Shown here: in pieces, positions 1 through 64,000 of the stretch
Layout of the letters: every line of letters begins with the position of its first letter
Position numbering within the stretch: position 1 is the first letter of the stretch
Assembly: GCF_947493595.1 (NCBI RefSeq)
Contig: NZ_CANLRL010000008.1
Location: 62,001 to 126,000 of the forward strand
From: an uncultured Shimia sp.
GTDB taxonomy: Bacteria; Pseudomonadota; Alphaproteobacteria; Rhodobacterales; Rhodobacteraceae
Direction of reading: 5' to 3'
Length of the DNA stretch: 64,000 nucleotides
Notes under the pieces: generated by a model
Database searches by the model: none
What the model was told of the DNA's origin: nothing
The model's input: the letters and a program-made list of their open reading frames with translations, nothing else
Program-made: the position numbers and the translations under genes

Positions 1-238
1 CGATTTCATCGTGTTGGTCCAATAATTTGGCCCAGCGATGATCACCAAGCTGCGCCAATTTGCTTGTCGACCCAACTATGTCCGTCATCAAGAGCGTCAA
101 TAAAACTGTCTCTGTTTGGCAATCCTCCGCGCTTTGGGAAAACAGAGCCGCAATCTCGTCGCGAACCACATCTTGATTGCTGCACAATTTTAGGTGACCG
201 TCTCTTGGGCCGAATGTGGCCAGTCTCGCGTTCATCAT
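1..238 (-). CDS. Class III adenylate/guanylate cyclase, N-terminal part only (runs off the left edge)
   Basis: The reverse strand from 238 down to base 1 is one open frame of 79 codons that leaves the window. An in-frame TGA lies 11 codons upstream of the ATG, and AAGGA sits about 9 bases before it, which fixes the start. Around residue 55-75 the protein reads LLMTDIVGSTSKLAQLGDHR and then WAKLLDQHDE. This is the typical opening of the class III nucleotidyl cyclase catalytic domain, where the Asp of TDIVGST is the first metal ligand. The first ~45 residues form a short unassigned leader. If intact, the enzyme would make cAMP or cGMP from ATP or GTP. Whether it is intact cannot be seen here. 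Confidence 0.6.
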   Translation of the reverse strand, partial: MMNARLATFGPRDGHLKLCSNQDVVRDEIAALFSQSAEDCQTETVLLTLLMTDIVGSTSKLAQLGDHRWAKLLDQHDEI

Positions 239-953
239 GGCAACTATTCCTTGATATGTATTGACTCACTGTTTCTGGAAATAGCGATACTCAAGTGTCG
301 GTTCGATACATCGTTACGGTACTAATGCGCGGTCCGAGACCAAGCGCCATTTGCAGATAGATCGGCGACCGGACGCCGTTCACAGACGTGTAATCGCTCA
401 ACACCAGACCAGTGGGTGCAGAAAACTGCAGATTGAGCGCTAAGATCGGACCAACACCACATACGGCAACCATCGAGCGAAACGTAAAAAAGTTCATTTC
501 TTGAGCCCTTTCCTGTCGTTTTGGTCACTTCCAAAAATCCCGAAAATGCATGTTGGCGTTTAAGTCTTCCCCGCAGCTCGAATAAAATCGGGTGTCGTAA
601 ATGCGGCGTATGAGAAACGTAATTTGACCGCAAATATTTCAGGAAAACTGCGTGAAATGGCTCTTTGACTGATGTTTCTGGTTATGCGTCCATGGCGAAC
701 TGAGATTTCGGCAAATTGTTTTGATCCCAATACAGGCATGAGCCTTCGGCCTGCTCGCGATTTGACGGGGCTTCGGGGGTTCTTGCTTACTTCTTGCCTA
801 TGCATCGCGACGCTTCGAAGCGACATCATCTTTCAGAACACCAGTGCGTTGCCCATTCGACCTTGCAATTGCAGCAAATGACCGGTCTGGGCAGCCGCAA
901 TGTTGCTGTCGGATAAGCGGCAGCACTGGACCGCGTGAAGACGGCCCAGGAAT
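239..953. other. About 700 bp with no recognisable gene
   Basis: Short open frames exist on both strands, but none has a convincing Shine-Dalgarno/start pair or a family resemblance I recognise. The stretch lies between a truncated-by-window cyclase gene and a decayed recombinase, so it is probably degraded accessory DNA. The proximal part (239-290) would hold the cyclase promoter. Confidence 0.4.
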
Positions 954-1370
954 TCAGATTTCTACCGCCTCGGCAATCGCCAAAGCGTCTTCCAGTTCTA
1001 CACCCGGTATCTGACTGTACTGTCCATCTTGGTGTGTCCAAGCAGGAGCTGAACAGCGCGCAGATTGCATGTCTTCCGGTAGATCTGCGCAACCTTCGTC
1101 TGCCGCATTGAATGGGGTCCATACGCACTCGGCTCCAGCCCGATTGATTTCACCCAGTCTCGCAACAAACGCGCAGATTGCCGCGTAGAAATATGAAGCC
1201 ATCCGTGTAAGCGCCCTGGTCAAAGGATTCCGGAGCCGACCATTAGTGGTTCCGCCATCCACCTCAAAAGCGATTTCCAACCGCACACGGATTGCCCAGA
1301 CATGTTTGGGCAGAAGTGGACGTTTCTGCCCGACAATGCGACCTTTGTTCCAGGCAGGGAATGGTAGGTA
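954..1370 (-). pseudogene. Decayed tyrosine recombinase (integrase) with deletion, stop and frameshifts
   Basis: Pieces of a short integrase can be read in order on the reverse strand, in different frames. The first is WNKGRIVGQKRP then LLPKHVWAIRVRLEIA (about 1355-1269). The frame then changes to RWMAEPLMVGSGIL, which ends in TGA at 1220-1222 where relatives have Trp. The same frame continues HISTRQSARLLRDWVKSIGL, a catalytic-type HSMRQTK, LLLGHTK and the Tyr region STVRY, ending at 998-1000. A second shift restores GVELEDALAIAEAVEI to 954. From memory, intact relatives of ~210 residues carry about 60-70 more residues between the first two pieces, so an internal deletion is inferred. The H-x-x-R, G-H-T and Tyr signatures remain legible, so decay is fairly recent. 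Confidence 0.8.
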
Positions 1371-1745
1371 AGATTGGTGTTTGCATGGAGGATCCTCCGA
1401 TCCGCCACTCCCTCCCACTGCGACAACCCGACGTTGACCTGGTCACCTTACTACGGATGCTGCGCTGTCTCCGAGGTCTGCTTTGAGCCCTTAAGGCCGG
1501 ATCCTGAACTAAGCTCGAACGGCTGCAATGCAAAGGTAGCAGCCGTGATTCAATGAAGAGAACAGCTCATATCGGCCGATACCGGTTTATGAAGGCCCTG
1601 AAAGGCATTTAAGAGGCAGACATCGGTCAGCACTTCGACTTTGGGGAACCAAATTACTCAGCACTAGCAAGACGAGGTTCGTTCTAGACCAGTTTATTGC
1701 CTTTGTACCAAAGATATCTTGTATACCATTCCTGCCTTCTCGCAT
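1371..1745. other. Intergenic stretch with no gene seen
   Basis: This DNA lies between the recombinase remnant and the 3' end of the first glycosyltransferase-like gene. No frame resembles a known family, and no clear att-like repeat or tRNA end could be found by eye. Confidence 0.35.
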
Positions 1746-3839
1746 TCAGCGTTTACGGCTGTTTGCGATACTTCTAAGCGCCAATTCAACCCGGTTTTGC
1801 CGAATTTGACCGCCGCTCGCCTCCGCCCGCTTCAGCAAGTTCATTGCATAAAGCCTGTCCGTTCGACACCGCCTGTATAACCGATGGATTGCAGGAACAG
1901 TTGCCTCGTCCTCAACAATAGTGCTCACAACCTTACTCAGAACACCGCCGTTCCGTAGCACAAGCGCAGTTTTGTGATCTGCGTTTCTCAGTGGTACCCG
2001 GCGCACATTTGGACTTTTGAAACGTTCCACATGTTTGACATCAAGCGGCATATAGGGATCGTAGAAAATCCATGCCTTTTCCGCTGCCGCCACCTCTTTA
2101 CTCGCATCGACAAAAGCGCCTGTCCAATTGGCGCGTCGACCAGCTGGGTATCGCGGCTCCCAAGGGACCAAACGTTTGGACAGTGTAGATTGCGGTGAAA
2201 ATGCCGCGACCCGGCACCCTGGAACAAGAGACGCAAAGGCACAGGCAGCATATGCGCCCATTGATGTGCCAAACAGTGTGACATTCTGAAAACGAGAGAA
2301 AAAACCAGACTCGCTCAAGGAGGTGAGGTAGTCGTGCAAAGTTTCGTCGCGGTACCACGCAGGCACATAGGTCATAACGCCCAAATGGGACCACCCTGCT
2401 TTGCGTACAAAACCATACCCCCAAGGCTCCCGTTCCACAGGGTTTTCCGAAACCGAGGACAAGTTATCAAAAGACACCAAAAGATGCTCTTGGCTGCGCG
2501 CGACATAGCTGCACCCATAGTTTGGCATCGAATGATAAAACCCATGTGCATGTCCAGATAGCCTGAGATCGCTCAGCCATTCAGGCGCATGGTTTTGCGT
2601 CGGACTGCTTGCATTGTTTTCAAGCCCTTTAGGAGAGTCATCTTCGTCTGCAAACATGCTTTCTTCGCTCAGTTCCGACTTTGAAACATTATGCCTAGCC
2701 GCCCAGGTCGAGGTGGCTTCCGACACGGGGGGGAGTGTGGTTTCAACCCCCATCGGAACCTCCCACCCATACATGTTGGCAGCGGGAATTTGCCCCGCCA
2801 AAAACAGTTTGATCGTCTCAACTGCTTGAGGGTCTTGCTTGGCCAACAGCCTGTTTAATCTCGAGCGGAATTCTTCGACGACTGCCTTATGCGCATCTCT
2901 GATAGATGGCGCGCCCTCAAAGAGGGCGTCTCTTGCGGCTTCAAGCCGGCTGATATCTCGATCCAGCCCTGAGACCTTGGATTGCAGAAAGTTGAATCGC
3001 GCGTAGTTCTCAATGGACGCCTTCAGCATATCTGGCGTGATAAAACGAAGCGTTTCTGATGAGTCTGTTTTCCGCAACAGCCAGGTCTCGGGATCCTGCG
3101 CGGCAAAGGAAACAACACGCGCATATCCAAACCCTGGGTCTGTTTTGGGCGCTCTCCAACCCTTCTCGCGATACCGCTCAAACACCTCTTGCCCGGCACC
3201 GTCAAGCCACTGAAGTGTTTCTTTACGTTTTTTGTATTTGGGTTTCAGTTTCGGGCGGTTCGGTTGGACAGATGCAGCAACCGATGGTCGAAACAGGGTG
3301 CGCAGGGCTGTTGCAAAGATGGGCCCACCTTCACCTGCGCCAGTACCAGCATCAAAGCGGCGCATGAGCAAATCCGGCTGATAAGTAAGCTGTCTGCTTC
3401 CGCCAATCATTTGTGTTGTCAAACTCAATAAATCGAGTGACGGCGACAAAACGTCGGCCAAATCCAAAAGCCGTCCATCCCCCACCGAAACAATGACAAA
3501 ATCTTCAGGCGCCAGCCACAATGCCAGTTCATCTCGGCCCCTTTTGGCACTGTCGAGCATATGTGCCATACTGGCCTGCTCCCGTGCTTTCTGAACACTC
3601 AGGCCTTTTAGCTCAGGACTGATGTAGCTGATCAATTTTGCATCGTGGAGCGCTCGACAAAGAACTTCCGCCTCGGAATTGGCGCCATCACCATAAACTG
3701 TGATTTTTCCAAAACCCAAAACGCGATGATGCAGCACCCATTCTAGCAGCGTCGGCGCGCTGTCACTCATTGCCATGAACAGGCTGACGCCTGGCATCGC
3801 GGGCCATTTTTTCTCAAAGTTGTCTAAAAAATATGACAT
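1746..3839 (-). CDS. Glycosyltransferase-like / alpha-beta-hydrolase-like fusion protein
   Basis: The protein has 697 residues; the ATG at 3839 follows the upstream stop as TAA-C-ATG. Residues ~25-190 resemble GT2/GT92-like glycosyltransferases that begin with LLEW..HR..GF and carry D-x-D-E-F followed by VGDG. Here that site reads APEDFVIVSVGDG, so the metal-binding DxD appears lost. Residues ~280-345 are helical and ~370-420 are a low-complexity linker. Residues ~420-697 form an alpha/beta-hydrolase-like domain with a nucleophile elbow GTSMG (Ser526), an acid candidate in YDP (Asp594) and a histidine candidate in DHKT (His622). The C-terminal domain is shared with the neighbouring gene. I recall Rhodobacteraceae homologues mislabelled as PAPS reductase, and nothing here supports that activity. 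Substrate unknown. Confidence 0.6.
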   Translation of the reverse strand: MSYFLDNFEKKWPAMPGVSLFMAMSDSAPTLLEWVLHHRVLGFGKITVYGDGANSEAEVLCRALHDAKLISYISPELKGLSVQKAREQASMAHMLDSAKRGRDELALWLAPEDFVIVSVGDGRLLDLADVLSPSLDLLSLTTQMIGGSRQLTYQPDLLMRRFDAGTGAGEGGPIFATALRTLFRPSVAASVQPNRPKLKPKYKKRKETLQWLDGAGQEVFERYREKGWRAPKTDPGFGYARVVSFAAQDPETWLLRKTDSSETLRFITPDMLKASIENYARFNFLQSKVSGLDRDISRLEAARDALFEGAPSIRDAHKAVVEEFRSRLNRLLAKQDPQAVETIKLFLAGQIPAANMYGWEVPMGVETTLPPVSEATSTWAARHNVSKSELSEESMFADEDDSPKGLENNASSPTQNHAPEWLSDLRLSGHAHGFYHSMPNYGCSYVARSQEHLLVSFDNLSSVSENPVEREPWGYGFVRKAGWSHLGVMTYVPAWYRDETLHDYLTSLSESGFFSRFQNVTLFGTSMGAYAACAFASLVPGCRVAAFSPQSTLSKRLVPWEPRYPAGRRANWTGAFVDASKEVAAAEKAWIFYDPYMPLDVKHVERFKSPNVRRVPLRNADHKTALVLRNGGVLSKVVSTIVEDEATVPAIHRLYRRCRTDRLYAMNLLKRAEASGGQIRQNRVELALRSIANSRKR

Positions 3840-3840
3840 G

Positions 3841-6099
3841 TTATTTCTCGCCCGCCTCTGAACCTGCGCCGGTCTGACGCAAAGCCTCGGCCCTCTGTGT
3901 GATGCGCTCCGCGTAGCCGCGCATATTGTTCGCAATTGCGAACTGGGCAACACGGCCCAAAAGCTCGGGGCGGTTTTTAGCCTCCAAGCGTTCACACAGC
4001 TCCTGCAAGAACCACGTCCGAGTTCTCATGGTTCGGTAGGCCGCACGAAAACGTGTCACGTCCATCTGGTTTTGGGCGATCTCCCGCATCATCGTCCCAA
4101 ACATATCCGCTTGTACCAGACGTAAAACGCCGTTTCTGCCTGTGTATCGCGCTCTCAGATGGACAACATTTGACGAGGTGAACCGTTGTGCATGTCGTAG
4201 ATCCGAGGCCTCAAGCGGGTCATAAACCAGATACACCTGGCACGCCGATTCAACCTCAGCGGCAGCATCTGCATAAGGCCCCTCCCAAGAAGCAGCCCGC
4301 CCTGAGGGAAACCGCTCCTCCCATGGCACCAAAGTCTTGTCCAATGTTGATTGCGGCGAAAATGCCAACACTCGCGTACCCTGGGCCAAGGAAGAAAATG
4401 CGCAGGCCGCATATCCCCCCATCGATATGCCACTCATGGTCACACTCTTGAACTGCCTAAAAAAACCGCTGTCGCGCAGACGGTGCAGGTAGTCAAACAA
4501 GGTCGCGTCACGATACCAGTTCGGGCTGAAAGAGAACACACCCAGGTGCGACCAGTTTGCCTTGGAAGCAAGACCATATCCCCAGGTCTCGCGGTCAATT
4601 TGATCGTGCCGAGTTGCGACCAGATCGTCAAATGTCACAAACAAATGCTCGCCGCCGCGATTTGCAAACAGTGCGGCGAAGGTTTCTTCGGAATGATAAA
4701 ACCCGCGTCGCCAGGCTGATCGGCGGAAGTCCACCAACCACTTTGGTGCATGATTGGGCTGCGTGTTCTTGTCTGAGGTGGCCTCTTTCTCAGGCGGCAA
4801 CGCCGCCGAGGGCGAGGTCGGCAACGGCTGCGGCTCCCATGGCGTCGCGATATTGATCGGCATAATCGGAGTAATGACCGAGGATGGAGGTTTTGGCCTG
4901 CGCGGGCGCTCATGTTGCACAGGCTTTCCGACGTTGGAGGCCCCGACGGCTTGAGCGCGCTGTTTGGCCTCACGCTCGGCGAGCTTCGCGTCGCGAATGG
5001 CAATGTTTTCGTCCAAAGGATGAAAGGAATTATTGTGCAGCAACGCGATCCGATCCAGATCTTCTTGCCGCTGTGCGTCCGTCAATGCAGGCCAGGGCGT
5101 TCCTCCAGACACCATGCCGTTGGCGTTCAACACCTCCCAAGCCTCCTCAAAATTCATTTCCCCGAAAGAGCTGCGGCTTGGGCGCAGGCCCCGGCCCGGA
5201 ATCCAGTCCCGATCCAATGCGTCAACTTCAAACGCAACCCCATCGTTAAACGCTTTCAGCTGGCGCACAAAATCCGCGCTGAATGCCATGCTACGACGCG
5301 TCAAAATGCCCACTTTCTGCGATGCATTCCCTACATATGCAAGAAGGTGGAGGGGCGAACAATCAACGGCAATGATGTGTGTGGCAGCTTTGTAGGCGGC
5401 AATCTGTTCGGCGGCCGAATGGTTCTGCGGATGGAACATTTCGTAGCCTTCCGCAGCCAGATAGTCCTCAAGAATGCTCTCGCAAATGAGGCCACCACGA
5501 TGCGGGGGAAGCTTGCTGCGCGAGATGTAGATCTTTGTGGCCCCATCCGCTGGAATATCGGCCCCGGCGTGTTTATTCATGAAGTCGCGAAACTTCTGAC
5601 TGCCCTCCATGAGGTCGTGCATGCCTATACCTTGACGAGGCACGAAAAGGGTTTCGACGCGGGTCGGCGCCAAAGCCACGCGGGCCTCAACGTTAACCCC
5701 AAGCGCTTCCATCAGTGGCCTAAGCTGTTTCAACACCTGATGAAACTGAGGGTCGTTGCGCTTCGGTGTGAATATCACTCCATCAATTTTTCCACGCAGG
5801 TCCTCCAACGCCCAAATTCGGCTCAGGGATTCCAAAATGAAGTGACCAAAATGCCCATACAGCGTCCCGCCAAACACCCAAGTGCCGGCTAATTCTTCTG
5901 CGCTTGAGGGCATGTCCGGTTTGGAATTGACCGGGCTTGTGCTGTCGGTCCAGCTGATGGAGTTGCTCACCATTTGACCGTCAGGTGAAAGAACCCCACA
6001 AGGGTGATTTCGGGATCCTGTTTCGCCCATTGGAGGAACTACGAGCGCGTTTTTGACGCGGTCAAGGTCACCGGCTTCGTCTAGTTCGAGCATTTGCAA
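3841..6099 (-). CDS. GT61-like glycosyltransferase / alpha-beta-hydrolase-like fusion protein
   Basis: The protein has 752 residues. Residues ~70-290 resemble family GT61 (DUF563): GHFGHFILESLSRIW, YISRSKLP, then HPQNHSAAEQIAAYKAATHI and a CSPLHLL segment. Residues ~360-450 are a Pro/Lys/Glu-rich linker. Residues ~450-720 are the same alpha/beta-hydrolase-like domain as in the next gene, with GISMGGYAACAF (Ser559) and SPQSTL. The acid-like YDP is kept, but the candidate histidine (DHKT in the partner) reads YTGRN, so this copy may lack a full triad. A GGAG lies 9 bases before a TTG at 6099 but 15 before the ATG at 6093, which favours the TTG. It is one base from the next gene, so the two are co-transcribed and possibly co-functional in surface glycan building. 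Confidence 0.65.
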   Translation of the reverse strand: MQMLELDEAGDLDRVKNALVVPPMGETGSRNHPCGVLSPDGQMVSNSISWTDSTSPVNSKPDMPSSAEELAGTWVFGGTLYGHFGHFILESLSRIWALEDLRGKIDGVIFTPKRNDPQFHQVLKQLRPLMEALGVNVEARVALAPTRVETLFVPRQGIGMHDLMEGSQKFRDFMNKHAGADIPADGATKIYISRSKLPPHRGGLICESILEDYLAAEGYEMFHPQNHSAAEQIAAYKAATHIIAVDCSPLHLLAYVGNASQKVGILTRRSMAFSADFVRQLKAFNDGVAFEVDALDRDWIPGRGLRPSRSSFGEMNFEEAWEVLNANGMVSGGTPWPALTDAQRQEDLDRIALLHNNSFHPLDENIAIRDAKLAEREAKQRAQAVGASNVGKPVQHERPRRPKPPSSVITPIMPINIATPWEPQPLPTSPSAALPPEKEATSDKNTQPNHAPKWLVDFRRSAWRRGFYHSEETFAALFANRGGEHLFVTFDDLVATRHDQIDRETWGYGLASKANWSHLGVFSFSPNWYRDATLFDYLHRLRDSGFFRQFKSVTMSGISMGGYAACAFSSLAQGTRVLAFSPQSTLDKTLVPWEERFPSGRAASWEGPYADAAAEVESACQVYLVYDPLEASDLRHAQRFTSSNVVHLRARYTGRNGVLRLVQADMFGTMMREIAQNQMDVTRFRAAYRTMRTRTWFLQELCERLEAKNRPELLGRVAQFAIANNMRGYAERITQRAEALRQTGAGSEAGEK

Positions 6100-6920
6100 A
6101 ACCGATCACTCCAGTTCAAATCCAAATTTGGCTACACGGGCGTCATGTTAAATTTGTGTCCTGAATGTGATCAATTTTTTTGTTTGTCGGAGCACTTGCC
6201 ACTGAAGTGACTTTTTGTCGGCATCTGGTTTCGAAGATTGGGCGTAGGTAGGATAGGAGCGCAGTAACTTTACGAACGGTCCTACCCGGTTCTAAATGGC
6301 GTTAGCTTTTTTACTTGAAGCCCGCTCAAAACCGCGCTTCGCAAGGTTAGGGAACACTTATGCGGCTTTGAAGCTGCATTTGAAGCGCAATGCACCGAAA
6401 GTCCACGCCACCCAAGGTGCGATCTACTTTAGGTGGAGAACTGCGCATTGCGCAAGTTGAGATCAACGGCGGCTTCGTCCCGCTCTGCCGACCTTCACCT
6501 TTCGAAAATGCTGCGCTCACGGGGCAATGTCTGCTTCGGTGAAAATGCGATGCAGCAATGGGACATCGGGTCAATGACCGCAAAGGGCCGTTTCTGAATT
6601 TGCAAAGTCAGCTATCTCCGCATAGCCACCATCGGCACGACGGGTTTCCGTATGCCGGCTGCCCGCGGGAGCGGGCCTTGGCGTTCGGAGGTCGGCTACC
6701 AGCCCAAAGCAGACACGTCGGATCTACACGTCGGGCGGTAAGCGGAACTACGCTACAGGGCAGAACCATGAAACACATTCGCCAGTGTCTCAATGTGCGA
6801 ATTAACGTACCTGCGTTGATCAACAACGCCACTCTCCCTTACACTATCTAGCGAACCACAATGCAAATCGACGTCAATGCGGACGTTTGAATCCTGTCGG
6901 TTGAATGGGGAGAAGTCAAA
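6100..6920. other. Long non-coding gap with dispersed-repeat-like sequence
   Basis: No credible gene is present in about 820 bp. Around 6340-6760 the DNA reads through in short frames on both strands and contains phrases such as GGTCGGCTACCAGCCCAAAG near 6690. These look like the degenerate intergenic repeats common in alphaproteobacteria; that is recollection, not a search result. The 3' part, just before 6921, must hold the promoter of the response regulator. Confidence 0.35.
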
Positions 6921-7571
6921 TTGGGGAATTCGCCAATCCGTTTGGCTGTAATTGATGATCATGTGCTGTTCTTGCAGGGCCTCGCCTATGTGTTTGAGAA
7001 TTGTGATCTGGATCTCGAAGTGCAGAGCTTCACAACGGCGACCAGCTTTTTGAATGCGACCGATGTTGGCCAAAAATGGGATGTGGTCGTTACGGATTTG
7101 GCCATGAAACAGATCAATGGGATTGCGCTGATCGGTGCCCTGCGCGCCCGTAACGTGGGGGTGCAGGTGATTGTACTCTCCGCCTCCGAGGACGCGATAA
7201 CCCGAAACAACGCAGAGATGGTAGGCGCGTTTTGTTTTGTTCACAAATCCAGTGATGAACAAATTCTACTTGAGACCATCAAGTCGGCGTATGAAGCTGG
7301 CCCGCTCCCTATGCGGTCCGTCCAAAACGGGACGCGCCGTATGATCTTCCGACCAGACGGCACCGACACTATTGTGCAGCCAAAACTAGGCCCGCAACAG
7401 CAGCGTATCCTGGGGATGATGGCTGAAGGCGCCACCAACAAGGACATCGCCCGCGCTCTCTCCATCAGTGAAAACACCGTCAAAACCCACGCCAAGGCGA
7501 TTTTCCGGGAGCTTTCGGTCAGCAGCCGTGCTGCTGCTGTTCAAAGAGCACGAGAATTAGCGTTGTTCTGA
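6921..7571 (+). CDS. NarL/LuxR-family response regulator
   Basis: A 216-residue two-domain regulator. The receiver has acidic residues IDDH at 11-14, phosphoacceptor Asp59 in VVVTDL, Ser87 in the switch position and Lys109 in FVHKS. The C-terminal LuxR-type helix-turn-helix covers ~155-216 (GATNKDIARALSISENTVKT). The start is TTG at 6921, supported by GGGGAG eight bases upstream and by the receiver beginning immediately. It converges on, and overlaps by 31 bp, the histidine kinase encoded on the other strand, its likely partner. The adjacent VCBS-repeat gene is a possible target (inference). Confidence 0.9.
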   Translation: MGNSPIRLAVIDDHVLFLQGLAYVFENCDLDLEVQSFTTATSFLNATDVGQKWDVVVTDLAMKQINGIALIGALRARNVGVQVIVLSASEDAITRNNAEMVGAFCFVHKSSDEQILLETIKSAYEAGPLPMRSVQNGTRRMIFRPDGTDTIVQPKLGPQQQRILGMMAEGATNKDIARALSISENTVKTHAKAIFRELSVSSRAAAVQRARELALF

Positions 7572-9220
7572 ATGCAACACTCAAACATCTGCCGAAGCTC
7601 GGTTTCTAAATCTGGCAAGGCGATAGTCGTGTGGCTTGAAGGCGGGGCCTCCTCTTGCGAAGAGCGTCTGAGTTGCACGATAGGCGCATGTGCGCCAATG
7701 GTTCGCACGTCTTCTGAGGAGAATGTTTGACCCACCGCGGGATCCAGAACAATCAAATCGGGGACTTGTCCCAGAACAGACATCATCCCCAATGCGTCTT
7801 CGCAGGTTTCGGTATGGGCAAACATCCAGGCCCACGAAGAAATCAGGTCTGCCCAAGCACCCATGTTGGGCAGAGTCTCTTGCCCAACAATCAACACAAA
7901 GGCCTGTTCTCGCACTTCAACGGTTTTAAAGTGTGGTAGGCGCAGCAACGCTTTCGTTCCATTGTCTTTGCTTGAGGCGATCTCAACCGATCCGCCAATC
8001 TCTTGGGCCAACTTCCGGGCAATGCCCAGACCAAGCCCGTTGCCAAACGACGTTGCCTCAAGGTCCTCACCACGCTTTACGGCACGCATCTGCGCTTCTG
8101 ACATGCCTGGGCCACAATCCGCGACTAGCCAAGCGCTTTCATGATTTTGCGCGGTAATTGACAGATCAACCCGCCCTCCAGACGCGCCATATTTCACCGC
8201 GTTGCTGAGAAAATTGCGCAAAATGCGCTCAAGTCGGGCGCGATCACTTTCAACGACATCCAAGTCTACATTGACGGTAAACGCGCACCCTACTGCCGCA
8301 AACTGCGGTCGGTACTCATCGTCCAACTGCGCCACTAGCTCAGGCACATTAATCTCGGCTTGCACTCTCTCAGGCGCCGGTTGGCCGACATTTGAGAGTT
8401 CCTCAACAAGCGTTTCCTGGCTAATCAGCGCGAGACGAATTTGCCTTACCAGAACCGCTTGCTCCGGCGAAGTCGCCTTCCGGTCCATCTCGGCCAGAAA
8501 ATTTCGGAGCGCCAGCAATGGCTGGGCCATGTCGTGGCGAATAGCCTGCAAGGAACGCTTGCTTGCGCGCTGGCGCTTGGCCGTTTCGGCAAACTCCTTG
8601 AGAGCCACTTCAGCCTTCCGGCTTGTCAGATTAGCGGCCAAAGCGTCACGCGATTTTTGGCTGGCGGTCTTGTTGGTGGTGAAACAGAAACTCAGGTAAA
8701 ACAGGAGAAAGCCGCCATAAATCCGCTGAACCCCCGCCATGGTGATCAATAGGTAAAGGCTAAACGGCAGCAGTGTGCAAAGGGCAAGAGCGAGGTATCC
8801 CGGCCGATACACGGTGCCCGCCATCACCCCGCCAGCGGTGATCGATGTCAGAAACAGTCCCGCCAGGAATGTCTGAAGTTCAGAGGTGGGGCTAGCCAGT
8901 TGCATAGCGCCCAAGGCCCACAACAGACCGGTGCACGCCGAAATCGCAATGTGTCCCTTCAGGTAGCGGTTCACCTGTCGCACGTCGGTCTCGGAAAACT
9001 GCGAGAACCGCGCGTACAGAACTGTGACTGCGACCATGATCGAGGCCAGACCAGTCCAGAGTAAAGCCTCTCGATAGAGATGCACTGACGCCAAGCTGAT
9101 CGCGATCAAACCGATCAGGATCAGCACCGACCGGGCAGACCCCACGGCACGCCCGCGCAGCATCCGAGCCTCTTCCGCGCGTATTTCGAGCGCTGTTGGT
9201 GGCGCAAAAAACTGGCTCAT
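7541..9220 (-). CDS. Membrane histidine kinase with degenerate C-terminal receiver
   Basis: The protein has 559 residues from the ATG at 9220; the longer frame upstream starts only at a TTG and adds 50 atypical residues. Hydrophobic segments between ~31 and ~182 suggest five or six membrane spans. A dimerisation region carries His229 in AIRHDMAQPL. The ATPase has an N-box (RNFLSNAVKYG, ~336-346), G1 DCGPGM and G2 GNGLGLG. Residues ~438-540 resemble a receiver (DLIVLDPAVG, Asp493 possible acceptor) but lack a clear paired-acid patch. It lies tail-to-tail with the LuxR-type regulator, suggesting one signalling unit expressed from opposite ends. Signal unknown. Confidence 0.85.
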   Translation of the reverse strand: MSQFFAPPTALEIRAEEARMLRGRAVGSARSVLILIGLIAISLASVHLYREALLWTGLASIMVAVTVLYARFSQFSETDVRQVNRYLKGHIAISACTGLLWALGAMQLASPTSELQTFLAGLFLTSITAGGVMAGTVYRPGYLALALCTLLPFSLYLLITMAGVQRIYGGFLLFYLSFCFTTNKTASQKSRDALAANLTSRKAEVALKEFAETAKRQRASKRSLQAIRHDMAQPLLALRNFLAEMDRKATSPEQAVLVRQIRLALISQETLVEELSNVGQPAPERVQAEINVPELVAQLDDEYRPQFAAVGCAFTVNVDLDVVESDRARLERILRNFLSNAVKYGASGGRVDLSITAQNHESAWLVADCGPGMSEAQMRAVKRGEDLEATSFGNGLGLGIARKLAQEIGGSVEIASSKDNGTKALLRLPHFKTVEVREQAFVLIVGQETLPNMGAWADLISSWAWMFAHTETCEDALGMMSVLGQVPDLIVLDPAVGQTFSSEDVRTIGAHAPIVQLRRSSQEEAPPSSHTTIALPDLETELRQMFECCIQNNANSRAL

Positions 9221-9534
9221 GTAACCAGTACCGTCACGGCTGTCTCTTGCTCGCGGCGCGCGCTGAAACCGAGAAAAGACCAACTGTCCAGGGTCCGATT
9301 GTGTGATGTCATGTGTATTCCCCAAGCCCCCAACAGCATCTTGAACGCATTGATGTTTCCAAAGAAACAACTTTCTGTTTCACCGATAACAATCACCCGT
9401 TTGGGTGATTGCCGCCGCGGCACTCAAATTCCTAAAATTTAATTTGTTTTTGCGATTTCCGCCCTGGGTCCGGGCACACATCTGTTGAGGGTTGGGGCGC
9501 ATAGGCGATCCCATGACAAATTTGGAGGGGTATC

Positions 9535-11943
9535 ATGGGATATCGTGGTCGTGGCTATCTGAAAAACAAAGACATGGAGGTGGATGCCTCCGGTGCGTCC
9601 CACGGGCAATTCATCTGGACCCGAAGAGGAGATGATGAAGTGACCGGGTCTAATCACAGCGATTTTATTTTCACGGGCCGCGGGGACGATACGGTTGAAG
9701 GCGGCGGCGGCAACGACGTGATGTTTGGCGGCCGCGGAACCGATACCGCGGTCTTCTCAGGTTCTGTACTGGACTACAAAGTGCTCAGCTTTGGATGTGG
9801 GCGCTGGAACCTTGTCCAGGGGGCCGACGGCTATGATTTCCTGCATAGTTTTGAGGTCCTGCAGTTTGACGATTTCACGCTGGACTTGAGATCCAACAAC
9901 GACCCGCTGGTCATCCTGCGAGATGACGGTCTGGAGACATCGCAAGGCGAGCCCTTGAGCTTTCAGGTGGATTTTTATGATCTGGACGGCTCCACCGTGG
10001 AACTGGTTTCGGCCAGCGTCACCGGCGGCGGCACCCTTACCACGCATAACAGCGGCGCAAGCCAGGTTGGGCAAATCGGTGTCGGCGGCGGGACAACCAT
10101 CTCTTTTGATCCAGGCAGCGCTTATAACAATCTTGGCGCCGGTGAAAGCACCACCGAAACGGTCACGCTTGTCATCTCGGATGGGCAGGGCGGCACCACC
10201 ACGGTGACCTATGACATTACCATCGAAGGGCAAAACGACGCCCCTTTAGCTTTGGCGGTTTCGGCGACCGCGACAGAAGACAGCCCCATTGTTGTGACCG
10301 CGGACTACAGCGATGTTGACGCCAACGATACGCACAGCGTCTCCATCGACACGACCGGCACATTGGGCGCTGTCACAAACAATGGGGATGGCACCTTCAG
10401 CTATGACCCTACCGCAGCATTTGACAGCCTTGCCTTTGGAGAAACCGCAACGGATACATTTACGTACACAGTAGATGATGGCAATGGCGGCACATCGACG
10501 GAGACCGTGACTATTACCGTTCAGGGGCAGAATGATGCGCCCATTGCCATGGCCGTCAGCGACACAGCCGATGAAAACGGCTCCACAATCACCGTGACAG
10601 CAGATTTTTCAGACATCGATGCCTCCGATACACACACGTTTAGTGTTGATACAAGTGGCACGCTCGGCACTGTGATCAACAATGGCGATGGCACCTTTGA
10701 CTATGATCCCAACGGGGCCTTTGAGAACCTCGCCGGCGGGGAAACCGCTACAGACACCTTCACTTACACGGTGGATGACAGCAATGGCGGCACCGCCACT
10801 GAGACCGTAACTATCACAATTCAAGGCCAAAATGACGCCCCGGTGGCGCTTTCCGTGGGTGCCGTGGTCAGTGAGGACGGACCGGTTTTGACAGTCTCGG
10901 CCGATGTCTCTGATGCAGACACCTCCGACACCCATACCTTTGCCGTCGACACAACCGGTACACTTGGGTCGGTGACCAACAACGGCGACGGTACTTTTAA
11001 CTATGACGCCAATGGCGCTTTTGAGAGCCTCGGGGTCGGGGAAACCGCAACCGACACGTTCACATATACGGTGGATGACGGCAACGGCGGCACTGCGACA
11101 GAGACTGTTACAGTGACGATCACCGGCCAGAATGACGCTCCGATTGCTGAGGCGGTTGTTGGTGAAGTTGCCGAAGACCCTGCGGCTTTCAGTTCGGCAA
11201 GCGTCGGAGCCTACACGATCCCCAACTACGGGCGGTTTTACGTCTATGACTTTGACACCGGCACAGCCATTTCGATCCCGCGAGACGGCGGTGCGAATAA
11301 CACCTATGACCAGCTCGCAGCCCAATACTTGAGCGACGGCAACGGCGTGGTTATGCAAGCCAACCCCAACAATGTTGGATGGGGGTTTGCAGCTGTCGTC
11401 TATGTGGATGGGGTCGGAGACTTCGTTGATGCCTCCACCTTTGATGTCATAGGCGGCAACGGCGATGAAGACCGCTCCAATGGAGACTGGATTGCGTTTG
11501 GCGACAGCAACGAGAATATTGACAGCATCGAATTTGACATCGTTGGACTTGATCTGGGCAATGGTTACTCAGTGGATGCGCAGGTTTCGATTGGGCCATT
11601 GAACTATGAGTATTATACGACCGACGACCTGCGCGTGGATGGCGCACAGTTCAGTTCGACACTGAATGGCCCTAGCCCGTCGGTCACGGTTGCGGCTGAC
11701 GTCACCGATCCGGACAGCGATACTTTTGTGTTTAGCGTTGATGACAGCGGAACCCTTGGGTCCGTTGTCAACAATGGCAATGGTACGTTCACCTATTCGG
11801 CTGACGGCATGTTCGAACATCTGGATAATGGCGAAACGGCCACCGATAGCTTCTCCTATACGGTTGATGACGGAGAAGGCGGTTTGGATACCGAATTGGT
11901 CACCATCACCATCACAGGTTCTGACGATTTCTTGTTCGCCTAG
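9535..11943 (+). CDS. VCBS-repeat protein with N-terminal RTX-like calcium-binding segment
   Basis: An acidic 802-residue protein. The ATG at 9535 follows GGAGGGG. Residues ~28-72 contain RTX-like turns (RRGDDEV, GRGDDTVEGGGGND, GGRGTD). Three complete VCBS repeats start at GQNDAP at residues 232, 331 and 431, each 99-100 residues. A fourth starts at 531 but is interrupted by ~165 unrelated residues (~549-714) before finishing with DSGTLGS..NGNGTFTY..TATDSFSYTVDDG. No classical signal peptide is visible, so type I secretion is likely, although no T1SS genes are in the window. Probable role: cell-surface or secreted adhesin/biofilm protein. No cleaved catalytic domain is seen. Confidence 0.85.
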   Translation: MGYRGRGYLKNKDMEVDASGASHGQFIWTRRGDDEVTGSNHSDFIFTGRGDDTVEGGGGNDVMFGGRGTDTAVFSGSVLDYKVLSFGCGRWNLVQGADGYDFLHSFEVLQFDDFTLDLRSNNDPLVILRDDGLETSQGEPLSFQVDFYDLDGSTVELVSASVTGGGTLTTHNSGASQVGQIGVGGGTTISFDPGSAYNNLGAGESTTETVTLVISDGQGGTTTVTYDITIEGQNDAPLALAVSATATEDSPIVVTADYSDVDANDTHSVSIDTTGTLGAVTNNGDGTFSYDPTAAFDSLAFGETATDTFTYTVDDGNGGTSTETVTITVQGQNDAPIAMAVSDTADENGSTITVTADFSDIDASDTHTFSVDTSGTLGTVINNGDGTFDYDPNGAFENLAGGETATDTFTYTVDDSNGGTATETVTITIQGQNDAPVALSVGAVVSEDGPVLTVSADVSDADTSDTHTFAVDTTGTLGSVTNNGDGTFNYDANGAFESLGVGETATDTFTYTVDDGNGGTATETVTVTITGQNDAPIAEAVVGEVAEDPAAFSSASVGAYTIPNYGRFYVYDFDTGTAISIPRDGGANNTYDQLAAQYLSDGNGVVMQANPNNVGWGFAAVVYVDGVGDFVDASTFDVIGGNGDEDRSNGDWIAFGDSNENIDSIEFDIVGLDLGNGYSVDAQVSIGPLNYEYYTTDDLRVDGAQFSSTLNGPSPSVTVAADVTDPDSDTFVFSVDDSGTLGSVVNNGNGTFTYSADGMFEHLDNGETATDSFSYTVDDGEGGLDTELVTITITGSDDFLFA
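10228..11124 (+). repeat. Three tandem ~300-bp VCBS-encoding repeats
   Basis: Units begin at 10228, 10525 and 10825, each encoding GQNDAP at the start and TDTFTYTVDD near the end. Protein identity between units is high, while the DNA has many synonymous differences, so the duplication is not recent. The fourth unit begins at 11125 and is split by an insertion encoding about 165 residues. Confidence 0.85.
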
Positions 11944-11954
11944 TTGGCAAGCAG

Positions 11955-11982
11955 GGAGGCGCCTCTTCAGTGAGGCGCCTCC
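11955..11982 (+). terminator. Hairpin terminator after the VCBS-repeat gene
   Basis: A perfect 11-bp stem (GGAGGCGCCTC / GAGGCGCCTCC) with loop TTCAGT lies 11 bases after the stop. The downstream T-run is weak. Confidence 0.6.
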
Positions 11983-12481
11983 AGCGGTTTGGGTGAAATA
12001 GCGGGGCAACTTCTAATCTCTGAATCGCGCTCGTCTCGATATCTCAAAAAGTCTACCTTGCGATGCTGCGGTGAGGCGTTTTGGCGTCCAGCCAATATCC
12101 GCTAAGGGCGGTCTACGAGACTCTGCAAAGTCCGCATCCTGCCCATGGCTGCCCACAAAGAGCTAGGCTGGGCGCTCAGCTCTTTGCCTTGGTTCAGGTC
12201 GCCAACAATTAGCGATCCCACCCCAGCCGTTCTGCGCGATCCGCGACCATGGCGGCGAGCCCATGTGCAAACTGAAAAGACGGCGCAAACAGGTCGTCCT
12301 CATCGACCAGAAACACTATCTTCGCCACCTCGGTCCTCGAAAACAAAAGGCGCCCATGGGCGCCCAAAACAAAATCAACATATGACCACAATGCACACTC
12401 GCACCACAAAATACGGAGTACATCGAGGCTTCGCGAAATCTTTAACTCGATTTCGCGAGAACTATACCCAGATCTACAGCC
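11983..12481. other. Intergenic region with small hairpins, no gene recognised
   Basis: About 500 bp without a supported gene. An 8-bp perfect hairpin (AAAGAGCT / AGCTCTTT, 12157-12185) is present. A reverse-strand frame at 12209-12409 has somewhat protein-like composition but no family resemblance and no good start. Phrases near 12090-12140 look like dispersed intergenic repeats. Confidence 0.35.
12341..12366 (-). terminator. Palindromic terminator for the complex I subunit gene
   Basis: A 16-bp palindrome GGCGCCCATGGGCGCC (12349-12364) is followed, in the reverse-strand direction, by a T-rich tract TTTTGTTTTC. It lies ~115 bp downstream of the stop of the reverse-strand gene at 12482. Confidence 0.5.
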
Positions 12482-12793
12482 TCAGTGCGTCCAGGCCCCA
12501 CGCCGATTGGTGGCAAAGTTCTCGCCATAGCCGCCCTGCCGGATGTTGGCCTTGCGCTTGTGCGGCTCCATCACCTGCACCTCAATGTCGTTTTCCCGCG
12601 CATAGGTGACAGCCGCTTCTTTGCTGTCAAACTTCAGACGCACTTGGCTTTGCGTGTCGCCAGAGCCGGTCCACCCCATCAGCGGATCAATGTCTTTGGC
12701 TTCTGACGGACCATATTCCAACACCCACTGGTGGGTCTTGGCGGTTCCGGACGACATTGCCGTGCGGGCTGGCTGATAGATACGTGCAATCAT
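12482..12793 (-). CDS. NDUFS4-like NADH dehydrogenase (complex I) accessory subunit
   Basis: A 103-residue protein starting [20 protein letters not shown]; the ATG at 12793 is preceded by AAGGAG six bases away. The pattern [35 protein letters not shown], and a C-terminal [19 protein letters not shown] matches the ETC complex I subunit conserved family (NDUFS4/18 kDa), an accessory subunit kept in alphaproteobacterial and mitochondrial complex I. It would bind the cytoplasmic arm near the NADH-oxidising module. It stands alone here, away from any nuo operon. Confidence 0.85.
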
Positions 12794-13329
12794 GGGGCAC
12801 TCCTTCGCTTGCCGCTTTATCACGGATTCTACGCCATCGGGCAAGAGGCCAATCTTAGACAAACCGCCGCAAAGCCACTGCATTTCCATATATTTCTAAG
12901 GAGAAAGCTTGCAAGCAGCCCAAGGTCCGGACCAAGCCGCGGGGAGCGAGGGGTGTAGGTGCAGTTTGGACTGGAGACCTTAACGGGCTGCTTGCTGAGT
13001 TGACCATAGCGAGGATGCCAATCATTTGGCAAGTGCAACATATATTTAATTTCATAGATGGGTGGAATTTTGTTCTAAAATTACCAAAGCACCCACAATT
13101 TCTTACCAAAAGCGGCTCCGCCATGCTTTACCATGGGTAACTTCACCCCAATCGCACGCATTTTGGCCGACCAAACAGTTAACATTTTCTGCGCATGCAA
13201 AGCACTTTTTTGCGCACCGCAGCATCTCCGCCCACAAAACCCTTGATCACAACTGCGCTTTCGCCCTTGCATAAGAACAAAAAGAGACCAAAATCGCGCC
13301 AACGACTCTTTCCAACACGGGACGCCACG
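12794..13329. other. Divergent intergenic region with a long imperfect inverted repeat
   Basis: This 536-bp spacer separates the complex I subunit gene and uvrB. It holds an inverted repeat: GCAAGCAGCCC plus AAGGTC (12911-12927) against GACCTT plus AAC plus GGGCTGCTTGC (12976-12995), i.e. an 11+6-bp stem with a 3-nt bulge enclosing ~48 nt. I see no match to a riboswitch or to the signal recognition particle RNA core. No LexA-type GTTC-N7-GTTC site was found before uvrB. Confidence 0.5.
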
Positions 13330-15513
<2,184 letters not shown>

Positions 15514-15520
15514 CCCCCTA

Positions 15521-15539
15521 CCCCGGCCCTAATCCGGGG
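15521..15539 (+). terminator. Weak hairpin after uvrB
   Basis: A CCCCGG / CCGGGG stem with a 7-nt loop begins 7 bases after the uvrB stop. The following CTTCTCCC is only moderately T-rich. Confidence 0.4.
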
Positions 15540-15600
15540 CTTCTCCCTGCAATCTCTGTAGGGTGCGCATTCACTGCGCACCGCCTCATTCACAACAGAA

Positions 15601-15738
15601 GGGCCAGCGCCGGACCGGGGGCTGGCGCACACGACGTCCCAAGTTGGCACTTTATGTCCGCCACGTGTCTCCCGCCCTCTCCAGCGGGCTCGACACTCGC
15701 AAAAGCGCCGGCCCATGGGGCCGGTCCGGCGCTGGCCC
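15601..15738. repeat. 18-bp perfect inverted repeat flanking ~100 bp
   Basis: GGGCCAGCGCCGGACCGG at 15601-15618 is exactly complementary to 15721-15738. The right arm can alternatively fold with AGCGCCGG just to its left (around 15704), giving two mutually exclusive hairpins. It lies between uvrB and the LRR gene. No open frame of note is inside. Confidence 0.6.
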
Positions 15739-15813
15739 GGCGGCGCAAAGCGCCTTGTTCCGGGCTGCAGAAGATTCAACAATAAGTAGAACAGACTCTT
15801 CGACAATGAGCCA

Positions 15814-16638
15814 ATGATGAAACCAGCCGAATTCCATGACCAAATTAGAATTGCCTGCGGAGATGCACGCCCTTGCTCCGAAGATTACTTTATCTGCATC
15901 GACGGAGTAAGCTACCCACTGGAAAATCTTCCAAGAGGTAAAGTCACTGCGTGTTTTGGCTCCGGAATTAGTCAAAAAGTGTTCGACACGCTCTGCGCGG
16001 CAATTGATCCTACGTTTCTTGCCTTTAAGGAGTTGCGAGCGCATGACTTAACAGCCCTTACTGGCTTCTCTAACCTGCGAGGCCTAGAGCTGTTTTGGTG
16101 TCCAAAGCTTGAAAACTTGAACCCCCTTGGCAAACTTGCCAATCTTGAACTTCTGGAATTGACTGACTGCAATAGGGTAACGGATCTCTCGCCACTCTCT
16201 CAGCTTTGTGTCAGTTCTTTGGCTGTAGAAGGCGGTATGTGGAAGCCGACAAAAGTGAACACGCTCGAGCCACTGGCTCGCATGGCAAACCTAAAGTGGC
16301 TCAGGCTAGCTTCATTAAAGTGCCATAAAGATGGGTTAAAGCCCTTGGCTAAAAATCAAAATCTAGAGGCCCTTCAACTACCTCTGACATTCCCAACAGA
16401 GGACTACGCGTTTTTGAAAGCCAAAATGCCAAACGTTCAATCAAATGCACTGCAGCCATGGGTAGATGCGACATTGCGTACTACGCAAGATGAACAGCAG
16501 CGTACTTCAGCACCCGAAGTCAGAATCACAGGCTTCCGAAAGCCGACCCTCGAGCAAGGCAAAGACAACGAACGAATAATGAAGTACGAGGCCGCATTTT
16601 GGAAACTGGTTAGGGAATTCCAATCGCCTGAAGATTGA
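15814..16638 (+). CDS. Leucine-rich-repeat protein, function unknown
   Basis: 274 residues, no signal peptide. From ~70 to ~215 there are degenerate leucine-rich units (LTALTGFSNLRGLELFWCPK, LNPLGKLANLELLELTDCNR, LSPLSQL, LEPLARMANLKWLRLASLKC, LKPLAKNQNLEALQLP), suggesting a short cytoplasmic binding scaffold. The N-terminal ~65 residues and the charged C-terminus are unassigned. Base composition is less GC-rich at third positions than in uvrB, and the gene follows a perfect inverted repeat; both hint at acquisition. The start ATGATG has no strong Shine-Dalgarno sequence. Confidence 0.65.
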   Translation: MMKPAEFHDQIRIACGDARPCSEDYFICIDGVSYPLENLPRGKVTACFGSGISQKVFDTLCAAIDPTFLAFKELRAHDLTALTGFSNLRGLELFWCPKLENLNPLGKLANLELLELTDCNRVTDLSPLSQLCVSSLAVEGGMWKPTKVNTLEPLARMANLKWLRLASLKCHKDGLKPLAKNQNLEALQLPLTFPTEDYAFLKAKMPNVQSNALQPWVDATLRTTQDEQQRTSAPEVRITGFRKPTLEQGKDNERIMKYEAAFWKLVREFQSPED

Positions 16639-16739
16639 CGGTAAGGGACGGGCCTCGGAATTCTGCGACGTCAACTGCTCAACGCGATCCCAACGGGCCA
16701 AAAGTTCCGCGCCTGCACCGCCGTGCAACTCAGCTAGTC

Positions 16740-17633
16740 CTACGCCTTATACCCCTCCGAGGCCTCATAATACGCCTCAAACCCAATCCGGTCCCGCACC
16801 TCAGCAAACGACATCAGCGCGCTATCTTGCACCGTATCGGCCTTCATCGCCGCCAGGGTCTCCACCATCTGCTGCATCACCGCCGACAACAGCGTCAGCG
16901 GATAGGCCGCCAGGTTGAACCCCATGTCCGCCAGCTCCGCATGGGACAGGATTGGCGTGTCGCCACCTTCCAGCATATTGGCCATCAACAGCCCCGGCGT
17001 TTCCTCACAAATCAGGCGCATCTCCGCCACGCTCTGCGGCGCCTCAACAAAGATGATGTCCGCACCAAGCTCAAAGAACCGCTGTGCCCGCTCAATCGCC
17101 TCGCTCATGCCATGCGCCTTACGTGCATCCGTGCGCGCAAGGATCAGCACATCTTCCTCTTCGCGCGCATCCACCGCAGCCTTAATGCGGTCAAACGCCA
17201 CCTCGCGTGCCACCACCGCCTTGCCCGGGGTGTGGCCACAACGTTTGGGCGCCACCTGATCCTCAATCATCACCGCCGCCGCCCCGGCCCGCGCCAGACC
17301 TTTCACGGTGCGGATCACATTCATCGCATTGCCGTACCCGGTGTCCCCGTCCGCCACAAACGGCAGGCTGGTCGCCTCCGATATGTTGCGCACGTGGTCC
17401 ACCACCTCGCCATAGCTCATCAGCCCCAGATCCGGCATGCCAATGCGCGAGGCCGAGGCGGCAAAGCCCGACATAAACGTCATGTCAAACCCGGCCTGCT
17501 CAATCAGCTTGGCGGAGAGCGCATCATAACAACAAGGCGCCACCACCAGCTCTTTCTGCTCCAGAAGCGAGCGTAATCGTGCCGCGCGCAGGTTGCGCCC
17601 CTCGTTGGGTGCAATGCGAACTGTATTTGTCAT
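16740..17633 (-). CDS. Isocitrate lyase / PEP mutase superfamily enzyme
   Basis: A 297-residue (beta/alpha)8-barrel enzyme. Signatures are PCCYDALSAKLIEQAGF, the metal-site region FVADGDTGYGN, VMIEDQVAPKRCGH with the family loop Lys-Arg-Cys-Gly-His, and ARTDA. Such enzymes cleave or form C-C or P-C bonds of 2-oxo and 2-hydroxy acids (methylisocitrate lyase, oxaloacetate decarboxylase, carboxyPEP mutase types); the substrate cannot be fixed from sequence. GGAAGGA lies upstream of the ATG. It begins 17 bp after the TRAP large permease, so it probably acts on the carboxylate imported by that transporter. Confidence 0.85.
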   Translation of the reverse strand: MTNTVRIAPNEGRNLRAARLRSLLEQKELVVAPCCYDALSAKLIEQAGFDMTFMSGFAASASRIGMPDLGLMSYGEVVDHVRNISEATSLPFVADGDTGYGNAMNVIRTVKGLARAGAAAVMIEDQVAPKRCGHTPGKAVVAREVAFDRIKAAVDAREEEDVLILARTDARKAHGMSEAIERAQRFFELGADIIFVEAPQSVAEMRLICEETPGLLMANMLEGGDTPILSHAELADMGFNLAAYPLTLLSAVMQQMVETLAAMKADTVQDSALMSFAEVRDRIGFEAYYEASEGYKA

Positions 17634-17650
17634 GGTCAGTGTCCTTCCGC

Positions 17651-18928
17651 TCAGCGGGCCAATTCATACGGGATGTACAGCGCCAGCGCAGGCCAGAACC
17701 ACAACAGCACCGCCACCGCCAGCATGATCGCCGCAAACGGCAGCGCGCCTTTCGCAACCTCCTGCAACCGCGCATTGGCCACCGCCTGAATGACAAACAG
17801 GTTCATCCCCACCGGCGGCGTGATCAACGCGGTCTCAATCAGCACCACAAAGAAGATGCCAAACCAGATCGGATCAATCCCGATGTTGAGCACCGCTGGC
17901 AAAAGCACTGGCACCATAATGAGCAGCATCGACAGGCTCTCCAGAAAGAACCCCATGAACAGCAGCACCAGGCCCACTGCGAGAATAAACAAGCTTGGGT
18001 TGGAGATGTTCTCCGTCAAAAACGCGCTGATCGACTGCGGGATCAGGTAGAGCGTGATCGCATAAGAAAACACCTTCGCCCCCGCCACAATGATCAACAC
18101 CATCACCGACGTGCGCAGCGAGCCTTCGACTGCCTCCCGCAGCTTGGCCCAATCCATGCGCCCCATGGCAAAGGTCATGATCAGCGCAATCACAAAGCCC
18201 AACCCCGCGCTTTCAGATGGCGTCGCAATACCGGTGTAAATCGAACCTACGATCGCCACTGCCAGCGCCACCGTTGGCAGCGCCATCAACGAGCTTCGCG
18301 CGCGTGTGCCCCAATCGGCTTTGGGCATCGGTTGATAGGCACCCGAGAAGCGCGAAAATAACATCCCATAAACAATGAAGGCCCCGGCCAAAAATAACCC
18401 CGGCCCAATGCCCGCCAGGAACAGCGTCGGGATCGAGCTTTCCGTTACCACACCATAAATGATCAGCGGGATCGACGGCGGGATCAAAATCCCCAAAGTG
18501 CCGCCCGCCGCCAACATGCCGTAAACAAACGGTTTGTCATAGCCACGCTTAGACATCTCCGGGATCGCCACGGTGCCAATGGTTGCTGCGGTCGCCACCG
18601 AAGAGCCGGAAATGGCGGAGAACAACGTGCAGGACAGGATCGTCGCCACGCCCAGCCCGCCGGGCCAATGCCCGACCCAACTTTGCACCGCCGCATAAAG
18701 ATCACGCCCCACCCCGCCTTTGAGCAAGACATTGGACATCAGCAAAAACATCGGCACGGCGAGGAGCTCAAAACTGTCCATCGAGCCATGCAACCGCTGC
18801 GGCACCGCCACCAATGGCAGGCCTTTCAGACCCAGCAGGATCACCCCGAGACCGCCCAGCGCAAAGGCCACCGGAGTGCGCAACAACAACAGCGCCATCA
18901 GTGCCACAAGAATGAGAACCGCTTCCAT
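17651..18928 (-). CDS. dctM: TRAP transporter large membrane subunit (DctM)
   Basis: 425 residues, very hydrophobic, with about 12 membrane segments. The N-terminus MEAVLILVALMALLLLRTPV and conserved LVAVPMFLLMSN, GGTLGILIPPSIPLI and ITPPVGMNLFV blocks are typical of DctM, the Na+-driven elevator subunit. Its start overlaps the dctQ stop by one base (TGATG). Part of dctP-dctQ-dctM-lyase. Confidence 0.95.
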   Translation of the reverse strand: MEAVLILVALMALLLLRTPVAFALGGLGVILLGLKGLPLVAVPQRLHGSMDSFELLAVPMFLLMSNVLLKGGVGRDLYAAVQSWVGHWPGGLGVATILSCTLFSAISGSSVATAATIGTVAIPEMSKRGYDKPFVYGMLAAGGTLGILIPPSIPLIIYGVVTESSIPTLFLAGIGPGLFLAGAFIVYGMLFSRFSGAYQPMPKADWGTRARSSLMALPTVALAVAIVGSIYTGIATPSESAGLGFVIALIMTFAMGRMDWAKLREAVEGSLRTSVMVLIIVAGAKVFSYAITLYLIPQSISAFLTENISNPSLFILAVGLVLLFMGFFLESLSMLLIMVPVLLPAVLNIGIDPIWFGIFFVVLIETALITPPVGMNLFVIQAVANARLQEVAKGALPFAAIMLAVAVLLWFWPALALYIPYELAR

Positions 18929-19437
18929 CAGTGCGCGCCCCCCATCACGTCATCGCCGGGCAAAGGCTCTGCCCACACGCGATACAGCTGCACTCCGCCC
19001 TGCAGCATCAACAAAGCGCTGCCGACCCAGACCGGGGCATGGGTGATCATCTTTGGCGGTGCCAGATAGGTGTCCGTGGTATGCCCCGCCATGGTGGCTT
19101 TCAGCCAAATCTGAAACCCGAAATAACAAGCCGTGCCGGCAAAAATGAACAACACGACAATCGCCAAAGTCTCCGCCAACCGGCGCCAGAGCGTGTTGGG
19201 GTTGCTCAACAGCACATCAATCGTGACCATCTCACGGTGCTTCAGCACATAGGCCGCGCCCAGGTACACCACCCAGACCTGCAACACCCGGCTGATCTCA
19301 TCCACCCAAATGGTGGGCGCGTTAAAAACGTAACGCATAAGCACTTCAAACGTGATGAAAAAGCCGATGGCAAACAGGGTCCAGGCACAAATCTTGCCTG
19401 TAAACTCAGTGATGCCATCAATGATCCGGATGATCAT
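18928..19437 (-). CDS. dctQ: TRAP transporter small membrane subunit (DctQ)
   Basis: 169 residues with four predicted helices. The family motif region FITFEVLMRYVFNAPTIWVDE is near residues 26-46. AAGGAG seven bases before the ATG at 19437 selects this start over the longer frame to 19488. The protein forms the membrane complex with DctM. Confidence 0.93.
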   Translation of the reverse strand: MIIRIIDGITEFTGKICAWTLFAIGFFITFEVLMRYVFNAPTIWVDEISRVLQVWVVYLGAAYVLKHREMVTIDVLLSNPNTLWRRLAETLAIVVLFIFAGTACYFGFQIWLKATMAGHTTDTYLAPPKMITHAPVWVGSALLMLQGGVQLYRVWAEPLPGDDVMGGAH

Positions 19438-19471
19438 TGGCCACTCCTTGCTGTGAATTTTCGCGGGAAAG

Positions 19472-19510
19472 AAAAAGGGGGACGCCATCCCTTAGGACAG
19501 CGCCCCCCCA
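19472..19510 (-). terminator. Intercistronic hairpin (attenuator) between dctP and dctQ
   Basis: On the reverse strand a GGGGGCGC arm pairs with GCGTCCCCC and is followed by TTTTTC. Partial termination here would keep the periplasmic binding protein in excess over the membrane subunits, a common arrangement. Confidence 0.6.
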
Positions 19511-19516
19511 AAAGGC

Positions 19517-20512
19517 TTAGTTGGTCATTGCGCCTTTCACAGCCGCAACCGCCGCCGCGCCGGTCTCGCCGGTTTCTTCAACAAAACGGTCCACAACGCT
19601 GGCCGTCGCCGCAACCCAGGCCGCGCGCTGATCATCAGACAGTTCGGTCACGGTCATGTTGGCTTTCATCTCATCCACGGTGGCCGCTTCTTCTGCGTAG
19701 ATCTGATCACGCAGTTTTTGCTCCACTTCCGCCGCAGCCGCGTCGATGATGGCTTTGTGCTCAACAGACAAACCTTCGTAGACGTCATTGTTGATCACCG
19801 CGACAAACTCGATCGCGCTGTCAAAGGTCAGGGTCATCTGATCCATCACCTCAAACAGCTTGCGGGATTTCACCGCAGACGCGCCGGTCATGCCCACATC
19901 CACGGCACCCTGCTGATACGCGAGGAATTGTTTGGAACCGGACATCAGGGTTGGCGCACCGCCAAGTTCCTGCACGGTCCAGCCATGGACCTTGCCGTAG
20001 GTACGGACTTTTTTATCCGCAATATCAGCCGGTTCCACAATTGCGTCGCCGTTGGTCAGATACACGTTGCGACCAAATGCCTGCCACCACAGAATGCGGT
20101 TGTTGGTCTCTTTCAGGATCGCCGCGTCCAATGTCGCACGCATGTCAGAGCCTGGTGCAACAGCGGCGCGGATGTGGGCTTCGTCAGCAAAGATAAACGG
20201 GATCGACACCACGTCCACCGCAGGAACTGACCCGGCAAAACGACCAATAAAGGCAGAGCCCGCCTCAACTGCACCGCTGCCCACCGCACCTGGTACTTCT
20301 TTGTCTTTGAAAAGCTGCGCAGACGGGAACAATTGAATTTCCAGCGCACCATCGGATTTTTCTTCAACGATGCTGGCAAAATCCTGCCAGTTCTTGCCCA
20401 AGGAATGTGTTTCCGGCAGCTGCAAAGTCACCCGGATGGTCTCTGCAAAGCTGGCAACTGGTGCAACGCTGACAAGCGCGGCTGTCGCGGCGGCTGCAAT
20501 CCAATGTTTCAT
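19517..20512 (-). CDS. dctP: TRAP transporter periplasmic solute-binding protein (DctP)
   Basis: 331 residues with a signal peptide (MKHWIAAAATAALVSVAPVASFAET, cut after SFA). DctP-family features include RVTLQLPETHSLGKNWQDFA, GAVEAGSAFIGRF, and KVRTYGKVHGWTVQELGGAP, where an Arg commonly clamps the ligand carboxylate. The ligand is probably an organic acid. It is transcribed divergently from an Lrp-type gene, whose product may regulate it through the 203-bp spacer. Confidence 0.93.
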   Translation of the reverse strand: MKHWIAAAATAALVSVAPVASFAETIRVTLQLPETHSLGKNWQDFASIVEEKSDGALEIQLFPSAQLFKDKEVPGAVGSGAVEAGSAFIGRFAGSVPAVDVVSIPFIFADEAHIRAAVAPGSDMRATLDAAILKETNNRILWWQAFGRNVYLTNGDAIVEPADIADKKVRTYGKVHGWTVQELGGAPTLMSGSKQFLAYQQGAVDVGMTGASAVKSRKLFEVMDQMTLTFDSAIEFVAVINNDVYEGLSVEHKAIIDAAAAEVEQKLRDQIYAEEAATVDEMKANMTVTELSDDQRAAWVAATASVVDRFVEETGETGAAAVAAVKGAMTN

Positions 20513-20715
20513 GACGTCCTCCCAAAATCGTACTTATGAACGCTCAACCCTAGGGCGGCTTATGGAAACCGGGTCACAATTTTGAACGCCTGTTTCCGCT
20601 AACGCGCAACAGCGTTTCTTTTTGCGCGCAAATTGTAGGACCAAACGGTCAAATTTTGGACTGCAAGGAAATTTGCTTTCGTTGTATACAGTTACAACCG
20701 AGGAAGGAAACCGCT

Positions 20716-21168
20716 TTGGACGACGCCGACAAACGCATCTTGCGCGCTATTCAAGAACAACCAGAGCTCACAATGCGAGAGCTTGGCGAAGTCACCGGCT
20801 TAAGCCACACGCCCTGTTGGCGCCGCCTGAAACGGTTGCGCGAAGAGGGCTATATCACTGATAAACGGTATGTTTTGGACGCCCAGAAGCTTGGCTTCGA
20901 CATTGTTGCCTTCTGTTTGGTGAAGCTGCAGAAGCACACACAGGAGTCGCTGGAGGAATTTGAAGCCGCCATCGAATTTCTGCCGGAGGTGGTGGAGTGC
21001 TACTCCGCCACCGGTGATCAGGACTACATCCTCAAGGTGCTCGCGCTCAGCGTGCGGGACTACGAGGAAACCATCAAACAGCGCCTGCTAAAACTGCCGC
21101 ACATTGGATCCATCCGCACCAGCCTCGCGCTCAACGAGATCAAGAACACACCAGACGTGCCGGTCTGA
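20716..21168 (+). CDS. Lrp/AsnC-family transcriptional regulator
   Basis: 150 residues from the TTG at 20716 (LDDADKRILRAIQEQPELTM), preceded by AGGAAGGA. The winged helix-turn-helix is at ~5-60 (MRELGEVTGLSHTPCWRRLK) and a C-terminal RAM/effector domain at ~68-145 (ATGDQDYILKVLALSVRDYE). Such regulators sense amino acids or related metabolites. It faces the TRAP operon, and the M24 aminopeptidase gene ends just downstream on the other strand. TRAP regulation is inferred. Confidence 0.9.
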   Translation: MDDADKRILRAIQEQPELTMRELGEVTGLSHTPCWRRLKRLREEGYITDKRYVLDAQKLGFDIVAFCLVKLQKHTQESLEEFEAAIEFLPEVVECYSATGDQDYILKVLALSVRDYEETIKQRLLKLPHIGSIRTSLALNEIKNTPDVPV

Positions 21169-21192
21169 AGCGCCAGCACGTCCGCGTAATTA

Positions 21193-23010
21193 TCAACCTG
21201 ACGCTGCGCCCAACCCTATCGCCGCATTGGCCTGACACCATGCCAATGCACGGTCACTCAAAAACGAACCAAGCTTCACCTCAACCTCCTGATGGTAGCT
21301 GTCCAACCAGGCGATTTCCGCCACTGTCAGCGCATCATAATCCAACATCTCGGTCATGATCGGCGCCCAGGTCAGATTGCGGAACCCAAAGAAGCCATTG
21401 TCCTCTTCGACAATCTCAAACAGGTTTTCGATACGGATGCCATAAAGCCCCGCCACATAGTGTCCCGGCTCAATCGACATCACCATACCAGGCATCAAAT
21501 CCACCGCACTGACCGGCTTGCCAATCCGCTGCGGATGTTCATGCACCGACAGCCGATGCCCAATCCCATGGCCCGTGCCGTGGTCATAATCCAAGCCTAA
21601 GTCCCACAGCGGACGCCGACAGATGGCATCAATATGATGCCCCTGCGTGCCGCGCGGAAACTTCAACGTGGCCAGCGCATAGAACGCTTTGAACACTGCG
21701 GTGTAGGCCTGATCGTACCCTTCGGGCCGCTGCCCAAAGGCAAAGCTGCGGGTAATGTCGGTGGTCCCTGTCTCATACTGCCCACCACTGTCCAGCAGGT
21801 ACGGAGCCTCCGGCAAGATCGCCGCGTTGCGCGTTTCCGTGGTGGCATAATGGCACATCGCGGCATTGCCGCCCGCCGCCGAGATCGTATTGAAACTCTC
21901 ACTCAGGTAACTACCACTGGCCTGGCGAAACGCGTTCACCTGCGCCTCCGCCTCGCTTTCCCGCAGAGGATCGCCATTGGCCGCCCGCACAGGCACCGCT
22001 TCTGCCAACCAGGCCGAAAACTCGGTCACCGCCACGCCATCCTGAATGTGGCAGGCACGCATGCCTTCCAGCTCCACCGCATTCTTCAACGCCTTGAGAT
22101 GCGTCAGGTAGCTGGTCCGTCGCTCAATCTTAGCACCAATCTTCTCCAGCGCCAGACACACCGCAACAGGCGAGAACTCAGGATCCACCAAGACCCGCTG
22201 TCCGGTTTTCACCGAGGCGCGGATAGAAGGCAAAAACCCATGTGGCGGCATGACCGAAATACTCTCCGGCAGGCTGGCCACCAGATCATCCGGCAGTTTC
22301 TCCGGCTCCACAAACCAAGTGACTGCGCCCGTGTCTGCCACCAACATAAAGGACTGCGGAATCGGCAAAAACGGCACATCGCCGCCGCGCACATTCAGGC
22401 ACCAGGCAATGTTGTCCGGCTGCGTTTCCACATGAAACTGCGCCTGCTCCTGCGCCATAAACGTCGTCAGCTCCGCTACCTTCTCACTTGCCGTTGTCCC
22501 GGCAAACTGCACCGGCATCGCGCTCACCTTCTCCATGGGTGGCGGTGGCTGCGTGTCCCAAATGAAATCCACCGGATTGTCATTTTGTGCCGCCAGCTGC
22601 ACGCCTGTCTCCGCAAGGGCCCCGGCAAAGCGATCGTACCAACTCGGCGGCAAATGCATCGGATCAAACCCAACGCACCACCAATCTCCGGCCTGCTCCG
22701 ACAGCCACGCCTCCGGCGGCTCCTCAAACAAGTGGCGGAAGGAAAACACCCCGCCCAAACACTCTTCGCGCACCTGCACGCTATAGCGCCCGTCCACAAA
22801 CATCGCGACCTCATCCATGGTCACAATCGCCATGCCAGCCGATCCCGAAAACCCGGTCACATACTGCAACCGCTCATCATGCGGCGCGACATACTCGCCT
22901 TGATGGGCGTCATAGCGCGGCAGGATGAACGCATCCAACCCACGCACACGCATCTCCGCGCGCAACGCAGACACCTGCGGCGGCACAGTCTCGATCCCAC
23001 AATCAGGCAT
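21193..23010 (-). CDS. pepP: Xaa-Pro aminopeptidase (M24B, aminopeptidase P type)
   Basis: 605 residues, the long three-domain form with two creatinase-N-like domains followed by a pita-bread catalytic domain. Metal-site motifs are LDSGGQYETGTTDITRSF (two Asp), HGTGHGIGHRLSVHE, SIEPGHYVAG and RIENLFEI. The start at 23010 overlaps the ATPase stop by 8 bp, with GGAGGAG upstream. It is the last gene of the peptide-uptake operon and would remove N-terminal residues from imported Xaa-Pro peptides. Cytoplasmic. Confidence 0.93.
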   Translation of the reverse strand: MPDCGIETVPPQVSALRAEMRVRGLDAFILPRYDAHQGEYVAPHDERLQYVTGFSGSAGMAIVTMDEVAMFVDGRYSVQVREECLGGVFSFRHLFEEPPEAWLSEQAGDWWCVGFDPMHLPPSWYDRFAGALAETGVQLAAQNDNPVDFIWDTQPPPPMEKVSAMPVQFAGTTASEKVAELTTFMAQEQAQFHVETQPDNIAWCLNVRGGDVPFLPIPQSFMLVADTGAVTWFVEPEKLPDDLVASLPESISVMPPHGFLPSIRASVKTGQRVLVDPEFSPVAVCLALEKIGAKIERRTSYLTHLKALKNAVELEGMRACHIQDGVAVTEFSAWLAEAVPVRAANGDPLRESEAEAQVNAFRQASGSYLSESFNTISAAGGNAAMCHYATTETRNAAILPEAPYLLDSGGQYETGTTDITRSFAFGQRPEGYDQAYTAVFKAFYALATLKFPRGTQGHHIDAICRRPLWDLGLDYDHGTGHGIGHRLSVHEHPQRIGKPVSAVDLMPGMVMSIEPGHYVAGLYGIRIENLFEIVEEDNGFFGFRNLTWAPIMTEMLDYDALTVAEIAWLDSYHQEVEVKLGSFLSDRALAWCQANAAIGLGAASG

Positions 23011-24001
23011 GGTGGTTGATCTCCTCCGCATGGTGACAGGCCACCTCTCCCCGTCCCTCCAAGGCCCGCAATTCCGGGATCACTGTCCGGCACTGGGCTG
23101 TCACATGACGACAGCGCACATGGAACGGACAGCCGGGCGGCACATTCAGGGGCGACGGCAACTCGCCCTCCAACTGGATCGCCGCGCCTTTGTCATCGGG
23201 ATCCAACGACGGCGCCGCGCTCAAAAGCGCCTGCGAATAGGGATGCGACGGCGCCGAAAATAACGTCTCACTGTCGCCAATCTCCACAATCCGCCCCAGA
23301 TAAATCACCGCCACACGGTTGGACACATGCCGCACCAATCGCAGATCATGCGCCACAAACAGGATGGTCAGCTGCAGCCGCTCCTGCAGCTCAAGCAACA
23401 GGTTCACCACCTGCGCCTGCACCGACACATCCAAGGCCGAAACCAGCTCATCCGCGATCAGCACCTCCGGCTCCACCGCCAAGGCCCGCGCAATGGCAAT
23501 CCGCTGACGCTGTCCGCCGGAAAACTCATGGGGCAACTTGTCGACCGCATCTTGCGGCAAACGCACCAGCTCCAACAACTCCGCAACCCGTCCGGCAATC
23601 TCCGCCTCCGGCCGCATCTGATGCACCCGCAGTGCTTCGGCCAGAATGTCGCCGGTTGTCATACGTGGGTTCAACGACGAGTACGGGTCCTGAAACATCA
23701 TCTGAACACGCCGGTTGTAGCTGCGGTCCTTGCGCGCCGCCGCGCCAAAGATGTTCTCCGCGTCAAAGTGGATCTCACCGCTGGTCGGCTCATACAGCCG
23801 TACGATGCAGCGTGCCAAAGTCGACTTGCCACAGCCGGACTCGCCGACCACACCAAGGGTCTCGCCCTGCTGCAACTCAAGGCTCACACCATTGAGCGCA
23901 TTCACCGCTTTACCCGGCTTGCGCTGCACCACATCCAGAAGGCTGCGCGACACCGGAAACGACAAATGCAGGTCGTCAATTTTCATCACAGTCTGGGTCA
24001 T
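23003..24001 (-). CDS. Peptide ABC transporter ATP-binding protein (DppF type)
   Basis: 332 residues with Walker A GESGCGKSTLARC, ABC signature FSGGQRQRIAIARALA, Walker B LIADELVSALD, and the C-terminal oligopeptide/dipeptide extension with a Cys-rich PPGCPFHVRCRHVTAQC segment that often binds an FeS cluster. It overlaps the preceding ATPase by ATGA and pairs with it as a heterodimer. Confidence 0.95.
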   Translation of the reverse strand: MTQTVMKIDDLHLSFPVSRSLLDVVQRKPGKAVNALNGVSLELQQGETLGVVGESGCGKSTLARCIVRLYEPTSGEIHFDAENIFGAAARKDRSYNRRVQMMFQDPYSSLNPRMTTGDILAEALRVHQMRPEAEIAGRVAELLELVRLPQDAVDKLPHEFSGGQRQRIAIARALAVEPEVLIADELVSALDVSVQAQVVNLLLELQERLQLTILFVAHDLRLVRHVSNRVAVIYLGRIVEIGDSETLFSAPSHPYSQALLSAAPSLDPDDKGAAIQLEGELPSPLNVPPGCPFHVRCRHVTAQCRTVIPELRALEGRGEVACHHAEEINHHA

Positions 24002-24987
24002 GCGGCATCTTCCTGTGTCGCGGGCAGTGGGTTGAAACAGGCGGTCTGCCGCCCAGGCGCAATGTCCTGCAAACTAGGTCGCGCGGTCTGACAGGCCTTT
24101 CCAGCCGCCTGACAGCGCGGCGCAAAGGCACAGCCTTTAGGCAGTGAAAACAGGCTCGGCGGCGTGCCTGGCACCGAATACAGCTGTGTACGAGGCGGCA
24201 CGTCCTGCGGCACCGAGCGCATCAGGCCTTCAGTATACGGATGGCGCGGGGTTTGCAGCACCTGCCGCACGTCACCCTGTTCAACCACCCGTCCGGCATA
24301 CATCACCGACACCGTGTCACAGGTCTGCGCCACAACGCCAAGGTCATGCGTCACCAGCACAACCCCCATCGACATCTCATCCGCCAGCTTCAGGATCAAA
24401 TCCAAAATCTGCGCCTGAATGGTCACGTCCAGCGCGGTGGTTGGCTCATCCGCCAGCAACAGCTTCGGGCTCGCAGCCAAAGCAATCGCAATCATCACCC
24501 GTTGCCGCATCCCGCCAGAAAACTGGTGCGGATATTCGCCAAGCCGCGAGGCCGCCGCCGGAATGCCCACGTGATCGAGCATCTCAATTGCGCGGTCCCG
24601 CCGCGCCCGCCGCCCCAAATCGGTATGCGCCTTCAGGGTCTCGGTCAATTGCGTGCCAACGGTCAGCAGCGGATTGAGCGAGGTCATCGGCTCTTGAAAA
24701 ATCATTGCAATCTCGCGTCCACGGATCTTGCGCAGCTGTCGTTCTGACATCGTAGTCAGCTCTTGTCCCTGCCAGCGCACGGACCCGCTCACCTCGCCAT
24801 AATGCCGCGCCAATCCCAGGATCGAGCGCAAGGTCACGCTCTTGCCGGAACCACTTTCACCGACAAGCCCCTGCACCTGCCCTTTACCAAGCGCAAAGCT
24901 CACATCGCGAACCGCAGGGAGGGCAGTGCCGCCCCGGCTAAAGGTGGTGCAGAGGTTCTCTACTTCCAAAATCGGGTGATCAGCCAT
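23998..24987 (-). CDS. Peptide ABC transporter ATP-binding protein (DppD type)
   Basis: 329 residues; start ATG at 24987 with GAGGGGA upstream. Walker [14 protein letters not shown], signature [16 protein letters not shown], Walker [12 protein letters not shown], and a C-terminal Cys-rich [18 protein letters not shown]. It overlaps its DppF-type partner by 4 bp. Confidence 0.95.
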
Positions 24988-24998
24988 TGTCTTTCCCC

Positions 24999-25865
24999 TC
25001 ACCCGCGTGGCCGCAACAGATCTGCCAGACCGTCGCCAATCAACGAAAAGCCCAGCCCGGTGATCACAATCGCAATCCCCGGCATCAGGCTCAGCCACCA
25101 GGCCGTGGTGATAAAGTTACGCCCCTCAGCAATCAGCACGCCCCACTCGGCCTGCGGCGGCTGCGCCCCCAATCCAAGATAGCCGAGCGACGAACCGAGC
25201 AGGATCGCCAGCGCCATATCGGTCATCCAGTAAACAATCACCGGCGTGATCGCATTGGGCAGCAGGTGGCGGAAAATGATACGCCGGTCGGAATAGCCCA
25301 TGACAATCCCGGCACTGGCATAATCATTGCCCATCTGCGCAATCACCTCGGCCCGCATCAGCCGCGCATAGTAGACCCAGCCCACCAGCGTGATCGCGAT
25401 ATACATATTGATCAGCCCCGGCCCCAACACGGCCACCACCGCGATGACCAACACCAAAAACGGGAAGGTGATGATTGCGTCGACCACGCGGCCAAAAATC
25501 ATGTCAGCCACGCCGCGGTAGTATCCCACCAAGGCTCCAACAGTGACGCCGATGGTCAAGGCAAATACCGTCGCCAAAATCGCCATTTGCATGTTCACCG
25601 TATAGGCGTGGATCACCCGCGACAGCGCGTCCCGTCCCAGCATATCGGTGCCAAACGGATGGGCCCAACTTGGCGGTTGCCGCACTGCCAGATAGTCGAT
25701 GAAGTTCGGATCATAAGGCGCAAAGAAGCTTGGAAAGAGCGCCAACAGGGTGGAAAACCCGATGATCACAGCCCCGATCAGAAACCCCGGCTTGCGCAGC
25801 GCCAGTTGCACCCGCGACAGCGGCGCATCGGAGGATTTTGCAGAAGTCACAACAGCATCGCTCAT
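24999..25865 (-). CDS. Peptide ABC transporter permease (DppC type)
   Basis: 288 residues, six predicted helices, N-terminal LRKPGFLIGAVIIGFSTLLA and the HPFGTDMLGRDALSRVIHA motif of DppC/OppC permeases. The coupling-helix EAA-like region lies around VMGYSDRRIIFRHLLPNAI. ATGA overlap with the DppB-type gene. Confidence 0.95.
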   Translation of the reverse strand: MSDAVVTSAKSSDAPLSRVQLALRKPGFLIGAVIIGFSTLLALFPSFFAPYDPNFIDYLAVRQPPSWAHPFGTDMLGRDALSRVIHAYTVNMQMAILATVFALTIGVTVGALVGYYRGVADMIFGRVVDAIITFPFLVLVIAVVAVLGPGLINMYIAITLVGWVYYARLMRAEVIAQMGNDYASAGIVMGYSDRRIIFRHLLPNAITPVIVYWMTDMALAILLGSSLGYLGLGAQPPQAEWGVLIAEGRNFITTAWWLSLMPGIAIVITGLGFSLIGDGLADLLRPRG

Positions 25866-26803
25866 GTCAGACGCATCCTTGGATCAAGCAGGCTTTGGAA
25901 CAGATCGGTCAGCAGGAAAACAACCGACACCAGAATGGCAAAGGTCAGCGTCAGCCCCTGAATAAGCGGATAGTCCCGCGCAAAAATCGCTTCCAGCATC
26001 AGTCGCCCCAATCCGGGCACGGCAAACACGGTCTCGGTCACCAGCGTGCCGCTCATCAGGTTGCCAATCGACAGACCCAGCAGCGTGATGGTGGAAATCA
26101 ACGCGTTGCGCAGCACGTGCCGCCCCAGGATCAACCGATTAGGCAGCCCTTTGGCGCGCGCAAACTGCACATATTCCGCATCCAGCACTTCGATAATGGC
26201 GGCACGCAAATTGCGCATGATGATCGCGGAGGTGTAGAGCGCCACAGTCATTGACGGCAGGAACAGATAATAAAGCTGGCCAAAGAAGCCATCGCCACTG
26301 CCCCCTACCGGAAACCAGCGGAGCTGCGCCGCCAGAAAGGTCAGCAGGATAAGACCGATGTAAAACACCGGCATCGACAGGCCGACCTGAAAGACCGTCC
26401 GGATCACCGTGTCCGGCCATCTGCCACGGTTGAGCGCGGCAACAAAGGCCAGCGGCCCGGCGATCAGCAACGATAGGGATACCGCAAAAAGCGCAAGGAA
26501 CCCTGTGGTTGGCAGCCGCTCGATGATTACACTGGACACAGAGGTGCGCATCATGATCGACCGCCCAAGGTCGCCTTGCAAAGTGTTGGTGAAAAACAGC
26601 CAGAACTGCACCAGCAGCGGGTCATTCAGACCAAGCTTTTCCCGGATTGCCGCCAAATCGGCGTCCGAAGCTTTGTCGCCCGCAATTGCGATGGCTGGGT
26701 CGCCCGGCAACAGCCGGACCAGAAGAAAAATGATGATCATCACAAGCACAAATGTGGGGACCATCAGCGCGAGGCGCTTCAGAACGTATTGCAGTCCGGC
26801 CAT
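25862..26803 (-). CDS. Peptide ABC transporter permease (DppB type)
   Basis: 313 residues; typical start MAGLQYVLKRLALMVPTFVL with RLLPGDPA soon after. EAA loop: VLDAEYVQFARAKGLPNRLI then GRHVLRNALI. The ATG at 26803 is preferred on homology, although its Shine-Dalgarno sequence is weak. A hairpin at 26824-26853 separates it from the binding-protein gene and may dampen read-through. Confidence 0.93.
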   Translation of the reverse strand: MAGLQYVLKRLALMVPTFVLVMIIIFLLVRLLPGDPAIAIAGDKASDADLAAIREKLGLNDPLLVQFWLFFTNTLQGDLGRSIMMRTSVSSVIIERLPTTGFLALFAVSLSLLIAGPLAFVAALNRGRWPDTVIRTVFQVGLSMPVFYIGLILLTFLAAQLRWFPVGGSGDGFFGQLYYLFLPSMTVALYTSAIIMRNLRAAIIEVLDAEYVQFARAKGLPNRLILGRHVLRNALISTITLLGLSIGNLMSGTLVTETVFAVPGLGRLMLEAIFARDYPLIQGLTLTFAILVSVVFLLTDLFQSLLDPRMRLT

Positions 26804-26860
26804 GGGTATTTTCCAATTGAGAAACGCGCCGCAGGCCCTCACCCGCGACGCGCTAAGGTC

Positions 26861-28444
26861 TTACTTGCTCACAGTTGCACGGGAGAAGATGTTGGCGCCC
26901 AACGGGGTCTGAACATAGCCGTCAACCGCTGTGGACACCGCCACCGAAAAGGGAGTCTCATACATGAACAGCAACGGCGCAGCATCGGCGTAGATCTTCT
27001 GCATGTCCGCATATTGCTGAGCCCGAGCCGCTTGGTCCATTTCTGTACCGGAAGCCTCAAAGAGCGCGTTGAACTTGTCGCTCTCCCAACCGGTGCCCAC
27101 CGCATTGCGCACTGGCGAATAGCCCAACCAACCAGTGACCTGGCTTGGATCGTTCACGTCATCCACCCAGCCATAGGTGTGGATGTCAAACTCACCGGAA
27201 CGGTTTTTCGCGCCACGGGTTGCCCCGTCCACTTGCTCCACCACCAGATCAATGCCCAGCGGCGCCCACATCTGCTGAAGCGCCGCAAAGATGGTCGCGT
27301 CATCAGACGAGCCTGCCAGCGTGGTCAGCGTCACCTTGGTGCCCGCTTCAATCCCCGCCTCTTTCACCAGCGCCATGGCTTTGTCCATGTCGTAGGAATA
27401 GAGATCCAGCTTGGATGCCAGACGGGTAGACGAGGACATCAACGGCGCGGTCATCGGCTGACCAGCGCCTTGTAGCACCAGACCAATCAGCGCGTCTTTG
27501 TTGGTGGCATAATTGATCGCCTGACGCACACGCACATCGTTGAGCGGGTTGGCCGAACCATCCGCACGGGTTTCGCGGGTGTTGATCGGCGAATAGATGA
27601 TCCGCGTGGACGGGTAGAGGTTCATGTTGATCGCCGGATCGGCGTCCAGTTCGGCCACACGGCTGAACGGCACAAACTCCACCGCATCAACTTCGCCCGC
27701 CTGCAGCTTCAGGATACGGGTGGCATCATCCGGGATGATCTCAAAATGCACCTTGTCCAGATATGGCAGCGGCTTGCCATCGGCGCCCATCTCCCAGTGG
27801 TGCTCGTTGGCGCAGAAATCCATCGACGCGCCCTGCTCAAAGCCACACATATAGAACGCGCCGGAACCGACACCGGCGCTTGCGGTGGCAAAGATGGCGG
27901 CGGATTTCTCTTGATCCGTTGCGCCCTCTGCCGCCTCAAACACGTCTTTGTTCACAATCGCGGTGTTAAACGTCGCCAGCATCGACAGAATGGTTGGGTC
28001 CGGCTGGCTCAGGCTCACGGTGATGGTGTTGCCGTCCGCGGTCACGTCAGACACGCTGCCCAGCATGCCGGACCACGGCCCCAAATCGCCATTGCGTGCG
28101 CGGTCCAGTGAGAACAGAACATCGTCCGCCTCCAGCGCCGACCCATCGGCAAACTTCAGGCCCGACTGCAGCATCAGCTTGACGGTCTTGCCATCCTCTG
28201 AGACTTCAAAGCTCTCGGCCAATCCGCCCACAATCGACTTCCCGTCATCAGACGAACGCAACAGCGTGTCAAACAAGCTGCCCACCATCCAGATGTCCGG
28301 ATTGCGGTCCGCGTAAATCGGATCAATCAGGCGCGAGCCGTCGTAGCGGGCAAAGTTCATTGTGCCGCCGCGCTCCTGCGCCGCCACCGGCATTACAAGT
28401 GCGGTCGTTGCCGCCAAAGCCGCCGCCATAAGGGTGCGTGTCAT
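26861..28444 (-). CDS. Peptide ABC transporter periplasmic binding protein (SBP_bac_5)
   Basis: 527 residues with signal peptide MTRTLMAAALAATTALVMPV ending near VAAQ. Family 5 solute-binding features: GLAESFEVSEDGKTVKLMLQ, LKFADGSALEADDVLFSLDR, and RVRQAINYATNKDALIGLVL. GGGAGGA precedes the ATG. It delivers di/oligopeptides (or a related cation such as a peptide-like opine) to the permeases. An operator-like motif lies 66-92 bp upstream. Confidence 0.94.
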   Translation of the reverse strand: MTRTLMAAALAATTALVMPVAAQERGGTMNFARYDGSRLIDPIYADRNPDIWMVGSLFDTLLRSSDDGKSIVGGLAESFEVSEDGKTVKLMLQSGLKFADGSALEADDVLFSLDRARNGDLGPWSGMLGSVSDVTADGNTITVSLSQPDPTILSMLATFNTAIVNKDVFEAAEGATDQEKSAAIFATASAGVGSGAFYMCGFEQGASMDFCANEHHWEMGADGKPLPYLDKVHFEIIPDDATRILKLQAGEVDAVEFVPFSRVAELDADPAINMNLYPSTRIIYSPINTRETRADGSANPLNDVRVRQAINYATNKDALIGLVLQGAGQPMTAPLMSSSTRLASKLDLYSYDMDKAMALVKEAGIEAGTKVTLTTLAGSSDDATIFAALQQMWAPLGIDLVVEQVDGATRGAKNRSGEFDIHTYGWVDDVNDPSQVTGWLGYSPVRNAVGTGWESDKFNALFEASGTEMDQAARAQQYADMQKIYADAAPLLFMYETPFSVAVSTAVDGYVQTPLGANIFSRATVSK

Positions 28445-28509
28445 GTCTATTTTCCTCCCTGGTCGAATCTCTTCGGTGACCGGGAGAATAGGCAGTTTTT
28501 GACATTTTG

Positions 28510-28536
28510 CTAAAACTTTTTTTAGCAAAACTAAAT
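28510..28536 (-). promoter_or_regulatory. Operator-like motif upstream of the peptide-uptake operon
   Basis: Reads CTAAAA-N4-TTTTAGCA-N2-ACTAAAT on the plus strand. The first two arms form a perfect inverted repeat (extended TTGCTAAAA / TTTTAGCAA, 28507-28528) and the third is another half-site. The same 27-bp layout occurs at 29288-29314 before the regulator gene. On the reverse strand a TATTCT -10 candidate sits downstream at ~28490, so the site would overlap the -35. Confidence 0.7.
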
Positions 28537-28620
28537 TTTTGAAGTGGAGACTTTAGCCAAAATCCAGAAATTGGATACAATATACTGAAAACACTACCCT
28601 TCTTTCTGACATCCGCAAAC

Positions 28621-29220
28621 TTAATTTTCTGCCGCTGTGCTCATTGGCGTGGTGCTGACCCACAACTCCACGGATTCCACATCGCTTACGACACGCGAAA
28701 AATGCGGTTTTGCGGTGTTGTGGTGAATCACATCCCCCGGCCCCATGACAAACACTGCGCCCTCCAGATGGTACTCAACCTCTCCAGACAGCAGGTAACA
28801 AAACACCTCCCCGTCGTGGCACATCTTCTCGGATTCATGCCCAGGCGGACGGTGAATGATCTGTGAATGCATCAGCGCACCGGGGAAGCCAGGCCCCAAT
28901 CTCTCATAAAAACGCCCTGCTGTGCCAAGTGCATAGGATTGTCGGCGGTCTTTCTGGATAAACTCGGAATAGGTTTCCGGCACACTCAACAACTGCTCCA
29001 CGCTGGTCTGCAACGCCGCTGCAATTGACATCAGCGAAGACAGAGACGGAGAGCTGATCCCGCGCTCCACCTGCGAAATGAATCCGGTGGTCAGATCAGC
29101 CTCTTCAGCAACCGCATTCAGCGTCTTGCCCAACGCCTTGCGCCGCAGACGGATCGCCCGCCCCAGCTTCTCCGGCTGCCCCTTTTGTTTTTTCTTCTTT
29201 GTTGTCGGGGAAGCCGCCAT
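28621..29220 (-). CDS. XRE-family regulator with C-terminal cupin sensor domain
   Basis: 199 residues from the ATG at 29220 (GGAGAG upstream). A Lys-rich leader is followed by an HTH at ~20-75 (TLNAVAEEADLTTGFISQVE, PSLSSLMSIAAAL) and a cupin_2 fold at ~120-190 (PPGHESEKMCHDGEVFCYLL, SGEVEYHLEG, GPGDVIHHNTAKPHFS). Such proteins sense small ligands through the cupin and repress or activate adjacent uptake genes. It sits upstream of, and on the same strand as, the peptide transporter, and both promoters bear the same operator-like motif. Autoregulation is inferred. Confidence 0.92.
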   Translation of the reverse strand: MAASPTTKKKKQKGQPEKLGRAIRLRRKALGKTLNAVAEEADLTTGFISQVERGISSPSLSSLMSIAAALQTSVEQLLSVPETYSEFIQKDRRQSYALGTAGRFYERLGPGFPGALMHSQIIHRPPGHESEKMCHDGEVFCYLLSGEVEYHLEGAVFVMGPGDVIHHNTAKPHFSRVVSDVESVELWVSTTPMSTAAEN

Positions 29221-29287
29221 CACTCTCTCCAATGGTTGATCTGGGAAAACTGCGGCCACACCATATCAGCGGAAAAAGATATGTATA

Positions 29288-29314
29288 CTAAAATGAATTT
29301 TAGCATGACTAAAT
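29288..29314 (-). promoter_or_regulatory. Operator-like motif upstream of the XRE-cupin regulator
   Basis: CTAAAA-TGAA-TTTTAGCA-TG-ACTAAAT: same arms and spacing as at 28510-28536, with only the N4 and N2 spacers different. It lies 68-94 bp before the regulator ATG, next to a TATACA-like -10 on the reverse strand. Confidence 0.7.
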
Positions 29315-29414
29315 ACCGCGCCCCGCTCTGTGCGCCGGTTATCTAATAACAAGCCACTGATTTTGCCCGACGCGCGACACCGGCGGCACCCTGCTACCAT
29401 CAAAGGAGCTCTTC

Positions 29415-29801
29415 ATGCAATTTGTCTGCCCCGCCGCCCTGCTCGGCCTCTCCCTTTTGACCGCCTGCGCCACCCCACTGGAACGCTGCATCTCCACCGC
29501 CCAATCCGAGGTCGCCACCCTACGACGCGCCATCACCACCGCCGAGGGCAACATCACCCGCGGCTACGCCATCCACCGCAGCTCAGAAAGCTACACCTAT
29601 TATGACACCTGCTATGACAAAAAAGACCGCCCCTACAGCTGCCCGGAAACCCGCTACCGCACCGTGGAAACCCCAGTCGAAATTGACGTCGCGCAGCAGC
29701 GCCAGCGGTTGAAATCGCTGCGGCGGGACCTGCCCTCCGCCGAAGACCGCGCCCGTGTTCAGGCGCAGCATTGCACGGCCCTGCACCCGCCAACCGGATG
29801 A
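29415..29801 (+). CDS. Small lipoprotein of unknown function
   Basis: 128 residues. Signal peptide MQFVCPAALLGLSLLTACAT ends in a lipobox L-T-A-C (Cys18), predicting a lipid-anchored periplasmic protein. The mature part has a probable coiled-coil stretch (STAQSEVATLRRAITTAEGN), a Tyr/Cys-rich centre with CYDKK and SCPETRYRTVETP, and a second helix. AAGGAG precedes the ATG. Family not recognised. Confidence 0.75.
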   Translation: MQFVCPAALLGLSLLTACATPLERCISTAQSEVATLRRAITTAEGNITRGYAIHRSSESYTYYDTCYDKKDRPYSCPETRYRTVETPVEIDVAQQRQRLKSLRRDLPSAEDRARVQAQHCTALHPPTG

Positions 29802-29823
29802 CAGAGCCACGCTCTAAGAGATC

Positions 29824-30123
29824 TTAGAAGTCAAAAATATCATCTAGGAAGCTGCTCATCTTTTTCTTCTTGCGCGGCTTGCCCTCGTAGCGGCGCGCAT
29901 GGCCTTCGTCATAGCCACGCCCATCGTACCCCCGCTGCGGCGCAGGCTGGACGTTCTCGGATGGCGGCGGAGGCGGTGGCGCAACATAGGCACTCGCCCG
30001 CTCGATGATCTTATCCAGTTCTCCGCGATCCAGCCAAACGCCACGACACGTTGGGCAATAGTCAATCTCCACCCCGTTGCGGTCCGCAATCACCAGGGTT
30101 TCGCCATCCACTGGACATTTCAT
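29824..30123 (-). CDS. TFIIB-type zinc-ribbon protein
   Basis: 99 residues. The N-terminus MKCPVDGETL, then DYCPTCRGVWLDRGELDKII, is the zf-TFIIB family zinc ribbon (Cys-x2 knuckles). A Pro-rich linker (~49-62) is followed by a basic, Tyr/Gly-rich region and a C-terminal KKKKMSSFLDDIFDF typical of these bacterial proteins. The ATG at 30123 has GAGGAG eight bases upstream. Role unknown. Confidence 0.8.
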   Translation of the reverse strand: MKCPVDGETLVIADRNGVEIDYCPTCRGVWLDRGELDKIIERASAYVAPPPPPPSENVQPAPQRGYDGRGYDEGHARRYEGKPRKKKKMSSFLDDIFDF

Positions 30124-30293
30124 CAAGCACTCTCCTCTTCTTGCTTCCCAACTAGATAGGAAGCCCTCTCGCCATTTTCATCACCCCGGCACGCTTTCCT
30201 CTGCGCAAAAGCATCAACACGCCCACACATGGGCACCGCAAGCCTGAATACCCGACAAAACCTATCAAGTATTTGTTTTTAAACGATTTTCCC

Positions 30294-30322
30294 TTGCACT
30301 CCCCCGCGGCTCATTCTACATA
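30294..30322 (+). promoter_or_regulatory. Sigma70-type promoter of a candidate small RNA
   Basis: TTGCAC (30294-30299), a 17-bp spacer and TACATA (30317-30322). Predicted start near 30329. No good coding start follows for ~200 bp, while a strong terminator does. Confidence 0.55.
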
Positions 30323-30328
30323 CCAATC

Positions 30329-30490
30329 AACAGAGCAAGCCAGACCGGCCACTCACGTACGCAGCACGCATTCCAGCAAGGCCCAGCTTTCGCCAGGTCC
30401 AGCCAGACAGCAAGCCACGCACGCAGGCAGATACGGTCCAGCCAGCCACACAAGAACGGCGCCAAGGTTTCATCCCAGGCGCCGTTTTTG
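30329..30490 (+). ncRNA. Candidate ~160-nt small RNA
   Basis: The stretch runs from a well-spaced promoter to a strong intrinsic terminator inside the otherwise gene-free spacer 30124-30539. The body is C-rich with several CCAGCC/CAGCCAG motifs that could pair with G-rich ribosome-binding sites. It resembles none of SRP RNA, 6S, tmRNA or RNase P that I can recognise. It could instead be a 5' leader with attenuator for the downstream flavoprotein gene. Confidence 0.5.
30455..30490 (+). terminator. Strong intrinsic terminator
   Basis: Perfect 9-bp stem AACGGCGCC (30455-30463) / GGCGCCGTT (30478-30486), loop of 14, followed by TTTTTG. It lies ~50 bp before the next ATG, so it closes a preceding RNA rather than a coding gene. 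Confidence 0.8.
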
Positions 30491-30539
30491 TTTGCACCCT
30501 CCCCTTTTGCCTTCCCTGAATTACTGGCACGCTCCCACC

Positions 30540-31043
30540 ATGACCAAATCCGATCCCATTCGCCCAACCGATGCGGACGCCCGCGCCTTGGCCCGCGACC
30601 TTCTGTCCTCGGCCACCTATGCCGCGCTTGCCGTCACCGATCCCGCCACTCGCACCCCATCCGTGACCCGCGTGGCCCTTGCCACCGCGCCAGACGGCAT
30701 GCCCTTCACATTAATCTCCGATCTCTCCAGCCATACCGGAGCACTGCAGGCCGATGCCCACTGCGCCTTGCTGGTGGGTGAGCCCGGCGACAAAGGCGAC
30801 CCGCTCACGCATCCGCGCATGACCCTGCACGCCAAAGCCTCATTCCTTGAAAGAGACAGCGATGAACACGCGCAAACACGCGCCCACTATCTATCGCTGC
30901 GCCCCAAAGCCAAACTCTACGTCGATTTCCCCGACTTCTCCTTTGTGCGCTTTAAGATGACCGGCGGGCTGCTGAATGGCGGCTTTGGCAAAGCGTTTCA
31001 CTTGACGCCAGACGATCTGTTAGCGCCAACACCTTTCGCTTGA
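30540..31043 (+). CDS. Pyridoxamine 5'-phosphate oxidase-like flavin-binding protein (HugZ-like)
   Basis: 167 residues. The split-barrel FMN-binding fold is suggested by ARDLLSSATYAALAVTD, GMPFTLISDLSSHTGALQAD, CALLVGEPGDKGDPLTHPRM and a C-terminal VDFPDFSFVRFKMTGGLLNG. That last segment recalls HugZ-type heme-related proteins in which GGFG-A-x-x-L follows. True PNPox catalytic residues are not evident. The start at 30540 begins MTKSDPIRPTDADAR. Cytoplasmic; substrate uncertain. Confidence 0.8.
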   Translation: MTKSDPIRPTDADARALARDLLSSATYAALAVTDPATRTPSVTRVALATAPDGMPFTLISDLSSHTGALQADAHCALLVGEPGDKGDPLTHPRMTLHAKASFLERDSDEHAQTRAHYLSLRPKAKLYVDFPDFSFVRFKMTGGLLNGGFGKAFHLTPDDLLAPTPFA

Positions 31044-31075
31044 CGCAAGGCTACGGCGCACCCTACCGTCGCGCC

Positions 31076-31480
31076 ATGCCATTACACAGCTTAGATCACG
31101 CCAACATCGGCACGCAAAATCTCGACGTCATGATCCGCTTCTACGAAGAGGTGCTGGGCATGACCAATGGCCCCCGCCCGGACTTCGGCTTTCCCGGCGC
31201 TTGGATGTATCTCGGCGAAACAGCGGTGGTGCATCTGGTGGGCGCAACCAAACCATTGATCGCGGGCGGTGGAAACATCGCGCTGGAGCACGCCGCCTTT
31301 GCCGCCACAGACATGCCAGCTTTCCTGGACGTGCTCAAAGCGCACGATCTGGACTATTACCTCGGCTTCCCACCCGGTTTCCCGATTGTGCAGGTCAATA
31401 TCCACGACCCGGACGGCAATCACCTGCATGTGGATTTTCACATCGACGAGCTGCCCGATGAGCTGCGCCCCGCGACCTAA
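31076..31480 (+). CDS. VOC (glyoxalase/dioxygenase) family protein
   Basis: 134 residues, two beta-alpha-beta-beta-beta units. Metal-ligand-type positions include His in SLDHANIGT (near the N-terminus), Glu/His in ALEHAAFAA and the C-terminal IHDPDGNHLHVDFH. Could be a lactoylglutathione lyase-like or dioxygenase enzyme; substrate not assignable. The ATG at 31076 is chosen by homology over a TTG that overlaps the preceding stop. Confidence 0.85.
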   Translation: MPLHSLDHANIGTQNLDVMIRFYEEVLGMTNGPRPDFGFPGAWMYLGETAVVHLVGATKPLIAGGGNIALEHAAFAATDMPAFLDVLKAHDLDYYLGFPPGFPIVQVNIHDPDGNHLHVDFHIDELPDELRPAT

Positions 31481-31506
31481 GGCGCCCAATAAGTTAACGG
31501 AGGCGC

Positions 31507-31573
31507 GTTCAAATCCGCACCTCCGTGAAACAGTCGCAATACCGACGTAATACCGACGGCCAAATCTGCCGTT
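31507..31573. repeat. Dispersed ~66-bp repeat, copy A
   Basis: The first 50 bases match 63301-63350 at 44 positions without gaps, same orientation. Both copies contain a doublet of (A)ACCGACG-type units, e.g. ATACCGACGTAATACCGACG here. Copy A lies between two convergent gene ends. Confidence 0.7.
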
Positions 31574-31592
31574 CGATCCCGGTCGTAAACCT

Positions 31593-32093
31593 TTATTGCA
31601 GCAGCGCCTTGGACGCTTCGATGGCCTCGGCAATTGGCGCAAAATAACGCACTTCGATCGACGACCCGCTGCGCATCACCTCCGCCGCCTTATCCGCACC
31701 CGCCATATAAAGCTGAGTGGCCTGCGGCAAAGACGCCTCTGTAATGGCCTTGATCCGCCCGCCGTTCACACGTTCCCGCCCAAGGTTGGAATCGGTGTTG
31801 GCGCGCACAAAAGAATACAAACCACGGTTCACGCGGGTCAGCGCCACTTCCGCTTCCCAATAGACCGAAGCCTTTGAAATCACACGCACAGTTTGGCTGT
31901 AGGTCTGACGCAAACAATCAATCCGATATACCTTCGCCACCTTCGCACACTCGCCCACACCGTAGGTGAAAATATCCACCGTGCGCTTGGTCTGCTGGTC
32001 AGAAAACCCAATGTCATCTTCCGCCATCGCGGGCTGCGCCATCACCCCAACCACAACCACTGCCGCTGCTTGCAACGTTTTGACTAAGCGCAT
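31593..32093 (-). CDS. Exported protein of unknown function
   Basis: 166 residues with a clear signal peptide (MRLVKTLQAAAVVVVGVMAQ, cut after AMA). The mature protein is mixed helical, with Cys residues in GECAKVAKVYRIDCLRQTYS that could form a disulfide. AAGGA precedes the ATG. I do not recognise the family. It lies between the VOC gene and uspA and is probably periplasmic. Confidence 0.75.
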   Translation of the reverse strand: MRLVKTLQAAAVVVVGVMAQPAMAEDDIGFSDQQTKRTVDIFTYGVGECAKVAKVYRIDCLRQTYSQTVRVISKASVYWEAEVALTRVNRGLYSFVRANTDSNLGRERVNGGRIKAITEASLPQATQLYMAGADKAAEVMRSGSSIEVRYFAPIAEAIEASKALLQ

Positions 32094-32112
32094 GAACTGT
32101 CTTCCTTTTGCT

Positions 32113-32520
32113 CTACCGCGTCACATGTACCGCGCATTTGGCATGACGCACAACCTGTGCTGCGGTGCTGCCCAACACAATATCCTGAACCCCAGGCCGA
32201 TGTGACGCAATCACAATGCAATCCACCGCGTTTGCCGCCCCCCATTTCACAATGGTTTTCCCTGCATGCCCTTCTTCTACAACGCCTTTTACGTTGGGAA
32301 GGTCAGCACCCATGGCCTCCAGGCTGGCCACAATCGCCGTCTGCGCTTCTGCCTGGAACCCCTCCGGCACGTAGTTGATCACATAGCTGGGGACATGGGC
32401 CATGACATGCAGCAAGCTGACCTGGCCATCCTCATCAATCAACCGCCGCGCCACGGCCACAGCCTCACTTGGGTCATGCGCTTCGTCAAAGGCCACCGGC
32501 ACCAAAATATGCTTATACAT
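32113..32520 (-). CDS. Universal stress protein (UspA family)
   Basis: 135 residues, single Usp domain. MYKHILVPVAFDE at the start, SLLHVMAHVP, and a nucleotide-loop region ASHRPGVQDIVLGSTAAQVV then HAKCAVHVTR. AGGAG precedes the ATG. Likely induced under growth arrest or respiratory stress, binding ATP or AMP. Confidence 0.93.
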   Translation of the reverse strand: MYKHILVPVAFDEAHDPSEAVAVARRLIDEDGQVSLLHVMAHVPSYVINYVPEGFQAEAQTAIVASLEAMGADLPNVKGVVEEGHAGKTIVKWGAANAVDCIVIASHRPGVQDIVLGSTAAQVVRHAKCAVHVTR

Positions 32521-32566
32521 TTCAATCTCCTAACAACAATCAACCACACGAATGTTGCCGCCGTCG

Positions 32567-32887
32567 TTAGTCAAAGGCGTCCATAACATCATACATGACA
32601 GGCTCAAAGCTGCGACACAGCTGATTGATTTTGCGATTGCGCTCACGCATCTCCTCAGACCGCAACATCGCTTGAAAATCTTCACGTCTTTGCCATTGGG
32701 AATAATTGGCAATCCGCGTCTGCGCATCGTTTACATGTAACCCGGCAGCAATAAATCCCGGCTGTTTGGAAATGAACTGCTCATAGGCATCGGTCAGCGC
32801 ATCCAACAAATCCTGACAGGTGCCCGGTGTCATCTCAAAGGTGGTGATGACGGTCTGAAGCTCCGCCTCCTTGGAAATCTTCGGCAT
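32567..32887 (-). CDS. Antibiotic biosynthesis monooxygenase (ABM) domain protein
   Basis: 106 residues; start MPKISKEAELQTVITTFEMT at 32887 with AAGGAGG upstream. The ferredoxin-like ABM fold is suggested by QDLLDALTDAYEQFISKQPG, FIAAGLHVNDAQTRIANYSQ and W-x-RREDFQAML. Such small dimers may be quinol or heme-degrading monooxygenases, but no specific catalytic triad is visible. Confidence 0.8.
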   Translation of the reverse strand: MPKISKEAELQTVITTFEMTPGTCQDLLDALTDAYEQFISKQPGFIAAGLHVNDAQTRIANYSQWQRREDFQAMLRSEEMRERNRKINQLCRSFEPVMYDVMDAFD

Positions 32888-33105
32888 AAGTTCCTCCTTC
32901 CTTTTCCTCAGCTTAGTCCAGCCTCGCCCAGCTTGGCCATACGTTTTAACCGGCAATGCAGCCTCAAGGGCGCTGCACCCTGTGTCAGACACACGCATGT
33001 GATTGCACAAATCCGGTTTTTGCCCCATATTGGGCTTGGTTTTCTGCTGGGTGAAACAGATGGCGACACATGCCACACAGCCCGGCACAGGCAGATGAGG
33101 CAACC

Positions 33106-33426
33106 ATGACCAGATTCCTAGCTGCGCCAATTCTGGCGCTGATGCTCGTTCCCGCACTTCCCCATATTGGTGATGCCAACACGTTGAATCGCGCCTGTAT
33201 GCGTTCAGACCGCGATGGTGCCACCCGACAGATGTGCCGCTGCATTCAGAAAACGGCGAACAAAAGCCTGTCCCGCGCGGATCAGCGCTTGGCGGCCAGC
33301 TTCATCAAAGACCCGCACCGGGCACAAGAAATCCGCCAATCCGACCAACGCAGCCACGAGATTTTCTGGAAGCGCTACAAGAAGTTTGAAACCAGCGTTG
33401 TCTCGAGCTGCAAACACCTGCGCTGA
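33106..33426 (+). CDS. Small exported cysteine-containing protein
   Basis: 106 residues from the ATG at 33106 (GAGG upstream). Signal peptide MTRFLAAPILALMLVPALPH, then a helical domain with Cys in NRACMRSDRDG, RQMCRCIQK and SSCKHLR, suggesting two disulfides. Similar short alphaproteobacterial periplasmic proteins are usually called hypothetical. Divergent from the ABM gene. Confidence 0.7.
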   Translation: MTRFLAAPILALMLVPALPHIGDANTLNRACMRSDRDGATRQMCRCIQKTANKSLSRADQRLAASFIKDPHRAQEIRQSDQRSHEIFWKRYKKFETSVVSSCKHLR

Positions 33427-33501
33427 TCCGACGTCCTGATGAAAGCCACTTGACCCATCGTCGTTCCCTATTCACAAAAGCAAAAGCTGGTGGAGGGACC
33501 T

Positions 33502-34473
33502 ATGCTCAACAAAGGTGTCACCTTACGTGGCCTCGAGGTCTTTGAAGCGCTCGCCGAGCACGGTTCTGTCGCGCGCGCCTCCGAGATCACCGGCCTGTCG
33601 CAGCCAGCCGTGTCTCAGCAAATCCGCAACCTCCAAACCGCGCTTGGCACCGACCTGATTGATCACAGCAAACGCCCGATGCAGCTCACCGCAGCCGGGC
33701 GCACCTATTTGGTTCGGGCGCGTGACGTTCTCTCACAACTGCGGCTGGCGGAATCTGAGCTCACCGTCATGGACCTCACCCATTTGACGCAGCTGTCGAT
33801 GGGCATCATTGACGATTTTGACAACGACTTGACCCCTCGGCTTGTGACCAAACTGGCGGAATCGATGACCCAATGTCGCTTTCGCCTCGTGACCGCGCCC
33901 AGTCATGAAATCACCGACGCCATTCGCGATGGAGACCTGCACCTCGCGATCACCGCCGTGGCTCCGCAAGCGGCTGAAGGCATGACAGAATATCCTCTGG
34001 CGCAAGATCCCTTCATCCTGGTTACGCCTTCCGGTCGCCTCCCCGCGTCCGGCGATATCACCCAGATTTTGCACGATCTTCCAATGCTGCGCTACGGACA
34101 GGAACAGCTGATCGGACGCCAAATTGAGACGGAGTTGATCCGCGCCAACCTGGACGTGCCACAGCGTTTCGAGATTGGCTCCAACCCCTCTCTCATGGCC
34201 ATGGTCTCACGCGGCATCGGCTGGGCTATCACCACGCCTTTGGGATATTTGCGCGCCGCCCGTTTTCACGATCAAGTCGACGCCCACCCGCTCCCCTTTT
34301 CCCCGTTCAGCCGCCAAATCTCACTGCTGGCAAGCGGAGATTGGGCCGACACTGTACCGCGCGATGTGGCCCAGACCATGCGCGGCTTGATCCAGGCACA
34401 CATGGTCACCCCTGCAATTGAACGCTTCCCATGGTTGGAAGGTGAGTTCAAAATTCTTGGGTCTGACACCTAA
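33502..34473 (+). CDS. LysR-family transcriptional regulator
   Basis: 323 residues. The HTH is at ~6-65 (LRGLEVFEALAEHGSVARAS, ITGLSQPAVSQQIRNLQ) and a periplasmic-binding-like effector domain at ~95-300. The ATG at 33502 has GGAGG six bases upstream. No divergent target gene is present, since the upstream neighbour runs the same way, so the regulon is unknown. Confidence 0.9.
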   Translation: MLNKGVTLRGLEVFEALAEHGSVARASEITGLSQPAVSQQIRNLQTALGTDLIDHSKRPMQLTAAGRTYLVRARDVLSQLRLAESELTVMDLTHLTQLSMGIIDDFDNDLTPRLVTKLAESMTQCRFRLVTAPSHEITDAIRDGDLHLAITAVAPQAAEGMTEYPLAQDPFILVTPSGRLPASGDITQILHDLPMLRYGQEQLIGRQIETELIRANLDVPQRFEIGSNPSLMAMVSRGIGWAITTPLGYLRAARFHDQVDAHPLPFSPFSRQISLLASGDWADTVPRDVAQTMRGLIQAHMVTPAIERFPWLEGEFKILGSDT

Positions 34474-34497
34474 TCCAGTTTTCAGTTTCCCAAAACT

Positions 34498-34938
34498 TCA
34501 CACACGTTCAAGCGCCGCCTTGAGCCCGCGTGCGCAGTCTTCAATCAGATCCAACGCCCCGTCAAAATCGCGGGTGTAATACGGATCCGGCACCTCAGAC
34601 ATGCCGCAATCCGGCGCATAGTCGGTGAACAGGCGCACTACAGTATCGCTGCCATCCGGGCGCAACGCCTCAATATTGGCGATGTTCTCCGCGTCCATCC
34701 CAATGATCAGATCGAACCGTTCAAAATCCGCTGCCACAAACTGCCGTGCGCGCAAATCGGACAAGTCCACATCTCGCGCCAGTGCCGCATCCTGCATTGG
34801 CCCATAAGGCGACTTGCCCACATGCCATCCCGCAGTTCCCGCGCTATCGGTTTCCACCTCTGGCGCCAAGGCGCGAAACACGCCTTCCGCCGAGGGCGAC
34901 CGACAGATATTGCCCAAGCATACAAACAGAACCCGCAT
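34498..34938 (-). CDS. Low-molecular-weight protein-tyrosine-phosphatase
   Basis: 146 residues. P-loop CLGNICRSPSAEG (Cys7, C-x5-R-S) and the general-acid loop DPYYTRDFDGALD are intact. The start is set by GGGAGAGG before the ATG at 34938. It removes phosphate from Tyr residues, or resembles arsenate-reductase relatives; phosphatase is more likely given DPYY. Divergent from the sirtuin gene. Confidence 0.93.
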   Translation of the reverse strand: MRVLFVCLGNICRSPSAEGVFRALAPEVETDSAGTAGWHVGKSPYGPMQDAALARDVDLSDLRARQFVAADFERFDLIIGMDAENIANIEALRPDGSDTVVRLFTDYAPDCGMSEVPDPYYTRDFDGALDLIEDCARGLKAALERV

Positions 34939-35050
34939 GGTACCTCTCCCTTGTGGTGCCCTAGCCATCGCCGCAACTGGCTTATAGGTCAAGCACTTGC
35001 CTCCCTCCGAGCCGCTTGCAACACTGCACACAGCCAATTCAGGAGCGCCT

Positions 35051-35752
35051 ATGTCACAATCGATTGTCATCCTCACCGGTGCCGGGATCAGCGCCGAAAG
35101 CGGTCTGGGCACCTTTCGCGACGAAAATGGCCTCTGGGCGCAGCACCGGATCGAAGATGTCGCCACGCCAGAAGGCTTCGCCCGCAACCCTAAGCTGGTG
35201 CATGATTTCTACAACGCGCGCCGCGTGCAATCTTCCGAGGCAGAGCCCAATGCAGGTCATCATGCGCTTGCCAAGCTTGAAGCCAATTATCCAGGGGAGG
35301 TGTTAATCGTCACCCAAAACGTGGATGGGCTGCACGAAAAAGCGGGGAGCCGGAACGTGTTACACATGCACGGAACACTGCACGGCGCCCTTTGCCACAG
35401 CTGCGACCACCGATGGCCTGCCCCTCTTGAGATGGCCGCAAACGACCCCTGCCCGGCTTGTAGCGCGCCAACAACTCGCCCCGACATCGTCTGGTTTGGC
35501 GAGATGCCATACGGCATGGAGCGCATCTCAAACGCGCTGGCACGTGCCGATGTGTTTGTCTCAATTGGCACCTCCGGCGAGGTCTACCCTGCGGCCAATT
35601 TTGTCAATGAAGCCGACATGTTTGGCGCCCATACAGTGGAACTGAACCTCGAGCCCTCATCCGGCGTCTCCCGCTTTGCCGAAACCCACTTTGGCCCCGC
35701 CACCCAGGTTGTGCCGCAATGGGTCGCCACAGAGCTCGCCCGCACCAAATAG
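35051..35752 (+). CDS. cobB: NAD-dependent protein deacylase (sirtuin, CobB type)
   Basis: 233 residues. NAD-binding [34 protein letters not shown], catalytic His in [12 protein letters not shown], zinc ligands CHSCDH and CPACSAP, and [25 protein letters not shown]. The short form and the Y-x-x-R-like region near FYNARRV suggest class III with desuccinylase/deacetylase ability. AGGAG precedes the ATG. Confidence 0.95.
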
Positions 35753-35757
35753 AAAAA

Positions 35758-35779
35758 GGCCGATCCCCACGGACCGGCC
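35758..35779. terminator. Terminator between sirtuin and copper-chaperone genes
   Basis: GGCCGATCC-CCAC-GGACCGGCC hairpin (one mismatch) preceded by AAAAA, between convergent genes. In the reverse direction it is followed by TTTTT, so it fits the reverse-strand gene best, but it may act both ways. Confidence 0.6.
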
Positions 35780-35808
35780 CTCCATTATTCAACAGTTTTG
35801 ACAGACGC

Positions 35809-36315
35809 TTAGCCGTCAGATTTTTTCATGTCATGGCCAGAATGATCACCGTGCTTCATCGCACCGTGATCTGGCTTGCGTTCTAGGTCCACTGGTACTT
35901 CCAGGGTCACGTCGCCTGCTTTTTCGAACGTCAGAGTGATTGTCACAACGTCACCATGCTCCAGTCCACGGTTAAGGCCCATAAACATCACATGATCGCC
36001 GCCACGCGCCAGCGCATGCGTACCGTTTGCTGGCACAGCAAAACCTTCTTTCACGTGCATCATCTTCATGTTGCCGTCGGCGTCTTCTTTATGCGTGTGC
36101 AACTCTGTCCGCTTGGCCACGTCTGACGATACGCCGATCAGCTGATCATCTTCTGCGCCGGTGTTTTCGATCACCATAAAGGCGGCACCTGCTTTGGACA
36201 TTTTTGTTGCCACACGCGCATAGGCATCGTTCACGGCAATGGTGCTTTCTGCAAAGGCAGGCAAAGCAAGGACAACGGTAGCCGCGGCCGCGAGGGAAAG
36301 TGTTTTGAAGGACAT
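35809..36315 (-). CDS. PCu(A)C-type periplasmic copper chaperone
   Basis: 168 residues with signal peptide MSFKTLSLAAAATVVLALPA(FA). Copper ligands follow the family pattern: HTHKEDADGNMKMMHV, then HALARGGDHVMFMG. The C-terminus adds a His/Met-rich tail (DHGAMKHGDHSGHDMKK) that may bind further copper. It inserts copper into the CuA/CuB sites of cytochrome oxidase. CAGGAG precedes the ATG. Confidence 0.93.
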   Translation of the reverse strand: MSFKTLSLAAAATVVLALPAFAESTIAVNDAYARVATKMSKAGAAFMVIENTGAEDDQLIGVSSDVAKRTELHTHKEDADGNMKMMHVKEGFAVPANGTHALARGGDHVMFMGLNRGLEHGDVVTITLTFEKAGDVTLEVPVDLERKPDHGAMKHGDHSGHDMKKSDG

Positions 36316-36358
36316 GTTGGTCTCCTGACCGTTAGATTTTCTTGATTTTGAAACGGGA

Positions 36359-36712
36359 TCAAAGAAAATCAAACGGCGGCGCACGGGCACTTTCGGCGAT
36401 GAGTCGAATCACATCTTCAACCGCGGCCTGTGGACTGCGCAGCACTTCGCCGCGCCCAAGCTCAAGGCCAACCTCCTGCGGATCAGCAGCGATCCAATTC
36501 AGCAGAGAAAAGCTCACTTCCGGGCACAGATGCGCCGGCCCGGTCGGATTGCCCTCGGCATCCACCGGCACCATGACAGCGCTTTCGCCAATGCAGTATT
36601 CCGCAAAGCCCTCAGGGCCTGTCATACCACGCGCAATGGCCATGCTGTGCCCGGTTAAGACCAGCACCAGCGCCATTGTGGCAGCCACATATTTGCGCAA
36701 TCGAAGCATCAT
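36359..36712 (-). CDS. Small exported protein upstream of the copper chaperone
   Basis: 117 residues starting ATG-ATG, with a membrane or signal segment (KYVAATMALVLVLTGHSMAI). The mature part has two Cys (AEYCIGES, AHLCPEV) that could form a disulfide or bind metal. It ends 43 bp before the PCu(A)C gene on the same strand, so a copper-linked role is plausible. It resembles small DUF2946-like copper-operon proteins only loosely. Confidence 0.7.
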   Translation of the reverse strand: MMLRLRKYVAATMALVLVLTGHSMAIARGMTGPEGFAEYCIGESAVMVPVDAEGNPTGPAHLCPEVSFSLLNWIAADPQEVGLELGRGEVLRSPQAAVEDVIRLIAESARAPPFDFL

Positions 36713-36751
36713 GGCCGCATATAGGCACGCCCCGTCAAGATTGTGAAGCGT

Positions 36752-36787
36752 GACAAAAAGAAACAGCCCCGCAAAACTGCGAGGCTG
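36752..36787 (-). terminator. Terminator of rpmB
   Basis: On the reverse strand CAGCCTCGCA pairs with TGCGGGGCTG and runs into TTTCTTTTTG. It lies 28 bases after the rpmB stop. Confidence 0.75.
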
Positions 36788-36814
36788 CCCAAATCTTCAA
36801 AAAGATCAGTGCGA

Positions 36815-37105
36815 TCAGGCGTTTGCGGCCTGTGCTTTGGCGATCTCTTTTTTAACTTTCAGCGCGTTGTCAGACAGCTCAACGTCTTTGGCTTTCGCCA
36901 TGAAGCCGTCCAGACCACCGCGGTGATCTACAGTGCGCAGCGCGGCCGCGGAGATGCGGAACTTGAAGCCACGGCCCAGAGTCTCAGACTGCAGGGTCAC
37001 GTCGTTCAGGTTTGGCAGAAACCGGCGACGGGTGCGGTTTTTGGCGTGGCTTACGTTGTTGCCCGTCATCGGGCCTTTTCCGGTCAGTTCGCAACGGCGC
37101 GACAT
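36815..37105 (-). CDS. rpmB: 50S ribosomal protein L28
   Basis: 96 residues, [20 protein letters not shown] then [15 protein letters not shown], ending with a short helical tail. Length and sequence match alphaproteobacterial L28. Monocistronic, with a good terminator. Confidence 0.98.
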
Positions 37106-37259
37106 GGGTATATCCTCGTTTTACGGTCCACGGGGATATGGACCCCGTCAAAGCAATTGGGCGCCGCCTAGGCCGCGCCCGGAAATTCGTTTGGCGTCAT
37201 TAGGCCCATTTCGCGGGGGCGTCAAGTGATTCAGCTGCGCTTTGGCTGCATTTTGCAGC

Positions 37260-37958
37260 TTAAGCCTCCGGCGCGTGATCTTCGTTATCCGCCAGACAGT
37301 TTCGGTCCCACTGAATTGTCATACCTTGATGCCGACGGGCAAAGATTTCAGGCAGAAAGTTTTCAAAATTTCCAACCTCTTCGACCGAATGCAAAATCCA
37401 CGCGTAATTCTTGTCTTCGTAATAAAGCCAGGGAATCATCACCCTGTTGACCAACGGTTTCAGCCACCCGCTTTCCACCCCCACAGTGAGGTGGTTGGTA
37501 AACTTGGCCCCTTCCGGCCCATCTTCAAACCGGAATTCCAAATCCGCCACGGTCACCCCACGCCGCGTTGCCTTCAGAGCAAACTTCTCCTCCTCCAGCG
37601 CCACCACTTCCAGCCGTTCATCCAACATGTATTTTGGATTGCGCTGATAAGCCTCTTTGACGTTCACGAAGTCCCCAGCAGTTAAAGGCCCTTCGGGGGA
37701 GGCCTTCTCACTGTCCAGAGAAATATGATCCTGCGGGTGGCTGACCATAAAAGCCGGGTACGTCTGCCCGTCAATCACCAGCGTTAAATCCGCGTAGACA
37801 CCATACCACCAGCTGAGCATCTCGGCGGTCACGTCCCGCACCGGCGGGTGATCCACCTCAAACAAAGTGCGCCCGTCCGGGAGATGGGTCACCATTGAGT
37901 GGGCATTGTCAAAACTCTTGAGTTCCCAGCCGAACTCACGTGGTTCAGGTAACTGCAC
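37260..37958 (-). CDS. DAPG hydrolase (PhlG)-like protein, copy 1
   Basis: 232 residues; the GTG start at 37958 has AGGGGGAG upstream. VRDVTAEMLSWWYGVY, SHPQDH, VKEAYQR and HSVEEVGNF give a His / Glu / His-x3-Glu pattern like the zinc site of 2,4-diacetylphloroglucinol hydrolase PhlG (retro-Claisen C-C cleavage). The assignment rests on motif order only; true substrate unknown. About 40% similar by eye to the next gene upstream. Confidence 0.6.
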   Translation of the reverse strand: MQLPEPREFGWELKSFDNAHSMVTHLPDGRTLFEVDHPPVRDVTAEMLSWWYGVYADLTLVIDGQTYPAFMVSHPQDHISLDSEKASPEGPLTAGDFVNVKEAYQRNPKYMLDERLEVVALEEEKFALKATRRGVTVADLEFRFEDGPEGAKFTNHLTVGVESGWLKPLVNRVMIPWLYYEDKNYAWILHSVEEVGNFENFLPEIFARRHQGMTIQWDRNCLADNEDHAPEA

Positions 37959-38101
37959 TTCGCTCCCCCTGCATCTCGACGCTCTACGTGCGGTCCCATC
38001 GCGTCGTTAGTTGCACCGTGATGGTGCCGTGTATGTAGAGTGCGTGTACTTACCATTGGCGGGCAAGAAACATTTTCCACATTTCAAATAAACCTTTTGC
38101 A

Positions 38102-38791
38102 CTAACTTTCCTCAACAGCCCGATCCCACACAATCACCTCCCCCTGATCCCGGCGGGCGTAAATGTCCGGCAAGAAATGCGCCCAAGCGCTGATTTCTTC
38201 CACATTGTGCTGCATCCAAGCCTCAGTTTTCTTCTCGTCAAAGAGCACAGGAATGAACACCTGATTGATCAGTGTCTTTGCCCACCCATTTGGGACTCCA
38301 ATACACAGCCGGGTCATCACCTGCACACCACTATCGGTGTCTTGGAAAGAGTGTTCCAGCTGGGCAACGGTCAATCCCAACCGAACAGACCGAATGGCAT
38401 AATTTCGGGGAGTCCGTCGCAAGACCTGGAGCGTCTCATCTGTGGAATATCGCGTATTCCGACCATAGGCCTCTTGAAAGGCAATCCGATCCCCAGCTTT
38501 CAGCGGCGCTTTTGTCTCGCCTCCGACCCGTTCGATGTACGCATGGTCGCGGGGATGCCACACCAAAAAGGCCAGATGTGTCTCTCCATCAATTTTCAGC
38601 TTGAGATGCGCATAAACCCCAAACCACCACGCAACCATCTCGGCTGTCACACCCGGCACAACCGGGTGGCTCAATTCCATGACCAGACGCCCATCATGGG
38701 TTTGGGTAAACACCGTTTCGGCTTCTTCAAGTCCACGCAAAGCCCAGCCGAAATCACGCACGGGGGGTAAATTTTCCAACGGCTTAGTCAA
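38102..38791 (-). CDS. DAPG hydrolase (PhlG)-like protein, copy 2
   Basis: 229 residues, paralogue of the adjacent gene: VPGVTAEMVAWWFGVY, WHPRDH, FQEAYGR and MQHNVEEISAW keep the same putative zinc ligands. The start appears to be TTG at 38791 with a poor Shine-Dalgarno sequence, so the true start is uncertain. It is separated from copy 1 by 143 bp, so it may have its own promoter. Base use is slightly less GC-rich than the flanks. Confidence 0.6.
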   Translation of the reverse strand: MTKPLENLPPVRDFGWALRGLEEAETVFTQTHDGRLVMELSHPVVPGVTAEMVAWWFGVYAHLKLKIDGETHLAFLVWHPRDHAYIERVGGETKAPLKAGDRIAFQEAYGRNTRYSTDETLQVLRRTPRNYAIRSVRLGLTVAQLEHSFQDTDSGVQVMTRLCIGVPNGWAKTLINQVFIPVLFDEKKTEAWMQHNVEEISAWAHFLPDIYARRDQGEVIVWDRAVEES

Positions 38792-38860
38792 ACGGCACCA
38801 TCTTGCATCCCAGGCAAGGTACGGGAGAACGTATTATCCATACAGACATGATGGCGCAGT

Positions 38861-39832
38861 TTAAGAGAGGTGATCAAGCATCTCTTTGGCCGCCTGGCCC
38901 GGGGTCATAGCACCAGACGCCACTTTTCCATCCAGTTTTGCCATTTGGTGCGGGGCCTGCCCTTGCTGCAATCTGGCCAACAGCCCTTGCCGCACTTCCT
39001 CGTGAAACCAGAACTGCGCCTGCGCCGCGCGCCGGTAGGCCCAATGACCCTCCGCCTTGCGCCACTCCGTAAGCGTCGTCATCTCGCCCCACGCGTCGGT
39101 CAATCCGTTTTCTTCCAGAGCCGACACTGTCATCGCTTTTGGGAACCCTTCCGGGTCCTGCGGCCGTTTGCGCAACAAGCGCAACGCTCCGGAATAATCC
39201 GCACAGGTCCGCATCGCGGTGGCCTTCAGTTCGCCATCCGCCTTATTCACCAGGATGACGTCCGCCATCTCCATAATCCCGCGCTTCACACCTTGAAGCT
39301 CATCGCCCCCGGCAGGCGCCAGCAACAGCAAGAACAGGTCCGACATCTCCGCCACGACGGTTTCGGATTGCCCAACGCCCACAGTCTCAATCAGCACCAC
39401 GTCAAAGCCCGCCGCCTCACAGAGTGCCACAGCTTCCCGCGTGCGCCGTGCCACGCCGCCCAAATGGGTCTGACTGGGCGAAGGTCGAATGAACGCATTC
39501 CGATCCCGGCTCAGCCGTTCCATGCGCGTTTTGTCACCCAGAATAGACCCGCCCGACCGCGCCGAAGACGGATCCACCGCCAGCACAGCCACCCGCAGAC
39601 CCTGCGCGGTCAACATCATGCCAAAGCTCTCGATAAAGGTGGATTTACCCACCCCCGGCGTGCCCGACAGCCCAATCCGCAGCGACTGTTTGCCCGCCTT
39701 TGACAGTTCATCTAACAGGGCCGTGGCCTGCGCCCGATGATCGGGCCGCGCGCTCTCCACCAACGTGATGGCACGGGCCAGAGCCCGACGGTCCTGTTTC
39801 AGTATTCTGTCGCGCAGATCTGCGATATCCAT
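38861..39832 (-). CDS. meaB: Methylmalonyl-CoA mutase-associated GTPase (MeaB/ArgK family)
   Basis: 323 residues. G1 SGTPGVGKSTFIES, SILGDKTRMERL, LIETVGVGQSE and LVNKADGELKA are the G3-G4 elements of the family. MeaB protects and loads the B12-dependent mutase in the propionyl-CoA pathway; the mutase genes are not in this window. The start at 39832 is chosen over upstream ATGs at 39868 and 39877 because those would overlap the divergent gene. Confidence 0.92.
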   Translation of the reverse strand: MDIADLRDRILKQDRRALARAITLVESARPDHRAQATALLDELSKAGKQSLRIGLSGTPGVGKSTFIESFGMMLTAQGLRVAVLAVDPSSARSGGSILGDKTRMERLSRDRNAFIRPSPSQTHLGGVARRTREAVALCEAAGFDVVLIETVGVGQSETVVAEMSDLFLLLLAPAGGDELQGVKRGIMEMADVILVNKADGELKATAMRTCADYSGALRLLRKRPQDPEGFPKAMTVSALEENGLTDAWGEMTTLTEWRKAEGHWAYRRAAQAQFWFHEEVRQGLLARLQQGQAPHQMAKLDGKVASGAMTPGQAAKEMLDHLS

Positions 39833-39866
39833 GGACAAGCCTGTATCTTTTTGATTGTGAGTCTTC

Positions 39867-40610
39867 ATGCCGCGCATGACCCCATTTTGTCTACCCCGCC
39901 CCGCCCACCTTCTCGCCCCACTGCTGCTCTGTGCCGCAGTTGGCGTGCCGCACGTGGGGCAAGCCAATTCTGAAACCCAAAAGTGGTCGGTACATGCCTT
40001 TGGCTTCAAGGTTGGCGAATTGGACGTGGCCGCGCAGCAAACCAAAAGCAAATTTTCCGGCAAAGGCATTTTTTACACAACCGGGCTTGCTGGCGCCCTC
40101 CGCCGCATCCGCTTCACCGTACAAAGTCAGGGCACGATCCGCGGCAACAAAATCGCTCCGTCCCGCTATGACGGCTTCATCGACACCGGCAAACGGGTCA
40201 GCGAAACTACCCTGACCTTCACAGGCAACCTGCCCCGTAAAACCGCTGGCGCCCAAACGCCCGCCGCACCGATCTCGGACAAAGCCAAGCGCGACGCTGT
40301 CGATCCGATGACCATGATGTGGCTCACGCTACGCGATCAGGACGCGGATCAACTCTGCACGTTGGACCAAACCCAGTACGACGGCACCCGCCTCGTGCGC
40401 ATCACGCTGAAATCCCGCCAAAACGGAAACGGCAAAGTCACCTGTGCCGGCACCTACGACCGCATCGGCGGCTATTCCGCCGAAGAACTGGCGGAACTCA
40501 AGACCTCACCACTCTCCATTGTCTACACGCCCGCTGGCGACCACTGGCGCGCCAGCGAGGTGCATCTCACCTCCCGCCACGGCAAGGCCAAACTCTTCCG
40601 CCGCGACTAG
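39867..40610 (+). CDS. DUF3108 exported protein
   Basis: 247 residues with a signal peptide (LLAPLLLCAAVGVPHVGQAN). The mature part matches DUF3108: WSVHAFGFKVGELDVAAQQT, GLAGALRRIRFTVQSQG, PSRYDGFIDTGKRVSE, and DPMTMMWLTLRDQDADQLC. Periplasmic beta-rich, possibly lipid- or envelope-associated; molecular function unknown. The start could also be the ATG at 39876. Confidence 0.85.
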   Translation: MPRMTPFCLPRPAHLLAPLLLCAAVGVPHVGQANSETQKWSVHAFGFKVGELDVAAQQTKSKFSGKGIFYTTGLAGALRRIRFTVQSQGTIRGNKIAPSRYDGFIDTGKRVSETTLTFTGNLPRKTAGAQTPAAPISDKAKRDAVDPMTMMWLTLRDQDADQLCTLDQTQYDGTRLVRITLKSRQNGNGKVTCAGTYDRIGGYSAEELAELKTSPLSIVYTPAGDHWRASEVHLTSRHGKAKLFRRD

Positions 40611-40657
40611 CGTATCCCCCCTAGACGCCCCGCGCCCACGGGCCGATAAGGTGCTTC

Positions 40658-43102
40658 ATGACGCAACTGCCCATCCACGACGCCCTCGATCCCCTGATCG
40701 CCGCTCTGCGCACCACCGGCCGTGCGGTCCTGCAAGCCCCACCCGGAGCAGGTAAAACCACCGTTGTGCCCCTTGCCATGCTGGAGGCGAACCTCAGCGA
40801 AGGCCGCATCCTAATGCTGGAGCCGCGCCGTCTGGCCGCCCGCGCCGCTGCCGAGCGCATGGCGCAGACCTTGGGGGAAACCGCCGGTCAAACCGTGGGT
40901 TACCGCGTGCGTGGCGAAAGCAAGACCTCCAAGTCCACCCGCATTGAAGTGGTGACCGAAGGCATCCTCACCCGCATGATTCAATCTGACCCGGAACTCT
41001 CCGGCATCGGAGCGGTGATCTTTGACGAATTCCACGAACGCAGCCTGAACGCCGACCTTGGCTTGGCCCTTTGCCTCGAAATCTGCGACGCCCTGCGCGA
41101 TGACCTGCTTTTGCTAGCCATGTCCGCCACGTTGGACGCGGAACCCGTGGCCGCCCTGATGGCCAACGCCCCGATGATCACGTCGGAAGGCCGCGACTAT
41201 CCCGTTGAAACCCGCTGGCTCGACAAACCCTTGCCCAAAAAGGCACGTCTGGAAGAGGCCACCGCGCGCCTCATCACCCAAGCGGTCAAAGAAACCGACG
41301 GTGGCGTGCTGGTCTTCCTACCCGGCGAAGGCGAAATCCGCCGCACGCAATCTCTGCTCAACCTGCCCGATGACTGCACCGTACACCCTCTGTTTGGCGC
41401 CATGCCTTTCAAGGATCAACAAGCCGCCATCCGCCCCGCCAAAACCGGTCGCAAGGTGGTGCTCGCCACCTCAATCGCGGAAACGTCCCTCACCATTCAG
41501 GACGTGCGTGTGGTGGTTGACGCAGGCCGCGCCCGTCGCGCCCGCTTTGATCCCGGCTCCGGCATGTCCCGCCTTGTGACGGAACGCGTCACCCGCGCGG
41601 AAGCCACCCAACGCCAAGGCCGCGCCGGGCGTGTCGCTGAGGGCATCTGCTATCGTCTCTGGACCAAAGGCGAGGAAGGCGCGCTTTTGCCCTTCCCGCC
41701 TGCCGAAATCGAAGCCGCCGACCTCAACGGCCTCGCGCTTGAGCTTGCCCTCTGGGGCGCCGCCCCCACGGACCTCGCCCTTCTGACACAGCCCAACCCC
41801 GGCAGCTTTGCCGAAGCGCAAGCGGTCCTGCACATGCTTGGCGCATTGGACGGTGACAACCGCATCACCGCGCATGGCAAAGCCCTTGCCAAACTGCCGC
41901 TACATCCGCGCCTTGCCCACATGCTCACCACTGCAGGACCGCAAGCCGCGCCCATGGCCGCACTGCTCGCCGCCCGTGACCCACTCACCCGAGGCGCCCC
42001 TGTGGATCTATCACTGCGCATCGAAGCCTTAACCGATCTCAAAGCCTTCACAGACCGCCGCCCCTACAGCGTCAACCGCGCCGCGCTGCACACCATCCGT
42101 GACGAAGCCAAACGCCTCGCCAAATCCGCCAAAGGCAGCGATCCGACCCCGCGCAGCACCGCAGAGCTCGCCGCACTGGCCTATCCCGACCGCATCGGCC
42201 TGCATCGCAAAGGCGACGATCCGCGCTTTGTCTTATCCGGCGGCAAAGGCACTGTCCTCAACGACGAAGACCCTTTGGCCGCCACACGCCTGATTGTGGT
42301 GACCGACACGGACGGCAACCCGCGCGAGGCCCGCATTCGCCAAGCCATCCAAATAACAGAGAGCCAAATCCGCGAGTTGTTTGCGGATCAGATCTCTTGG
42401 CAAGACAACTGCCACTGGTCCAAACGAGAGCGCCGGGTCATCGCCCGTCGGCAAGAGATGTTTGGCGCAGTCGCCTTGGATGACCGCATCTGGAAAGACG
42501 CGCCTGATGACGCCGTGGCGCAAGCCATGCTGCACGGCGTGCGTGATCTTGGCATCACGCTCTCCCCTGCTGCCCAACGCTTTGTGGCCCGTGTCGAACT
42601 GATCCGCGCCGCCGGTCACGACCTGCCCAACATGACGCCCGACGCTCTCCTATCCACCATCGACGAATGGTTGCTGCCGCATCTCTCCGGCGTGAAAACC
42701 GCGGACCATTGGAAGAAGTTCGACCTACTGGACGCCCTGCGCGCCCGCCTCGACTGGAACCAGATGCAGCTCGTGGACAAGCTCGCGCCCGCACATTTCA
42801 CCACACCGCTCGATCGCAAAATCCCGATCGACTATTCCGGCGAAAACCCAGAAATCACCCTGCGCCTGCAAGAGCTCTTTGGCCAAACCACACACCCAAT
42901 GGTCGGCAACACGCCCTTGCGCGTCACCCTGCTCTCTCCGGGGCAAAAACCGGTGCAAACCACCATGGACATTCCCGGCTTCTGGGCCAGTTCTTATGGT
43001 GACGTGCGCAAGGACATGCGCGGCCGTTACCCCAAGCATCCCTGGCCCGAAGACCCCACGCAAGCGGACCCCACTTTGCGCGCCAAACGCCGGAAACAAT
43101 AG
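40658..43102 (+). CDS. hrpB: ATP-dependent RNA helicase HrpB
   Basis: 814 residues, DEAH-type. Motif I APPGAGKTTVVPLA (~27-40), motif II DEFHERSLN, SATLDAEPVAALM, ATSIAETSLTIQDV, motif VI QRQGRAGRV, and the HrpB-specific C-terminal domain ending GSYGDVRKDMRGRYPKHPWPEDP-like (here ASSYGDVRKDMRGRYPKHPW). Roles reported for the family are in mRNA processing; exact targets here are unknown. Confidence 0.96.
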   Translation: MTQLPIHDALDPLIAALRTTGRAVLQAPPGAGKTTVVPLAMLEANLSEGRILMLEPRRLAARAAAERMAQTLGETAGQTVGYRVRGESKTSKSTRIEVVTEGILTRMIQSDPELSGIGAVIFDEFHERSLNADLGLALCLEICDALRDDLLLLAMSATLDAEPVAALMANAPMITSEGRDYPVETRWLDKPLPKKARLEEATARLITQAVKETDGGVLVFLPGEGEIRRTQSLLNLPDDCTVHPLFGAMPFKDQQAAIRPAKTGRKVVLATSIAETSLTIQDVRVVVDAGRARRARFDPGSGMSRLVTERVTRAEATQRQGRAGRVAEGICYRLWTKGEEGALLPFPPAEIEAADLNGLALELALWGAAPTDLALLTQPNPGSFAEAQAVLHMLGALDGDNRITAHGKALAKLPLHPRLAHMLTTAGPQAAPMAALLAARDPLTRGAPVDLSLRIEALTDLKAFTDRRPYSVNRAALHTIRDEAKRLAKSAKGSDPTPRSTAELAALAYPDRIGLHRKGDDPRFVLSGGKGTVLNDEDPLAATRLIVVTDTDGNPREARIRQAIQITESQIRELFADQISWQDNCHWSKRERRVIARRQEMFGAVALDDRIWKDAPDDAVAQAMLHGVRDLGITLSPAAQRFVARVELIRAAGHDLPNMTPDALLSTIDEWLLPHLSGVKTADHWKKFDLLDALRARLDWNQMQLVDKLAPAHFTTPLDRKIPIDYSGENPEITLRLQELFGQTTHPMVGNTPLRVTLLSPGQKPVQTTMDIPGFWASSYGDVRKDMRGRYPKHPWPEDPTQADPTLRAKRRKQ

Positions 43103-43120
43103 GTGTATTTGGGACAAACC

Positions 43121-43149
43121 TTGACGTTTTGCCAACCAAAACGTATATA
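43121..43149 (+). promoter_or_regulatory. Sigma70-type promoter of the Nudix gene
   Basis: TTGACG (43121-43126), a 17-bp spacer and TATATA (43144-43149), about 60 bp before the ATG at 43210. One of the best consensus promoters in the window. Confidence 0.75.
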
Positions 43150-43209
43150 CAAAAAGAACAGCAAAGAACCGTCCCGATAATAAAACCGAAAAAAGCCGAG
43201 CAGACCTCC

Positions 43210-43668
43210 ATGACCAACGCCCTTAAGTCCGCCTTTGACAGCGTGATCGCACCGATGTTGCGCCGCCCGCGCCGGATTCAGGTGGCTGCGCTTTGCACGC
43301 GTGAGGCAAAAGGCGCAACCGAGGTTTTGCTGATCACGTCGCGTGACACTGGCCGTTGGGTTCTACCCAAAGGTTGGCCAATCAACGGGTTGGACGCGCC
43401 TGGCGCAGCCCTGCGCGAAGCCTGGGAAGAAGCTGGCGTGAAAGAAGCCAACATCAACAGCCAGCCGGTTGGAATCTATGGCTACGACAAACGTCTGGAT
43501 GGTGGGCTTGAGGTACCGGTCGACGTGACGGTGTTTGAGACTGAGGTCATGGAATTGGTTGATGATTTCCCCGAAGCGGAGGAACGCACCCGCAAATGGG
43601 TGCCTGCGCAAGAAGCCGCCGGTATGGTGAACGAACCACAGCTTCAGGCCATTCTAAGAGAATTGTAA
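43210..43668 (+). CDS. Nudix hydrolase
   Basis: 152 residues. Nudix box G-x5-E-x7-R-E-x2-E-E-x-G is seen as GLDAPGAALREAWEEAGV; WVLPKGWP precedes it. This arrangement resembles diphosphoinositol polyphosphate or diadenosine polyphosphate hydrolases (NUDT3-like). It directly precedes the phosphate transporter gene, and its stop codon lies inside the PHO-box-like repeat. A role in polyphosphorylated nucleotide turnover is plausible. Confidence 0.88.
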   Translation: MTNALKSAFDSVIAPMLRRPRRIQVAALCTREAKGATEVLLITSRDTGRWVLPKGWPINGLDAPGAALREAWEEAGVKEANINSQPVGIYGYDKRLDGGLEVPVDVTVFETEVMELVDDFPEAEERTRKWVPAQEAAGMVNEPQLQAILREL

Positions 43669-43694
43669 TCCTTTCGTAACGCATTTGTAATGAA
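43662..43694 (+). promoter_or_regulatory. PHO-box-like triple 11-bp direct repeat
   Basis: Three 11-bp units: ATTGTAATCCT, TTCGTAACGCA, TTTGTAATGAA, with core T(T/C)GTAA(T/C). This matches the spacing and character of PhoB binding sites (11-bp direct repeats). It lies 66-98 bp before the phosphate transporter ATG. A GC hairpin ACGGGGG-TAG-CCCCCC follows at 43715-43733. Confidence 0.6.
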
Positions 43695-43759
43695 ATCGTT
43701 GCAATGACCCAGCGACGGGGGTAGCCCCCCCGTACGACATAAAGCTGGGATTCTTTGTC

Positions 43760-45241
43760 ATGACCTCGCCAAACTCAGGCAAGAAATGGTCCACTCTGGA
43801 CCGAGACCTCAACCGCATCTCCCATTTGGAATCTGCCACCCTCTATGTCTCCCGCCCTATGGTCGGGTTTGGCATTGCGATTGCCTTCATTGTGCTCGCA
43901 GGGATGGCGGCTGGTCTGCTGTCTGGCAGCGACTCCAATACGATGATCATCATCGCCGCCGCAGGTATCGGCGCTTATATGGCGATCAACATCGGTGCCA
44001 ACGATGTGGCCAACAACATGGGCCCCGCTGTGGGCGCCAATGCGCTCACGATGGGGGGCGCCATTGTCATTGCCGCTTTCTTTGAAAGCGCAGGAGCCCT
44101 GCTTGCCGGTGGCGACGTGGTTTCGACCATCTCCAAAGGCATCATTGATCCAACCGGAATGGCCAATACCACCATCTTCATCTGGGCAATGATGGCCGCG
44201 CTGATTTCTTCCGCGCTTTGGGTTAACCTTGCCACGTGGGTGGGCGCACCGGTTTCCACCACGCACTCGGTTGTGGGTGGCGTGATGGGTGCAGGCATCG
44301 CCGCCGCAGGTTTTGCCGCCGTGAACTGGCCGACCATGGCCAAAATCGCCGCGTCTTGGGTGATTTCTCCGGTTTTGGGTGGCGTGATTGCCGCAGCTTT
44401 CCTCGCCTTCATCAAAGTCAAAATCATCTATCAGGATGACAAGATCGCCGCCGCCCGCCGCTGGGTGCCAGTGTTGATCGGCATCATGGCCGCAGCGTTT
44501 GCGTCTTATCTGGCCCTGAAAGGCCTGAAGAAAATTATCAAGATCGACCTGCAAACCGCGCTGCTGATCGGCGTTGCCACAGGTGGTCTGGCCTATGTGG
44601 TGTCCGCCCCGCTCATTCGCCGCCAGTCCGAAGGTCTGGAGAACCGCAACAAGTCGCTCAAAGTTCTGTTTGGTATCCCACTGGTGTTCTCCGCTGCGCT
44701 TCTGTCTTTTGCCCATGGCGCAAACGACGTCGCCAACGCAGTTGGTCCGCTGGCCGCTATTGTTCACGCCGCCGAGTTTGGCGAATTTGCCGCCAAGGTT
44801 TCGATCCCAAGCTGGGTGATGATCATTGGTGCCTTCGGGATCTCTTTTGGCCTGTTCCTGTTTGGCCCAAAGCTGATCCGCATGGTGGGCGAGAAGATCA
44901 CTAAGCTGAACCCGATGCGCGCTTACTGCGTGGCCCTGTCTGCGGCCATCACCGTGATTGTCGCCTCTTGGCTCGGCCTGCCCGTCAGCTCCACCCACAT
45001 CGCTGTTGGCGGCATCTTTGGGGTTGGCTTCTACCGCGAATGGCACGCCGAGCGCCGCCTGCGCAAAACCGCCGTTCAACGCGCGCCGGAAAAACGCATC
45101 GCCCCCGAAGAACGCCGCCGCCGCAAGCTGGTGCGCCGCAGCCACTTCATGACCATCATCGCCGCCTGGGTTATCACTGTCCCTGCCGCAGCCCTGATGT
45201 CCGCTGCAATCTTCTTCGTGCTCAACACATTGAGCAGCTAA
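43760..45241 (+). CDS. pit: Low-affinity inorganic phosphate transporter (Pit family)
   Basis: 493 residues, ~10-12 membrane helices. The duplicated family signature appears twice: NIGANDVANNMGPAVGANAL (N-half) and AHGANDVANAVGPLAAI (C-half). VSTTHSVVGGVMGAG and VSSTHIAVGGIFGVG are the paired re-entrant segments. It takes up phosphate with protons or Na+. The PHO-box-like element suggests induction or repression by PhoB, unusual for classical Pit but reported for some bacteria. Confidence 0.95.
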   Translation: MTSPNSGKKWSTLDRDLNRISHLESATLYVSRPMVGFGIAIAFIVLAGMAAGLLSGSDSNTMIIIAAAGIGAYMAINIGANDVANNMGPAVGANALTMGGAIVIAAFFESAGALLAGGDVVSTISKGIIDPTGMANTTIFIWAMMAALISSALWVNLATWVGAPVSTTHSVVGGVMGAGIAAAGFAAVNWPTMAKIAASWVISPVLGGVIAAAFLAFIKVKIIYQDDKIAAARRWVPVLIGIMAAAFASYLALKGLKKIIKIDLQTALLIGVATGGLAYVVSAPLIRRQSEGLENRNKSLKVLFGIPLVFSAALLSFAHGANDVANAVGPLAAIVHAAEFGEFAAKVSIPSWVMIIGAFGISFGLFLFGPKLIRMVGEKITKLNPMRAYCVALSAAITVIVASWLGLPVSSTHIAVGGIFGVGFYREWHAERRLRKTAVQRAPEKRIAPEERRRRKLVRRSHFMTIIAAWVITVPAAALMSAAIFFVLNTLSS

Positions 45242-45244
45242 GCC

Positions 45245-46300
45245 TTAGCCGTCTGCGGGTGCGTCTAGGGCCCGCAGACGCGCCTGCACCTCCTGTGCCG
45301 TAAGTTTGGGTGCCCCGCCACCCAGCGTCTCCACTTCCTTTAACAACTCGGAAATTCCCACATTGATGGGCGCTGCCACATTGGCGACGCGCGCCAATCG
45401 CACAATCTTGCCCTGCAGCTCATCAATCTCGGTCCTACGACCTTTCTGAAGGTCCTCCCACATGGAACTGCGGGCACTGGGATCAATCGACAGCATGGTC
45501 TTCGCCACCAGCCGAAACGCCCAGGTTGGCAGCCGCAATATCCGCGGCACCAGCCCCATAGGCACCTTTGCCACAGGGTTCTGAAAAGCCATTTCCGCCG
45601 CCTGCAAAACCATCACAGCTTCCGCCATTTGCACCGCCATTAACCGCCGCCACCGCCTGTCCCCAAGCTGCTCCCGCAACGGCAAGCCTGACAGAGCATT
45701 CAGGGCATTGTTGAGGTTGATCAGCAGTTTGCCCCATTGCACGGCCGCAATGTCTACGTGTTCATGAATGGCCAAGCCCGGCACGCTCAGGTGCCGCCCC
45801 ACGTGCCCGTGGCCCTTCTCAATAACGATGTCGCCACTGGTGCCGCGATGAAAGCGACCACCACCAACCCAGACCACATTAAACGGCACCATACCGGCCC
45901 GCACGTCCCAGCCCGGCAGCATCTCGCGCAGCAGCGCTGCGTTCGCCACCCCGTTCTGAAGGCTCACCACCACGGCATCTTGCGGCACATGCTCTGCTAT
46001 CAGCGCCGCCATCTCTTCCGTGGCCCCGCTTTTCACCGTGACCAACACCACATCCGCTGCCGCCAAACATGCCGGGTCAACGCTCATCGCAAACCGATCC
46101 GGCGACAGGGCCACGTCCAAATCACCAAAATCCGTCAGCGTCAGACCATTCTGCGTGATCTCCTCAGCCGTGTCAGCCCGCAACAACAGCGTCACATCAT
46201 GACCGCCGCGCGCCAACAGCCCGCCGACAAAACACCCAATACTGCCAGCTCCGGCCACCACAACCCTTGGCGTGCTCCTACGCCCCTGCGCCTCAGCCAT
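45245..46300 (-). CDS. 2-dehydropantoate 2-reductase-like protein (PanE/ApbA family)
   Basis: 351 residues from the ATG at 46300 (AAGGGAG upstream). N-terminal Rossmann GAGSIGCFVGGLLARGGHDV, SLQNGVANAALLREML, and a C-terminal helical domain with the catalytic-type Lys in QWGKLLINLNNALNALSG and Ser/Glu region PSARSSMWEDLQKGRRTEID. NADPH-dependent reduction of ketopantoate is possible, but family members often act on other 2-oxo acids, so no symbol is given. Confidence 0.88.
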   Translation of the reverse strand: MAEAQGRRSTPRVVVAGAGSIGCFVGGLLARGGHDVTLLLRADTAEEITQNGLTLTDFGDLDVALSPDRFAMSVDPACLAAADVVLVTVKSGATEEMAALIAEHVPQDAVVVSLQNGVANAALLREMLPGWDVRAGMVPFNVVWVGGGRFHRGTSGDIVIEKGHGHVGRHLSVPGLAIHEHVDIAAVQWGKLLINLNNALNALSGLPLREQLGDRRWRRLMAVQMAEAVMVLQAAEMAFQNPVAKVPMGLVPRILRLPTWAFRLVAKTMLSIDPSARSSMWEDLQKGRRTEIDELQGKIVRLARVANVAAPINVGISELLKEVETLGGGAPKLTAQEVQARLRALDAPADG

Positions 46301-46361
46301 CACGCGCTCCCTTTGTCCTCTCGCAAAGCCAGCTTAGGCGCACATCGGTCAACCGAACAAC

Positions 46362-46389
46362 AAAAAGGGCGCCAGCACCGCGGACGCCC
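46362..46389 (-). terminator. Terminator of argDF
   Basis: Hairpin GGGCGTCC..GGCGCCC on the reverse strand followed by TTTTTG, ~25 bp after the argF stop. Confidence 0.7.
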
Positions 46390-46413
46390 TTAGGTCACCC
46401 AATGAGGGAGAGT

Positions 46414-47340
46414 TTAGCTCTGAAGGCACCACTTCATGATCGCCTTCTGCGCGTGCAGCCGGTTTTCCGCCTCATCAAACACAGCCGAGTTTGGCCCATC
46501 CATCACGGCGTTGGTGGCCTCTTCGTTGCGGTGTGCCGGCAGGCAGTGCATGAACAGCGCGTCATCCTTGGCATGGCTCATCAACTCTTCGTTGACCTGA
46601 AACCCACGCAGCTGATTGTGGCGACGCTCCCGCGCAGACGGTGCATCATGCATGCTCACCCAGGTGTCTGTCACAACCAAATCCGCGCCCTGCACTGCTT
46701 TCACCGGATCGCGCTCGATCTCAACTTTCACACCTTTGGCGCGCGCTTCATCAATGAACACCTGTTCCGGATCCAGCGTCTGCGGGCCAGTGAAGGTCAG
46801 ATCAAAGCCAAACTGCCCTGCCGCATGGGCAAAACTGGCAAACACGTTGTTGCCGTCGCCAGACCACACAACTTTCTTGCCCGCAATTGGACCCATCTTT
46901 TCCTCAAAAGTCAGGATATCCGCCATGATCTGACACGGGTGTGTACGGTTGGTCAGCCCGTTGATCACCGGCACTGTGGCATTCTCCGCCATCTCCAACA
47001 AAGTGGCCTCCTCAAAGGTCCGGATCATAATCAGGTCGACATAGCGGCTCAGCACCTTGGCAGTGTCCGCCACGGTCTCGCCATGGCCTAACTGCATTTC
47101 CGAGCCGGACAGCACCATGGTCTGCCCACCCATCTGGCGCACGCCAACGTCAAAGCTGACACGGGTCCGGGTGGACGGCTTTTCAAAGATCAGCGCAACC
47201 ATGTGATCTTTCAGCGGAAGATCGTCATCCAGAGCGCCTTTTGGGCGACCATTGCGCGCGTCTTTGATGGACTTGGCGCTGTCAATCATGCTGCGCAGAT
47301 CGTCCACAGCGGTCTTATTGATATCCAGAAAATGCTTCAT
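46414..47340 (-). CDS. argF: Ornithine carbamoyltransferase
   Basis: 308 residues. Carbamoyl-phosphate site [22 protein letters not shown] with the catalytic HPxQ, ornithine loop region SMHD and C-terminal [13 protein letters not shown]. Condenses ornithine and carbamoyl phosphate to citrulline in arginine synthesis. Starts 11 bp after argD on the same strand. Confidence 0.97.
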
Positions 47341-47351
47341 CTTATTTGTCC

Positions 47352-48533
47352 TTAACCTTCTGCGCCAACTTGCGCGGCTGCCTTTTCAAGCCGCACAACG
47401 GCCTCGGCAATTTCCTCATCTGTGATGTTCAGGGGGGGCAACAGCCGCACCACATTGTCCGCTGCCGGTACAGTCACAACCTCGTTGTCGTAGCCTGCCG
47501 CCACAACGTCGCCACAAGCCGCGTTGGAACACTTCAGCCCCAACATCAGCCCGGCGCCACGCACCTCTTCGAATACTTCAGGGTGCTCCGCCACCAGCCC
47601 TTCCAGCTTCTGACGCAGCAAGCCCGCTTTGCGATTCACCTCCGCCAAAAACGCGTCCTCCGCGACCACATCCATAACCGCGCCGCCCACAGCACAGGCC
47701 AGAGGGTTGCCGCCATAGGTCGACCCATGTGTGCCCGCAACCATGCCGCTCGCCGCCTCTTCGGTCGCGAGAACCGCGCCCAATGGGAAGCCGCCGCCGA
47801 TGCCTTTGGCCACCATCATGATGTCCGGCGTCACGCCGGCCCACTCATGGGCAAACAGCTTGCCAGTCCGGCCCACACCACATTGCACCTCATCCATGAT
47901 CAGTAGAATGCCTGCCTCATCACAAATTGTGCGCAATGCCTTGAGGTCCTCATCTGCCATGGGACGAATACCGCCTTCACCTTGCACCGGCTCCACAATA
48001 ATGGCTGCCGTCTGATCGCCAATCAGCGCCTTGGCCGCGTCCAGATCGCCCCAGGCCACCTGATGGAATCCCGGCAACAGTGGCCCAAAACCCGCTACGA
48101 GCTTCTCAGAACCAGCTGCCGCAATCCCGGCGGAACTCCGGCCATGGAACGCACCTTCAAACCCGATGATTTCCACCCGCTCCGGCTGGCCTTTGTCGTT
48201 CCAATACTTCCGCGCCATTTTCACCGCCAGCTCACAGCACTCTGTGCCAGAGTTGGTGAAAAACACTGTATCGGCAAACGTGCTGGCAACCAGCTTATCC
48301 GCCAGCGCCTGTTGTTGCGTGATGTTGTAGAGGTTGGACACATGCCAAAGCTTGCCCGCCTGTTCGGTCAGCGCTTCCACCAACACCGGGTTGGCGTGGC
48401 CCAATACGTTCACAGCAATGCCCGCGCCCAGATCCAGAAAACGTCGGCCATCCGCCTCGATCATCCAGCTTCCTTCACCCTTTTCAAACGTAAGGGCGGC
48501 GCGGTTGTATGTCGGCAAAACGGACGGGATCAT
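47352..48533 (-). CDS. argD: Acetylornithine aminotransferase
   Basis: 393 residues, class III PLP aminotransferase. [53 protein letters not shown] and the PLP lysine in [15 protein letters not shown]. Forms acetylornithine from N-acetylglutamate semialdehyde. First gene of argDF, an order common in this group. Confidence 0.96.
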
Positions 48534-48858
48534 GTCGATCTTCCTTTTCAGATCATGAGCCTTTGTGACTGCATCACTTGGGGCATTTACGTCAATGTTT
48601 TTGAGAGGTTGTGCGCCACTTTGCAGCGCAATGGATCAGGTACCGGTCACGCAGTGGCGCGTCGGCGTCGTACAAAAAGGATATCTGTGCGTTTGATCAT
48701 ATGCACTGACTAGAGCCATCCATGACAAATGGGAACCCCCAAGTGTCGATTTGCGCAAATTTTGTGACATCTACGCAAATCGGCACCCGAAAACCAACAC
48801 CCACTCTGCCAGTTAGATGTCCCTTGCCAGCCCAAAGCCGCCGCCGCATAACCCTCAA
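48534..48858. other. Divergent intergenic region
   Basis: 325 bp between argD and the EamA gene, which run apart, so it should hold both promoters. I see no sharp operator or hairpin. An in-frame ATG at 48817 could extend the EamA gene by 14 residues. Confidence 0.4.
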
Positions 48859-49743
48859 ATGAGCGAACAGCCCCTCCCCCGCAGCAATCCGGCCCTTGCT
48901 GCCGCACTGACCCTAGCAGCCTCCGCCTTCGCGGCTGGCACCACGCTGCTGGCCAAGGCACTTGGCACCGGCGCTTTGGGCCCAGAGCTGCACCCACTTC
49001 AAATCAGCCATGGCCGCTTTCTGTTTGCATTCCTCGGGTTTGCCACCGCAGCCATGGTCATCCGCCCGCAAATCACACGCCCCAACTGGGGGTTGCACAT
49101 TGGCCGATCCACCTTGGGCTGGGGCGGCGTCACCCTGATGTTTGCCGCTGCGACTTTCATTCCGCTCTCTGATGCCACTGCGATCAGCTTCCTCAACCCG
49201 GTGGTTGGCATGTTGCTGGCGATCCCCTTCTTAGGCGAAAAAATCGGTCCTTGGCGCTGGGGCTCTGCCGCCCTCGCTTTCACCGGCGCCATGGTACTCA
49301 CCCGCCCCGGCGCTGGCGCCTTGGAGTTTGGCGCTTTTCTGGCTTTGGGCGCGGCCTGCGCCATGGGCGGCGAACTGATCTTCATCAAGAAGCTCACCGG
49401 CCGCGAACGCCCTTTCCAAATCCTGCTGATCAACAACGCAATCGGACTGGCAATCGCCACGGCCGCAGCCGCCTTTGTCTGGCAAATGCCGACCTTACAA
49501 CAATGGGCCGCACTCGCAGGCATTGGCCTGCTGATGGCCTCCGCGCAAACTTGCTTCATCAACGCCATGCGCCTGGCAGACGCCAGCTTTGTCAGCCCGT
49601 TTTTCTACACATCTCTGGCCTTCGCCGCGCTCTATGACGCCTTGGTGTTCTCGGTCCTGCCCGACGCAATCAGCTGGCTTGGCGCAGGCATCATCCTCTG
49701 CGCCGCCGCGGTACTGGTCTGGCGCGAAGCCCGAAATAGTTAA
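48859..49743 (+). CDS. EamA-family (DMT) membrane transporter, copy 1
   Basis: 294 residues, ten predicted helices in two EamA halves (~10-140, ~150-285). PLSDATAISFLNPVVGMLLA and the second-half ADASFVSPFFYTSLAFAALY then LVFSVLPDAISWLGAGIILC are the family hallmarks. Probably exports a metabolite or amino acid. Neither candidate start has a good Shine-Dalgarno sequence; 48859 is preferred. Confidence 0.85.
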   Translation: MSEQPLPRSNPALAAALTLAASAFAAGTTLLAKALGTGALGPELHPLQISHGRFLFAFLGFATAAMVIRPQITRPNWGLHIGRSTLGWGGVTLMFAAATFIPLSDATAISFLNPVVGMLLAIPFLGEKIGPWRWGSAALAFTGAMVLTRPGAGALEFGAFLALGAACAMGGELIFIKKLTGRERPFQILLINNAIGLAIATAAAAFVWQMPTLQQWAALAGIGLLMASAQTCFINAMRLADASFVSPFFYTSLAFAALYDALVFSVLPDAISWLGAGIILCAAAVLVWREARNS

Positions 49744-49754
49744 GCCAGAAACGC

Positions 49755-49782
49755 AAAAGGCCCCGCCAAAGCGGAGCCTTTC
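49755..49782. terminator. Bidirectional terminator between EamA and lysS
   Basis: AAAGGC-C-CCGC / GCGG-A-GCCTTT stem with a CAAA loop, flanked by A- and T-tracts, between convergent genes. Confidence 0.7.
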
Positions 49783-49805
49783 AAATCCTGTGTTGTCAGC
49801 CGATC

Positions 49806-51458
49806 TTACTCTGCTGCAATCAATTCACCCGCCAGCGCCTTGTGGATCAACGCAATGGTTTCCTCCACGCCATAAAGCGCGATAAATCCGCCAAACCGAG
49901 GCCCTTGGGACGCCCCCAGCAGCACCTCATAGATCGCCTTGAACCAATCGCGCAGCGGCTCAAACCCGTGGGTCTTACCAATCGCAAATACAATCGACTG
50001 CAGGAACTCTTCATCCGCAAAATCCGGCTCCGGCAGCGGATCGTCATTGCCCACTTTCGCATTCTTCGCGGCAATCACCGCCAGCGCCGTCTCCGCAGAG
50101 TTCAACGCCCCAGCCAAGTCTTCAAGCGCCGCACGCTCCTGATCGGTTGGCGCACGGTACTCTTTTGCCGGCTTCACAAAGTCATTGAAGTAGCTGACCG
50201 CATGGCCCGCCGCCGCATCCATACCCGGATGGGTTTCCGCCGTCGCATCGGGCGCATACTTATTGATGAAGCCCCACATGGTTGCCTTGTCCTCGGCAGA
50301 AGACGCCGACGCCAGATTCAGCAACATCGAGAACGGCACCACCATATCGGACTGCGGCACGTCACCACCGTGGATGTGCCACACCGGGTTGTTAAGCTGC
50401 GCCTTGATGTCCTGCGCGTGATAGGCGCGCAGCTGCTGATGATACTCGTCCACCGCCTTCGGGATCACATCAAAGTGCATCCGCTTGGCGGTTTTGGGCT
50501 TCTGGTACATGAAGTACGCAAGGCTCTCCGTGGAGGCATAGGTCAACCACTGGTCAATCGACACACCGTTGCCGGACGACTTGGAAATCTTCTGACCGTT
50601 TTCATCCAGGAACAGCTCGTAAGAGAAGTGATTTGGCTGACGCCCGCCCAACGCACGACAGATCGCATCATAGATCTTTTCGTTGGTGGCGTGCTCTTTG
50701 CCATACATCTCAAAGTCCACGCCCAGCGCCGCCCAGCGCGCGCCAAAGTCCGGCTTCCACTGCAACTTCACATTGCCGCCGGTCACAGGCACAGTCCACT
50801 CTTTGCCGTCCTCATCATCAAAGGTGACAGTGTAGGTCTCCGCACAGACCTTTTTCATCGGTACGTACAACACGCGCCCGGTTTCAGGATGCAGCGGCAG
50901 GAAAATCGAATAGGTTGCCGCCCGCTCTTCCCGCAGCGACTTCAGCATGATCGCCATGACCTCGTCATACCGCTCCACGGCCCGTTTCAGGATCTCATCA
51001 AACTGACCGCTGCGATAAAACTCCTTGGCGGAGTAAAACTCATACTCAAAGTTGAACGTATCGAGGAACCGGCGCAGCATGGCGTTGTTGTGATCGCCAA
51101 AGCTCTCATGCGTGCCAAAAGGATCCGGCACTGACGTCAGCGGCATCTGCAGATACGCCTCCAGCTGCTCCGGATTCGGAACGTTGGACGGCACTTTACG
51201 CATGCCATCCAGGTCATCTGAGAAACAGATCAACTTGGTTGGAATGTCACTGATCGCCTCAAAGGCGGTCTTGATCATTGTGGTCCGGGCCACTTCGCCA
51301 AAGGTGCCGATATGTGGCAGGCCGGAAGGACCGTAGCCTGTCTCAAACAGCACATATCCCTTCTCCGGCGCAGCCTTTGCATAGCGTTTGAGAAGCTTGC
51401 GCGCTTCTTCAAAGGGCCAGGCTTTGGATACGAGGGCTGCGTCGCGCAGGTCAGACAT
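49806..51458 (-). CDS. lysS: Lysine--tRNA ligase, class I
   Basis: 550 residues. Class I signatures: HIGH variant [12 protein letters not shown] (~48-59) and KMSKS variant KISKSSGNG (~290). This archaeal-type class I LysRS replaces the class II enzyme in many alphaproteobacteria and spirochaetes. Cytoplasmic; charges tRNA-Lys. Its ATG faces the TerB-like gene, with ~140 bp between the true starts. Confidence 0.96.
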
Positions 51459-51601
51459 TGTCCATCTCCGATGTCGGGATTGGTTTCAGCAAAATCATGC
51501 CCAGCGCTTCATTACACCAGACAATCCGCCGCTTCCTATTGCTCCTTGCGGGGTCAGTCAATATTCTGCACCGCAACAAGGTTATTTCAAAGGATTTCCC
51601 A

Positions 51602-52024
51602 GTGCCGGATAAGACCCCAACAACCCTCACGCCACAAGACTGCCTTGTTGCCGTGATGATCGCCGTATCGGCCTCTGACGAAAACATCCGCACTGCAGAG
51701 CTGGTGAAAATTCAAGTTGCCGTGAACAACCTCCCGGTCTTTGCCGAATATGACATCGACCGCATGCAACATGTCAGCCAACTGGTGTTTGAACTGTTTG
51801 AGCAGGAAGATGGCCTGGCAGCACTGTTTGGCCTTGTGCGCCACGACCTGCCGGAACATCTGTTTGAAACCGCTTACGCGCTGGCCTGCGATGTGGCTGC
51901 GGCGGATGGCACCCTGGCAGAAACCGAGCTGCGTATCTTGGAAGAAATCCGTTACGAGCTGGAAATTGACCGCCTGCACGCCGCTGGCATCGAACGCGGC
52001 GCCCGCGCCCGTCACATGGTCTGA
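51602..52024 (+). CDS. TerB-like tellurite-resistance-family protein
   Basis: 140 residues from the GTG at 51602 (AAAGGA about 8 bp upstream); the frame extends to 51458 but that part overlaps the lysS start. All-helical TerB fold: DCLVAVMIAVSASDENIRTA, PVFAEYDIDRMQHVSQLVFE, LACDVAAADGTLAETELRIL with the acidic E-x-x-x-(L) pattern. Single-domain TerB proteins are often found without ter operons and have an unknown general role. Confidence 0.8.
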   Translation: MPDKTPTTLTPQDCLVAVMIAVSASDENIRTAELVKIQVAVNNLPVFAEYDIDRMQHVSQLVFELFEQEDGLAALFGLVRHDLPEHLFETAYALACDVAAADGTLAETELRILEEIRYELEIDRLHAAGIERGARARHMV

Positions 52025-52040
52025 CACATCCCTGCGGTTA

Positions 52041-53687
52041 TCAGGTTGCGCCTGATGACCGCGCCTCTTTGGCGATGATCGACAGAAGCTCCCGCTTGCG
52101 GAAAGGCTTGCTCAAAAAGTCATCCATCCCCGCCTCCAAGCTGGCATCAATATCACTGGGCTGTGTATTTGCGGTCAGCGCAATGATTTTACAGGGTTTT
52201 TGACCGGCCTCTGTTTCAAACGCGCGAATGTGTCGGGTTGCGTCCAGCCCCCCCATCACAGGCATCAACAGATCCATCAGGATCATATCCCATTCCCCAT
52301 TTTGATACGCATCTACCGCCGCTTTGCCGTCCTCGACAAACGTCAGCGCTGCGCCGGTTGGGGCCAGCATCTTTTTCACCACCAACTGGTTGGTCTTGTT
52401 GTCCTCGGCCACCAGCACTTTTGTCCCCTGCAACGAAGGCACGCTCTCCGCATCTCCTGATAAATGCGCGGGCGACACAACCAGCTCAAAGTCCAATTGG
52501 GGGGGGCGGTCCTCTTTGTTTGGCGACGGCGCACAACACGGCGGGGCCTGTACATCTTGAGGTTCTGCAACCGGGAGATTCAGACACACTTTGAAGGTCG
52601 CCCCTTCCCCCCGTGCACTGTACACCGAGACCTTGCCCCCCATGCGCTCGACCACGGCGCGCGTGATTGCCAATCCCAATCCAGTGCCCTCCTCCCGCTG
52701 CATTGCAGGCCGGTCCACCTGTTCAAATGCGGAGAAAACCATCTCGTGATCTTCAGGCGCTATACCCGCACCGGTATCAGACACCGCTATCCGTAAAGGC
52801 CGCATCTCCCCCTGCACATAGGTCACACCAACACAGACATGGCCGTCTGTGGTAAACTTAATCGCATTGCCAATCAGATTGAGCAGCACCTGCCGAACTC
52901 GTGTTCCGTCCCCCACAAAGCTGTCCGGCAGTTCCGGCGGATAATTCTCCAGCAGAACCAAGCCCTTGGTCTCAGCCCGTGCGCTCAACAATGTGATTGT
53001 TTCCGAAATCAGGCTGCGTAGAGAGAACGGCTCAATATGCAGCGTGATGGTCTCAGACTGAATTTTGGAGAAGTCCAACACATCGTTCACAATCTCCAAC
53101 AACGCATTCGCCGAATTAAAAATCGTTTCCGAGAACAGCCGCTGCTGATCGTCCAGCGCGGTGTCCCGTAACAGTTCGCACATCCCCAAAATACCATTCA
53201 TCGGCGTGCGGATCTCATGGCTCACATTGGCCAAAAACCGCTCTTTGGCCCGCACCGCCAGCTCTGCCTTCTCCTTGGCAACTTTGGTCAACTCCAGCGC
53301 ATCGTCGCGCTCCTTGTTGGCCGACACATCCATGGATGAACCAACAAGATGGGTCAATTTTCCGTCTTTGTTAAACAACGGGCTCAAGGTGGTGCGCATC
53401 AAAGCAACCCGATTGCCGCGCGGGAAAGGAACCTCGTAAGTCACCTCTTCCGCTTGCGCGATAACACTCAGATGGTGCGCCAATCCCCGCTGGCCAACTT
53501 TCCCGCCGAACACCTCAAGCGCAGTTTTTCCGACCACCTGCTCCAATGTGAAATCTGTATACTGAAGTGCCGCGGCATTGGCGGCAACGTAACGCGGCAT
53601 GCCGTCATCGCACACTTCCAAGACAAACACAGAAAACGCGACCTTGTCCAAAAATGCGAACGGATCGATCTGCTCGTTGCCTATCAC
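52041..53687 (-). CDS. PAS-hybrid histidine kinase, paralogue 1
   Basis: 548 residues, no membrane segment. PAS domain ~12-130; HisKA with FLANVSHEIRTPMNGILGMC (phospho-His near residue 157); HATPase with NLIGNAIKFT, DTGAGI and GTGLGLAIT; linker; REC ~415-540 with AEDNKTNQLV, acceptor Asp in LMDLLMPVMGG and Lys in LSKPFRK. Start is GTG at 53687 with AAGGGG upstream. It autophosphorylates and passes phosphate to its own receiver, then to an Hpt protein not seen here. Cytoplasmic PAS sensor; signal unknown. Confidence 0.93.
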   Translation of the reverse strand: MIGNEQIDPFAFLDKVAFSVFVLEVCDDGMPRYVAANAAALQYTDFTLEQVVGKTALEVFGGKVGQRGLAHHLSVIAQAEEVTYEVPFPRGNRVALMRTTLSPLFNKDGKLTHLVGSSMDVSANKERDDALELTKVAKEKAELAVRAKERFLANVSHEIRTPMNGILGMCELLRDTALDDQQRLFSETIFNSANALLEIVNDVLDFSKIQSETITLHIEPFSLRSLISETITLLSARAETKGLVLLENYPPELPDSFVGDGTRVRQVLLNLIGNAIKFTTDGHVCVGVTYVQGEMRPLRIAVSDTGAGIAPEDHEMVFSAFEQVDRPAMQREEGTGLGLAITRAVVERMGGKVSVYSARGEGATFKVCLNLPVAEPQDVQAPPCCAPSPNKEDRPPQLDFELVVSPAHLSGDAESVPSLQGTKVLVAEDNKTNQLVVKKMLAPTGAALTFVEDGKAAVDAYQNGEWDMILMDLLMPVMGGLDATRHIRAFETEAGQKPCKIIALTANTQPSDIDASLEAGMDDFLSKPFRKRELLSIIAKEARSSGAT

Positions 53688-53921
53688 AGGTCACCCCTTG
53701 TTGCCGTCGTCGTCCCTATCCACACATGGCCAGCGACCGATGCAACGGATGGTAAGCGAGACGTGTCTAAAATCCGCCCTAAATTTACAGCGTTTGGTTA
53801 ATAAATTCTAAAATTGGAATTGGTTCAAGCGCCCGCTTGCCCCAGAAATATACTACTTTTGTTGTAACAGCTTAGCGGATTTCTTAAAGCGGCATTTGGT
53901 CCCACAGGGCACGCATCACCC

Positions 53922-55595
53922 CTAACTTGCAACCGCAGAAATCAACTCGCCCTTTCGAAAGGGTTTGCTCAAAAATTTGTCCATGCCGGCCTCCAGACAA
54001 GCCTTGGCGTCACTGGGCTGTGCATTGGCTGTCACCGCAATGATCTTACACGCCGGACGCGCCGCATCTTTCTCGAACGCGCGAATTTGGCGCGTGGCTT
54101 CAAGCCCCCCCAAAACCGGCATCGACAAATCCATCAGGATCAGATCACACCCACCTGCCTTGTAAGCATCCACCGCCTGTTGGCCGTCCGGGACAAATCG
54201 CAAATCCGCGCCAGTTGGCCCAAGCATCTTACTCACCACCAGTTGATTGGTGCGGTTGTCCTCAGCAATCAGGATTTTCATACCGGTCAGCGATGGCATG
54301 TCCTCAACAGGCACGTGCACGGGGGCCACATCCACATCAATGCCTCTCCGCGAAGCCAGGGGGGCCGGTTGATTTGATACCGCCGGTTGCGCATGTGACA
54401 GCGCGCCTTCGGCTTCCGGAAAATTCAACCGCACGTCAAACGTCGCCCCGGCTCCCTCTGCGCTGGTCACGGAAATCACACCGCCCATGCGCTCCACCAA
54501 CGCCTTGGAAATGGCAAGGCCAAGGCCGGTGCCGTCCTCGCGATGTGCCGCCGGATTATCGACCTGTTCAAAAGCTGCGAAAATCTCTGTCTGCAGCTCC
54601 GGCGCGATACCCACCCCTGTATCCGCAACCGACAAAACCAACGGATGCAATGCATCCCCCATGTCTTGTGTCACAGACACGGTGATATGCCCCTTCTCCG
54701 TAAACTTGATCGCGTTGCCAATCAGGTTCAACAACACCTGACGCACCCGTTTGGCATCTCCCACAAACCCATGTGGCACCATCGGCGCATAATCTGTGTG
54801 CAACACCAAGTCCTTGCTCTCCGCGCGCGTGCTCAACAGTGTGGTCACTTCCATAATCACCTGCAACAAAGAGAACGGCTCTTCGACCAACGACACTTTT
54901 TCTGCCTGTATTTTGGAGAAATCCAGCACGTCATTCACAATACCCAACAACGCATTGGCAGAGTTGTGAATTGTATCTGAATACAGCTGTTGCTGCGGCG
55001 ACAGGCCGGTTTCCTGCATCAACTCGGACATGCCCAAAATGCCATTCATCGGCGTGCGAATTTCGTGGCTCATATTGGCCAGAAACCGCTCCTTTGCCTT
55101 ACTGGCCTCTTCAGCCTTCTCCTTGGCAATCCTGGTCAGTTCAAGCGCTTCATCCCGCTCTCGCTCTGGAGTGACGTCAATGCTGACCCCAATCAAATGC
55201 GTCATCACACCGGCCTCATCAAAAACCGGCGTCAATGTCGTGCGCAGATCAAGCACCTTTTTGGGAAACGGAATAACCGCCAGATAAGTCGTGGTTTGGG
55301 CGGCCTCGATCACAGCGAGGTGTTTTGCCAGCGCACGATCCCCCATGGCCCCGCCATAAATTTCATACGCAGTCTTGCCAACAATCTCCTCCGGACTGCG
55401 TTTCACCAGGTTACACCCCGCCTGGTTCATCATCACATACCGCGGCAAGCCATCCTCGCCAATTTTCAACACAAAAACGGAGGTCGGAAGCGCGTTCAAG
55501 AGCGCGAAATAGCCAGGGAAATCCAGTTCTGTCACGCAGGCACCTGTCATGTCGTCAACACCATAAAGACGCTGAGAAATTTCATTGTAGTTCAT
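53922..55595 (-). CDS. PAS-hybrid histidine kinase, paralogue 2
   Basis: 557 residues. PAS ~25-140, HisKA FLANMSHEIRTPMNGILGMS, HATPase NLIGNAIKFT / DTGVGI / GTGLGLAIS, REC ~430-550 (AEDNRTNQLV, LMDLSMPVLGG, LSKPFRK). The receiver is ~80/91 identical by eye to paralogue 3, much closer than the PAS domains, hinting at recent duplication or gene conversion of the REC end. ATG at 55595 has a weak Shine-Dalgarno sequence. Confidence 0.93.
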   Translation of the reverse strand: MNYNEISQRLYGVDDMTGACVTELDFPGYFALLNALPTSVFVLKIGEDGLPRYVMMNQAGCNLVKRSPEEIVGKTAYEIYGGAMGDRALAKHLAVIEAAQTTTYLAVIPFPKKVLDLRTTLTPVFDEAGVMTHLIGVSIDVTPERERDEALELTRIAKEKAEEASKAKERFLANMSHEIRTPMNGILGMSELMQETGLSPQQQLYSDTIHNSANALLGIVNDVLDFSKIQAEKVSLVEEPFSLLQVIMEVTTLLSTRAESKDLVLHTDYAPMVPHGFVGDAKRVRQVLLNLIGNAIKFTEKGHITVSVTQDMGDALHPLVLSVADTGVGIAPELQTEIFAAFEQVDNPAAHREDGTGLGLAISKALVERMGGVISVTSAEGAGATFDVRLNFPEAEGALSHAQPAVSNQPAPLASRRGIDVDVAPVHVPVEDMPSLTGMKILIAEDNRTNQLVVSKMLGPTGADLRFVPDGQQAVDAYKAGGCDLILMDLSMPVLGGLEATRQIRAFEKDAARPACKIIAVTANAQPSDAKACLEAGMDKFLSKPFRKGELISAVAS

Positions 55596-55805
55596 AGCTG
55601 ATTAACTGTTACCAAACTGTTGCAACCAAACAAAATCAGGCGCCTTACCTCCAATTGCACTGCTGAAAACCACAGCCGCGATGTCTTCCGTCCTTAAACA
55701 TGCATTTCTGCAGCACCTTTACCACTGCCACAAGTGCCAAATGACCTGTGTTTGTTGAGATCGGGACACACAGGCGCCCACTTATGGGCATCTTGGCGAA
55801 CGGTA

Positions 55806-57413
55806 TTACCAGTTGATAATGGAAATCAGCTCGCCCTTGCGAAACGGTTTGCTCAGAAAGTCATCCATGCCCGCCTTCATACAGGCTTCCGCATCGCTGG
55901 GTTGCGCATTGGCGGTCACCGCAATGATCTTACACGCCGGCCGCGCCACATCCTTTTCATAGGCCCGGATTTGCCGTGTGGCCTCCAGCCCCCCCAACAC
56001 CGGCATCGAGAGATCCATCAGGATCAAATCACATTCGCCTGCCTTATATGCATCCACCGCCTGCTGCCCGTCCGGCACAAACTGCAACGCCGCGCCGGTT
56101 GGCCCCAACATTTTGCTGATCACCAACTGGTTCACGCGATTGTCTTCCGCCACTAGGATCTTCATCCCGTTGAGCGGCTCACCCGACTGCGGTTGCGTTT
56201 CCGCCTCCAACCGCCCGGCCTGCACCTCCATCGGCGGGTAAGAGGCAATCAAAAGTTCCTCAACCTCTTGCACCTCAACCACTTCTTGGGTCACCGGCAG
56301 CGCCAGAGACACGGTAAAGGTTGTGCCTTCTCCCACCGTGCTGTCCACTTCGATTTTGCCATGCATCCGTTCAACCAGCGCCTGCGATATGGTCAGGCCC
56401 AACCCGGTCCCGTCCTCCCGACGTGTCGCCAAATTGTCGATCCGCTCAAAGGCTGAAAAGATCATCTTCTTTTCGGAGTCCGCAATGCCTGGGCCTGTGT
56501 CCTGAACGATCAGCTTCAAGGGCCAGCGCTTCGCATCGGGATTGTAGGCAACCCGCACATCCACCTGTCCGGTTTCGGTGAATTTGATCGCATTGCCGAT
56601 CAGGTTCAAAAGGATCTGCCGAACCCGGCTTGCGTCACCCAAGAAATTGGACGGCAGGGCGTCGCCATACCCTACATGAATGCGAAGCCCTTTTGCCTCC
56701 GCCCGAATGCTCAGCAACGTGGCGATTTCCGCGACCAAATCCCGCAACGAGAACGGCGCGTCATGGATCGACAATTTGCCAGCCTGAATTTTGGAAAAAT
56801 CCAGCACGTCATTGATAATATCCAAAAGCGCGTTGGCTGAGCTGGAGATCGTATCCGAATACAGCTTTTGCCGGTTATTCAACATCGTCTCACGCAAAAG
56901 CTCACACATGCCAATAATGCCATTCATCGGTGTGCGGATTTCATGGCTCATATTGGCCAGAAACTGCTCTTTGGCTTTATTGGCTTGCTCAGCTTTATTT
57001 TTGGCAATTTTGGTCAACGCCAATGCGGCGTCACGCTGCTTCTCAAGAGTGATGTCCGCCGAACACCCCAAGACATGGGACAGCGTGCCATCCTCATAAT
57101 AAATCGGCGTCAGAGTAGTGCGGATTTCCATCACGTTTTTGGCAAAGGGGAAGGTAATCTCGTAGGTCGCCTCTTCGCCGCTCTCAATCACACTGAGATG
57201 CTTGGCAAGTGCGCGCTCTCCGGTGATACCGCCAAAAATCTCAGCTGCAGTTTTTCCAACCACAAAATCTGGCTCCAACTGCGCAGTTGCGCGCGCCAGA
57301 CGGTTCATCATCAAATAGCGCGGCAGCCCATCTTCGGCCACTTCAAGCACGAAGATGCCCATTTGGACCTCTTCCAAGAACGCAAATTCATCCAGTCTAT
57401 CGCGTTTCCGCAC
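55806..57413 (-). CDS. PAS-hybrid histidine kinase, paralogue 3
   Basis: 535 residues from GTG at 57413. PAS ~10-120 (FVVGKTAAEIFGG), HisKA FLANMSHEIRTPMNGIIGMC, HATPase NLIGNAIKFT / DTGPGI / GTGLGLTIS, REC ~415-530. Same architecture as its two neighbours, separated by ~230 and ~210 bp spacers that could hold separate promoters. No Hpt or dedicated output regulator is nearby. Confidence 0.93.
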   Translation of the reverse strand: MRKRDRLDEFAFLEEVQMGIFVLEVAEDGLPRYLMMNRLARATAQLEPDFVVGKTAAEIFGGITGERALAKHLSVIESGEEATYEITFPFAKNVMEIRTTLTPIYYEDGTLSHVLGCSADITLEKQRDAALALTKIAKNKAEQANKAKEQFLANMSHEIRTPMNGIIGMCELLRETMLNNRQKLYSDTISSSANALLDIINDVLDFSKIQAGKLSIHDAPFSLRDLVAEIATLLSIRAEAKGLRIHVGYGDALPSNFLGDASRVRQILLNLIGNAIKFTETGQVDVRVAYNPDAKRWPLKLIVQDTGPGIADSEKKMIFSAFERIDNLATRREDGTGLGLTISQALVERMHGKIEVDSTVGEGTTFTVSLALPVTQEVVEVQEVEELLIASYPPMEVQAGRLEAETQPQSGEPLNGMKILVAEDNRVNQLVISKMLGPTGAALQFVPDGQQAVDAYKAGECDLILMDLSMPVLGGLEATRQIRAYEKDVARPACKIIAVTANAQPSDAEACMKAGMDDFLSKPFRKGELISIINW

Positions 57414-57470
57414 GTCTCATCCCGCAACCTGACGGCCCAATAAAAGTGGGCAATTAAACTCTAGCTCAAA

Positions 57471-57608
57471 TTATTCCGAACTGGTTACCGAAACCTTGCC
57501 GGTCGCGTCTTTCGGTTGGCGCGTCAACTGGTTGATCGCCCTTGCTGCGCCATACGCCACCGCGAACCCATTGATAAAACTATCAACGAGGCCGCAAAGC
57601 CACGTCAA
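57471..57608 (-). CDS. Possible small hydrophobic protein
   Basis: An open frame of 45 residues from a TTG at 57608: hydrophobic LCGLVDSFINGFAVAYGAA, then RAINQLTRQPKD and a polar tail ending VTSSE. Composition is protein-like (a single amphipathic or membrane segment, then a basic stretch), but there is no Shine-Dalgarno sequence and no known family. It lies in the gap between dacB and kinase 3. Confidence 0.25.
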   Translation of the reverse strand: MTWLCGLVDSFINGFAVAYGAARAINQLTRQPKDATGKVSVTSSE

Positions 57609-57672
57609 GAAATTTGAAAAGACAGAAAGGCTTAGAATGTGCGTTTACAGTCATAGCGGGAATGGCAAAAAC

Positions 57673-59169
57673 TCAAGCGCCGTATACCGTGCCCCAGCGC
57701 TCAATCAGCTTCTGCTGTAACTTCTTGGCACGCCCATTATAGGTCCGTGCCCCCTGAGGCCGCTCCCGATCCGCGCCAATCAGCCGGTCGCGCGCGTTGA
57801 TATCGGCCCCAAAAATTGCAAAAGCCAAATCACGCCCATCCGGTGTGGTCACATACCCCGCCAGCGCACTGACAAAATGCAACGTGCCGGTCTTGGCCAA
57901 AACCTTCAACGGATGGCCTTTGTTGACCTTGCCATTGGCGTCGCGCAACGCGATGTTTTTTAAGATCGGGCGCAGCACCGCATGTTGCCCTGCCTGCGCC
58001 AGCATCAGCGCCATTTCATCCGCCCGCAACCGCGACTTTTCTCCCAAACCTGAGTGATCCACCAGCGCTGCGCCACGCATGCCCAAGCTTTCGGACGCCC
58101 AGGCATTCATCGCGGCCGCGGAGGCTTTGACCGAGCCGGGCTGGGCTCCACGGGCTTGACTGGCCGCCATGCCCACCATCTCAGCGGTGAGATTGGTGGA
58201 ATACTTCAACATTGCTTTGAGGATGTCTTTGAGTGCCGGGCTGCTCTTGCGTGCCAACACCGCGCCACGCGGCGGGGTTTGCGTTTTCTTTGGCGCCTTT
58301 AGGGTAATCCCATGCGCCCGCGCCAGTGTCCGGAAGACCTCACCGGCATAGACCTCCGGCTCGCGCACCGGCAACCACCGCGCACCACCTTTGCCCAGTG
58401 CGCCGCTGGCCACAGTCCAATGATCCCGCCCGCCCTGCGACTTGTAAGTGTAAACCGGCACACTGCGCTTCACGATTTTCATGCGCGCAACATCGACTTC
58501 GGGCCGGTACTTGTCGCTGCGCCCGTCCATGGCCACGGAATAGCCGTTGGCCCCACGTTTCCATTCAAAATGCACGCGATTGTAGTTCAACGAGATGCCC
58601 GACACTGCCGGATTATATCCCGCGTGATCCGGCTGTTTCCTGTCAATCCGTTCAACCGACGGCAAAGCCCCGCCCCAGACCAGAAATTGCCCCCTGACTT
58701 CTCGCACGCCCGCCGCTTTCAGCGTGCGCGCCAGATCCGCCAAACCATTGGTGTCCAGGGTTGGATCCCCGCCGCCGCGCAGCACCAGATCTCCTCGCAA
58801 CACCCCGTTGGAAATGTTGCCCACGGCCACCAAACTGGTCTGAAACCGGTGGTTGGGCCCGAGGTAAGCCAAAGCATAAAGCGCGGTGAGAACTTTGGTG
58901 ACACTGGCAGGCGGCAAGCCGCTGCTGGCCTGATGCCCTTCCAGCACCGCGCCATCCCCCATCCGCGCCACTGCAAAACTGACCTTGCCGGTCAGCCCGC
59001 TGTCGCGGATCAGCGCGTCTGCCGCCGGTGCCGCCTTGGGCAAGGCTCTGACCGACGACGGCCGCAAAACCGGCCGCAGAGAGCGCGCTGGGGCGTCCGC
59101 CAAAACAGACGTGCCAAGCGACGCAACACTCAAACTCAAAAATGCACGGCGGGAAAATACCTTCGTCAT
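57673..59169 (-). CDS. dacB: D-alanyl-D-alanine carboxypeptidase/endopeptidase (PBP4)
   Basis: 498 residues, peptidase S13. Signal MTKVFSRRAFLSLSVASLGT has the twin-arginine pattern S-R-R-x-F-L. Active-site motifs: S89-V-T-K (ASVTK), YSTN (S-x-N, ~333) and AKTGTL (K-T-G, ~433). Trims peptidoglycan stem peptides and crosslinks in the periplasm. Tat export of PBP4 is unusual but the motif is clear. Confidence 0.94.
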   Translation of the reverse strand: MTKVFSRRAFLSLSVASLGTSVLADAPARSLRPVLRPSSVRALPKAAPAADALIRDSGLTGKVSFAVARMGDGAVLEGHQASSGLPPASVTKVLTALYALAYLGPNHRFQTSLVAVGNISNGVLRGDLVLRGGGDPTLDTNGLADLARTLKAAGVREVRGQFLVWGGALPSVERIDRKQPDHAGYNPAVSGISLNYNRVHFEWKRGANGYSVAMDGRSDKYRPEVDVARMKIVKRSVPVYTYKSQGGRDHWTVASGALGKGGARWLPVREPEVYAGEVFRTLARAHGITLKAPKKTQTPPRGAVLARKSSPALKDILKAMLKYSTNLTAEMVGMAASQARGAQPGSVKASAAAMNAWASESLGMRGAALVDHSGLGEKSRLRADEMALMLAQAGQHAVLRPILKNIALRDANGKVNKGHPLKVLAKTGTLHFVSALAGYVTTPDGRDLAFAIFGADINARDRLIGADRERPQGARTYNGRAKKLQQKLIERWGTVYGA

Positions 59170-59290
59170 ATGTAAAACTTTAGCCTTTTGCGCCCCGCCG
59201 GTTCAACCCGCCGTTCCGCAATTCTCTGTTTGCAATCACGCATCAATACACCGACTTTTTGTCTCAGAACAAACATGTTACCCCGCATAC

Positions 59291-60166
59291 ATGTGGAAAA
59301 CCTTTGCCTTGATGTTTGTCGCCATGTCGATGATCCCCGCCGGGGACACCGCCGGCAAACTCATGACCCAGGTCCACGGCACCAGCCCGCTGTTTGTCGC
59401 CTGGTCACGCTTTGTGCTCGGCAGCCTAATTGCCCTGCCACTGCTGCGGCCAGACACCCTGCGTCTGCTCGCCAACTGGCGCATCTGGCTGCGCGCCGCC
59501 CTGCTCACCGGCGGCATCACCTGCATCCAAACCGCATTGCAATCCGCGCCACTGGCGGATGTTTTCGCCGCCTTCTTCATTGGCCCACTGTTTTCCTACC
59601 TGCTGTCCGTCTTGCTGCTTGGCGAAACCGTCACCCGCGCCCGCAGCGCCCTCATGGGCCTGGGTTTCCTTGGCGTGATGCTGGTGGTCCGCCCCAGCTT
59701 TGACATGTCCCCCGGCCTGCTCTGGGCGCTGGCCGCAGGCCTGTTCTACGGCGCCTTCCTCACAGCCTCCCGCTGGCTCGCCCCGATTGCGCGCCCCACC
59801 AGCCTGCTGTTCACACAGCTGTTCCTGGCAGCGGTGATGATGACCCCCTTCTGCCTGGACCAAGTTCCACCAATGACACCAACCCTCGCAGGCCTCACCG
59901 CCACCAGCGCCATCCTCTCGATGGGCGGAAACTTTCTGCTGCTGTTTGCCTACGCCCGCGCCGAAGCCGCCGTACTCGCGCCGTTTGTCTACCTACAACT
60001 GGTCAGCGCAGTGGCGCTTGGCTGGCTGGTCTTTGATGATCTGCCCGACACCTACACCTGGCTCGGCCTCAGCCTCATCATCGGCGCCGGCATCGCCTCC
60101 GCCCTGATGTCGCGGATCAGAACCGGCGTTCCACGCCAATCTGAATCCCCAACACCCGCGAATTAA
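59291..60166 (+). CDS. EamA-family (DMT) membrane transporter, copy 2
   Basis: 291 residues, ten helices. Start MWKTFALMFVAMSMIPAGDT; second-half VLAPFVYLQLVSAVALGWLV with DLPDTYTWLGLSLIIGAGIA. The reading frame extends upstream to 58985, but that part overlaps dacB, so the ATG at 59291 is preferred. Its 3' end overlaps the Slam-like gene by 50 bp, tail to tail. Confidence 0.88.
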   Translation: MWKTFALMFVAMSMIPAGDTAGKLMTQVHGTSPLFVAWSRFVLGSLIALPLLRPDTLRLLANWRIWLRAALLTGGITCIQTALQSAPLADVFAAFFIGPLFSYLLSVLLLGETVTRARSALMGLGFLGVMLVVRPSFDMSPGLLWALAAGLFYGAFLTASRWLAPIARPTSLLFTQLFLAAVMMTPFCLDQVPPMTPTLAGLTATSAILSMGGNFLLLFAYARAEAAVLAPFVYLQLVSAVALGWLVFDDLPDTYTWLGLSLIIGAGIASALMSRIRTGVPRQSESPTPAN

Positions 60167-61394
60167 ACGCCTCCACATCACTTCGCATGCGTTCGGCATC
60201 AATCTGAAAATAGGGCGTGTAGCCGCCAGGCAAAAACGTGTTGGTTTTCTCCAGCCGCAGGCTGCCGCCAATCCCGGTCTCATCCGCGCTGTTCACCCAA
60301 GACGCATGCTGCTCCAGCACATCCCGATGTCGCACATAAAGCCGCGGCGACAAAGTCCAGCCTCGCCCCACATCCACGGAAGAATAAATGCTCCACTTCA
60401 GGCTTTGATACCCCTGACGCCCAACCCACATCTGATCTGCGGTCCGGCGTTCGTAATACAGCTCTGTCCCCACAATGGACCGCCCACCAACTGAGCGCCG
60501 GAACCCGGCCAATGCCGACATAAAGCGCCCATCAAACGCCGAGTTGGCCCGGTTGTCGACAACAGCATAGGACAAACCGCCGTAGGCCGATCCCCCCATC
60601 AGACTACGACGCTCAAACGCCGCTTCAATGCCAAACCGATCCTCATAAGGGTCCCCTGCCGCCCACTGCGTTGAGGCAAAAGGCGCAATCGACGCGGTGG
60701 TCTTCTCAGACAACAGTCGCAAGCCAAACTTGGCCCGAAGTTGCAGGCTGTCATACCGCCGCCCTTCCGCCTCCAGCAGGTCAAACCCTAAGCTGGCAAA
60801 CCCCAGAGAGGTGGTCGTTCCGGCCGCATTGCTGCCCAGCGCACGCCGGAAATTCATCGCTCCGGTGGCGGTCACCGCAGGCAAACGCTCTTCGTCTGCG
60901 CGGGTGATCGAAAACGGCAGCACCCCAAAGGCGGTGTTGGCATTCACAATATCGCTGTCATAGGTCCGCGAGCCACCGGCGGTGGTGAAGCCAATCGACA
61001 GATCCCAGTCAAAGCCGCGTCGCGCATCAATCTGTCGAATGAAGGACAGAACCGTTTTGCGCACGGGTTCGGGTAGATCACCGGACAACACCCGGAAAAA
61101 CTCCTCCCGCGAGCGCGCCCACTGTTGCGCCATAAAATACGCCCGCGCAAGCTCTAGCCGTACGCGGATCAGTTTTGGATCAAGGGCCAGAATATCCTGC
61201 AGAAGCGGTATCGCCGCCTCAGGTTGTCCCGCATCCAGCGCCGCCATGGCCTGATCAAAAGACCGCTCAATTTCCAGGACTGTTGCAGGTGGGGTCGTGG
61301 CTTGAGCCTGTCCTGGCATCATCGCTGCTGCCGCAAACAGAAGCGCAAGCGCCAACAGACAGAAGTGCGGTTTTGTAGACAGTACCTTGGCCAT
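60117..61394 (-). CDS. Slam-like outer-membrane lipoprotein translocon (DUF560)
   Basis: 425 residues. Signal peptide to ~AQA (about residue 32). Residues ~38-125 are TPR-like helices (AMAALDAGQPEAAIPLLQDI, LELARAYFMAQQWARSREEF). Residues ~130-425 alternate aromatic strands (e.g. GGLSYAVVDNRANSAFDGRF, YERRTADQMWVGRQGYQSLK) and the protein ends in Phe (VERRF), as in beta-barrel outer-membrane proteins. This TPR + DUF560 layout is the Slam family, which moves surface lipoproteins across the outer membrane. The neighbour 86 bp upstream encodes a TbpB-like lipoprotein, the expected client. Confidence 0.75.
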   Translation of the reverse strand: MAKVLSTKPHFCLLALALLFAAAAMMPGQAQATTPPATVLEIERSFDQAMAALDAGQPEAAIPLLQDILALDPKLIRVRLELARAYFMAQQWARSREEFFRVLSGDLPEPVRKTVLSFIRQIDARRGFDWDLSIGFTTAGGSRTYDSDIVNANTAFGVLPFSITRADEERLPAVTATGAMNFRRALGSNAAGTTTSLGFASLGFDLLEAEGRRYDSLQLRAKFGLRLLSEKTTASIAPFASTQWAAGDPYEDRFGIEAAFERRSLMGGSAYGGLSYAVVDNRANSAFDGRFMSALAGFRRSVGGRSIVGTELYYERRTADQMWVGRQGYQSLKWSIYSSVDVGRGWTLSPRLYVRHRDVLEQHASWVNSADETGIGGSLRLEKTNTFLPGGYTPYFQIDAERMRSDVEAFNSRVLGIQIGVERRF

Positions 61395-61480
61395 TCTGGT
61401 TACCCCAATGCTGTGCCCTTTTCAGAGCTACCCCCGCTGTCGCGAGGGGCTGTTCGCATTCGCCTTGTAAGACGAATTTC

Positions 61481-62392
61481 TTAATTGCCGCCAAACGCGC
61501 CGGTGTAATTGCCGATTGCACCGTTCATCTCGAAGGTTCCGCCAACTTCCTGCGCTTCGTCGCCGTAGAAAGAGCCGTCCATCGTGCCGGAGCTAGTCGC
61601 GCTAAATGGAACTACGCCATTGATATTCGCAGTGAACCCGTTGCCGTCGACTGTGCCGGTGCCGGCAAAGTCCAGATGTTGTCCACGCCAGGCATTGCCA
61701 CCGGAGAGATTGCGCACATAGGTATTGGTGCTGGCCACGCTCACGCTAGAGAAATCAGACGTTGTCACGCCAACTTGGGATTCCGCCACAAGCGCGCGCC
61801 CATCAGTGGTGACCACCATGCCAACAGAACGGCCGGAGAAGGTTGCAGACCCGCTGCTTGGCATGTCGGCGGTTGCCGTGCGGCTCCCAAAGCTGCCCAC
61901 ACTCACACTGCCGCTAGACGTGCCCACACCGTTGGCCCACATGCCAAAAGTCTGGTGATCAAAATCCAATGCATCCGCATTGCCCATCCAACCGCGTTTT
62001 TCGCCATTGGAAGACCGTGCGGTGATCAGCAATGAATCCATGCCATCGTCAATTCTGTCGCCGTCAGCACCAAATCGCGTGGTGGCGCTGCCATTGTTCA
62101 TCCCCAGGGATTCCAGCTCGCCAACGTTGGTGCCAATTTCCAAGGAACCATTGCGCGCGCTGTCTGGGCTTCCGCCTGTGACATTGCCGTCTCCGTCTGT
62201 CGACATTGACGCAGTGCGGACGCGACCATTCAGAGTGGTGTCACCATGCGCAAGATACAGGCGATCGCCCGCCATATCATTCAGGCGGTCACCCACTTCA
62301 TTTTCCACATAAGATTCGATTGTGCTTTTGCAGCCTGCAATCGACACCAAAGCGCCAACTGCCATCATGGCCTTGATAGATGTGTTCAGCAT
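61481..62392 (-). CDS. TbpB-like surface lipoprotein (probable Slam client)
   Basis: 303 residues. Signal ends at lipobox VSIAGC (Cys21). The mature N-terminal part is Gly/Ser/Thr-rich with no assigned fold. The C-terminal barrel-like end GTMDGSFYGDEAQEVGGTFE then MNGAIGNYTGAFGGN matches the terminal signature of transferrin-binding-protein B-like and other Slam-dependent lipoproteins (GxFYGxxAxEVGGxF..GxFG). Its ligand is unknown; iron, heme, vitamin or a host factor are all possible. Starts with ATG at 62392; weak Shine-Dalgarno sequence. Confidence 0.75.
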   Translation of the reverse strand: MLNTSIKAMMAVGALVSIAGCKSTIESYVENEVGDRLNDMAGDRLYLAHGDTTLNGRVRTASMSTDGDGNVTGGSPDSARNGSLEIGTNVGELESLGMNNGSATTRFGADGDRIDDGMDSLLITARSSNGEKRGWMGNADALDFDHQTFGMWANGVGTSSGSVSVGSFGSRTATADMPSSGSATFSGRSVGMVVTTDGRALVAESQVGVTTSDFSSVSVASTNTYVRNLSGGNAWRGQHLDFAGTGTVDGNGFTANINGVVPFSATSSGTMDGSFYGDEAQEVGGTFEMNGAIGNYTGAFGGN

Positions 62393-62934
62393 TTTCTTGT
62401 ACCCGTAAGAAGTTTATTTCGTTGGTCAGAGAAGAGCGCTGATCTTGATTTGGTTCCCACCGGCTCACTCTTGAGCTTCAACCAAAACTGTTTTCCTTAA
62501 CGGGCGGTTTCGGCATTCCTTACAGGGGATTAACCCTCCGAAACCTCTTAAAAATTGAGCGTTATCCCACATAAATGCAGTCAAAATGCAAAATAGAGAT
62601 CACATATTTTTCTGTGACCGCAACGGCCCAAAATTCACGTTTGATTGCCACAAGCGCCGTGAAATCAAGCGGTTCTCCGGACAAGGGAACAGGCGAGTGA
62701 AATTGACTAAAAAACCGCGTAGGTGACGCACGTTTAGCTTTTGCCAACTAATCGGCTGGCACTTTGCATTTTAGAAAAACTCGACTGCTTCAAATTGAAC
62801 AGAAACGGCACATTCTGGCCATGAATTTTCCCCGCCTCAAACTGAGATTTTGCATGGGGCCCTGACGGAATCACCCCACCGACAGACGGTCAGCCTCTCG
62901 GTTTCCCATCAAAATACGGGAGCCGAGGCGCACC
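62393..62934. other. Regulatory spacer upstream of the TbpB-like gene
   Basis: 542 bp with no gene I trust. It separates the lipoprotein start from the 3' end of the MazG-like gene, so it should contain the lipoprotein promoter. A single TTTTAGAAA at ~62773 recalls half of an iron-control box, but no inverted partner is present. GC is locally lower. Confidence 0.45.
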
Positions 62935-63282
62935 TCAATCAACCTGATCGGGAAGATAGCGGCCCCATTTGGCCGCAAATGCGTCCGCCAAATCGATGCC
63001 TTGCCAATTGGCAAAGACCATCAGGAAGCCAAACAGGTCCGCCGCTTCATCTATCAGGTTTTGACGCGCCTCTGTCAAAGCGACCTCACCCCGCTGCGCC
63101 CCTTGTGTCGCCAGATAGGCCGCCTGCAACTCGCCCAGCTCTTCGGTCATCTTGGCCAGATACCACGCAGCATCCCGATGAATGCCAAACCGCGCGGCAT
63201 AGATGTCAGAGACCGCAGCCGCCTGTCTGGTTAGCGCGCGAACATCACTTTCGTTTAGTGCCAGCACTGGCGCTTGTGTCAT
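62935..63282 (-). CDS. MazG-like pyrophosphohydrolase
   Basis: 115 residues, all-helical. MazG signature E-E-x2-E in MTEELGELQAAYL, then ARQNLIDEAADLFGFLMVFA (E-x2-D), i.e. the Mg2+-binding acidic residues of the family that hydrolyses (d)NTPs to NMP + PPi. The ATG at 63282 is chosen; a TTG at 63306 would add eight residues. It follows ruvB on the same strand. Confidence 0.82.
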   Translation of the reverse strand: MTQAPVLALNESDVRALTRQAAAVSDIYAARFGIHRDAAWYLAKMTEELGELQAAYLATQGAQRGEVALTEARQNLIDEAADLFGFLMVFANWQGIDLADAFAAKWGRYLPDQVD

Positions 63283-63300
63283 GGCGTTAACATCTTCCCT

Positions 63301-63366
63301 GTTCAAAACCGCACCTCCGCAAAACAGTCACAAAACCGACGTGATACCGACGCCCTATTTGCCGTT
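63301..63366. repeat. Dispersed ~66-bp repeat, copy B
   Basis: Matches 31507-31573 (44 of the first 50 positions). Here it sits in the gap between ruvB and the MazG-like gene and overlaps the last codons of ruvB. Confidence 0.7.
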
Positions 63367-64000
63367 GCTTGACGGGGTAAACAGATCGTTCTGGTCCCTT
63401 GGTCGCGGCGCGCTCAGACCTAGATGTGTCCAGGCTTTCTGCGCCAACATCCGCCCGCGCGGGGTGCGCTGGATCAAGCCTTGCTGCAGGAGAAACGGCT
63501 CAATCACTTCTTCAATGGCATCCCGGCTTTCGCTCAGTGCAGCGCTGATTGTGTCGATCCCCACCGGCCCACCAGCGTAGTTTTCGGCAATGAACAGCAG
63601 GTAACGCCGGTCCGCCCCATCAAGGCCAAGGTTATCCACCCCAAGCCGCGTAAGTGCCCCGTCTGCAAGGGATTTTGTGATAACACCGTCGCCTTCAACC
63701 AAGGCAAAATCCACCACCCGCCGCAGCAAGCGTCCGGCAATCCGGGGCGTCCCGCGCGAGCGCCGCGCAATCTCCCGTGCGCCACCATCATGTGCAGGCA
63801 CCCCCAGCTTGTTGGCATTGCGGGTGACAATCTCGTTGAGCTCATCCTCGGTATAGAACTGCAACCGCGTCGGAATCCCAAAACGATCCCGCAATGGCGT
63901 GGTCAACAAACCCAACCGCGTCGTAGCCCCAACCAGCGTAAACGGTTGCAATTCAATCCGAACCGTCCGCGCCGCCGGCCCCTCCCCGATCACCAGATCA
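63355..64000 (-). CDS. ruvB: Holliday junction branch migration helicase RuvB, 3' part
   Basis: The C-terminal ~214 residues are seen; the N-terminus lies beyond the right edge. Visible: [20 protein letters not shown] then [13 protein letters not shown] (sensor 1 and Arg finger region of the AAA+ core), [20 protein letters not shown] (sensor 2), [20 protein letters not shown] and the winged-helix domain with [17 protein letters not shown]. Drives branch migration with RuvA and RuvC. Confidence 0.96.

Follow-up and report, generated by a model that had tools for sequence, protein, structure and literature searches.

An XRE-cupin regulator gene and the two sites of common layout that flank it point to a local repressor of peptide uptake and Xaa-Pro cleavage, which would resemble PsdR of P. 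aeruginosa and be released by a ligand; we estimate the probability of this model as a whole at about 0.82. The analysis started from the window (the whole stretch of DNA analysed, 64,000 nucleotides) and was extended to the genome it belongs to and to related loci. Close relatives of this genome bear the names Shimia or Rhodobacteraceae, and from them the genus is taken to be Shimia. The PsdR kind of system is known; what is new is the changed arrangement of half-sites, which is the source of a modest extra interest. If the model holds, the PsdR type of peptide-uptake control would be extended to marine Rhodobacteraceae with a precise predicted operator, and the regulator would gain a suggested function in 13 loci. 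No description of the regulator or the motif in Rhodobacteraceae was found among the titles and abstract openings listed from an open-access library.

Regulator, importer and aminopeptidase genes

The regulator gene and the operon downstream of it are laid out as follows.

28621..29220, minus strand: XRE-cupin regulator, 199 aa, HTH_3 and Cupin_2 (Pfam search)
26861..28444, minus strand: substrate-binding protein (SBP) of a peptide-type ABC importer (SBP_bac_5, DppA-like; PF00496, E 9e-81)
25862..26797, minus strand: DppB-like permease (profile and relatives)
24999..25865, minus strand: DppC-like permease (profile and relatives)
23998..24987, minus strand: DppD-like ATPase (profile, Pfam and relatives)
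23003..24001, minus strand: DppF-like ATPase (profile and relatives)
21193..23031, minus strand: three-domain M24 Xaa-Pro aminopeptidase, the operon's last gene (Pfam and solved relative)

The regulator carries an N-terminal XRE-type HTH_3 domain (PF01381, residues 23-76, E 1e-10, 41.9 bits against a cut-off of 23) and a C-terminal cupin (PF07883, residues 123-188, E 5e-10, 39.3 bits against a cut-off of 27.2), the same domain architecture as in the XRE-cupin repressors PuuR, PauR and ErfA. Its best NCBIfam match is the PuuR model (NF007408), but an assignment as PuuR was rejected, the match scoring 39.7 bits against a curated cut-off of 211 bits. The predicted structure has a mean pLDDT of 65 and is of little use for geometry. 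Its best fold match is 1y9q (E 3.3e-11), an HTH_3 family regulator of Vibrio cholerae known from its structure only; since pLDDT is low and the TM-scores are 0.35-0.39, this likeness in predicted fold supports the architecture alone. The PuuR model also matches five other regions of the own genome (C1:904023-904565, C3:175444-175965, C1:877338-877862, C2:81703-81897 and C12:38534-38806, the last two matching one part of the model only), so that several XRE-cupin-like regulators may coexist in this genome.

In the operon, the DppB reading frame is open to 26842, and the start at 26797 was taken since relatives align from there. The last gene product contains Peptidase_M24, Creatinase_N, Creatinase_N_2 and Peptidase_M24_C domains and has Xaa-Pro aminopeptidase 1 as its best solved relative (3ctz, E 3.6e-97), and by both measures it is predicted to be a three-domain M24 Xaa-Pro aminopeptidase. 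The SBP matches the NCBIfam DppA model with E 8e-40, but its 136.8 bits are far under the cut-off of 1005, and its relatives in the PDB include dipeptide-binding proteins (1dpp, 8z1y) but heme- and nickel-binding ones too. Peptide specificity is therefore assumed from the peptidase and from the class of transporter.

Past the operon end (17651-21168) lie a divergent Lrp/AsnC-like regulator gene and then TRAP-like DctP, DctQ and DctM genes, their functions judged from sequence; this order is kept in L026-L030. One copy of the Lrp-like neighbour, G021:C268:42738-43241, has one in-frame stop and comes from a metagenome-assembled genome. Another close copy (G019:C16:6484-6993, 94%) is found in a genome that yields no regulator match at E <=1e-30, owing either to an assembly gap or to absence of the operon. 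Elsewhere in the window, the list of reading frames contains an 802-aa one with repeated cadherin/VCBS-like stretches (9535-11943).

Conserved sites flanking the regulator gene

Exact matches of CTAAAANNNNTTTTAGCANNACTAAAT were found by pattern search at 28510-28536 (+) and 29288-29314 (+). No third match at <=3 mismatches occurred in the 64-kb window, 100 dinucleotide shuffles of the window gave zero matches, and at <=3 mismatches the own genome (4,281,320 bases) contains these two sites only. An earlier note, made from the window alone, had stated that 21 of the 27 positions are fixed, with the spacers alone differing, and that the regulator gene lies directly between the sites. Both statements were borne out: all six differences between the sites fall in the spacers (four in N4, two in N2), and the gene runs between them on the minus strand from its ATG at 29220 to its stop at 28621. 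Each site contains a 16-bp core (half-sites h2 and h3) and an additional half-site (h1).

28510..28525, minus strand: putative operator core CTAAAA-N4-TTTTAG (h2 + h3) of the SBP/Dpp operon, 0 mismatches, 65 bp upstream of the SBP ATG (28444)
29288..29303, minus strand: putative operator core of the regulator gene, 0 mismatches, 67 bp upstream of the regulator ATG
28531..28535, minus strand: h1 half-site of the SBP operator, TTTAG on the gene strand, forming TTTAG-N5-CTAAA with h2
29309..29313, minus strand: h1 half-site of the regulator operator, TTTAG on the gene strand, exact in the window, L031 and L056

The core occurs exactly at two places only in the 4.28-Mb genome. At one mismatch it was found at three further places, against 24 for the reversed control pattern, and a wider regulon in the own genome was rejected. 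At the SBP operator, an additional CTAAA-like half-site is present at 28551-28556, with the h1-containing ATTTAG lying 14 nt downstream of it; the additional half-site reads CTAAAG, CTAAAA or CTGAAA across the window and L026-L029.

Conservation was followed in 13 loci (the window, L026-L031, L032 and L052-L056; L028 is that of the type strain Shimia sagamensis DSM 29734), which are not independent because the window and L026-L029 are closely related. The regulators of the other 12 loci are 59-98% identical to that of the window in alignment, and all 13 loci have in common the order regulator-SBP-DppB-DppC-DppD-DppF-peptidase. The motif was expected to recur beside orthologous regulators, and it did so upstream of the SBP gene in every locus, with the core 61-72 bp from the ATG (0 mismatches in seven loci, 1 in five and 2 in one), and upstream of the regulator gene in 10 of the 13, where the distance is 147 bp in L052 and 38-71 bp in the other nine. 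In L053, L054 and L055, no core was found within 250 bp upstream of the regulator, where the best match has 4-5 mismatches. The proposal of an autoregulated switch for peptide import and Xaa-Pro cleavage is thus supported, except that autoregulation through such a site is not universal, as these three loci indicate. We regard the conserved sites in the intergenic regions on both sides of the regulator gene as candidate operators.

Outside the promoter regions of the 13 loci, the core was present at none of 285,912 positions with 0 or 1 mismatch and at 14 with 2 mismatches; within them, 21 of 26 promoters have it with 0 or 1 mismatch. Each site was also compared with 1,000 shuffles of the 100 bp upstream of its gene (200 bp for the L052 regulator). 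Its quality was equalled by at most one shuffle at 21 of the 23 sites (11/13 SBP, 10/10 regulator), the exceptions being the SBP sites of L029 (5/1,000) and L055 (81/1,000); the latter, with 2 mismatches, is not convincing on its own. In a scan of 147 genomes for the full 27-bp pattern at <=2 mismatches, relatives showed the SBP site only, because their regulator-side third arm is not exact. A 2-mismatch match to the 27-bp pattern in G118, a genome of the same class, was treated as chance, as were two matches of the reversed control (G109, G138).

The sites also track the regulator. Among 394 genomes of the family, the regulator has eight matches at E <=1e-40 (seven at 61-100% identity and a distant one at 45%) and the SBP has 14 at E <=1e-150 (seven at 72-100% and seven at 46-51%), and the seven genomes with a close SBP are exactly the seven with a close regulator. 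Within the genus the regulator is patchy, with an orthologue at >=90% identity in 6 of 25 genomes. For the seven distant Dpp operons (SBP 46-51%), 5-14 kb were read and contained neither a regulator nor a peptidase match, the read of L083 ending inside DppB and so not reaching its peptidase position. All seven lack the core in the 400 bp upstream of the SBP, with 3-5 mismatches at best. These results bear on whether the sites might belong to another regulator, such as the divergent Lrp-type one at 20656-21168, the position of the XRE-cupin gene being incidental. An Lrp-like gene does lie past the operon end, and binding by the XRE-cupin protein is itself a prediction, but the core accompanies 13 of 13 loci with an XRE-cupin gene and none of the seven related operons without one. 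Moreover, no Lrp match was found in the stretches read for L031, L032, L052, L054, L055 and L056 (about 2-2.6 kb past the peptidase gene), where the core is present, and the own genome has just two exact cores. Ownership by another regulator is accordingly very improbable, and the XRE-cupin protein is preferred as the factor that would bind the sites.

Half-site layout and likeness to PsdR

According to two reports, PsdR is an XRE-cupin protein of P. aeruginosa that binds TTAAG-N5-CTTAA in the mdpA and dppA3 promoters; these genes lie on both sides of psdR, and both are repressed by PsdR (PMC10965056, PMC7901475). The system in the window shares with PsdR-MdpA-DppA3 an XRE HTH joined to a cupin, two operators (here candidates) flanking the regulator gene, and a peptide SBP and a peptidase as targets (predicted ones here; the peptidase of the PsdR system is a dipeptidase); SBP_bac_5 and M24 genes are neighbours of the regulator gene, with matches in 13/13 loci. 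It shares also the half-site pair TTNAG-N5-CTNAA, present here as h1-h2. It differs in that its predicted targets form one operon (SBP-BCDF-peptidase) downstream, whereas those of PsdR lie on both sides, and in that one putative operator serves the regulator's own promoter. The PsdR operator as such was not found at the window sites, which read TTTAG-N5-CTAAA, with half-sites TTTAG/CTAAA rather than TTAAG/CTTAA, and a third, strongly conserved half-site gives rise to CTAAAA-N4-TTTTAG. A further target of PsdR is reported to be lasR, so that PsdR is not strictly local (PMC10965056), and the consensus sites of PsdR, PauR and ErfA are reported to differ (PMC7901475).

Distant homologues of the regulator (20, 31-45% identity; eight out of ten found by one search and all 12 distant loci of another) were scanned in the 350 bp upstream and 500 bp downstream of the gene. 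Exact TTNAG-N5-CTNAA was present beside the regulator in 6 of the 20, amounting to 13 copies in 17,000 positions, compared with 1 in 137,482 positions elsewhere in the same loci, a background whose AT content is not matched. In L087, L089 and L091, which belong to these six, the regulator is flanked by an M24 match and an SBP match, one on each side as in the PsdR system, and in L087 the SBP_bac_5 and M24 families likewise adjoin the PsdR-like gene. Exact CTNAA-N6-TTNAG was found in none of the 20 and, at <=1 mismatch, in five, three of them PsdR-like loci. Where the residue preceding xSQ in the recognition helix is F, 10 of 13 homologues have an N5 site within one mismatch, and where it is Y, 1 of 7; the residue in the window's clade is F. 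In the tree, the 13 regulators of the conserved loci form one group (support 100/99), and the PsdR-like proteins of L087, L089 and L091, with 36-38% identity to the regulator, fall on another branch. These sequences make it very probable that the regulator and PsdR recognise half-sites of one kind.

Two XRE-cupin/Dpp operons of the GYLSQ-helix branch, in L037 (near 14230-14260) and L039 (near 3276-3300), share a different element before the SBP gene, CTAAAA followed by GTATACAATAA, which is a candidate operator of that branch. In another genus, an aldehyde-dehydrogenase-like gene was seen by eye upstream of the regulator (L032 upstream of 8969; L009 1-1264). It suggested a link to hydroxyproline, which was left unused.

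The half-site scheme was described in 5-mers as h1-N5-h2-N6-h3-N5-h4 and applied to 23 sites. TAG or CAG lies exactly N5 to the left of the core in 16 sites, its mirror image N5 to the right in three, and either in 17, and other spacings from 0 to 15 reach at most 4 of 23. When L026-L029 were left out, 11 of the remaining 15 sites had it at N5 and at most two at other spacings. A looser measure (CTAAA or TTTAG, <=1 mismatch) gave 13/23 sites at N5 to the left, and also seven to the right at spacing 8 and, at spacing 0, five on either side. For the pairing h2-h3 (CTNAA-N6-TTNAG), 17 sites are exact and six have one mismatch; the corresponding counts are 8 and 8 for h1-h2 (TTNAG-N5-CTNAA) and 1 and 4 for h3-h4, and 20 of the 23 sites have at least one N5 pairing within one mismatch. 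In this comparison the sites were picked by the core, which favours h2-h3 over the N5 pairings. The perfect inverted repeat with a third half-site, as first described, is exact at both window sites, but its regulator-side third arm is not general among relatives: TTTAG is found there in L031 only among the six closest (L026-L031), with TGCAG or TGTAG in L026, L027, L028, L030 and L032 and a degenerate arm in L029. The third half-site h1 is, on these counts, real and position-locked but degenerate.

A series of PsdR-type half-sites spaced one turn apart describes the layout better than a palindrome with an added half does. Within the window's clade, one half-site follows another every 10-11 bp along a single helix face. 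Such an arrangement would fit a register with one dimer on h2-h3, in which h1 provides an extra contact or a second anchor, and the stronger conservation of h2-h3 favours this. It would also fit two tandem dimers on h1-h2 and h3-h4, 21 bp apart with h2-h3 as the seam, which the N5 form in relatives favours. A tentative and rather doubtful extension is that one family uses the same TTNAG half-site in two opposite dyad arrangements, and that the regulator might thereby occupy either of two registers separated by one helical turn. The pairing in PsdR-like relatives is TTNAG-N5-CTNAA, and the most constant element of the window's clade is CTAAAA-N4-TTTTAG, the N5 pairing being kept there as an overlapping, decaying one; with three half-sites at 10-11 bp on one face, ligand or occupancy might shift the registers. 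If true, the operator would be a natural snapshot of changing dimer geometry. The N4-pairing clade and its N5-pairing relatives, with the same type of recognition helix, form a comparative series that allows one to ask how half-site geometry changes while half-site recognition stays.

Promoter position and the proposed switch

The usual spacing rules for promoters were applied to the -35/-10 reading.

28485..28513, minus strand: putative SBP promoter, -35 box TTAGCA at 28508-28513, 17-nt spacer, -10 box TATTCT at 28485-28490

Of the 13 SBP promoters, nine have TAnnnT exactly 19 nt past the core and 12 have it at 18-20 nt (18 nt in L027 and L054, 20 nt in L032); the SBP promoter of L056 has TATTCA at 18 nt. 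Three-position windows between 0 and 44 nt that share no position with 18-20 contain it in no more than 2 of the 13. Given a spacer of 17 nt, the -35 box reads TTAG(C/T)A, in which the last two bases extend the right arm of the core. The conserved TAnnnT thus indicates that the right arm coincides with the -35 box, and a bound protein would cover this box. At the regulator promoter (10 sites), no -10 hexamer was found at 18-20 nt past the core; TATGGT/TATGTT is present at 22-23 nt in 7/10, too far to pair with the same -35, and TATCTT at 6 nt in 5/10, all in Shimia-type loci. The consensus sigma-70 scan called no promoter at either site, its only hit being on the opposite strand at 28554-28581. 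The idea that each site overlaps a plausible promoter is therefore upheld by comparison for the SBP site, against an empty consensus scan at both.

A perfect inverted repeat might also act as RNA or DNA structure, as a hairpin, terminator or riboswitch. Its stem would consist of five A-T pairs and a single G-C pair, the SBP core overlaps the proposed -35 box and hence would be untranscribed from that promoter, no Rfam family reaches the gathering score in 28300-29500, and the terminator scan is empty at both sites. The Rfam and terminator scans led us to reject these structures, which we consider hardly credible compared with a protein-binding site.

The position of the core fits activation as well as repression and by itself does not separate the two. 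Class II activators overlap the -35 box, activator-dependent promoters often have poor -35 matches, and TTAGCA is a poor match to TTGACA, so the regulator might activate the operon in this manner. The same core, however, stands before the regulator gene in 10/13 loci. In addition, PsdR, the nearest functional analogue, represses (PMC7901475, PMC10965056), and one report describes those P. aeruginosa XRE-cupin regulators whose regulons have been determined as inhibiting transcription (PMC7901475). Activation is for these reasons unlikely, and repression of the operon by the regulator is the likely mode, as far as comparison and analogy indicate.

In the repression model, the regulator would bind TTNAG/CTNAA half-sites before its own gene and before the SBP-DppBCDF-aminopeptidase operon, possibly with cooperative occupancy of three or four half-sites. 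Binding at the operon would cover the -35 box and block RNA polymerase, and the two sites very probably let the regulator shut off both its own gene and the operon. The ligand would be peptide-derived, the likeliest candidates being Xaa-Pro di- or tripeptides, or else a product; X-Pro dipeptides induce mdpA in the PsdR system, according to one report (PMC7901475). Once taken up by the transporter, the ligand would be sensed by the cupin domain and the regulator released, whereupon import and cleavage would rise, together with synthesis of the regulator, which would serve as a brake.

The stretch from the regulator stop to the SBP promoter includes a block, at least 32 bp long (28568-28599; GGGTAGTGTTTTCAGTATATTGTATCCAATTT on the gene strand), that is identical in the window and L026-L029, and its downstream flank varies. 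Within this block lies TTGTATCC, and the block may act as a control site in its own right.
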